From an uncultured Caulobacteraceae bacterium (GTDB lineage: Bacteria; Pseudomonadota; Alphaproteobacteria; Caulobacterales; Caulobacteraceae): a stretch of DNA of 33,701 bases. The stretch is taken from positions 1 through 33,701 of the forward strand of contig CAIXWN010000122.1 in assembly GCA_903923135.1 (NCBI GenBank). Direction: 5' to 3'. How positions within the stretch are numbered: position 1 is the stretch's first letter; each line of letters opens with the position of its first letter. The notes beneath the pieces are model-generated. The model did not search any database. It saw only the letters and a program-made list of their open reading frames with translations, and had not been told where the DNA came from. The position numbers were made by a program, and so were the translations under genes. Below, in pieces: positions 1 to 33,701 of this stretch.

Positions 1-182
1 CCGCCGCCGCCGCCGCGCCGCCGCGCCTGCACATCGGCGCGATCGAGATCCGCATGACCGCCCCGACGCCGCCCCCGCCGGCGGCCCCTCCGGCGCCGGT
101 CATCGTCGCCGCCTCGCCGGCCGGTCCCGCGGCGCCCCTGTCGCGGGGATTCGTCTCGCGCTTCGGCCTGGCCCAGGGCTGA
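1..182 (+). CDS. C-terminal end of an Ala/Pro-rich eCIS-associated protein (partial)
   Basis: Only the last 59 or so codons are present, in the frame ending at TGA 180-182. The start lies off the left edge. The translation begins with an Ala/Pro run, then reads LHIGAIEIR, then a long Pro/Ala stretch ending SRFGLAQG. I do not recognise a named domain. Short proteins with an H-IGxIEIR-like motif occur immediately upstream of DUF4255 genes in contractile-injection loci (recollection, not checked). The next gene starts only six bases after the stop, so it is almost certainly in the same operon. The first bases are a GCC/GCG-rich tract that simply encodes the Ala run. Function unknown; a structural or assembly role in the particle is inferred from position only. 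Confidence 0.6.
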   Translation, partial: AAAAAPPRLHIGAIEIRMTAPTPPPPAAPPAPVIVAASPAGPAAPLSRGFVSRFGLAQG

Positions 183-188
183 CCGGCC

Positions 189-1463
189 GTGGCCTGGAGC
201 ACCCCCGACATCTCGCGTGTCACCGACGCCCTCAGCGACCTGCTCACCCAGGCCCTGGCCGACGCGGTCAACCCGCCGCTGAGCATTCCCCACTTCACCG
301 TCAAGATGAGCCTCTCCAGCCCGGAGATCGCCCGCGGCGAGGCGCCCTGCCAGCTGACCCTCTATCTGATGCACGTCGGCCGCGACCCCACCTGGCGCAA
401 CACCCCCGCCGCGGGGCCCCGCCCGCAGCTGAACACCGCCCAGCCCCTCAGCCTCAACCTCTACTATCTGCTCACCGCCTGGGCCGGCCCCGACTACACC
501 AGCGAGCAGCGCGCGATGACCATCGCCCTGCAGGCCTTCCACACTCGCCCCGTCTATCGCCTGCCGCCGACCAACGACGAGGTGACCATCACCGTCGAGG
601 CCGACACCATCGAGGAGATGAGCCGACTGTGGCAGGCCTTCACCGTGCCCATGCGGCTCTCCTGCGTGGTCAAGGTCGGGGTGGTCTTCGTCACCCCGGC
701 CCTGCTGGCGCCCAAGCCGCAGCCGCCGCCGGTCACCGCCAACCTCGCCGTCGGTCCGACCCCCGGCGCCGGCGACCCGCCGGTGCTCTACGCGGCGATG
801 AACCTCGCCTTCGCCCCCTATCCGCCGCCGGCCGATCCGGCCCTGCAGACCGTCTCCGGCGGCGAGTTGGTCGCGGTCGGCGGCAGCAACATCGTGCTGC
901 GGGGCGCGGGTCTCGACCAGGCCGCCGCCGCCCAGGTCTTCCTCTCCACCGCCGACGGCCTCACCGAATGGCGTATCACCGCCGCGCCGGCGTGGCGCAC
1001 GGGCGCGGCCTCGCCGGGCGAGCTGGCTCTCACCCTGCCGGTCGCCTACGTCAATCCCGCCAGCGGCGCCCCGGCGCCGCCCGCCCGGACCCCGGCCCCC
1101 GGGGTCTATCGCCTGTCCGTCGGCCGCAACGTCCCGGCGCCCAAGGTGCGCAGCAACACCGTTCCCCTGACCGTCGCCGCGCGGATCGACAGCCTCGCGG
1201 CGCCGCCCACGCCGGGCGCCCACTACACCCTCGCCGGCGCCGGCTTCGCCACCGCCCCGGGCGCCACCACCGTCAGCCTGGGGGCCATCCCGCTGGCCCC
1301 CTCCGGGGCCGCCTCGCCGCCGCCGGGTCGTTTCCACGTGGCCGCGGGCGGCGCGTCTATCGCCTTCACCCTGCCGGCGATCCTGCCGCCCCCGGGGACT
1401 TATCCCATCGGGGTGGTTGTCAACGGCGTGCCCTGCCTGCCCGGCTTCACGGTGACCCTGTGA
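189..1463 (+). CDS. DUF4255 (Pvc16 N-terminal-like) eCIS cap/terminator protein
   Basis: This is a 424-aa protein started by GTG six bases after the previous stop. Residues 1-180 match the DUF4255/Pvc16_N pattern: an early ISRVTDALSDLL helix, the segment PCQLTLYLMHVGRDPTWRN, then LNLYYLLTAW. Members of this family cap the sheath-tube complex of eCIS and related phage-tail-like particles. Residues from about 215 to the end are Gly/Ala/Pro-rich beta segments resembling two IPT/TIG Ig-like modules, for example SGGELVAVGGSNIVLRGAGL near residue 225 and a second near residue 345. The stop codon overlaps the GTG of the ATPase gene. Cap-protein plus AAA+ ATPase is a hallmark pair of eCIS, which separates this locus from an ordinary prophage tail. 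Family assignment is strong; the exact structural role is by analogy. Confidence 0.88.
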   Translation: MAWSTPDISRVTDALSDLLTQALADAVNPPLSIPHFTVKMSLSSPEIARGEAPCQLTLYLMHVGRDPTWRNTPAAGPRPQLNTAQPLSLNLYYLLTAWAGPDYTSEQRAMTIALQAFHTRPVYRLPPTNDEVTITVEADTIEEMSRLWQAFTVPMRLSCVVKVGVVFVTPALLAPKPQPPPVTANLAVGPTPGAGDPPVLYAAMNLAFAPYPPPADPALQTVSGGELVAVGGSNIVLRGAGLDQAAAAQVFLSTADGLTEWRITAAPAWRTGAASPGELALTLPVAYVNPASGAPAPPARTPAPGVYRLSVGRNVPAPKVRSNTVPLTVAARIDSLAAPPTPGAHYTLAGAGFATAPGATTVSLGAIPLAPSGAASPPPGRFHVAAGGASIAFTLPAILPPPGTYPIGVVVNGVPCLPGFTVTL

Positions 1464-3484
1464 CCGTCGTCGCCGTGCTCAGATCCGACCCCTCCGCCGC
1501 CGCCCCGGCCGCGATGCGGCCCGCCGCCGCCCTGGTCCTCGACCTCGCCCGCCTGCGCGCCCGCCGCCTGGTCCTCTGGCAGGAGGAGGTCTGGCGGGCC
1601 GGACGCTCCAGCCCCGACCAGGGCCTGGCGATCACCGCCGGCGAGGTCGCCTGGCTGCTCGCCGGCGACGAGGCCGCCCGCCACGAGACCGGCTTTCTCG
1701 CCGCCCATCCCGAGGCCGCCGCCCTCGAGCGGACGATCCGCGACACCGAGGCCGCCCTGGCCGCCGACGGCGCCTGGGCCACCCTGACCGGGTCCTTCGA
1801 TCTCGACCTGGCCGAGGCCGACCTGCTGGTCCTGCTGGCGGCGGCCGAGATCGACCCGGGCCTGCAGCGGGTGTTCGCCTACCTCCACGACGACAGCCGC
1901 CTGACCCAGCCCTCGGCAGGCCTGTCCCGCCGCCTGGCGCGCCGCCCGGGGTCCGTCTGGACCGGCGAGGCCCTGCGCCGCTGGCGCCTGGCCTCGCCCC
2001 TCGACGATCCTTCGCCCCTGGCCCTGACCGCGCCCTGGCGGATCGACCCGGCGGTGATGACCGCCCTTCACCACGGCGACTGGCGCGATCCCCGCCTGGC
2101 CGGCGCCGTCAACCTGATCACGGGGGCCGATCTGGCGGGAACCCTGCCGCTCCACGCTGCGGCCCAGGCCGGTCTGGCCGCCTGCGCCGACCTGCGGGAG
2201 GTCGAGCTGACCGGGCCGCCGGGCATCGGCCGCCAGACCCTGGCGGCGCGCCACGCGCAGAGCTGCGGAGGGCCGCTGTTGTCCGCGGATGTCCCGCTGC
2301 TGCTCGCTCAGGGCCTGGAACCGCGCGACCTTGTCACCCTGGTGCTGCGTCAGGCCCGCTTCTGCCGGGCCCTGGCCTATTTCCGCGACGCCGACGCCGT
2401 CCCCGCGGCCGAGTGGGACCTCGCCCGGCGGCTGGGCGTCGACTACCTGCGCGGCGTCCGTCTGCCATCCGCGGCCGGCGCCGAAGTCGCCCTGCCGCCC
2501 CTGGCCCTGGCCGAGCGCCTGCAGCTTTGGACCGCCCGGCGGAGCGATCCGGCCCCCTCGGCCCTGTTCACCCACCGCCTGACCCCGGCCGAGGTCCGCC
2601 GGCTCGCCGACGCCCGGCCCGGCGAGACCGCGCGCATCGGCGGTCGCCGTCCCGACCACGCGCTGCTCTCCCGGCTGCCGTGCCCCTATGACTGGGACGA
2701 CCTGGTCCTGCCCCCCGACATCGCCCGTCAGCTGCGGGAGTTCGCCGACCAGGTCCGCCTGCGCTGGAGCGTCTACGACGACTGGGGGTTCGGCCGCCTG
2801 GCTCACCTGGGCTTCGGCATATCGGCCCTGTTCGGCGGCCCCAGCGGCGCCGGCAAGACCATGGCCGCCCAGGTCATCGCCCGCTCGCTTGGCCTCGACC
2901 TCTATCGCGTCGACCTCGCCGGTGTGGTCAACAAATATATCGGCGAGACCGAGAAGCGCCTGCGCGAGGTGTTCGACGCCTGCGAGCACGCCGGCGCCCT
3001 GCTGTTCTTCGACGAGGCCGACGCCCTCTTCGGCGCCCGCATGCAGGTCAAGGACGCCCATGACCGCTTCGCCAACATCGAGACCAACTATCTGCTGCAG
3101 CGCATCGAGAGCTTCGACGGCGTCGCCATCCTGGCCACGAACCGCCGCAATGACATCGACCAGGCCTTCGTGCGGCGCCTGCGCTTCGTCATCGAGTTCA
3201 TGGCCCCCCGGGCCGACGAGCGACTGACGCTCTGGCGCCGGGCCCTGCCGTCGCATGCGCCGGGCGGCGAGCCTCTGCTGGACGACATCGACTGGCGCCT
3301 GCTCGCCGATCGGCTGGAGATGACCGGGGCGGAGATCAAGAACACCGTTCTGGCCGCCGCCTTCCTGGCCCGGGCCGAGGGCGAGCGCATCGGCATGCGC
3401 CATCTGCTCGGCGCGGCGCAGCGCGAACTGGCCAAGCAGCGCGGGAAACTGCCGGTCACCCTCAGAGAGGCCGCGGGCGCATGA
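1460..3484 (+). CDS. Tandem AAA+ ATPase of the injection system (Pvc15-like)
   Basis: I place the start at GTG 1460, which gives a GTGA overlap with the preceding stop and a 674-aa product. The open frame continues upstream inside the DUF4255 gene, but that part is an antiphase shadow. The C-terminal AAA+ module is intact: Walker A GPSGAGKT at 460-467, Walker B LLFFDEAD at 514-521, a sensor-1-like AILATNRR and an arginine-finger-like RRLRF further on. A degenerate first module precedes it, with GPPGIGRQT at 252-260 (the Walker A Lys is Arg) and LAYFRDAD at 305-312 in place of Walker B. ATPases of this type accompany every well-studied eCIS and are thought to act in assembly or cargo handling in the producing cell. 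The stop overlaps the ATG of the next gene. Confidence 0.9.
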   Translation: MTVVAVLRSDPSAAAPAAMRPAAALVLDLARLRARRLVLWQEEVWRAGRSSPDQGLAITAGEVAWLLAGDEAARHETGFLAAHPEAAALERTIRDTEAALAADGAWATLTGSFDLDLAEADLLVLLAAAEIDPGLQRVFAYLHDDSRLTQPSAGLSRRLARRPGSVWTGEALRRWRLASPLDDPSPLALTAPWRIDPAVMTALHHGDWRDPRLAGAVNLITGADLAGTLPLHAAAQAGLAACADLREVELTGPPGIGRQTLAARHAQSCGGPLLSADVPLLLAQGLEPRDLVTLVLRQARFCRALAYFRDADAVPAAEWDLARRLGVDYLRGVRLPSAAGAEVALPPLALAERLQLWTARRSDPAPSALFTHRLTPAEVRRLADARPGETARIGGRRPDHALLSRLPCPYDWDDLVLPPDIARQLREFADQVRLRWSVYDDWGFGRLAHLGFGISALFGGPSGAGKTMAAQVIARSLGLDLYRVDLAGVVNKYIGETEKRLREVFDACEHAGALLFFDEADALFGARMQVKDAHDRFANIETNYLLQRIESFDGVAILATNRRNDIDQAFVRRLRFVIEFMAPRADERLTLWRRALPSHAPGGEPLLDDIDWRLLADRLEMTGAEIKNTVLAAAFLARAEGERIGMRHLLGAAQRELAKQRGKLPVTLREAAGA

Positions 3485-3702
3485 CCGAGGTCGCCATTGA
3501 CCGCCTCGTGCTCGATCTGCCCGGGCTGGACGCCCAGACTGCCCGGGCGCTGGCGCTCGGCATCGCCGACGGCCTGGCCGGCGCCCGTCTGCGCGGCGAC
3601 CACGAACGCCTGACGATCACCCTCGACGCCACGGCCGCCGACGGCGCCCCGGGGGATCTGGCGGCGCAAATCGTCTACGCGCTGCTCAGCAGGATCGGGT
3701 GA
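3481..3702 (+). CDS. Small 73-aa protein of the injection operon, unknown function
   Basis: ATG 3481 overlaps the ATPase stop by four bases (ATGA), and the next gene starts five bases after this stop, so translation is coupled on both sides. The protein is short, with an N-terminal IDRLVLDLPGLD strand, an Ala/Leu-rich helix (TARALALGIADGLA) and a C-terminal helix. There are no cysteines, signal peptide or membrane segment. The beginning resembles the start of large tape-measure-associated proteins found in other contractile systems, but at this length it could equally be an adaptor or chaperone. I do not recognise a named family. It is probably real because its phase and junctions fit the operon exactly and the product reads as a folded alpha/beta protein. 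Confidence 0.7.
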   Translation: MTEVAIDRLVLDLPGLDAQTARALALGIADGLAGARLRGDHERLTITLDATAADGAPGDLAAQIVYALLSRIG

Positions 3703-3706
3703 GGGC

Positions 3707-4426
3707 ATGGCCGGAAAATTCCTTCGCGGCGCCCTGATCGAGTTCAGCGAGAGCTTCCCGCTGCCGATCCCGAACGTGATTATCTTCCAGTACAACCCCG
3801 AGACCATGACCCACGCCTGGACGCCGGCGACCACCAACCCGGCGACCAGCACCCCCGGCGCGGCGGGGGCGGCGGCCAACCCCCTGGCGATCACCGGCGA
3901 TCCGCAGGAGTCGTTCAGCTTCACCCTGGCCATGGACGCCAATGACATGATTGCCGACGGCGACGCCGTCGAGACCGGTCTCGCCACGGCGTCGGGCGTC
4001 TACACCCGCCTGGCGGCGCTGGAGATGTTGCTGTTTCCCACCGCGCCGCCTGGCGGCGGACTGATCGGCTCGGTCTCCTCGGCCCTGGGGATCGGCGGCG
4101 GAAGCGCCGCGCCCACACGGCAGGTTCCGGCCGCCCAGCTTCCCACCGTGCTGTTCGTCTGGGGCCCTGGCCGCATCGTTCCGGTGCGCGTGACCAGCCT
4201 GTCGATCACCGAGAAGCTGTACGATTCGGTGCTGCTCAATCCCACCCACGCCGAGGCGCAGATCGGTCTGCGGGTGCTCACCGCCCAGGAACTGCCGTTC
4301 GTCGACGGGCCTTTGGGGACCCTGGCGAAGATGGCGGCGACCTACTCCCACGGCCTGCGGGAGGCGCTGGCCCTGGCCAACCTCGCCAACGCCGCCGAGT
4401 CCATCGTCGGCATGTTGCCGGTCTAG
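3707..4426 (+). CDS. Baseplate hub protein (N-terminal half of Pvc7-like)
   Basis: The 239-aa product begins MAGKFLRGALIEF and carries the recognisable hub motif PNVIIFQYNPETMTH at about residues 22-36. In eCIS and related loci this domain belongs to the inner baseplate hub protein that also carries LysM in Pvc7/Afp7. The middle (about 90-150) is Gly/Pro/Ala-rich and probably flexible. The second half (FVWGPGRIVPVRVTSLSITEKLYD) continues the hub fold. Here the LysM-like part is not fused but is encoded by the next gene, 12 bases downstream. The product should sit between the tube end and the gpD/VgrG-like hub. Assignment rests on the YNPET motif and gene order. Confidence 0.8.
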   Translation: MAGKFLRGALIEFSESFPLPIPNVIIFQYNPETMTHAWTPATTNPATSTPGAAGAAANPLAITGDPQESFSFTLAMDANDMIADGDAVETGLATASGVYTRLAALEMLLFPTAPPGGGLIGSVSSALGIGGGSAAPTRQVPAAQLPTVLFVWGPGRIVPVRVTSLSITEKLYDSVLLNPTHAEAQIGLRVLTAQELPFVDGPLGTLAKMAATYSHGLREALALANLANAAESIVGMLPV

Positions 4427-4438
4427 GGAGAGGATCCG

Positions 4439-4717
4439 ATGTTCGCCGCCAACAGCCGCTACTACGGACTGGGAACCTACACGGTGAAGCTGCCCGGCGG
4501 TCGCACCGTCAGCGCCACCCAGCTTCCCCTGGCCCGTCCAGGGCCGCTGCTCGGATATCATCCCCGGGTCGCCGGCGATCGCCTGGACCTGCTTGCGGCG
4601 CGCTATCTGAACGAGCCGACCTGGACGTGGAAGCTGTGCGACGCCAACGGCTCGCCGTCCCCCGACGCCCTGATCGCCCGGCCGACCATCGGCATTCCGC
4701 GAGGCGGCGGGCGCTGA
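4439..4717 (+). CDS. LysM/gpX-like small baseplate protein
   Basis: This is a 92-aa protein with a clear ribosome-binding site (GGAGAGGA at 4427-4434). The C-terminal half GDRLDLLAARYLNEPTWTWK, then LCDANG and PTIGIP, is the pattern of phage tail protein X and compact LysM modules, which bind the tube or baseplate hub rather than cell wall in this setting. The N-terminal 40 residues form a short beta-rich lead (YTVKLPGGRTVSATQLPLA). In Photorhabdus and Serratia particles this domain is part of one Pvc7/Afp7 polypeptide; here it is separate. The stop TGA (4715-4717) shares a base with the ATG of the next gene. Confident as a real gene; family by pattern. Confidence 0.82.
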   Translation: MFAANSRYYGLGTYTVKLPGGRTVSATQLPLARPGPLLGYHPRVAGDRLDLLAARYLNEPTWTWKLCDANGSPSPDALIARPTIGIPRGGGR

Positions 4718-5835
4718 TGGCCAGCACGTTCGACATCCTGATCGCCGGAACGCCGGCCTCCGACTTCGACACACGGCTCGTCGAACTGGAGGTCGAGGAG
4801 AACGTCGATCTGCCGAGCGCCTTCCGCCTGACCCTGCCGGTGAGTCTGACATCGTCGGGCGACTACGACACGGTTTCGGACGCCCGTCTCGGGCCGCAGT
4901 CCAACATCGCCATCACCGCCCAGGCCGCCGACGGCAAGACGCACTGCCTCATCGACGGCTATGTGCTGGCCCAGGACATCCACCTCGATACGGGCACCTC
5001 GACCAGCAAGGTCAAGGTGTCAGGCCAGGACGCCAGCTGGCTGATGAACATGACCGAATCGGTCCGCGAATGGGCCGACGTCACCGACGGCGCGGCGGCC
5101 AACACCCTCTTCGGCGAATATGGCCTGACCCCGGATCCGCGCAATCTGGACAATGACTCCTCTGTCTACAGCGCCGACACCGCCAGCCTGATGCAGCGCG
5201 CCACCGACGCCCAGTTCCTGCGCACCCTCGCGCGCCGGTCCGGCAAGCTCTTCCGGGTGTTCTGCACCGATACGCCGGGCCAGCGGACCGGCCTGTTCGC
5301 CGCCCCGTCGATCGGCGGCAGTCCGGACGTCATCCTGACCCTCAACCCGGCCGACGCGGCCAACATCGGACCGCTGGACATCTCCTGGGACGTCATGCGG
5401 CCCAGCGCCGTGAGCGCCCAGCAGTTGCTGTTCACCGACGCCAGCGGGCAGGCCGCCGGCGGCGACAACAGCGACTCGGGGCTGACGGGGCTGGACGCCA
5501 CGGGTCTCGCGACGTTCGCCGGCTCGCCGGTGAAGACCATCCTGACGACCTCGGCCTCCGACGCCGTGACCCTGACTCAGCGGGCCCAGGCGGTCCTGCA
5601 GGAGTCGGGCTGGTTTGTCCGCTGCGAAGGCTCGACCGACGCCGCCCGCCTGGGCGCGATTCTGCGCGCCGGCGCCGTGGCCCAGGTGAACGCCGCCGGA
5701 TCGCTCCACTCCGGCTCCTATTTCGTCTGGAGCGTTCGCCATCACATCACCGCCGACAAGCACGAGATGAAGTTCGTTCTGGTGCGCAACGCGGTCGGCG
5801 CTGCGGCGACCGGCGCGCCGGCGGTGGGGCCATGA
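4717..5835 (+). CDS. gpD/VgrG-like baseplate hub protein (Pvc8 N-terminal type)
   Basis: The frame is open further upstream, but I start at ATG 4717 because it sits in a TGATG junction with the LysM-like gene and the protein then begins MASTFDILIAGTPASDFD, as hub proteins of this family do. Length is 372 aa. Early strands (VELEVEENVDLPSAFRLTLP) form the first beta-barrel-like domain of phage late-control protein D. Residues about 160-200 (QFLRTLARRSGKLFRVFCTD) match the conserved helix of the family. The C-terminal part (SGSYFVWSVRHHITADKHEMKFVLVRNAVG) is the usual end. It forms the trimeric hub holding the spike; the gp5/OB part is encoded by the next gene, overlapping by four bases. Confidence 0.88.
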   Translation: MASTFDILIAGTPASDFDTRLVELEVEENVDLPSAFRLTLPVSLTSSGDYDTVSDARLGPQSNIAITAQAADGKTHCLIDGYVLAQDIHLDTGTSTSKVKVSGQDASWLMNMTESVREWADVTDGAAANTLFGEYGLTPDPRNLDNDSSVYSADTASLMQRATDAQFLRTLARRSGKLFRVFCTDTPGQRTGLFAAPSIGGSPDVILTLNPADAANIGPLDISWDVMRPSAVSAQQLLFTDASGQAAGGDNSDSGLTGLDATGLATFAGSPVKTILTTSASDAVTLTQRAQAVLQESGWFVRCEGSTDAARLGAILRAGAVAQVNAAGSLHSGSYFVWSVRHHITADKHEMKFVLVRNAVGAAATGAPAVGP

Positions 5836-6338
5836 ACGACGCCCTGGTCCTCGACCTGCTGGAGCGGGTGAAACACCGTTACTACGGCAAGTATCGCGGT
5901 GTCGTCGTTGACGTCGACCCCACGACCATGCGCCTCAAGGCCTCGGTGCCCGACATCCTGCTGGGGTCGCCCACGGGCTGGTGCATGGCCTGTGTGCCCT
6001 ACGCCGGCCCGGGGGTGGGCTTCGCCATGCTGCCGGCAGTGGGCAGCGGTGTCTGGATCGAGTTCGAGAAGGGCGAACTGTCGCTGCCGATCTGGGTGGG
6101 CTGCTACTGGCGCACCGGCGAAACGCCGCCCACAGCGTCGGCGACGACCCGGGTTGTGGCGACCGATGCGGGGTCTCTGACCTTCGATGACCAGGCCGCC
6201 ACCGTCACCCTGGCCGACAAGGCCGGCGACAGTGTCGCGCTCACCGGCGGCGCCGTCACCATCACCTCGGGCAAGGGCAAGATCGTCGCCGACGCCACCG
6301 GGGTCACACTCAACGATTCCTCCCTGGTTGTGACCTGA
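5832..6338 (+). CDS. gp5/gpV-like spike protein with OB-fold
   Basis: The 168-aa product starts at ATG 5832 in an ATGA overlap. Residues about 10-100 (YYGKYRGVVVDVDPTT, LGSPTGWCMACVPYAGPGVGF, SGVWIEFEKGELSLPIWVG) form the OB-fold typical of phage baseplate assembly protein V and VgrG gp5 domains. Residues about 105-168 are short repeated beta turns (GSLTFDDQAATVTLADKAGD and on), consistent with a trimeric beta-helical needle. No lysozyme or C-terminal effector domain is attached, so the needle is short. It should sit on the gpD-like hub and carry the PAAR-like tip encoded next. Confidence 0.88.
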   Translation: MNDALVLDLLERVKHRYYGKYRGVVVDVDPTTMRLKASVPDILLGSPTGWCMACVPYAGPGVGFAMLPAVGSGVWIEFEKGELSLPIWVGCYWRTGETPPTASATTRVVATDAGSLTFDDQAATVTLADKAGDSVALTGGAVTITSGKGKIVADATGVTLNDSSLVVT

Positions 6339-6658
6339 TGCCCGGCCTGCTGACCACCGCCAGCACCCTGATGTGTCCGCACGGCGGAACGGTGATGGCG
6401 ACGCCCGGAGCGAGCCAGGCGGTGGCCGACGCGGTGATCCTGCGCAGTTCCGACAGCTTCTCCATCGTCGGCTGCCCGTTCCAGGTCTCCGGCGCGCCGC
6501 AGCCGTGCACCACGGTCCTGTGGGTCTCCACCGCCCAGAAGGTCCGGCACGCGGGCGATTTCGTTCTGACCGAGGCCAGCGTCGGCCTGTGCCTGGGGCC
6601 GGCGCCGCAGGGCACGGTCCTGGTCTCGGCCACGCAGAGCCAGGTGAGCGGCCTATGA
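6338..6658 (+). CDS. PAAR-like spike-tip protein
   Basis: This is a 106-aa protein in a TGATG junction with the spike gene. It has the features of PAAR-like/DUF4280-type tip proteins: short, beta-rich, Gly-rich, with candidate metal ligands C13 and H15 (in TLMCPHGG), C46 (in VGCPF) and C57. Classic PAAR tips use three His and one Cys; here the set would be Cys-rich. Position directly after the gp5-like spike and before gp25 is the expected place for the sharpening tip (Pvc10-like). The family call is based on motif spacing and context; the metal site is inferred. Confidence 0.75.
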   Translation: MPGLLTTASTLMCPHGGTVMATPGASQAVADAVILRSSDSFSIVGCPFQVSGAPQPCTTVLWVSTAQKVRHAGDFVLTEASVGLCLGPAPQGTVLVSATQSQVSGL

Positions 6659-7041
6659 TCCGTCACGACATCGCCCATCCGTTCGCCATCGACGCCGGGT
6701 CCGGCCAGGCGGCCCAGGCGGCCTATCAGGATCATGTCGACCAGATGATCCGCCAGGTCCTGCTGACCGATCCGGGCGAGCGGGTCTGCCTGCCGACGTT
6801 TGGCGCCGGCCTGCGCCGGCTGCTCTTCGCGCCCCTGTCGGCCCAGTTGCAGTCGACTACGAGGATGATCGTCACCCAGGCGCTGCACACCTGGCTGGGC
6901 GACCAGATCACGGTGCAGACGGTCACCGTCGACACCCCGATCAGCGCGCCAGGCCTCCCGGAAGGAACGATCCTGGTCACGGTCGGCTACGTGCTGATCG
7001 AGACCCAGTCCGTCCGCCAGACCCAGGTTCAGGTGATTTAG
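6655..7041 (+). CDS. gp25-like baseplate wedge protein (GPW/gp25 family)
   Basis: Starts at ATG 6655 in an ATGA overlap; 128 aa, the usual size for gp25/Pvc9. The central region DQMIRQVLLTDPGERVCLPTF, then GAGLRRLLFAP, matches the GPW_gp25 signature: a helix, L-T-xPGER, and FG-G-L--LLF-P. The helix MIVTQALHTWL and the strand VTVGYVLI follow as in the family. gp25 proteins nucleate sheath polymerisation at the baseplate and are among the most conserved parts of contractile machines. One base separates its stop from the next start. Confidence 0.92.
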   Translation: MIRHDIAHPFAIDAGSGQAAQAAYQDHVDQMIRQVLLTDPGERVCLPTFGAGLRRLLFAPLSAQLQSTTRMIVTQALHTWLGDQITVQTVTVDTPISAPGLPEGTILVTVGYVLIETQSVRQTQVQVI

Positions 7042-7042
7042 G

Positions 7043-9391
7043 ATGGTCGAGCCCCGGGACCGCTATGTCGCCCTGCTCACGTCGAAGAGCTTCAATGGCG
7101 TCGATTTCGTCGCCGTCGACCCGGTCCATCCGCGTCTGCTGCGCGTCCACTTCATCAACGCCGTCCCGGTCGCCGCCCCGGGGGTCTCGGCGACCATCAC
7201 CGGCGGCGACCGCCTGCCGGTGGTTCCGGTGGAGGCGATCGACAACACCGCCGACTGGAGCTTGGACGCCGAGGGGCGCCCGATCCTCGCCCTGCGAGCC
7301 CGGGTCGAGGGCGATTTCTCGACCTATCGCCTGACGGTGAACGCCGATGCGCTGGACATCGCCTACGCCAGCACGACCTTCGCCTTCAGGGTCAATTGCC
7401 CAAGCGACTTCGACTGCGCCCCCGCGCCCCTGGCCTGTCCGCCGGACGACACCGTGGTCCCGCCGATCGACTATCTCGCCAAGGACTTCCAGAGCTTCCG
7501 CGCCGCCCTGATGGATTTCTCCGCCCTGCGCTACCCCGCCTGGGTCGAGCGCTCGGAGGCGGATGTCGGCGTCATGTTCCTTGAGGCGCTTTCGGCCGTG
7601 GCCGACGACCTCAGCTACTATCAGGACCGCGTGGCCGCCGAGGCGACACTGGAGACCGCCACCCAGCGAAGCTCCCTGGTCGGCCTCGCCCGCCTGGTCG
7701 ACTATGAGCCCCGGCCGGCCGTCAGCGCCACAACCCTCCTGCAGCTGACGGTGAGCGGACCGGGGCTGATCGCGCCCGGCTCGCGGGTTTTCGCCGCCTC
7801 GCCGGATGGCGGTCGAGTCCCGTTCGAAGTCGGCGCCGGTCTGAACGACACCTCAGCCTATCCGGTCTCCGACCTGTGGAACTTCGGCGCCGCGCCCTAC
7901 TGGTTCGACGACCGTGACCAGTGCTGGCCCGCGGGAGCGACCGATCTGTGGCTGCAGGGAAAGGGCTATGGCTTCGCTACCGGTCAGGCCCTGCTGATCC
8001 AGACCGATCTGCCTGGCGACAGCCAGAGGCGGGTGGTGCATCTCACCGCCCCGGGCCACGAGGCGACGGACCCGATCTTCGGCGATGTCCCGGTGACCCG
8101 GATCCAGTGGCGGATCGACGAGGCCCTCGACCGCGCGATAGACCTGACGCGTACGGTCGTTGGCGGCAATCTCGTACCGGCCACCCAGGGGGCCAGGGTC
8201 GAGGAGACCTTCGCCATCGGCTCCGCGCCGTCCAACGCCCCGGACGCCGCCCTGGCCCTGGCGCGCCGCGGCCCGAATAGCGACGCAGCCACGCCTAACT
8301 GGGTGTTCCGTCACCCCCTGGGACAGTCGCCGCTGGCCTGGCTGGCGGCCGCCGAACCCGCCGCGGCGGCGGCGCCGGAGATCAGCGTGATGCAGATCCA
8401 GCCGGAGGCGCGCGCCTGGACGTTTACACCGGTCTTCTGGAAGGCGGAGTCGACCGATCTGGCGGTCTATGTCGATCCCGTCGCCTGGCGGCCGGTGGCC
8501 TTCTCCCCGAGCGGCGCCCCGACGCACCACGACATCGATGGCGACGCCGGCGCCACCCTGCGCTTCGGCGATGGCGTGTTCGGCGCCGCGCCGGCCGAGA
8601 AGGACCTGTTCCGGGTCACTTACCGGGTCGGGGTCGGGGCGGCCGGCAACGTCGCGGTCGACACCATCACCCAGATCGATGCCGGAGGGGGGCTGATCGT
8701 CGGCGTACGCAATCCCTTCCCGGTCATCGACGGCGCCGACGCTGAGACGCGCGATCACATCGCCCGAATGGCGCCCCAGGCCTTCCGCGCCGTTCAGTTC
8801 CGCGCCGTCCGGTCGGAGGACTACCAGGCCGCCGCCGAGAGCCTGCCCTGGGTTCAGAAGGCCGGAACCTCGTTCCGCTGGACCGGCAGCTGGCTGACGG
8901 TCTTCACCGCTGTCGACCCTCTCGGGTCGGAACAGATCGGCCTGGACCAGGAGGTCGCGCTCGTGGATCTGCTCAACCGGCGCCGACTGGCCGGCTACGA
9001 GTCCTACGCGCCGGCCCCCGCCTATGTCTCCCTCGACCTGAAGATCGAGGTCTGCGCCGAGGAGGGCTGGCTCGACGGCGACGTGGAGGCCGCTGTTCTG
9101 GATCGCCTTGGCAACGCCACGCGCGAACCGGGCTCCGCGGGGTTCTTCTTCGCCGACAGGTTCACTTTCGGCACTCCGCTCTATCGCAGCCGCCTCGAGG
9201 CGGCGATCCAGGCTGTTCCGGGCGTGTTGGGCGTCAGCGCCATCACCTATCGCCGGCGCGGCGGCTTCGCCGGCTTTGTCGACCTGCCTGAAACCATCGC
9301 CCCCTCAACCCGGCAGATCCTGCGCGTCGACAATGATCCCAGCTGGCCCGAGCGCGGTACGATCCGGGTGATTGTGGAGGACGGTCGATGA
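7043..9391 (+). CDS. Baseplate J-like wedge protein 1 (Pvc11-like)
   Basis: The 782-aa product begins MVEPRDRYVALLTSKSFNGVDFV. Residues about 140-230 (IDYLAKDFQSFRAALMDF, ALSAVADDLSYYQDR, LVGLARLVDYEPRPA) match the conserved core of the 'putative baseplate assembly protein' family of eCIS and actinobacterial/cyanobacterial tail-like loci. Residues from about 556 to the end (VIDGADAETRDHIARMAPQ, VRSEDYQAAAESLPWVQKAG, YRSRLEAAIQAVPGVLGV) are the gpJ/gp6-type C-terminal wedge region. It should form wedges around the hub together with the next gene's product. The stop overlaps the next ATG by four bases (9388-9391). Confidence 0.9.
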   Translation: MVEPRDRYVALLTSKSFNGVDFVAVDPVHPRLLRVHFINAVPVAAPGVSATITGGDRLPVVPVEAIDNTADWSLDAEGRPILALRARVEGDFSTYRLTVNADALDIAYASTTFAFRVNCPSDFDCAPAPLACPPDDTVVPPIDYLAKDFQSFRAALMDFSALRYPAWVERSEADVGVMFLEALSAVADDLSYYQDRVAAEATLETATQRSSLVGLARLVDYEPRPAVSATTLLQLTVSGPGLIAPGSRVFAASPDGGRVPFEVGAGLNDTSAYPVSDLWNFGAAPYWFDDRDQCWPAGATDLWLQGKGYGFATGQALLIQTDLPGDSQRRVVHLTAPGHEATDPIFGDVPVTRIQWRIDEALDRAIDLTRTVVGGNLVPATQGARVEETFAIGSAPSNAPDAALALARRGPNSDAATPNWVFRHPLGQSPLAWLAAAEPAAAAAPEISVMQIQPEARAWTFTPVFWKAESTDLAVYVDPVAWRPVAFSPSGAPTHHDIDGDAGATLRFGDGVFGAAPAEKDLFRVTYRVGVGAAGNVAVDTITQIDAGGGLIVGVRNPFPVIDGADAETRDHIARMAPQAFRAVQFRAVRSEDYQAAAESLPWVQKAGTSFRWTGSWLTVFTAVDPLGSEQIGLDQEVALVDLLNRRRLAGYESYAPAPAYVSLDLKIEVCAEEGWLDGDVEAAVLDRLGNATREPGSAGFFFADRFTFGTPLYRSRLEAAIQAVPGVLGVSAITYRRRGGFAGFVDLPETIAPSTRQILRVDNDPSWPERGTIRVIVEDGR

Positions 9392-11829
9392 CCTTTCCCG
9401 TCTGTCCCTGCGACGGGGATGCGCCCGCCATGCCGGTCAATCCACCGCAGCAGGACCACATCGCGTTCCGGTCCGGCGATTTCGCGACGTTTCGCCGCGC
9501 GGTTCTGACGCCAGTGGCGGGCGAGCGCTCGTTGACTGCCTGGCGACCACAGGGCCAGGGCGACCTGGCGGTCATGATGGCCGAATGGTTCGCCTACCTC
9601 GGCGATATCCTGACCTTCTATGACGAGCGCATCGCCAACCAGGCCTATCTGCGCACGGCCGATCTGGACGCCAGCGTCCGTCGCCTGATCCAGGTCCTGG
9701 GCTATCGTCCGCGGCCGGCGATCGGCGCCACCGGGGTGCTTGCGGCGCTCGTCACCGCCGGACAGAGCACGGTCTTGCCGCGTGGCCTGCAGATCCAGAG
9801 CAAGCCCGGTCCGGGTCAGGCTCCGCAGACCTTCGAACTGTCGGCGGACACGACGATCGGCCCTCCCGACCAGGTCGCCGCCACGCTGCCGCCGAGCCTG
9901 CTGGCCCCGATCAGTGATTTCCGCTTCCTCTACCTCAGCCTGGGCCTCGAATACGCCGCGCCGGCGGGCCTTCACGGCAAGTTCCGTCGCGCGGGCGGGA
10001 GCTATCATCCGGTTCCGATCGGTTTCGGCGCGTCCGCCGCCAACTACGGCCTGCTGCTGCAGGGCGCGGTAACGACGGTCGATCCCGGCGCCCGGCTGCT
10101 GCTGCGCCCCCGTGACTCCGCGCTCGGCCCGCCGATGCTGGCGACCGTCACCCAGGCGACGATCCAGCCCGCCCCCGGCGGCGGCCAGCAGACCTCCCTG
10201 GCTCTGGACATCGCCGCCACGCCGCCCGCGTCGCTCGCCGCCGTTGAGGCCAGCCTGGAACGTCCAAACCAGACCGCCAGCCTGTGGAGCCTCTACGCCG
10301 GCGGCGCCGAGGGCAAGACGCTGCACCTGTCCAGTCTGACGCGTCAGGTGCGGCCCGGCGCCTGGATCCTCATCACCGGCCCGGCCTTCCCCGCCTTCCT
10401 GGCCAAGGTCAGCGCCACGGCCGACGCCATCTGGGACGCCAACAGCCCCGCGGTCACGGACCATCCCCTTCCGATCCCGCATACGGTCCTGACCCTGGCG
10501 GCGTCGCCGTCGGGCGGCTGGCCGAGCGACCTTGGCGACCTCAGCGTGGCGTTCGACTGGATCAGTGTCGGCAAGCTGCTCGATCAGCCCCCGAGCGCCT
10601 GGAGCGGGACCCCCACGGCCCTGGTCGCCGCCGGCCCGGCGCGCTTCCCGGTCACCGGCGGCGCGCAGGTTCTGGTGCAGGACGGCAGCGGGGCTGGGGT
10701 GCTGGCCACGGCCAGTTCGGCGGGTGATTTCAACCTGCAACTGGGCGGTTTCGCCGCTCCGACGGCCACGCTGCAGCCTCCGCTCTCGGTCCTGTACAAT
10801 CCGTTGCCGGTGACCCGAGGCAAGACGATCTCCCGCGAGATCCTCGGCGGCGGTGACGCCACCCGGCCCGGCCAGAGCTTCACCCTGGCCCAGTCGCCGG
10901 TGACCTACCTGCAAAAGGGCGCCGCGTGGGCGAGCACCGTCGCCGTGACGGTCAATGGCGAGCCGTGGACCGAGGTCGCCAGCTTCTACGGTCAGGGCCG
11001 GGACGTCCAGGTCTTCGTCACCCGCGAGGACGTTAACGGGCAGACGCACCTGGACTTCGGCGACGGCGTCAACGGCGCGCGTTTGCCCACCGGGGTGAAC
11101 AATGTGGTGGCGACCTATCGCATCGGCGCCGGAGCCGCCTCGCCCCCGGCCGGTAAGCTGACGGTGATCGCCCAGTCGTTCCCCGGACTTCGGGCCGTTC
11201 TCAACCCTGTCGCCGTCGGCGGGGGCGCCGAAGCGGACCCGCCGGACCAGATCCGCCGCTACGCGCCCCGCTCCGTGCTGGCGTTCGGCCGCGCCGTTTC
11301 GGTGTTCGACTATGAGGCGCTGGCCGCCCAGGCGCCGGGCGTCGGCCGGGTCCGCGCCGTCTGGGCCTGGAACGATCTGCGTCAGCGCACTCTGGTTACG
11401 GTCTATGTCGGCGACGACGCCGCAGCGGTCGCGTCGGCCCGGGCCGTCCTGGCCGCGGCCGGAGATCCCAATCGCCCCGTGCAGGTGCTGCAGGCGGCCG
11501 CCGTCCCGGTCAGGCTGACGCTCAGCCTCCTGGTGGCGACCGGCTGGGACGCCGATGCGATCGTCGCCCAGGTCATCGCGGCCCTGGTCGATCCGGCCCG
11601 GGGGGTGTTCTCCAGTCGGAACCTCCCCGTCGGACGGCCGGTCTTTGATAGCCAGATCGAACGCGCCGTTCTGGAGGTTCCCGGGACGGTGGCGCTGACG
11701 GCGGCCGGGTTCACCGCCGACGACCTTCCCGACGCGGGGCCGATTCATGCGCCCGGCGAGGGCGGGTACTTCGACCTCGCCGTTTCGGACATCAACATCG
11801 TCACGGAGGCGGACTGCCATGGCGGATGA
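9388..11829 (+). CDS. Baseplate J-like wedge protein 2 (Pvc12-like)
   Basis: This is an 813-aa protein and a distant paralogue of the preceding one. Residues about 48-125 (DLAVMMAEWFAYLGDILTFY, RTADLDASVRRLIQVLGYRPRPAI) are the same core helix pattern. Residues from about 540 (HLDFGDGVNGARLPTGVNNV) and 615 to the end (IRRYAPRSVLAFGRAVSVFD, YEALAAQAPGVGRVRAVWAW) are the gpJ-like region. Contractile baseplates commonly pair two gp6/J-like subunits, so the two tandem genes likely form the heteromeric wedge. The middle is larger and more variable than in protein 1. The C-terminal coding bases overlap the next gene's start by 11 bases. Confidence 0.9.
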   Translation: MTFPVCPCDGDAPAMPVNPPQQDHIAFRSGDFATFRRAVLTPVAGERSLTAWRPQGQGDLAVMMAEWFAYLGDILTFYDERIANQAYLRTADLDASVRRLIQVLGYRPRPAIGATGVLAALVTAGQSTVLPRGLQIQSKPGPGQAPQTFELSADTTIGPPDQVAATLPPSLLAPISDFRFLYLSLGLEYAAPAGLHGKFRRAGGSYHPVPIGFGASAANYGLLLQGAVTTVDPGARLLLRPRDSALGPPMLATVTQATIQPAPGGGQQTSLALDIAATPPASLAAVEASLERPNQTASLWSLYAGGAEGKTLHLSSLTRQVRPGAWILITGPAFPAFLAKVSATADAIWDANSPAVTDHPLPIPHTVLTLAASPSGGWPSDLGDLSVAFDWISVGKLLDQPPSAWSGTPTALVAAGPARFPVTGGAQVLVQDGSGAGVLATASSAGDFNLQLGGFAAPTATLQPPLSVLYNPLPVTRGKTISREILGGGDATRPGQSFTLAQSPVTYLQKGAAWASTVAVTVNGEPWTEVASFYGQGRDVQVFVTREDVNGQTHLDFGDGVNGARLPTGVNNVVATYRIGAGAASPPAGKLTVIAQSFPGLRAVLNPVAVGGGAEADPPDQIRRYAPRSVLAFGRAVSVFDYEALAAQAPGVGRVRAVWAWNDLRQRTLVTVYVGDDAAAVASARAVLAAAGDPNRPVQVLQAAAVPVRLTLSLLVATGWDADAIVAQVIAALVDPARGVFSSRNLPVGRPVFDSQIERAVLEVPGTVALTAAGFTADDLPDAGPIHAPGEGGYFDLAVSDINIVTEADCHGG

Positions 11830-14137
11830 CGGCTATGTCGCCTGGTATCAGGCCAGGCTCTGGCAGCTTCTGCCGGGGGTCTATCGGTCGCTCGACACGC
11901 CCGACGGGGCCGGCCCGCTGCGCGAGATCGTCGACCGGATCGGCGGCGAACTGGCCACTCTGCGGCGGGGCATGGACCGCCTCTGGGCCAACCAGTCGAT
12001 CGAGACCTGCGATGACTGGGCCATCCCCTACATCGGCGACCTGTTGGCCACGCGGCTGGTTAGTTGCATGGACGCCCGCGCCCAGCGGGTCGACGTGGCC
12101 AAGACCATCTACTACCGGCGCCGGAGCGGCACGCTTGGCCTGCTCGAGGAACTGGCCGCCGACATCGCCGGTCGGGACGCGCGGGCCGTGGAGTTCTTCC
12201 GCCGCTTGGGACGCACGCGCCACCAGTTCGATCCCGCCATCCGACTCGACCCGCCGGGCGGGCCGCCGGCGTCGGCCATCGTCGAGGGATTGATCGGCGC
12301 CAGTTCGGGCTCGCCGGCCGGCGGCTTCGCCGATCTGCGAAACCGCTACGCCGCGGGCAACAGCGGCGGCCCGTTCGACGAATTCGCCCACACCGCCGAT
12401 CTTCGCCGCGGCGGCCAGTCCAGCGGCTGGCACAACATCTCGCACCTGGGCGTGTTCATCTGGTGGCTCTACGCCCACCCGATCGCCGGGGCGACGCCGG
12501 TGAGCAACGGGCAGCCCAGCCCATGCTTCTCGTTTGATCCCTCCGGGCGGCGGGTTCCGCTGTTCGCCCGCTCCAACCGCAACGGCTCCGGGGCGGCCAC
12601 CGGCTATGGCGAGGACTGGCTGTCTCCGGACGAGTGGGATCTGCCCGGGCGGATACGGGAGAGCCTGTGGAAAGCCTATCCGGACGCCCTCTATCCGGTG
12701 TCTCTGGCCGTGGAACTCGGGGGCGGCGCCGCGCCCGCCCCTCTGCCGAGAAGCGATCTGACGGTCCATCCCGAGCGCGGCCTTTTCAGCTTCACCGGCG
12801 CCCCGCCGGATGGCCAGTTGGTGACCGCCTGTCACTTCGGCTTTTCCTCACGGATCGGCGCCGGCGGCTTCGACGAGCGCATCCTGGAGAAACTCGAGCA
12901 GCCGGCCCTCCTTGCAACCGTCGGCGGCGGCGCCGGCCTGGATGCGGCCCTCGCGGCCGTCACCCAGTCCGGAACCGTGGAGATCGCCGATTCCCTGACC
13001 TATCCCGGCGTCGCGGCCGATCTGACGCTGCCGCCCGCGCCGACGCCCCCTGCCGCGAGCGTGGTGCAGCTGCGGGCCCGCAACGCCCAGCGCCCGGTGA
13101 TCCGCTGGGCCGGCGGAGGCGCGACCTGGACGATCACCGGGAACGGCGGCAGCCTGATCCTTCAGGGCCTCTGGCTCCAGGGGGCCGATCTGGTCCTGGC
13201 CGGCCGGTTCGACACCGTCCGCCTGCGCGTGATGACCCTCGACCCGGGAACAGCCGGGCAGGGCGGGCCCCTCTTCGACGACGCCATCGATGGCATGCCC
13301 CTGGCGCCGACCACCCTTTGGATCGAGGGGACCGTGCAGACCCTGATCCTGGAACGATGTGTCACCGGCCCGGTGCGCACACGCAACGGCGGAGCGGTGG
13401 AGACCCTGTCCGCCACCGACTGCATCATCCAGGGCCTGGCGGGTCACGCCATCGAACCGTCGGCGCCCATTCTTGACCCTGCGGCTCTGGCCGAGGCCTG
13501 GAAGGCGCAGAGCGACCCGACGTCCGCGGCGATTGTCGCGACGCTGCCGCAGGCCGTGCTCGATGACCTGGCGGCCTATTGGCCCGGCGCCGCCCCGCCC
13601 GCCGGCCTCGTCGCCGGCATGGCCACAGCGCTAGCCGGCCTGGACCGGGCGGCCATGGAGACGGCCTATCCCCTGGCGCTGGCCGATCTGGCGCTGGGCG
13701 CGTCGAGCGGAGAGGTGCAGCTGGCGCGCTGCACGGTGCTTGGCCGCACGGCCGCCCACCGCCTCAGCGCCAGCGAGTGCATCCTCGACGAGGTGGCCCA
13801 GGTCGAGGACAGCCAGCACGGCTGCGTGCGCTTCAGCGCCTACGCTGATGGCAGCCGGCTGCACGCACCCTTTCGGTCAGTGCGGGTTCCCGCGCGTGGT
13901 CCGATGTTCCGCAGTCGCCGGTTCGGCGAGCCCGACTACGCCCGTCTCTATCGACTGGCGGACGCCGCGATCCTGGGCCGGCAGGCCGGCGACAGCATCC
14001 TGGCCGGAGCCCGAAATGAATCCGAGATGGGGGCCTTCGCTCTCGAGGCCATTTCCCTGAAGCGGCGCGGTCTGGCGCTGAAATACGAAGAGTACACACC
14101 GCTCGGCGTCTATCCGGTGTGGATAGATGCAGACTAG
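11819..14137 (+). CDS. Tail-protein-I-like wedge protein with long C-terminal beta-helix-like extension
   Basis: I use ATG 11819 (MADDGYVAWYQARLWQLLPG), inside the end of the previous gene, because the tail-protein-I signature begins at once. The product is 772 aa. Residues about 10-140 (LPGVYRSLDTPDGAGPLREI, LWANQSIETCDDWAIPYIGD, KTIYYRRRSGTLGLLEELA) match the phage tail protein domain that follows the J-like genes in such loci. From about residue 400 the sequence becomes short strands and turns (VIRWAGGGATWTITGNGGSL, LILERCVTGPVRTRNGGAVE, GEVQLARCTVLGRTAAHRLS), suggesting a right-handed beta-helix. That would make it a baseplate protein with a built-in fibre or surface-binding part. N-terminal call strong; C-terminal fold inferred. 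Confidence 0.82.
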   Translation: MADDGYVAWYQARLWQLLPGVYRSLDTPDGAGPLREIVDRIGGELATLRRGMDRLWANQSIETCDDWAIPYIGDLLATRLVSCMDARAQRVDVAKTIYYRRRSGTLGLLEELAADIAGRDARAVEFFRRLGRTRHQFDPAIRLDPPGGPPASAIVEGLIGASSGSPAGGFADLRNRYAAGNSGGPFDEFAHTADLRRGGQSSGWHNISHLGVFIWWLYAHPIAGATPVSNGQPSPCFSFDPSGRRVPLFARSNRNGSGAATGYGEDWLSPDEWDLPGRIRESLWKAYPDALYPVSLAVELGGGAAPAPLPRSDLTVHPERGLFSFTGAPPDGQLVTACHFGFSSRIGAGGFDERILEKLEQPALLATVGGGAGLDAALAAVTQSGTVEIADSLTYPGVAADLTLPPAPTPPAASVVQLRARNAQRPVIRWAGGGATWTITGNGGSLILQGLWLQGADLVLAGRFDTVRLRVMTLDPGTAGQGGPLFDDAIDGMPLAPTTLWIEGTVQTLILERCVTGPVRTRNGGAVETLSATDCIIQGLAGHAIEPSAPILDPAALAEAWKAQSDPTSAAIVATLPQAVLDDLAAYWPGAAPPAGLVAGMATALAGLDRAAMETAYPLALADLALGASSGEVQLARCTVLGRTAAHRLSASECILDEVAQVEDSQHGCVRFSAYADGSRLHAPFRSVRVPARGPMFRSRRFGEPDYARLYRLADAAILGRQAGDSILAGARNESEMGAFALEAISLKRRGLALKYEEYTPLGVYPVWIDAD

Positions 14138-14154
14138 AGGCAAGGATACACGCC

Positions 14155-16968
14155 ATGGCCAGTGATCGCGCCCGGATCAGCTTCGATCCAACCCGCGACT
14201 ATCGCGCTGTCGTCGCCCAGCAGGGTCGCGTGACGCTTGAGGCTGATGTCAATGAGGCCTCCGTCCTCCAGAGCGAGGCCCTGCGCCTGGAAACCATCGA
14301 TATCGTCGGCCCGGCGGGCACGCCGGACAATGGCTACGCGGTGACGCCCGGGGGCAGTGCTGACCAGAGCGTGGTGGCGGCCGGGATCTACTATCTCGGC
14401 GGCTGGCGCCTGTCGCTGGTTCACGACGTAACCATCGGCGCCCAGCCGGACTGGCTGGACCGGCCTGCGCCGTCGGAGAACCAGGGTGGAAACAGCGTCG
14501 TCAGTCTGCTCCTGACCGAACAGAGCGTCGGCGCCGTGGAGGATCCGGCGCTGCGCGAGGTGGCCCTGGGCGGGCCGGACTCCGCGGCCCGGTTGCGCCT
14601 CATGCAACACATCCTGGTGCTGCCCATGGACGGGGCGACCTGCGCCGACGGCGCCGCCCGGGCGGCCAGCGCGCTCGCCGCCGACGGCGTGAGTCTCGAC
14701 CCCTACAGCTATGAGTTGCTGTCAGGAGCCACGCTGCAGGTCGGCTTCACCCCAGGCGGCCCGCCCCCCGACGCCTGCAGCCCCGCCGCGGCGGGGGGCT
14801 ATCTGGGGGCTGACAACCAGCTGATCCGCGTCACCGTCAGCGCCTTCGATCCCAAGGCCAACACCGGCGCTCTGCTGTGGGGCTGGAACAACGCCTCGAT
14901 CCTGTATCGGGCCGCTTTCACCGACAAGGTTGCCGGCGTGCTGACGTTGGCCGGCGCGCCGCTCGATCAGGAACACGCTCCACAACTGGGCCAGGCGGTG
15001 GAAATCCTGCGCAGCCGCGCCGACCTGGGCGACGGCGCCTATGTCGCGGCGGATTCCGGCTTCGTGACCACGGTGACGCAAGCCTATTCCTTCGACACGG
15101 GGACCCTGACCGTCGCCGACATCGCCGATCTGCCTCCCGAATATCTGACCGATCCCAATCCCCTGTTTGTCAGGCTGTGGCAGGGGATCGCGCCGTTCAC
15201 CGCCGGTCAGCCGGCGCCGCTGGACACGGTCAGCGGACTGACCGTCACCGTCAGTCTGAAGGCGCTTCCCGGCCAGATCGCCGCCAGGCCGTTCTGGCGG
15301 TTCGCCGTGCGCCCGGACACGCCGGTGCAGGTCTATCCGGCAAGGTATCTGCAGGCGCCCCAACCGCCGGACGGGCCGCGCCAATGGCTGTGCGACCTGG
15401 CCGTCGTCGGCGGGGTCGGCGACGGACTGGGGCTGCTGGCCGACTGTCGGCCGACCTTCACCGCCCTGACCGAGCAGACCGGCGGCTGCTGCGGCCTGAC
15501 CCTCGACCCGGCCGGCGTGCAGGCGCGCGGCGGGCTGCAGGCGGTGGTCGACTCCCTTGCCGGCGGTCCCGCCGTGCTCTCGCTCAAGTCCGGAACCTAT
15601 CCCCTGTCGGCGCCGCTGGTGCTCACCGCCCGCCATGGCGGGTTGACCATCGAGGGCTGCGCGGCCGGCGTCATCTTCAGAGCGGCGGGCGAAGGCCTCG
15701 CTGTCTTCGCCTTCGGCCTGGTGATCGTCGACGCCGCCGTGGCTGTCGCTGTCCGGGGCGTCGCCTTCGACGTGCCGTTCACGCCTGCGGTCGGGGCGGC
15801 GACGACGGGCGGGCAGGGCGGCGTGGTCGTCGGGCTTCTGGCGGTCAACACCACCCGGCTGACCATTGAGGATTGCCGCTTCAGTATCCGCGACGTCGCC
15901 CCCGGCGCCTTCGGCGGGGGAGTGACCGTTCTGGGGCGGACGCTGGACCTGACCATCCGCGGTTGTGTCTTCCGGGGGGCTGCGGTGGTGGACGGGACGC
16001 TCGTCTGCGGCGTGATGGCCACGGTCAATGTCCAGACGGTCAGCACCTCGCTTAGCGAGATCGACATCACCGACAACGAGTTCCAGTCGCTGACCGCGGG
16101 TGTCTTCGCCTATGCGCGGTTGGGCGAGGTGCGCTGTGCAGGCAATCGGGTCCGGGGTTGCGTGACCGGATTCTATTTCGCAGACGTGCGTCTTGGCGCC
16201 GCCGGGGCGTTCGCCAAGCAGGCCCTGAACGCCGGACCGTCCGATGGCGGCAATCTCGGCCAACCTGTGCAGGCGGCCTTCAACGCGCCGTGGCTGGCAA
16301 TGAGCGCCCAGAGCCAGGCGCCATTCTTTGCCCGGGCGGCGCAGCCGGCGCCGGAGATCTCGCCGGTCGTTGACGAGGTTCTGCTTCAGGACGTCGCTTC
16401 CCGGGGCTCGGCCATCTACGACGAGATCGCCGGGCATGCCTCGGGCCTTCGTATGCGCATGACGGGCGAGCGGCCGGCCGCCGCCCAGGTCGCGCCAGGC
16501 CCGTCTCCCTACGCCGCGGCCTTGGATCAGGTGAACATCCTGTCGCTCGCGGCCGAGGTCGCGCCGGCTGTCGCGTCGACGGCGGCGCTCCATCTGCAGG
16601 ACAACGACATCACCCTGCTCAGCGCCGGGCCGAACGCCGCCCCGGGTGTCGGCGTCGGCGTGCTGTTCTCGCCCAAGGACGCCGGGGCCATGTTGCAGCT
16701 CAACGGCAACCGCATCCTCTGTCAGGACACGCGCACCTGCGCCGCGGCGGCGCTGTTTCCGGGCTTCGCCACGGTGACCGGCAATCTGCTGTTGCAGCCG
16801 GCGGGAATTCCGGGGGTGGCCGGCAGCGCCGCGTTGATTGTGCTCACCCTCGCGACGGCGTTGAGCGCCATCACCGGCAACGTCGTCCGCTCCGGCGCCG
16901 TGATACTGCCCGCCCGCATCGCGCCCGCGCCGACGGCGGACTGGTCCTTCTTCAACACCGAGGGCTGA
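14155..16968 (+). CDS. DUF6519-type protein with right-handed beta-helix (tail-fibre/spike candidate)
   Basis: The start at ATG 14155 is supported by the Shine-Dalgarno-like AGAGGCAAGGA at 14136-14146 and by the family's opening RARISFDPTRDYRAVVAQQG followed by RVTLEADVNEA. Length is 937 aa. Residues 1-440 hold the DUF6519-like region with repeated beta-sandwich segments. Residues about 440-685 are a clear right-handed beta-helix (TRLTIEDCRFSIRD, LDLTIRGCVFRGAAVV, ITDNEFQSLTAGVFAYARLG), and a second set of rungs appears at about 800-900 (LHLQDNDITLL, LQLNGNRILCQDTRTCAAAA). Such proteins lie after the tail-I gene in eCIS loci. The role is presumed to be surface attachment at the baseplate periphery. 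An enzymatic lyase role is possible, but no catalytic motif is evident. Confidence 0.8.
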   Translation: MASDRARISFDPTRDYRAVVAQQGRVTLEADVNEASVLQSEALRLETIDIVGPAGTPDNGYAVTPGGSADQSVVAAGIYYLGGWRLSLVHDVTIGAQPDWLDRPAPSENQGGNSVVSLLLTEQSVGAVEDPALREVALGGPDSAARLRLMQHILVLPMDGATCADGAARAASALAADGVSLDPYSYELLSGATLQVGFTPGGPPPDACSPAAAGGYLGADNQLIRVTVSAFDPKANTGALLWGWNNASILYRAAFTDKVAGVLTLAGAPLDQEHAPQLGQAVEILRSRADLGDGAYVAADSGFVTTVTQAYSFDTGTLTVADIADLPPEYLTDPNPLFVRLWQGIAPFTAGQPAPLDTVSGLTVTVSLKALPGQIAARPFWRFAVRPDTPVQVYPARYLQAPQPPDGPRQWLCDLAVVGGVGDGLGLLADCRPTFTALTEQTGGCCGLTLDPAGVQARGGLQAVVDSLAGGPAVLSLKSGTYPLSAPLVLTARHGGLTIEGCAAGVIFRAAGEGLAVFAFGLVIVDAAVAVAVRGVAFDVPFTPAVGAATTGGQGGVVVGLLAVNTTRLTIEDCRFSIRDVAPGAFGGGVTVLGRTLDLTIRGCVFRGAAVVDGTLVCGVMATVNVQTVSTSLSEIDITDNEFQSLTAGVFAYARLGEVRCAGNRVRGCVTGFYFADVRLGAAGAFAKQALNAGPSDGGNLGQPVQAAFNAPWLAMSAQSQAPFFARAAQPAPEISPVVDEVLLQDVASRGSAIYDEIAGHASGLRMRMTGERPAAAQVAPGPSPYAAALDQVNILSLAAEVAPAVASTAALHLQDNDITLLSAGPNAAPGVGVGVLFSPKDAGAMLQLNGNRILCQDTRTCAAAALFPGFATVTGNLLLQPAGIPGVAGSAALIVLTLATALSAITGNVVRSGAVILPARIAPAPTADWSFFNTEG

Positions 16969-16971
16969 CGG

Positions 16972-18165
16972 ATGTCCTACGCCGCGCACTCAGGCCGGGA
17001 CGCCCGGCGCGATCGCACCGCCGATCCCGATATCCGGTCCACGGCCGGTCCCGCGGCGGTCCGCAGGCCGTCCGGGGCGGGTAACCAGGCTCACCTTCGT
17101 GGCCTGGCGGCTGGCGGCGGACGCCTGCAGGCCAGGCTGGAGATCGGCCCGGTCGACCACCCGCTGGAGCGTGAAGCCGACGCCGTGGCCGACCATGTCA
17201 TGCGGCGCGCGACCGGGCCGGTCGGGGTAGCCGACGCCTCACCGCAACTCAGCCGCCGGTGCGCCGCGTGCGAGGCGGAGGCCGTCGCGGACCAGGACGC
17301 GACCCCCCTCGTGGCCCGGGCGACCGGAGGGGGGGGCCAGCCGCTCGACCCAGACACCCGGTCGTTCATGGAGAGCGGATTCGCGCGCGGTTTTGGCGAC
17401 GTCCGTGTCCATACCGGCGCCGAGGCGGCCCGGTCGGCGGAGGCCATCGGGGCCCGCGCCTTCACCGTGGGTCGAGATCTGGTGTTCGCGCACGGAGCCT
17501 ATCGACCGGGCCAGGACGAGGGCCGGCGTCTGCTCGCCCACGAACTGGCCCACACCGTCCAGCAGGGCGCGGCCGCCCCGATCTCAGTACAGCGCGACAC
17601 TGGCGCAGGCGGAGCGCCGACCGCCGGCCCCGGCGCAGGCGGCGCGCCAGGCGGTGCGCCGGCGACAAGCCGCAGTCTGACCGCCGCCGAACGGGCGACG
17701 GCCACGTCGATCTTCGGAACCGCGCTCAACCTCGATCCCATCGTCCTGGAGGAATCCGGCTGGAAGACCGCGGGCACACAGGGGGCGGGAGAGTACTACC
17801 GCACGGTGCCTGACAGAATTTACGTCCCGCCGGGAAAGCTGAGTTCCATCCCGACAAACATCCTGATGCATGAGCTGACTCACTGCACGCAATATCAGCA
17901 CGGGGTCTCGCGGGCCACGACGGCTTATTATGCCTTGAAAGGACAATATGACTATGGCGGGGAGGCCGGCCTGAACGATGCGATCGCCAAGAAGAAATGC
18001 TTCCTGAATTTCAACACCGAACAGCAGGGCGATATCGTCCAACATTACTACGAGCGCTCGGTGGCGGGCTCCGCCCTGCACCCCTGGAGTGTGTTCATCA
18101 ACCAGCTGCGCACCTGGAGCTGCGTCTGGCCGCCGGCGCCCGCGCCGGCTCCGGCCGCTCCATAG
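16972..18165 (+). CDS. DUF4157 protein with two HExxH motifs (putative eCIS cargo metallopeptidase)
   Basis: The 397-aa product starts three bases after the previous stop. It has an N-terminal basic, disordered stretch; GNQAHLR at 37-43; LEREADAVADHVM, the conserved DUF4157 lead; a CAACEAE motif near 95; and DUF4157 proper at about 124-197, including HELAH at 190-194. A Gly/Ala/Pro linker follows (about 205-225). The C-terminal domain (about 225-385) opens LTAAERATATSIFGTALN, carries a second HExxH (HELTH, 300-304) and later NFNTEQQGDIVQHYY, a pattern resembling 'vgr-related' metallopeptidase-like proteins. DUF4157 genes recur in eCIS loci, and toxins or maturation proteases have been proposed. 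It ends in a Pro/Ala tail. No signal peptide or membrane segment is seen. Function as cargo is inferred. Confidence 0.82.
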   Translation: MSYAAHSGRDARRDRTADPDIRSTAGPAAVRRPSGAGNQAHLRGLAAGGGRLQARLEIGPVDHPLEREADAVADHVMRRATGPVGVADASPQLSRRCAACEAEAVADQDATPLVARATGGGGQPLDPDTRSFMESGFARGFGDVRVHTGAEAARSAEAIGARAFTVGRDLVFAHGAYRPGQDEGRRLLAHELAHTVQQGAAAPISVQRDTGAGGAPTAGPGAGGAPGGAPATSRSLTAAERATATSIFGTALNLDPIVLEESGWKTAGTQGAGEYYRTVPDRIYVPPGKLSSIPTNILMHELTHCTQYQHGVSRATTAYYALKGQYDYGGEAGLNDAIAKKKCFLNFNTEQQGDIVQHYYERSVAGSALHPWSVFINQLRTWSCVWPPAPAPAPAAP

Positions 18166-18174
18166 TCGTCGGCG

Positions 18175-19086
18175 ATGACGGGTCCATCCCGGATCGGTGA
18201 CGTTCAGGCCGCCGATCCTTCGCGCCGTTCGGTACGGACGGCTTTGCGGGCTCCGGCGCCGCGTGACGCCGGGGTCGCCCAGCAGCCCGGGACACAAGTC
18301 GGCAATCAGGCCCATCTGCGCCTGGCCGCCATCTCCCCGCGTTTGCAGCGCGATGGACCGGACCCGCCGCTGCAGGAGGCGAAGAAGGAGGAGGCCACCG
18401 ACGCCTTCAAGGGCGGTCTGAAGGCCATGGGTAAGGCGGCCTTCGACGACCCGGCCATCAAGGCCTACGGGCTCGATTTCGCCAGCCGGCTCGCCAAGCC
18501 GATCTGGGACGGCGCGCAGGACGGCGACAAGGTCGCCATGGTCGCCGGCGGCCTGGCCATTGGCGGCGCCGGCCTGGCCGCCCTGGCCAGCAACCGGACC
18601 GGTCGCGGCGTCCTGTCCGGCGTTCCGCTGGGCGCGCCCCTGTCCCTGATCCCCTACGCGATCCTCAGCGGGTTCAGTTACGATCTGCCGAAACTGAAGA
18701 CCGACCCACTGGCGCTGCACTTCAGCGTCAAGGGCGACGATCTGATCGATCTGGCCCACCGCAAGCTCGGGGACTTTCCGCTGAAGTCACTGTCGGTGGA
18801 TTTCACGGTGTCCGTGGCTCCGGACGGCAAGGTGACGACCCCCTTCGTGCTGGCCAAGATCGGCGTCGCCAAGGGCCTCACCCTGGCTGGCGGCTACGGG
18901 GTGGCTACCGACCTGCCGACCCTCGTTTCGCCCGGCGACGGCGCCCCGCTTGCGCCCTACAAGGCCTTTCCGCAGCCCGACAAGGGCGCGCCGCCGGCCG
19001 GCGTGGCCGGATTCGTCAGCCTCGATCTGGCGCAGGCGATCCCGTCTCTCGGGGTGATCCTCGGCAACGGCCCGGAGAGACCCTGA
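18175..19086 (+). CDS. Unknown 303-aa protein, candidate eCIS cargo
   Basis: I do not recognise this family. It starts nine bases after the DUF4157 gene and closes the operon. The N-terminal 65 residues are basic, Ala/Pro-rich and probably disordered. They contain GNQAHLR at 43-49, identical to the motif in the upstream DUF4157 protein, and LQRD at 57-60. Charged residues 66-80 (EAKKEEATDAFKGG) lead to a helix, then a Gly/Ala-rich hydrophobic segment at about 120-138 (VAMVAGGLAIGGAGLAALAS) and another at about 150-167. The last 130 residues look beta-rich (LKSLSVDFTVSVAPDGKVTT). There is no N-terminal signal peptide. A membrane-active or membrane-inserting cargo is one reading; a structural accessory protein is another. 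Confidence 0.75.
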   Translation: MTGPSRIGDVQAADPSRRSVRTALRAPAPRDAGVAQQPGTQVGNQAHLRLAAISPRLQRDGPDPPLQEAKKEEATDAFKGGLKAMGKAAFDDPAIKAYGLDFASRLAKPIWDGAQDGDKVAMVAGGLAIGGAGLAALASNRTGRGVLSGVPLGAPLSLIPYAILSGFSYDLPKLKTDPLALHFSVKGDDLIDLAHRKLGDFPLKSLSVDFTVSVAPDGKVTTPFVLAKIGVAKGLTLAGGYGVATDLPTLVSPGDGAPLAPYKAFPQPDKGAPPAGVAGFVSLDLAQAIPSLGVILGNGPERP

Positions 19087-19102
19087 TCGTGGGGCCGATC
19101 AG
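19083..19102. terminator. Short hairpin between the convergent operon ends
   Basis: CTGATC (19083-19088) and GATCAG (19097-19102) form a 6-bp stem with an 8-base loop (GTGGGGCC). The stem covers the stop codons of both the plus-strand cargo gene and the minus-strand acyl-CoA dehydrogenase gene, which end only 12 bases apart. There is no T-run on either strand, so it is at best a weak or Rho-assisted bidirectional end. Confidence 0.22.
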
Positions 19103-20289
19103 TAGGACCTCGGCAGGCCCAGAACGTGCTCGCTGAGGTAGCTGAGGATCAGGTTCGTCGAGATCGGCGCCACCTGGTAGAGCCGGGTCTCGCGGAATTT
19201 GCGCTCCACGTCATACTCCTCGGCGAAGCCGAAACCGCCGTGGGTCTGCAGGCAGGTGTCCGCCGCCGCCCAGGAAGCCTCGCTGGCCAGCAGCTTGGCG
19301 GTGTTGGCCTCCTCGGCGCAGGGCCGACCGGCGTCGTACAGACGGGCGGCCTCATAGGTCATCAGTTTGGCCGCCCGGCCCTGGGCGTGCGCCCGGGCGA
19401 TGGGGAACGCCACACCCTGGTTCTGGCCGATCGGACGGCCGAAGACGACGCGCGCCTTGGCGTAGGCGGCGGCCTTGTCGACGAACCAGCGGTTGTCGCC
19501 GACGCACTCGGCGGCGATGAGGATCCGCTCGGCGTTCATGCCGTCCAGGATATAGCGGAACCCTTTGCCCTCCTCGCCGATCAGGCAGCTGGCGGGGATC
19601 TCCAGATTGTCGAAGAAGATCTCGGTAGTGGCGTGATTGATCATGGTGCGGATCGGCTTGATGGTCAGGCCGGCGCCGACGGCCTGGCGCATGTCCAGCA
19701 GGAAGACGCTCAGGCCCTCGCTCTTGCGGACCAGGGCCTCCTTGGGCGTCGTCCGCGCCAGCAGCACCATGAGATCGGAGTACTGGGCCCGCGAGGTCCA
19801 CACCTTCTGGCCGTTGATCATATAGGCGTCGCCCTTGCGCGTCGCTGTGGTGGCGATGCTGGTGGTGTCGGTGCCGGCGGTCGGTTCGGTGACGCCGAAG
19901 GCCTGCAGCCGCACCTCGCCGGTGGCGATCTTCGGCAGCCACTGGCGCTTCTGGGCGTCCGATCCGTGCCGGAGCACGGTTCCCATGGTGTACATCTGGG
20001 CGTGCAGGGCGCTGGCGTTGCAGCCGCTGGCGTGCACCTCCTCCAGGATCGCCGCCGCCACGGACAGGCCCAGGCCGCTGCCCCCATAGGCCTCGGGGAT
20101 CAGCACGCCCAGATATCCGCCTTCGGTCATCGCCGAGACGAACTCCGCCGGATAGGTCCGGTCGCGATCATGCCCGCGCCAGTATTCGCCGGGAAAGCGG
20201 GAGCACAGGGCCCGCACGGCGTCGCGGATCTGCTCGACACCCGCTTCGTCGGTGACGTGGGGGGCTGTTTGGGTGGTCTGGTTTGTCAT
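19099..20289 (-). CDS. Acyl-CoA dehydrogenase
   Basis: A 396-aa flavoprotein of the acyl-CoA dehydrogenase family, oxidising an acyl-CoA to the trans-2-enoyl-CoA with FAD. Visible landmarks are GYLGVLIPEAYGGSGLGLSV (about 58-77), the flavin/substrate signature AFGVTEPTAGTDT (130-142), W164-T-S-R in the FAD-binding region, and the C-terminal QTHGGFGFAEEYDVER (348-363). The usual catalytic Glu in the C-terminal YEGT motif is missing (YQVAPIST, 371-378). Instead E254 in DGMNAERI lies where isovaleryl-CoA and long-chain enzymes place their base. Substrate cannot be read. It is convergent with the injection operon and appears unrelated to it. Confidence 0.9.
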   Translation of the reverse strand: MTNQTTQTAPHVTDEAGVEQIRDAVRALCSRFPGEYWRGHDRDRTYPAEFVSAMTEGGYLGVLIPEAYGGSGLGLSVAAAILEEVHASGCNASALHAQMYTMGTVLRHGSDAQKRQWLPKIATGEVRLQAFGVTEPTAGTDTTSIATTATRKGDAYMINGQKVWTSRAQYSDLMVLLARTTPKEALVRKSEGLSVFLLDMRQAVGAGLTIKPIRTMINHATTEIFFDNLEIPASCLIGEEGKGFRYILDGMNAERILIAAECVGDNRWFVDKAAAYAKARVVFGRPIGQNQGVAFPIARAHAQGRAAKLMTYEAARLYDAGRPCAEEANTAKLLASEASWAAADTCLQTHGGFGFAEEYDVERKFRETRLYQVAPISTNLILSYLSEHVLGLPRSY

Positions 20290-20363
20290 CTCGGGGTTCC
20301 GGACTGATCGGGCGCCCCGGCCATAACCGGCCTTACCGGCGGTGGGTAGAGTGTGCGTGCGGT

Positions 20364-21407
20364 CTACTTCGCGGTGTCCTGGCCGGCCAGCTTCTGGGCT
20401 TCGGCGAGTTGGTCCGGCGTCATCTGCGCCGCCAGGCCGTTGCGGGCCCTGATCGCGCGGTCGCGGGTTCCGGGGTCAGCCCCCGCTCCGCGGTCGGTCG
20501 CCGCCAGGTTCAGCCAGCGGTGGGCCTGGACATAGTCCTGCGGAACGCCGCGTCCGCCGGCGTACATCAGCCCCAGGTTCAGTCGGGCCTGGACGCTGCC
20601 CTGCTCGGCCGCCTGACGGTACCAGACCACCGCCGCCGCATCGTCCCGCGGCGCGCCGCGGCCCTCGGCGTACATGGTGCCGATATTCAGCCTCGCCGCG
20701 GCGTTGCCCTGGTCGGCGGCCCTGGCGTACCAGGCGCGAGCCGCCGCATAGTCCTGCGGCTGGCCCTGGCCGGTCTCATACAGCAGTCCCAGATTGAACT
20801 GCGCCGCCGCATCGCCCTGGGCGGCGGCCCTGCGATACCAGGCGGCCGCCTTTGTGTAGTCCTGCGCCACGCCGGTCCCTGAGGCGTACATCAGGCCCAG
20901 GTTGCACTGCGCCGCGGCCAGGCCCTGGTTCGCGGCGGCATGATAGAGGTTAAGAGCCTGGCGTTTGTCGGCTGGCACACCAAGTCCGTGGTCATAGAGA
21001 ACACCGAGGTTGAACTTGGCCTGGGCGTTGTCGTGGCTGACGGCCTCGCGGTACCATCTGGCCGCCTCGGCGTAGTCCTGCGGCACGCCCAGGCCATTGG
21101 CGTAGAGAAGGCCCAGGTTGGACTGGGCGTCGGCGTTGCCCGAGGTCGCCGCCCGGCGATACCACTGGGCCGCCAGACCATAGTCCCGAGGCACCCCGAG
21201 GCCGGAGGCGTAGAGAACGCCGAGGTCATATTGCGCGTCGACCGCCCCGTTTTCCGCCAGGGCGCGCCAGATCCGCGCCGCGGTGGCGTAGTCGCCATGC
21301 TGCTGGGCGACGACGGCGTCGCCGAAACTCTCGCCGGCCGCGGCGGGCCTGGCGAAGGCCAGGACCAGGGCGGCGCCGGCCAGAAGAGCGGGAATCGAGC
21401 GTTTCAT
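20364..21407 (-). CDS. Secreted Sel1-repeat protein
   Basis: A 347-aa protein with an N-terminal signal peptide (MKRSIPALLAGAALVLAFAR, likely cut after PAAA near residue 24), so periplasmic or exported. The mature part is about seven tandem Sel1-like repeats of 36 residues, each of the type A-NLGLLYxxGxGVPQDYxxAxxWYRxAAxxG, for example NADAQSNLGLLYANGLGVPQ and SVQARLNLGLMYAGGRGVPQ. The repeats form a TPR-like helical solenoid used for protein-protein contacts. The last 40 residues after the solenoid (PGTRDRAIRARNGLAAQMTP) form a capping helix. The binding partner is unknown. The gene lies on the same strand as the acyl-CoA dehydrogenase, 74 bases upstream of it, and downstream of the broken peptidase gene. 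Confidence 0.9.
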   Translation of the reverse strand: MKRSIPALLAGAALVLAFARPAAAGESFGDAVVAQQHGDYATAARIWRALAENGAVDAQYDLGVLYASGLGVPRDYGLAAQWYRRAATSGNADAQSNLGLLYANGLGVPQDYAEAARWYREAVSHDNAQAKFNLGVLYDHGLGVPADKRQALNLYHAAANQGLAAAQCNLGLMYASGTGVAQDYTKAAAWYRRAAAQGDAAAQFNLGLLYETGQGQPQDYAAARAWYARAADQGNAAARLNIGTMYAEGRGAPRDDAAAVVWYRQAAEQGSVQARLNLGLMYAGGRGVPQDYVQAHRWLNLAATDRGAGADPGTRDRAIRARNGLAAQMTPDQLAEAQKLAGQDTAK

Positions 21408-21476
21408 GATCGGGCCGGTTTCAACAGGAGTTGGCGGGTCGGAACGCCCGACCTTAGACCCGGCGGAGACCGCCGA

Positions 21477-23408
21477 TCAATCGGCCGGATTGTGCGCTTC
21501 CACGAAGTCCATCGCCGCCTTCAACATGGCCTTGCGCGTGGCGTCGCGCGACAACTGGTGATCCTCGCCCTTGAGCAGCACGAAGTCCACCGGCTTGCCA
21601 GCCCGTCGCAACTCCCGTTCCATCTTGCGGCTCTGGGCGATCGGCACGGTGGTGTCATCGGCGCCGTGTATCAGCAGAACGGGCGCGTCGGCCCTGGCCG
21701 CCAGCCGGCTGGGCGAGAGGGCGTGCAGGGCGGGGTCGTCGTTGCCGCTCGCGCCGATGAACTTGCGCAGATAGCGTGTGCCGGCGTCTCGGTCGTCATC
21801 CTGTGAAGGACTGAACCACTCGAGAAAGTCGTTGAGATCACTGACGCCGGCATAGGATACGGCGCAGCGATAGAGGCCCTGCTGCACCGTCATTCCGGCC
21901 AGGGCGACATAGCCGCCGTAGCTGGCCCCGACGATACAGGCGCGCTTCGGGTCAATCACGCCCTGGCGGGCGAGTTCGGCGACACCGTCCGAGACGTCGG
22001 TCTGCATCTTTCGGCCCCACTAGCCGAAGCCGGCGTCGCGGAACGCCTTGCCCTGCTCGTCGGATCCGCGGAAGTTGGGCTGGAACACCGCGTAGCCCCG
22101 CCCGGCGAAGGCTTCCGCAAGCCAGTCGAACTCCAGGGTGTCATGGGCCTCGGGTCCGCCGTGCGGCATGACCACCAGGGGCAGGGCGCTCGCCGGCCGT
22201 CCAGGCGGCAGAGTGAGCACGCCGCGCAGCGCCAGGCCGTCGGCCGCGTGATAGCGGATGATCTGGCGGGCCCCGACATTGGCGTCGGGAAGTTCGGGAT
22301 AGGCGTAGCCGTAGGGTTTCACGCCCTTGCCGTCGAACAGCCAGTAGGTGCCGGCGTCGCCGTCACCCCCTGTGAACAGGATCAAGCGCGTGAAGTCGGC
22401 GCTCCACGACACCAGAATGGGCTGGCCGCCGAGCGCCTTGGCGAACGCCGCTTGCCGGGCCTTCAGAACGGGGTCGAACCAGCGTTGTTCGGGTCTGTCA
22501 CCAGTCAACCACAGGCCCAGAAGGCGTTTCGAGGTCGGGTCGTGAATGAACCCCTCGATTAGGCGGTCCTCCGCCAGAGGCGCGTGGGCGCCGCTCTTGA
22601 GGGACCATTCCTCAGGGACGTCATTGGCGACGACAATAGTGTCGGCGGCGCGTCCCAGCCCTGCGAGGCCAACCTGTCCCAAGGGCGCGTCGAGCGCGCC
22701 CAGAACCGGGCCGCCGGCCTGGCCGCCCCTGATCGTGAAGACGCCGCTCTGCTGGTCGTACTCCGCCTGTGCGGCCACGGCGCCGTCCGGGCTCAGGGCC
22801 CATTCGTGGGGTCGCTGTTGGCCGGACGCCGTCAGCGACGCCGCGCCCGAGTCCAGGTCGACGCGGAAGAGGTCGAAAAAGTTGTCTTCGTTCAGTGTGG
22901 GCTCGAACCCCCGGGTCTTCTGATAGGGTACGCCGCCGAAGAAGCCGTACCAGTGGCCGCCCTGTTGCACCGCGCCGTGATAGCCGAACGTGGCGCTGAT
23001 GATCGTCTCGCTGGGGAAGAACACCTCGAACGCCTTGCGGCTGTCCAGCCGGACGACGATGGTGTGGCCCCATTCCCGCTTCTGCGACGCACCGAAGAGC
23101 CTCTGGGCGGCCGAGGCGGTGACGATCAAATGATCCTCGCCGGCCCAGTCGAGGTCGCGGATCTTCTTGTCGCCCACAGGACTGGCGAGCAGCGTTTTCC
23201 CGGTCAGATCCTTGACGATCAGCTGGCGGGTGTCGCCGTTGATCTGGATGTACGCCAGAAGCTCGCCGGATGGCGACAGCTCCATCAGTTCAATGTTGGG
23301 CAGGCGGCCGTAGACCTCGACGGGCAGCTTGGCGGGCGGCGCGGCCTCGGCGCCGCCCGCCAAGGCCAGCGAAAGGCCTAAGCTCAGGACGCTCGCCAAG
23401 CGGATCAT
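21477..23408 (-). pseudogene. S9-family (prolyl oligopeptidase-like) peptidase, interrupted by an in-frame TAG
   Basis: Reading through one stop gives a 643-codon S9 peptidase. Start ATG 23408 has a strong GGGAGG site (23414-23419) and a signal peptide (RLASVLSLGLSLALAGGAEA). Residues about 25-380 are the beta-propeller. The alpha/beta-hydrolase part begins near LPLVVMPHGGPEAHD, reaches FRDAGFG and hits TAG at codon 463 (22020-22022). Frame and homology continue immediately: WGRKMQTDVSDGV, the nucleophile motif GASYGG (S496), HGADD (D585) and EDH (H617). The family usually has Q or E at the stop position, so CAG to TAG is the simplest cause. Without readthrough the 462-aa fragment lacks the whole catalytic triad. 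A sequencing error or suppressed stop is possible. Confidence 0.85.
22020..22022 (-). other. In-frame amber codon within the S9 peptidase gene
   Basis: The plus-strand bases CTA read as TAG on the minus strand, between GFG and WGRKMQ. No frame change occurs around it: the codons on both sides give family-typical sequence. This is a point event rather than an indel. Confidence 0.9.
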
Positions 23409-23489
23409 GAGCGCCTCCCTGAGCCTAGGCGGAGAGCGGTCGCAGCATCGCCTCAGGCTGTCAATAGGGCCGCCGCGTGGCCGGCGGTC

Positions 23490-23837
23490 TCAGGTCCAGC
23501 AGGCGATTTCGGGGATGACGCCATGCGCCTCGCAGAGCTCCAGCAGGCGTTCGAGTGCATCGGCGTGGCCGTTCAGCCGTCCGACGAGGGTGTCGAAGGT
23601 CAACCGCGTCGCTGCCGCCGGATCGAGGCGGGCGGTGATCTCCAGATCGTCGAAGCCCCAGGGGGCGGTCGGCGAACCGCCCATCTCGTGCAGGGCGAGA
23701 CCGATGTCGCCCGCGGCGCCGAGCGTCAGGACAATCTGCCGGTAGCGCGGGCCGTCAGACGGCGCCAGCAGCCGTTGAACCCGGCGGGGCGGCCCCGCGA
23801 CCTCCGCGCCGCCGCGCCCATCCGATCCGCCGCCCAT
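23490..23837 (-). CDS. Small 115-aa protein of unknown function
   Basis: Starts 11 bases after the stop of the peroxiredoxin-like gene on the same strand, so probably co-transcribed. I do not recognise the family. The first 25 residues are Gly/Arg-rich and may be untranslated if a later start is used. The rest reads as a compact alpha/beta domain: QIVLTLGAAGDIGLALHEMG, DDLEITARLDPAAATRLTFD, and a C-terminal helix DALERLLELCEAHGV ending IPEIACWT. There is no signal peptide or membrane segment. The ORF has sensible amino-acid composition compared with the antisense frames. It ends 81 bases before the S9 peptidase start. Confidence 0.6.
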   Translation of the reverse strand: MGGGSDGRGGAEVAGPPRRVQRLLAPSDGPRYRQIVLTLGAAGDIGLALHEMGGSPTAPWGFDDLEITARLDPAAATRLTFDTLVGRLNGHADALERLLELCEAHGVIPEIACWT

Positions 23838-23848
23838 GGAGCGCCGCC

Positions 23849-24517
23849 TTACGCTACCGTGGCGAGGCTGAGGGCTCGCACGGCCTCGATGATCGGGGCC
23901 GACTCGGTGCGGACCAGCCAGTCGGGACTGACGTCGACAAACCGGGCCACCCCTTCACGATCGAGGACGACGACTGCTGGCATGGGAAGTCGCCAGTCGC
24001 CGGTGCCTGTGGTGTCGCCGATGAAGGCGCCTTTCGCCCGGGCGGCCGCCTTGGAGGGCTCGTCGAATTCGTAGAGCACGCCGAACTGGCCGCCGAGCGT
24101 GTTGCCGTCCGAGGCCACGTTGAATTCAAGGTCGTGGCGGCGCTTGATCTCAACCAGCCGGTCGGGGACCTGAGGACTCACGGCGGTCAGGGTCGCGCCC
24201 AGGGCCTTGAGGGCTGGCCAGAGGGTGCGGGCGTAGTAGGGCAGGGCGATGTTGCAGGCCGGACAGCCGGCGAAGCGGAAGAAGATCAGGACCGCGGGCC
24301 CGTTTGCGGTCAGTCCGGCCAGTGTCACTTCGCCGCCATCGACTTCCGGCAGCCTGAACGACGGCGCCTTGTCTCCCGGCTTGATCCAGGCGGAAGGATC
24401 GGCGGTGTCCTCCAGGGTCCGCCGCTGGTCGATGTTGACCTGCAGCACCGCGGGGTCCCAGGTGGCGACGCGTTCGGCGTGCAGATCGCCAAGAAGACGG
24501 CGAAGCGATTCAGCCAT
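23849..24517 (-). CDS. Peroxiredoxin-like (AhpC/TSA) protein
   Basis: A 222-aa protein with a strong ribosome-binding site (AAGGAGA at 24524-24530, six bases from ATG). After an N-terminal helix (about 1-45) comes a thioredoxin-fold: KPGDKAPSFRLPEVDGGEVT, then AVLIFFRFAGCPACN with C85 and C88 at the start of the active-site helix, as in the 'peroxiredoxin-like family' that has CxxC instead of the classic PxxxTxxC. Later segments LTAVSPQVPDRL and PMPAVVVLDREGVARFVDVS complete the fold. It would reduce peroxides or act as a thiol oxidoreductase in the cytoplasm. It follows the dioxygenase gene of the sulfur-type cluster by 81 bases, which suggests protection or redox support, an inference from location only. 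Confidence 0.85.
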   Translation of the reverse strand: MAESLRRLLGDLHAERVATWDPAVLQVNIDQRRTLEDTADPSAWIKPGDKAPSFRLPEVDGGEVTLAGLTANGPAVLIFFRFAGCPACNIALPYYARTLWPALKALGATLTAVSPQVPDRLVEIKRRHDLEFNVASDGNTLGGQFGVLYEFDEPSKAAARAKGAFIGDTTGTGDWRLPMPAVVVLDREGVARFVDVSPDWLVRTESAPIIEAVRALSLATVA

Positions 24518-24598
24518 GAAGTCTCTCCTTTCAGTCGGGGCCGCGGCGCGGTCCCGGCCGCCCGCGTCGCGCTCGTTCCTTGTGTTCCGGTGGTCTTG

Positions 24599-25483
24599 TC
24601 AGAGGTCCGCCCACTGGGGCTCGTCGGCGATGAGGATCCGCTCGAGAACCCGCGGGTAGTCGCCGTAATTGCGGACCGCATAGTGCACGGCGCCGCGATT
24701 GTCCCAGAAGGCGATGGAGCCCGGCCGCCAAGTGAAGCGCACCTGGAGTTCCGGCTTCTTGTACTGCCGCAGGATGATCTCCAGGAGTTCGCGGCTCTCC
24801 GACCGGTCGAGACCGATGATCGTCGGCTTCTGGGTGAAGTTGACCCAGAGAATCCTCTGCCCTGTCTCCCGGTGGGTGCGCACGATCGGGTGGGCGACGA
24901 TGGGGTAGTCGAACCCGGCCCGGTTCAGGGCGTCACGATAGTCGTGGGTGACATGGAGGCCTTCCAGGCGGGCCTTTACGGTCTCCGACAGCCCCTCGTA
25001 GGCGGCGTTGGCGTCCACCCAGATGGTGTCGCCACCTACCGGCGGCAGGTCGACCGCCCGCAGCACCGCGCCCCAGGTGGGGACAAGCCGCCAGCTCGTA
25101 TCAGCGTGATAGCCGTCCCAGAGCTGATCCGGGTCGGCGGCCTGCAGCGCCTTTCGCTCGTCAGCCCGGGCCGCGAAGTCCGCGGCCGCGATCTGGTGGA
25201 TCGCCTTGGTGTGGTTGTGGGGCCTGCGGCTGCCAGGGTGGGCGTAGAGGGGACCGAACCGGCTGGCGAACACTTCGTGCTGATCGGCGTCCAGGTGCTG
25301 ATCGCGGAAGAACACCACTCTGTATTTCAGGATCGCCGCCTTGATGGCGTCCCGGGCGCCGTCGCTGAGGGGCTTCTGGAGATCAATGCCCAGTAGCTCG
25401 GCGCCCAACGTCGGCTGCAGCGGCCTCAGTTCAAAATAGTCGGAGGAGATCGACGCGCGATCCTTGACGGTGGTGACGCTCAC
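24599..25483 (-). CDS. TauD/TfdA-family Fe(II)/2-oxoglutarate dioxygenase
   Basis: I start at GTG 25483, not the longer open frame, because AAGAGG lies eight bases upstream and the product then aligns with the family start (FELRPLQPTLGAELLGIDLQ). Length is 294 aa, close to taurine dioxygenase and alkylsulfatase AtsK. The iron ligands are H126 and D128 (YHADTSW) and H267 (NRGAVHYA); R278, 11 residues after the distal His, is the 2-oxoglutarate-binding Arg. These enzymes hydroxylate the carbon next to a sulfonate or sulfate ester, releasing sulfite or sulfate. The neighbouring SsuA/TauA-like lipoprotein and TonB receptor fit a sulfur-scavenging role. The exact substrate is not readable; other TfdA-like substrates remain possible. 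Confidence 0.87.
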   Translation of the reverse strand: MSVTTVKDRASISSDYFELRPLQPTLGAELLGIDLQKPLSDGARDAIKAAILKYRVVFFRDQHLDADQHEVFASRFGPLYAHPGSRRPHNHTKAIHQIAAADFAARADERKALQAADPDQLWDGYHADTSWRLVPTWGAVLRAVDLPPVGGDTIWVDANAAYEGLSETVKARLEGLHVTHDYRDALNRAGFDYPIVAHPIVRTHRETGQRILWVNFTQKPTIIGLDRSESRELLEIILRQYKKPELQVRFTWRPGSIAFWDNRGAVHYAVRNYGDYPRVLERILIADEPQWADL

Positions 25484-25666
25484 GATGATGGCCTCTTGGG
25501 TCAGGCCGGACGGGTCCGTCGCGGCCAGGGGATGTCGGCGGCTCTCCCGAGCGAGTTCCACCTGTCGACACCGTACGAATTCGCCGCCGGTCCGTCGTAT
25601 TGTATTGTTTGCTCGCGGATATTCCCGGGCCCAATAAGCGGGTTGGCGTCGTCCCCGCGGGCCGGC
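25484..25666 (-). other. Intergenic region with CAATAC repeats between Fe-S and dioxygenase genes
   Basis: A 183-base gap inside an otherwise tightly packed gene cluster. It is AT-richer in the middle and contains overlapping CAATAC units on the minus strand (CAATACAATAC, 25597-25607), similar in core to the CAATACTA repeats in front of the TonB receptor gene. It could hold a second promoter for the dioxygenase-peroxiredoxin part. No clear -35/-10 pair or terminator was found. I see no gene in it. Confidence 0.35.
25492..25497 (-). promoter_or_regulatory. Ribosome-binding site fixing the dioxygenase start
   Basis: AAGAGG on the minus strand, eight bases before GTG 25483. No comparable site precedes the longer in-frame start near 25561. 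Confidence 0.6.
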
Positions 25667-26023
25667 CTAGCTTCTGGCCGACGCCGCTCGGGCCCTGGCG
25701 AAGATGGCGTCCATGCGCCAGTGCTGGTTGGCGTAGCGCGGATCGTCGGCCCATTCGTCCCATCCGGAGTCGCGGCGGTACTGTCCCAGTCGCCCCGACG
25801 CCAGCAGCGTCGCTTCGTCCGTGGGCGACGGCGCCTCGCAGTCAGGGCCGACATAGAGGGCGTCGGCGGGACAGTAGAGTTCGCACATGAAGCAGGTCTG
25901 ACAGGCGTCCTGGCGGGCGATCGCCGGCGGGCCTCCGCCCCGGGGCTCGAAGACATTGGTCGGGCAGACGATCACGCAGGCGTTGCAGCCGGTGCATCGG
26001 CTGGTCAGGATCAGGTCGATCAC
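25667..26023 (-). CDS. AprB-like ferredoxin with two [4Fe-4S] motifs
   Basis: Start is GTG 26023, overlapping the flavoprotein stop by four bases and preceded by AGGAGA seven bases upstream; a longer open frame upstream is a shadow. The product is 118 aa. Two cluster motifs are plain: C10-x2-C13-x2-C16-x3-C20-P and C41-x2-C44-x2-C47-x3-C51-P. A C-terminal tail of about 65 residues (LGQYRRDSGWDEWADDPRYA) follows, unlike simple bacterial ferredoxins and similar in layout to the beta subunit of adenylylsulfate reductase. It should pass electrons to or from the flavoprotein encoded just upstream. The pair is typical of fumarate-reductase/AprAB-like modules of uncertain substrate. Confidence 0.88.
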   Translation of the reverse strand: MIDLILTSRCTGCNACVIVCPTNVFEPRGGGPPAIARQDACQTCFMCELYCPADALYVGPDCEAPSPTDEATLLASGRLGQYRRDSGWDEWADDPRYANQHWRMDAIFARARAASARS

Positions 26024-27645
26024 GGCAGGATCTCCTCGCGGCCGACGGTCCGTTCCGGCAGGACGAGAATCCGGTCTACGCCGCGCAGCCTCAGCCGACG
26101 CGCCAGACGGGGATCGCTGGCGGGCGCGTCCGTGCGCTGGTGCATGCCGCGCGACTCGTTTCGCGCCAGGGCGGACGTGCAGCACCAGCGCGCCGCGGCC
26201 GCCATGGCGGCGGCCTCGCGTGATCGCAGTCGATCCGCCGCGCCATCCCCGAGGTGGTCTCTCGACGCCTTCCAGGCCTCTTCCAGCGTCTCCAGTGACC
26301 GGGCCAGTCGGGGTCCGCTGCGGAAGACGGTCTTGTCGTAAGGCAACATTTCCGCCTTCACCGCACCCTCGATCTCACCAGGGGCGACAGCACCGGCCCG
26401 CCGGGCCGGTCGAAGGCCCACCCGGCCGAGTCCCTCGCCCCGGGACATGCGCCGCGCCGTCGGCCGACGGGCGAAACGCGCCGCCGCCTCGCCGGCCCAG
26501 GCGCCCGTCGACAGGGCCCAGGCCGAATTCTGCGCCCCGCCGCCCGAATTCGCTCCGGCCACCGGCTCACGGGAGGCCGTGTCCCCGGCCGCGTACAGGC
26601 CTGGCACGCCCACGCCACCGTCGTCGTCGGCGAGCCGAAGACCACCCACCCCCCGCACGGTCCCCTCGCCCGTGAGGGTAATCTCGAACCGGTCCCGGTA
26701 GGGATCGACGCCCATCCGGTCGAAGGGCAGCATGAAGTTCGGCTGCACCTGGGGCATGACCGCCCGGATGTCCTGCGGCGTGTCCTCCAGGCTGCACAGC
26801 ACCGGTCCCCGCAGCAGGGCGGCGGCCAGGGCGCGGGTGACGTCCGGACCGGGCGCGATCTCGAGACGCCGGCCGTCGGCGTCGAAATAGCGGGCGAAGC
26901 CGTAGGACATCGACCGCGTCATCGTCGTTCGGGCGGGGGCCACTGTGTAGTAGCTGGAAAACTCCATGCCGGAGAGTTCGGCGCCGGCCTCCGCGCCCAT
27001 GAGCAGGCCGTCCCCGGTGTTGTTGTGGGCGCCGAGCAGCCGCGACCTGAACGCGCAGCCGCCGGTGGCCAGCACGACCCCTCCGGCCCGGACAAGCCAG
27101 TCGCCGCCCGCCTGACGGCGCAGCCCCTTGGCGCCGACGACCGCGCCGTCGGGATCGGCGACAAGTTCGAGGGCGGGGTGGTGGTCCAGGATCCGCACGC
27201 CCAGATCGCTGGCCAGCCGTCGCAGGGCGCGAAGATATTCCGGGCCCCGCAGTCCCCGGAACTGGGTCACGCCCGCTTCGTTGGTCGGAAAGTCGTAATA
27301 GGGCGCCAGCGTGGGAAGCGTTCGCCATGTCAGGTCGATGATGCGTTCCATCCAGCGTGGGTCACCCAGGCCGAGGGCGCGGGCGTTGCGCTGGGCGATG
27401 GCCTGCGACCGCGCGCCGGCCGGGTCGGGCGGGACCCACCAGTGGCCGGGCCCGGCCGTGGCGGTCACGCCGCTGGCGCCGAAATAGCCCTTCTCCACGA
27501 GGATCACGCTGGCGCCGGCGCGGGCGGCGGCGATCGCCGCCCAGCCCCCGGCAAGGCCGCCGCCGATCACCAGGACGTCGGCCGCCAGGGTGACGCCGTC
27601 CGCGCCGCGGGCGGCCGTGTCGGGCGATGTCAGGCGAACGACCAC
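26020..27645 (-). CDS. FAD-dependent fumarate-reductase/AprA-like flavoprotein
   Basis: I start at GTG 27645, 13 bases after the stop of the upstream lipoprotein gene; the open frame continues upstream as a shadow inside that gene. Length is 541 aa. The dinucleotide-binding motif DVLVIGGGLAGGWAAIAAAR lies near residues 22-41, followed by E51-K-G. Further landmarks are GGVVLATGGCAF (about 190) and the C-terminal FAD motif VPGLYAAGDTASREPVAGAN, then SGGGAQNSAW. This is the succinate dehydrogenase/fumarate reductase/adenylylsulfate reductase flavoprotein superfamily. Together with the double [4Fe-4S] partner overlapping its stop, it most resembles AprA-type subunits. True APS reductase is unlikely without ATP sulfurylase and Qmo-type genes. 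The electron acceptor or donor substrate is unknown but probably sulfur-linked, given the neighbours. Confidence 0.85.
   Translation of the reverse strand: MVVRLTSPDTAARGADGVTLAADVLVIGGGLAGGWAAIAAARAGASVILVEKGYFGASGVTATAGPGHWWVPPDPAGARSQAIAQRNARALGLGDPRWMERIIDLTWRTLPTLAPYYDFPTNEAGVTQFRGLRGPEYLRALRRLASDLGVRILDHHPALELVADPDGAVVGAKGLRRQAGGDWLVRAGGVVLATGGCAFRSRLLGAHNNTGDGLLMGAEAGAELSGMEFSSYYTVAPARTTMTRSMSYGFARYFDADGRRLEIAPGPDVTRALAAALLRGPVLCSLEDTPQDIRAVMPQVQPNFMLPFDRMGVDPYRDRFEITLTGEGTVRGVGGLRLADDDGGVGVPGLYAAGDTASREPVAGANSGGGAQNSAWALSTGAWAGEAAARFARRPTARRMSRGEGLGRVGLRPARRAGAVAPGEIEGAVKAEMLPYDKTVFRSGPRLARSLETLEEAWKASRDHLGDGAADRLRSREAAAMAAAARWCCTSALARNESRGMHQRTDAPASDPRLARRLRLRGVDRILVLPERTVGREEILP
26031..26036 (-). 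promoter_or_regulatory. Ribosome-binding site fixing the ferredoxin start
   Basis: AGGAGA on the minus strand, seven bases before GTG 26023 and lying within the end of the flavoprotein gene. It supports the short ferredoxin start. Confidence 0.65.
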
Positions 27646-27658
27646 GGTCCCGCGCCGC

Positions 27659-28618
27659 TCAGGGTTTGACGGCGTCGTTGAACGAGGTGTCGAACGCGCG
27701 GTCGATGTCGGGCGCCTTGGCCACCACGCCGGCCCTGACGAAATGGTCGAGGGTCTCGCGCTCCTCGGCGACCACCGAGGCGTCGATGGGCACGGCGGTC
27801 CCGCGGGCCTGCGAAACCGTATAGAGGGCGACATCCGACGGCAGGCCGGTCTCCTTGGCGAGAACGGCGGCGTACTCGGATTTGTGCTGTTCTTCCCAGC
27901 GCCCGGCTTTCGCCAGACGGGAGAGGAAATCCTGCAGGACCGCGCGCTTTGTGCTGATCGCGGCATCCGTGGCCGCCTCGAAGCCGATCCCGGTGAGCAG
28001 GCCCCGGCCGTCGGCGAGTATGCGGGTGTGATCGTGCAACTGGGCCAGCCCCACATAGGAGCCCCAGGTCACCCACGCGTCGACGGACCCGCTGTCGAAG
28101 GCCGCCTTGGCGTCGCCGGGGCTGAGGAACACAAGCTGCACGTCCTTGGGCGTCAGGCCCGCCCGCTCAAGAACCCGCAGCAGCAGAAAATGCCCGATCG
28201 AGCCGCGCCCGGTCGCGACGCGTCGGCCCTTGAGGTCGGCCGGCGTGCGGATCGGCGAGCCCGCCTTGACGAGCAGGGCCGTCGGGGCCCCGCCGCTCGA
28301 GGCGCGGGTGGCCAGCACGGCCTTGATCTTCGACCCGGCGGCATAGGCGAAGACGAATGGGGCGTCGCCGACCGCTCCGGCGTCCACCGCGCCCGCGCCC
28401 AGCGCCTCAAGCAGGGTCTGCGCCGAGGGGAACTCGCTCCATTCCACCCGGTAGGGCGCCCCGTCCAGCACATGGGAGGCCAGGATCAGCGACTTTGTGC
28501 CGCCCTTCTGGCTGGCGATCTTCAGGACCACTGACGTCTGGTCGGGGGTCTTGCCCTGGCAGGCGGCGAGGCTCAACGCGAGCAGCAGGGACACAGCGAG
28601 GATCGTGGGGCGGCGCAT
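27659..28618 (-). CDS. ABC-type substrate-binding lipoprotein (SsuA/TauA-like)
   Basis: A 319-aa periplasmic binding protein. It has a lipoprotein signal (LLLALSLAAC, lipobox L17-A-A-C20), so it is probably lipid-anchored. The mature part has the NMT1/SsuA pattern: IASQKGGTKSLILASHVL, EWSEFPSAQTLLEALGAGAV, then DAGAVGDAPFVFAYAAGS, PADLKGRRVATGRGSIGHF and GSVDAWVTWGSYV. Such proteins bind aliphatic sulfonates, taurine, sulfate esters or related small anions. No permease or ATPase gene follows. Instead the flavoprotein gene starts 13 bases downstream, and the TonB receptor gene ends 10 bases upstream. It therefore must use a transporter encoded elsewhere or work differently. Confidence 0.87.
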   Translation of the reverse strand: MRRPTILAVSLLLALSLAACQGKTPDQTSVVLKIASQKGGTKSLILASHVLDGAPYRVEWSEFPSAQTLLEALGAGAVDAGAVGDAPFVFAYAAGSKIKAVLATRASSGGAPTALLVKAGSPIRTPADLKGRRVATGRGSIGHFLLLRVLERAGLTPKDVQLVFLSPGDAKAAFDSGSVDAWVTWGSYVGLAQLHDHTRILADGRGLLTGIGFEAATDAAISTKRAVLQDFLSRLAKAGRWEEQHKSEYAAVLAKETGLPSDVALYTVSQARGTAVPIDASVVAEERETLDHFVRAGVVAKAPDIDRAFDTSFNDAVKP

Positions 28619-28628
28619 GGATGGGGCC

Positions 28629-31214
28629 TCAGAGCTTCTGGGTCAGGCGGGCGTAGTAATAGCCGCCGGTAATGCCAAAGGGCGACAGGTTGCCGTAGAG
28701 GCCCGCGCCCGTCTGGGCGTTGACCACCCCGATGCGGTCCGGATGCACGTCGAACAGGTTCTCCGCCCCGAGCGTCAGTTCCGTCCCCGCGCCGAATCGG
28801 CGGGTGATCTCCAGCGCCGCGATCCATTTGGCCCCGTAGGTGCGGTCCAGGGTCCGGTCGGCTGCTGAATTGACCTCGGTCCAGGGTCCGTAGCGGGTTT
28901 CGCGCAGGTTGGCTCGCCACGGCCCGAAAGACCAGTTCGCCGCGAGGATGATCTTGTCGCGCGGCGTGCCGACGGTGAGGTTCGCCTGTTTCTGACGGTC
29001 GTAGAGCGTCAGGCCGAATGAGGCGATCTGGCCGGGCGTCGCCTCGATGCTGTTGATGCGGGTCTCGTTGTAGGTGTAGGCGGCGCTGAGGTCGGCGTGA
29101 CCGAATGCGCCCAGGCTGACCGGATAGTCCGCCACCGCGTCGATGCCGCGGGTGGTGGTGGACACCGCATTGGTGAAGTACTGGGCGACGAAGCCGAAAG
29201 GGAACTGGGTCAACAGGGGACTGAGACCCGGCGAACTGGCCAGATTGGCGCCCGAAAGGTTCAGATTGCTGGTGGCGACGATCCGGTGGGCGATGTCGAT
29301 CTGATAGGCGTCAACCGTCAGTTGCAGGCGGGCCACCGGTTCGGCGGTGAATCCCACGCTGTAGTTTGTCGACTGCTCCGGACGAAGGGTGGTCGCGCCC
29401 AGGGCCTGGGCCGCCGCCGACTGTACGGGGAGGAACTTCGTCGGACGGGTGACGAACTGGCCAGGAACGCAGGCGGCGCCCTGGAGGATGCCGCTCGCCG
29501 GGCAGACCAGTCCGGTGATCGTCGCGCTGCCGAAGACGTCCTGCGCGAGTGAGGGCGCCCGGAAGCCGTTGGATACCGTCGCCCGGATGGCGTAGCCGGG
29601 CAGGAACTCCCACCGGGTGGACACCTTGCCGCTGGCGGTGTCGCCGGCGCCGCCGGTGTAGTGCTCGACACGTCCGGCCAGACCCAGATACCACGCCCTC
29701 AGCGGTTCGGTTCCCAGGTCGACATAGGCCGCGAAGTTGTGCCGCGTGGCCGACCCGGCGTCGGCGGGGGCGGTGCCGGCGTAGGAGGCCAGCCCCAGCG
29801 CCGGAACCTGGCCCGCGTAGTGTCCGGTGGGAATGACGTAGGTCCCGATCGCGTAGGATGCCGGGTCGCCGGCCTCGACCTGGTAGTCCTCGAACCGGTG
29901 CTCCAGGCCGAAGGCGACGGTGAGCGGCTTCGCCAGGCCGACATGGAAATCGCGCGACAGGTCAAGGTCGGTGGTGACCTGATCGAAGATCTGGGTGCTC
30001 AGGTGAAAGTTCGTCGGGCTGGTGGGGCCGAGAGACGCATTGAGGGTGTTCTCGCCTTTCAGGTAGGCGAAGTCCTGTCCGAAGGTCGAGCTGAAGTCGG
30101 CGTCCCAACCGAACAGTCGACCTTTCGCCCCGACGGCGACCTGGAAGTCGGGCTCGAAGATCCGCCGCAGGGCGTTGAAACCGTTGGGATAGATCTGGGG
30201 CAGGGAGTCGCTGTTGTTGGGCAGGAAACTGCCGGTGTTCTTGCGCGAGTCGCGGTAGCTGACCGTGCCGAAGGAATAGAGGGTGACGCCGCCGCGGATC
30301 GGCAGTTCGGCGTTGTAGGCGGCGCTGTAGATCGCCTCTTCTCCCGGGCCGTAGGAATGGCCGTAGAAATACCGGTCCGCGGTCAGGTCGCGGGGGTCGG
30401 CGCCCAGCGGCGCACTGGTGGGGAACCCGAAGATCGTGCTGGTGGTCGGGCCAGCCCGGCTGGCGGCGTCATTGTGCTTGGCGTCGAACGCGACGTGCAG
30501 GAATCCGTCGCCAGGCAGGGTGAAGCCGTAGTCCAGGGCCTCGTGAACGGTCAGCCCGTCGCCCTTGTAGAATTCGCCAGCCGATGTGTCCGACGTTCCG
30601 CCATGCGACCCGCGCTTGAGGATGATGTTGATCACCCCGGCGATCGCATCGGAGCCGTACTGCGCGGCCGCGCCGTCGCGCAGCACCTCGATGTGGTCGA
30701 TTTCGCCGACCGGTATCAGGTCGAGATCGACCGGGACGCCGCCGTTACCCACCGCCGCCAGATTGTTGATCAGCGACGTGGTGTGCCGGCGCTTGCCGTT
30801 CACCAGGAACAGCGCCTGGTCACCATTCAGGCCCCGGAGCGTGAAGGCCCGCACGGTCCAGGATGTGCCACCGCCATTGATGCCGGGCAGGTTGAACGAG
30901 GGGACCAGCGTGTTGAGCACCTCCTTGAGGCCGACCTTGCCGGTCTGCTGCAACTGCGGGCCGCCGATGACATCGATGGGCGCGGGACTGGTGATCACCG
31001 TGCGTCCGCCGCCGCCGCGAACACCCGTCACGACGATCGTGTCGATCGTCGTGGAGTCCGCGACCGCCGCACTGTCGCTTGCCGCGGCGGCGTCCGCCGC
31101 AAGCGCCTGTCCCGTCAACCCCAGGCTGGCGGCCGCCATCAGGCCGCCCGCGCAGACCCGCGCGCCAGATCTCAGTCCGGCAGTATGTCGAGATGTGTTT
31201 CCGGACCTGGACAT
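28629..31214 (-). CDS. TonB-dependent outer-membrane receptor
   Basis: An 861-aa receptor. It has a twin hydrophobic signal region ending near ALAA (about residue 40), a TonB-box-like DTIVVTG at 58-64, and a plug domain with VIGGPQLQQTGKVGLKEVLN, TLRGLNGDQALFLVNGKRRH, then IDHIEVLRDGAAAQYGSDAI and AGVINIILKRG. The long beta-barrel follows and ends in a short final strand (GGYYYARLTQKL). It imports a substrate across the outer membrane using TonB/ExbBD energy. By its linkage to an SsuA-like lipoprotein and a TauD-type oxygenase, the ligand may be a sulfonate or sulfate ester, as proposed for SftP-type receptors; this is inference. It is probably the first gene of the leftward cluster, with its promoter in 31215-31333. 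Confidence 0.92.
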   Translation of the reverse strand: MSRSGNTSRHTAGLRSGARVCAGGLMAAASLGLTGQALAADAAAASDSAAVADSTTIDTIVVTGVRGGGGRTVITSPAPIDVIGGPQLQQTGKVGLKEVLNTLVPSFNLPGINGGGTSWTVRAFTLRGLNGDQALFLVNGKRRHTTSLINNLAAVGNGGVPVDLDLIPVGEIDHIEVLRDGAAAQYGSDAIAGVINIILKRGSHGGTSDTSAGEFYKGDGLTVHEALDYGFTLPGDGFLHVAFDAKHNDAASRAGPTTSTIFGFPTSAPLGADPRDLTADRYFYGHSYGPGEEAIYSAAYNAELPIRGGVTLYSFGTVSYRDSRKNTGSFLPNNSDSLPQIYPNGFNALRRIFEPDFQVAVGAKGRLFGWDADFSSTFGQDFAYLKGENTLNASLGPTSPTNFHLSTQIFDQVTTDLDLSRDFHVGLAKPLTVAFGLEHRFEDYQVEAGDPASYAIGTYVIPTGHYAGQVPALGLASYAGTAPADAGSATRHNFAAYVDLGTEPLRAWYLGLAGRVEHYTGGAGDTASGKVSTRWEFLPGYAIRATVSNGFRAPSLAQDVFGSATITGLVCPASGILQGAACVPGQFVTRPTKFLPVQSAAAQALGATTLRPEQSTNYSVGFTAEPVARLQLTVDAYQIDIAHRIVATSNLNLSGANLASSPGLSPLLTQFPFGFVAQYFTNAVSTTTRGIDAVADYPVSLGAFGHADLSAAYTYNETRINSIEATPGQIASFGLTLYDRQKQANLTVGTPRDKIILAANWSFGPWRANLRETRYGPWTEVNSAADRTLDRTYGAKWIAALEITRRFGAGTELTLGAENLFDVHPDRIGVVNAQTGAGLYGNLSPFGITGGYYYARLTQKL

Positions 31215-31301
31215 GGCTCTCCTCCGGCGACCGGGATGTCGTCGCCGCTGGGGGAGGAAAGCCAGTCACGGGCGTCCGGTGCCAGGGAGTTTTTCTTCGT
31301 T

Positions 31302-31330
31302 CAATACTAGAAAAATCTATAACAATACTA
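31302..31330. repeat. Two direct CAATACTA repeats in the divergent promoter region
   Basis: CAATACTA occurs at 31302-31309 and again at 31323-31330, exactly 21 bases apart (two helical turns), in the only markedly AT-rich stretch of the neighbourhood. It lies between the divergent TonB-receptor and VOC genes. The spacing suggests binding of a dimeric or tandem regulator to one face of the DNA. No regulator identity can be given. Confidence 0.4.
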
Positions 31331-31333
31331 ATA

Positions 31334-31756
31334 ATGAGCGACATGAGCGATGATGATATGACTGTGGGCGCAGCCACTCTGAGGGTGGCCCGCCCGACCG
31401 ACAATCTTGACGCCGTGATTGCCTTCTATCGCGACGGCCTTGGGCTGACGCTCCTCTACCGCTTTGATGGCCATGACGGGTTCGACGGCGCGATGCTGGG
31501 CCTGCCGGGCGCGCCCTGGCACCTGGAGTTCACGCGGGCTCACGGTCACGACGCCGGCCGGGCGCCCACCCTGGACAATCTTCTGGTGCTGTATATGCCG
31601 GCGCGGTCGGCCTGGGACGCGGCGGTCGGGCGCATGCGACAGGCCGGTCATCAACCGGTGGCCAGTTTCAACCCCTACTGGGACCGCCAAGGCCTGACCT
31701 TCGAGGATCCCGACGGCTACCGCGTCGTCCTTCAGAATTCGGTCTGGCCGCGCTGA
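31334..31756 (+). CDS. VOC-family (glyoxalase/bleomycin-resistance fold) protein
   Basis: A 140-aa protein, starting at ATG 31334 (MSDMSDDDMTVG); a second ATG at 31343 is equally possible, since neither has a clear ribosome-binding site. It shows the VOC fold: TLRVARPTDNLDAVIAFYRD, then GLGLTLLYRF, and in the second half DNLLVLYMPARSAWDAAVGR, FNPYWDRQGLTFEDPDGYRV, then VLQNSVWP. DPDGYRVVLQ is the typical end of the family. A candidate metal set is H56 (WHLEF) with a Glu in the last strand, but the substrate is unknown. It is divergent from the TonB receptor gene and close to the paired CAATACTA repeats, so the two may share regulation. Confidence 0.8.
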   Translation: MSDMSDDDMTVGAATLRVARPTDNLDAVIAFYRDGLGLTLLYRFDGHDGFDGAMLGLPGAPWHLEFTRAHGHDAGRAPTLDNLLVLYMPARSAWDAAVGRMRQAGHQPVASFNPYWDRQGLTFEDPDGYRVVLQNSVWPR

Positions 31757-31768
31757 GCCGCCTTGAGC

Positions 31769-32479
31769 TCAGTTCAGGATGTTCACCGCCCGCGCCGCCA
31801 CCAGCCCCACGGTGAGCAGGGAGACGAAGGCCTCCAGGGCCATCAGCATCTTGCTGCGCACGCTCAGCGGCATGGTGTCCGTCGGTGAAAACGCCGTGGC
31901 GTTGGTGAACGACACATAGAAATAGTCGAGGAAGCCCGGCGTCCAGGCGGGGTCGTCGTCGCCGCCGCCGATCATCTGGGGAAACAGGAAGTCGGGCTTG
32001 GCTCCGGGGTTCAAGCCCCGGGTCGCGGGCCCGTCGCGGTCGATGTTCCAGAACCACAGGGTGAAGATCACCACATTGGTGAACCAGATGTTGAGGGCGT
32101 CGACGAGAAGGGACTGGCCGCTGGGTCCCTTTCCGCCGCTGAGCAGGGCGCGGGTGACAGCGACGAGCGCCTCGAAGTTGATCCCCATCACGACAATGGT
32201 CAGCAGCAGCGCCAGGCCGCGGATCATCTGCCGGTGACGGCGGATGGTGGCCCAATGGTGATCATCCGTGGCGACGCGGACCTTCTGCTGCGTCCAGGCG
32301 GTGGCCATCGACAAGGGGATCAGCAGGGTCATCTCGACGGCGGGCGCGACCCAGCGGGGTCCGAAGGTCAGGTTGCCGTTCAGGAACAGCAGTTGCAGGC
32401 CGGCGATCAGCACGATCGCGCCCCGGGCGAGCCAGAAGTCCAGGGCGTGAGTCTGCAGGGTGAGATGGTGCGCGCGCAT
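31769..32479 (-). CDS. Multi-pass inner-membrane protein, ion-channel-like C-terminal half
   Basis: A 236-aa protein with about five hydrophobic segments: roughly 16-36, 44-62, 86-108, 128-146 and 211-233. Between the last two is a soluble loop and the segment FYVSFTNATAFSPTDTMP (187-204), placed like the pore loop and filter of two-TM potassium channels but lacking a TVGYG filter. I recall similar uncharacterised membrane proteins (DUF1345-like) with the same FSPTD segment. Transport or sensing is possible; no substrate can be stated. It converges with the VOC gene, the stops being 13 bases apart. Confidence 0.75.
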   Translation of the reverse strand: MRAHHLTLQTHALDFWLARGAIVLIAGLQLLFLNGNLTFGPRWVAPAVEMTLLIPLSMATAWTQQKVRVATDDHHWATIRRHRQMIRGLALLLTIVVMGINFEALVAVTRALLSGGKGPSGQSLLVDALNIWFTNVVIFTLWFWNIDRDGPATRGLNPGAKPDFLFPQMIGGGDDDPAWTPGFLDYFYVSFTNATAFSPTDTMPLSVRSKMLMALEAFVSLLTVGLVAARAVNILN

Positions 32480-32550
32480 GACCGCAGTGGTAGGCGCCCC
32501 CGCCGGCGAAGGAAACCCTCCGCTTGCCGTCCGAGAGCGCGACGTCGACG

Positions 32551-32566
32551 CTGACCCCGGGGTCAG
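32551..32566. repeat. 16-bp perfect palindrome at the end of the PEP-CTERM gene
   Basis: CTGACCCCGGGGTCAG is a perfect palindrome covering the stop codon of the PEP-CTERM gene, about 70 bases before the membrane-protein start on the same strand. It may act as a factor-dependent terminator stem or an operator. No T-run follows on the minus strand. Confidence 0.35.
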
Positions 32567-33159
32567 GAGCCCGGAATTGCGACGTCCCGGCCGCGGCGGC
32601 GGCGCAGGGCCCCGCCCAATCCGGCGAAGCCGAGCAGGGTCAGCGCCCAGACGCCGGGTTCCGGCACGCCTGCATTGATCTGGGACTCGTTGATCGTGAC
32701 GGTCCCGGAATTGATCTGCAGATTATCCTCGAAGCTCGCGCTGCTGGTCCCGGGATTGGTGTTCGGCAGCAGACCGATGTGGAAGGTCATCGGCGAGGGC
32801 GGCAGGTCGGGGAAGCCCGGGAAGACAAACGGGGGTTGCTGGCTGTCCAGCGGGCCCCAGCCGGCCCCGTTGTAGTGGCCTGTCAGCGTGTACGTGTAGA
32901 CTGAAGGTGATCCGCCGATGTTGGCTGGCGGCAGGGTCTCAACCACGGTGACACTCGATTTGAAATCGCTGGCGAGAGAGCCGGTGGTGAACGTGCCGCT
33001 GACATTCAGGCTGCTGAACACCAGACCGCCACTCGAGACAAAATCGCTGACGGTGAAAAGATTCACCACGCGCGCGGCTGCGGGCGTGGACTGAATCAGG
33101 CCCACGCCAAGGCAAACCGTCGCCGCGACGCCGAGGCGCCGCGTGTCTGAATGTGACAT
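32563..33159 (-). CDS. PEP-CTERM sorting-domain protein
   Basis: I choose ATG 33159 (MSHSDTRRLGVAATVCLGVG) because it opens a signal peptide (cleavage near TPAAA); the open frame extends further upstream without homology-like features. Length is 198 aa. The middle (about 35-160) is a beta-rich domain of the kind found in surface proteins. The end, VPEPGVWALTLLGFAGLGGA then LRRRR, is a PEP-CTERM signal: PEP at 166-168, a hydrophobic helix and an Arg cluster, in the PEPxxWA variant common in Alphaproteobacteria. Such proteins are processed by an exosortase and linked to exopolysaccharide or the cell surface. Nine residues follow the Arg cluster, slightly longer than usual. No exosortase gene is in the window. 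Confidence 0.9.
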   Translation of the reverse strand: MSHSDTRRLGVAATVCLGVGLIQSTPAAARVVNLFTVSDFVSSGGLVFSSLNVSGTFTTGSLASDFKSSVTVVETLPPANIGGSPSVYTYTLTGHYNGAGWGPLDSQQPPFVFPGFPDLPPSPMTFHIGLLPNTNPGTSSASFEDNLQINSGTVTINESQINAGVPEPGVWALTLLGFAGLGGALRRRRGRDVAIPGS

Positions 33160-33381
33160 GATCGTCGCCCCACCGTTCGGCCCGCGGACGCGGGCATCGT
33201 GACAGCCGCGCTCAACGGGAAGGTTTGGCCGGGGCGCCGCTGCCCCGGCGGAAACAGGAATGTTCGGAGCGTACGGAACCGCGTTCCCGGGAGTCAAAAA
33301 AAATTTCCGTGAGGCGAGAGACAGTTCGCAGCTCTCTGGCGTGGCCCTCGTCCCGACCCCGGCAGTCGCTCCAAGCGGTGG
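33160..33381. other. Intergenic region upstream of the PEP-CTERM gene
   Basis: This non-coding stretch holds the PEP-CTERM leader, the candidate promoter and an A8 tract (33296-33303) that reads as a T-run after the LysR gene. A 5-bp GAGAG/CTCTC inverted repeat lies upstream of that T-run on the minus strand but is too distant to be a convincing intrinsic terminator. No small gene is evident. Confidence 0.4.
33268..33297 (-). promoter_or_regulatory. Candidate promoter of the PEP-CTERM gene
   Basis: On the minus strand TTGACT (33297-33292) and TACGCT (33273-33268) are separated by 18 bases, following a run of T residues that could act as an UP-like element. The spacer contains the inverted repeat GGAAC-CGC-GTTCC (33275-33287), a possible operator. 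It would give a leader of about 100 bases before ATG 33159. The -35 is good, the -10 weak. Confidence 0.35.
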
Positions 33382-33701
33382 CTAGAAGTCCAGCACCGCA
33401 TCTCGGATGAGGTCCGCCAAACGGGTTACCGTGGGGTGCGGGCCGTCGCGGGTGTGGCGCACATAGGACACGGACGGCAGAGGCGGCAGGCTGGGGGCGT
33501 CGGCCGGGTCGATCCGACGCTGGAGGACCATGTCGGTGCGGCAGGTGACGCAAAGGTCGGACTCAAGCGCCGCCCTCAGCGCCGAGAGGTTCGGGGTCTC
33601 GACGACGATACGGTAGGGGTGTCCCGCGGCCTCCAGGGCGGCGAGGGCTGCGTCGCGGAACCGGCAGGGCGGTTCCAGGACGGCCAGGGGCAGCACCGGC
33701 A
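33382..33701 (-). CDS. LysR-type transcriptional regulator, C-terminal part (partial)
   Basis: About 106 codons of the effector-binding domain, running off the right edge; the DNA-binding helix-turn-helix is outside the window. The sequence LPLAVLEPPCRFRDAALAAL, then RIVVETPNLSALRAALESDL and CVTCRTDM, is typical of the second half of the LysR substrate-binding domain, where the Cys/Arg-containing loop follows a conserved EPPCxFR. The C-terminal helix is TRLADLIRDAVLDF. Its ligand and targets cannot be read. It lies on the same strand as the PEP-CTERM gene but 222 bases away, with a promoter-like element between them, so they are probably separate units. Confidence 0.85.
   Translation of the reverse strand, partial: PVLPLAVLEPPCRFRDAALAALEAAGHPYRIVVETPNLSALRAALESDLCVTCRTDMVLQRRIDPADAPSLPPLPSVSYVRHTRDGPHPTVTRLADLIRDAVLDF

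Follow-up and report, generated by a model that had tools for sequence, protein, structure and literature searches.

A GNQAHLR peptide common to two adjacent proteins of a contractile injection gene cluster, and the N-terminal leaders of DUF4157 proteins

Two neighboring proteins, A and B, encoded in a contractile injection (eCIS) gene cluster of an uncultured Caulobacteraceae bacterium share the peptide GNQAHLR near their N-termini, and this motif is rare across the genome. Protein A belongs to the eCIS_core (DUF4157) family (PF13699; 115.1 bits, cut-off 22). GN[QH][AT] elements recur ahead of the core in other DUF4157 proteins, and leaders of this type are also found on proteins that have no DUF4157 and that differ in their C-termini. 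We somewhat favor the view that GNQAHLR belongs to an N-terminal leader typical of DUF4157 proteins and separable from their core, and that the proteins bearing it, with or without the core, would be cargo of the contractile injection particle. Either the AAA ATPase or the spike/tube-initiator complex would recognize the leader when cargo is loaded, and the DUF4157 protein encoded next door would serve as an adaptor in trans, DUF4157 being usable in cis or in trans.

The gene cluster and the shared peptide

The window, 33,701 bp long, is a complete contig from a draft genome of 4.64 Mb (279 contigs, 98% complete). The eCIS cluster fills its first half, with the genes of proteins A and B at its 3' end, separated by 9 bp (Table 1). 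Pvc16-type, ATPase, spike, gp25 and baseplate J genes are all present; as the contig begins inside the cluster, it shows no sheath or tube genes.

Table 1. Positions of the cluster genes and of the leader elements in the window
Feature	Position	Strand	Detail
Pvc16_N protein	189..1463	+	PF14065, E = 4.2e-28
AAA ATPase, candidate Pvc15-type loader	629..3484	+	PF00004, E = 8.9e-28
Spike/baseplate genes: GPD-like (below cut-off), gpV, gp25	4627..7041	+	Pfam
Two Baseplate_J proteins	7043-9391 and 9388-11829	+	26 and 22.7 bits, cut-off 21.1
DUF6519 protein, directly 5' of the protein A gene	14119..16968	+	PF20129, E = 1.2e-15
Protein A (397 aa), with leader, eCIS_core (DUF4157) and a C-terminal part bearing a second HExxH	16972..18165	+	
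GNQAHLR, protein A residues 37-43	17080..17100	+	
Protein A leader module LQARLEIGPVDHPLEREADAVADHVM, type IQxKLxIGxPxDxxExEADxVADxV	17122..17220	+	profile A7, E = 7.3e-15 (protein A is a row of A7)
eCIS_core (DUF4157) of protein A with HELAH, residues 124-200	17341..17571	+	PF13699, E = 1.6e-33 and 7.8e-31
VQRD, protein A residues 206-209, 3' of core	17587..17598	+	
Protein B, 303 aa, last gene of the eCIS cluster	18175..19086	+	
GNQAHLR, protein B residues 43-49	18301..18321	+	
Protein B body, homologous to G210 eCIS-locus protein	18325..19050	+	residues 51-292, 30% identity, E = 3e-17
LQRD, protein B residues 57-60, leader/body boundary	18343..18354	+	aligns with VQKED of the G210 homologue

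The zinc motif HExxH of the protein A core reads HELAH. A second HExxH (HELTH, near 17,869) lies in its C-terminal part, together with a match to the putative metallopeptidase family DUF6782 (PF20573) at residues 271-316 whose E-value of 6.9e-4 is below the family's cut-off. The region of residues 233-360 (17,668-18,051) resembles a 'vgr related protein' of a Sphingomonas parapaucimobilis plasmid (33%; E = 6e-6), and by this similarity the C-terminal domain of protein A may ride on a spike protein elsewhere. Protein A had no match in phage records.

The initial annotation had located GNQAHLR exactly in both proteins. It had described the remaining sequences as showing no obvious similarity, which is true only in part: the N-termini align by blastp with E = 0.001 when composition correction and masking are switched off, and the alignment reaches on to a common RLQ and a common GPxDxPL. 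Part of this score is due to composition, since the corresponding alignments scored as high in 12 of 2000 full-length shuffles and in 8 of 5000 N-terminal shuffles; because of the latter we restrict the claim to the motif alone.

Leaders of DUF4157 proteins with and without the core

We compared 104 distinct DUF4157 proteins, that of the window included, from Pseudomonadota, Bacteroidota, viral-collection contigs and plasmids. The 104-protein counts, like the within-locus N-terminal comparison below, leave out the short or repeated loci L076-L102, L123-L163, L172 and L068. GN[QH][AT] stands ahead of the core in eight of the 104, protein A among them, against 0.3 expected, and the reversed motif in none. 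A looser GN form was found in 13 of 76 proteins (1.44 expected), two of which (L054 and L080) look like chance. The suggestion that many DUF4157 proteins start with a GNQA-x-LR-like segment therefore applies to a minority.

The leaders are modular: their elements are GNQA, HDFxxIP, the module IQxKLxIGxPxDxxExEADxVADxV and repeated [VIL]QR, with HDFxxIP, a Cys cluster and FF repeats as further elements in some. In protein A and several others, GNQA precedes the stronger IQxKLxIGxPxDxxExEADxVADxV module, in which L5, E15, A18 and A22 are invariant in 30 rows. Of 37 DUF4157-bearing genomes, 29 contained this strongest module (profile A7), against none of 43 genomes without a DUF4157 match; the difference is largely circular, because the matches fall in open frames read as DUF4157 genes and several of the profile rows come from the same genomes, and it concerns the strong module and carries no information on GNQA alone. 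The DUF4157 protein of genome G210 (L037, 6908-10822) contains three tandem copies of the module (three A7 matches). The Cys cluster that stands ahead of the core in some leaders (such as RKCACG..C..C; L066, L073 and L199) is, from its sequence, a possible metal site.

A DNA pattern for GNQ[AT]xxR matched in all 22 DUF4157-bearing genomes searched, with forward and reverse counts mostly little above control. Among the matches listed, only three lay near a known DUF4157 match (two in the window and one in genome G627), and no other GNQ[AT]xxR within 30 kb of a DUF4157 match was found among them.

Five proteins with different C-termini carry a leader of the DUF4157 type and no DUF4157: L199, L206, L240, L241 and L243. 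L199, on a viral-collection contig, was found by a scan for GNQAVxRLL. Its 359-aa protein contains GNQAVQRLL, FDFSQIPLH and VQSKLTINRPGDNYEREADRVAAQLI, then a Cys-rich part and no core, and the next gene encodes a DUF4157 protein with GNQAVSRLL. The leader of the 359-aa protein matches the DUF4157 protein of L075 with E = 8e-27, and the protein had no match in PDB by sequence. L206 is protein WP_179069475.1 of Nostoc sp. C052; from its first residue to residue 223 it agrees at 169 of 225 positions (75%) with a DUF4157 protein from another plasmid of the same strain, and it diverges just before the core of this relative, which begins at residue 242. L240 and L241, from other Nostoc plasmids, likewise have the leader and lack the core. 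L243 (Pseudanabaena sp. ABRG5-3, WP_126391397.1) lies between two DUF4157 genes, with a gene whose annotation is tail assembly protein close by. Over 402 aligned positions the C-terminus of L243 has 52% identity to that of the DUF4157 protein of L067, in which the core is present, so that to judge by sequence the two are a natural pair without and with the core. The L060 leader is present in 17 plasmid records, of which nine were examined as DNA and the others as match rows. No annotated tail genes were found beside L206, L240 and L241 in the stretches examined.

L206, L240, L241 and L243 reached leader-module scores of 49-59 bits and the Gloeothece protein L242, which has mainly the linker part in common, a score of 7, the E-values being those of single-sequence searches. 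The mutual blastp matches of the five proteins all fall within the first 232 residues, which indicates that their C-termini are unrelated at this sensitivity. The idea of a portable N-terminal segment is supported for the DUF4157-type leader, since proteins without DUF4157 and with varied C-termini carry it; for protein B it is plausible on a thin basis. Since L206, L240, L241 and L243 lack GNQA and have other modules, portability is better documented for the leader than for GNQA.

Within the loci themselves, the module seldom occurs without the core. Apart from weak matches, L034 was the only hit outside DUF4157 proteins or fragments of them in a leader-module search of 7923 ORFs. L034 (3860-4735) encodes a 292-aa DUF4157-less protein and sits within a series of four Flavobacteriaceae DUF4157 genes; its leader is degenerate, with the QPKL and QRK parts kept and the EAD residues lost. 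Similarity of N-termini within loci (2691 ORFs) was dominated by GC-rich composition; L034 was the sole usable top row, and protein B was absent from the top 30 rows.

GNQA itself was found on DUF4157-less proteins in protein B, in L199 and in the L105/L112 family. The proteins of L105 (G627) and L112 (G530) carry GNQAT directly 3' of DUF4157 genes with GNQQ and GNQM; this family is present in both searchable genomes, both of which supplied its profile. In an open test, GNQ[AT] occurred in 4 of 523 non-core ORFs of loci with a GN-type DUF4157 protein and in 5 of 2224 others (P = 0.07). A post hoc test limited to same-strand ORFs at most 150 bp away gave 4/19 versus 0/92 (P = 6e-4), to which we give little weight because it was the motif that led to the window and L199, and because L105 and L112 are related. 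The FF type taken alone showed no significant concordance (1/139 versus 1/2608; P = 0.099). These concordance tests also left out L184-L198, L200-L205 and L210-L239.

In viral contigs, GNQAVxRLL occurred in 19 stretches. Cargo-type loci among them are L193 (a repeat of L068), L197 (a repeat of L067) and L199, the last with two ORFs. The ORFs of L184, L186, L188, L191, L195 and L201 have no leader context, and eight stretches lie in no open frame of at least 60 aa. The GNQAVxRLL proteins of L192 and L202 are presumably DnaX-type clamp loaders, and the IVGNQAVVRLL of these ATPases is a look-alike caught by a naive GNQAV search. GDxYEQEADR and related patterns gave three and three stretches, corresponding to L197, L199, L193 and L205 (the contig of L066).

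Protein B, its homologue and the competing readings

Protein B matches no family of Pfam (up to E = 1) or NCBIfam, PF13699 being absent, and has a third-position GC of 0.86. It lies at the 3' end of the cluster with a DUF4157 gene adjacent. Its N-terminus has a Kyte-Doolittle sum of -17.0 over the first 35 residues, a charge of +4 over the first 50 and no aromatics among the first eight. The GNQA element of the DUF4157-type leader is present and the IQxKLxIGxPxDxxExEAD module is absent, the sole A7 match in G000 at E <= 0.01 lying in protein A; the likeness of protein B to a leader therefore consists of the seven residues of GNQAHLR plus LQR. We infer that protein B may be cargo and that its GNQAHLR may be functionally the same leader.

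A homologue of protein B was found in genome G210 with profile A2 (E = 0.0024 among 35 genomes and records). The same profile merged protein B with the L105/L112 family, wrongly: pairwise blastp shows no relation, and we therefore treat the two as separate families. Homologues of protein B were otherwise absent from 60 relatives, apart from the genome itself, and from viral contigs; plasmids gave one match only, at E = 1. None was found in 395 Bacteroidota, in a search run without a positive control, and among 250 genomes of the order of G210 the only one was G210 itself. The G210 homologue had no match in plasmids, and protein B had one match in PDB by sequence (E = 0.36).

The homology between the two proteins begins just past GNQAHLR, at residue 51 of protein B. 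The G210 protein is encoded directly upstream of the G210 DUF4157 gene; it lacks GNQA and has the leader FFKP...FFKP...VQK, and the neighboring DUF4157 protein begins PFF...SFF...VQRK. The body of protein B is conserved and the leader differs, and in each locus the leader resembles that of the local DUF4157 protein. We treat this match to the local DUF4157 type as a lead from two loci, suggested by their sequences, and not as a result. The absence of GNQA from homologues elsewhere, which the initial annotation would have counted against a shared tag, counts against it by half: the single homologue lacks GNQA, yet its leader is like that of its DUF4157 neighbor.

This arrangement is the basis of a further-reaching reading, which we regard as tentative and less likely than not. 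Each injection system would read its own leader type, an orthologous cargo would swap its leader between systems, and the DUF4157 core would be an adaptor in cis or in trans. Protein B, with GNQA beside a GNQA-type DUF4157 protein, and its homologue, with FFxP..FFxP..VQK beside an FF-type one, are what such a code would produce. Since the core would work in cis or in trans, leader proteins without DUF4157 would ride with the adaptor of a neighbor.

Somewhat less probable, and on balance doubtful, is an exchange of 5' ends, in which cargo genes trade their complete 5' ends, upstream region and start included, by recombination in the manner of polymorphic toxins, and the peptide itself would have no address function. 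L206 speaks for it, as its 75% identity to the DUF4157 relative takes in about 30 codons before the annotated start (7668-7757); either the start is annotated wrongly or the 5' region was swapped in one piece. However, proteins A and B share the peptide and not the DNA: six of the seven GNQAHLR codons differ, synonymously, and blastn-short finds no match longer than 15 bp between the genes and none at the motif, so the DNA is no recent copy although the peptide is identical. Furthermore, the leader modules diverge across phyla and keep their fixed positions, which also argues against such an exchange.

We consider it unlikely that the pair in the window is a coincidence in two Arg/Ala/Pro-rich N-termini, with the GNQAHLR of protein B unrelated to the DUF4157 leader. 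The motif is short, the homologue of protein B lacks it, and composition contributes to the alignment score. However, shuffled 100-aa N-termini of the two proteins had a common 7-mer at a rate of only 0.000265 (200,000 trials), and shuffled full proteins had one in 0.13% of 3000 trials. In the 4.64-Mb draft genome, the GNQAxLR DNA pattern had only two matches, in these two adjacent genes and at similar depth (the backward control pattern matched once). The GNQAVxRLL form in both genes of the L199 pair also argues against coincidence, though this pair was itself found by a scan for that form.

The initial annotation had further noted QRD in both proteins before the folded parts and had proposed it as a cleavage point. 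QRD is indeed present in both, which happened in 0.2% of 20,000 trials with shuffled proteins, but that of protein A follows the core and is therefore not ahead of all folded parts. In the alignment, the RLQ of protein B pairs with the RLQ at residues 51-53 of protein A, so the two QRDs are not equivalent. Among the 104 DUF4157 proteins, [VIL]QR occurs 98 times in 56 leaders (8.6 expected) and 63 times in 51 of the sixty-residue post-core stretches (3.9 expected), whereas [VIL]QRD occurs in no leader and in four post-core stretches. The repeated unit is [VIL]QR, the D is not conserved, and a cleavage point at QRD finds no footing. A processing tag, by which the DUF4157 zincin would cleave the leader and the [VIL]QR repeats and so mature itself and its neighbors, could draw on the HExxH of DUF4157 and on the excess of [VIL]QR in both places, but is very improbable given this near absence of [VIL]QRD, the PVC payload Pnf, described as loading with its signal peptide uncleaved (PMC11495950), and the growth inhibition by EAT Cgo1, reported as independent of metalloprotease motifs (PMC11297309).

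We therefore return to a leader that would be separable from the DUF4157 core and recognized during loading. The cargo choice of most contractile injection systems and the role of DUF4157 are questions that bear on this leader. As leader segments move between proteins, they may be an address label for cargo entry. Leaders with and without DUF4157 provide natural deletion pairs, such as L243 and L067, that separate the two functions, and the leader is a sequence handle by which cargo without DUF4157 can be found.

Comparison with known systems

Polymorphic toxins combine a constant N-terminal trafficking part with an exchangeable C-terminal domain. The proteins described here differ in that trafficking would presumably run via the contractile particle and in that the core between leader and C-terminal part may be absent. 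Among the papers listed by our literature searches, which covered few subscription journals or preprints, we recognized none that names the leader or describes GNQA in such a context.

The proposed leader and adaptor would fit the published accounts of PVC (PMC11495950) and of Sle2/Sle1 of Streptomyces lividans (PMC13277306), as far as their available text goes. In PVC, Pvc15-dependent loading is described as requiring N-terminal signal peptides, whose truncation abolishes it (PMC11495950). The cluster of the window resembles PVC and Afp in the apparently polar N-terminus of the putative cargo, the AAA ATPase and the position of the putative cargo genes at the 3' end. For the signal peptides of lineage Ia, homology is described as rare in an all-versus-all comparison, with groups appearing only in an identity heatmap (PMC11495950). 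Set beside this published description, available to us in part, the present leaders would differ in having recognizable sequence modules that recur across phyla in DUF4157 proteins.

In S. lividans, the DUF4157 protein Sle2 is reported to interact potentially with the tube initiator SlpT2 and to have bound the N-terminal region of its DUF4157-less neighbor Sle1, whose abundance drops on deletion of sle2 (PMC13277306). The likeness lies in a DUF4157-less effector encoded beside a small DUF4157 protein; the Sle1 N-terminus differs in being a large tape-measure-like coiled coil, and the available text mentions no common leader (PMC13277306). A DUF4157 effector of S. davawensis is described as co-eluting with the tip, along with tube-initiator and spike proteins (PMC11126660).

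DUF4157 in or beside toxins was reported by Geller 2021 (PMC8213781) and Danov 2024 (PMC11297309), and these toxins, as described in the available text, resemble the present case in having DUF4157 in the cargo or in its neighbor. The former suggested a role in loading, release, maturation or trafficking that was still to be studied (PMC8213781); the latter proposed a chaperone in cis or in trans, calling the function elusive (PMC11297309). The available text of Danov 2024 describes cargo N-termini as hydrophilic and basic, with an aromatic in the first eight residues, and reports finding no conserved signal peptide sequence (PMC11297309). Set against that account, the region ahead of DUF4157 is here itself portable and is found without the core.
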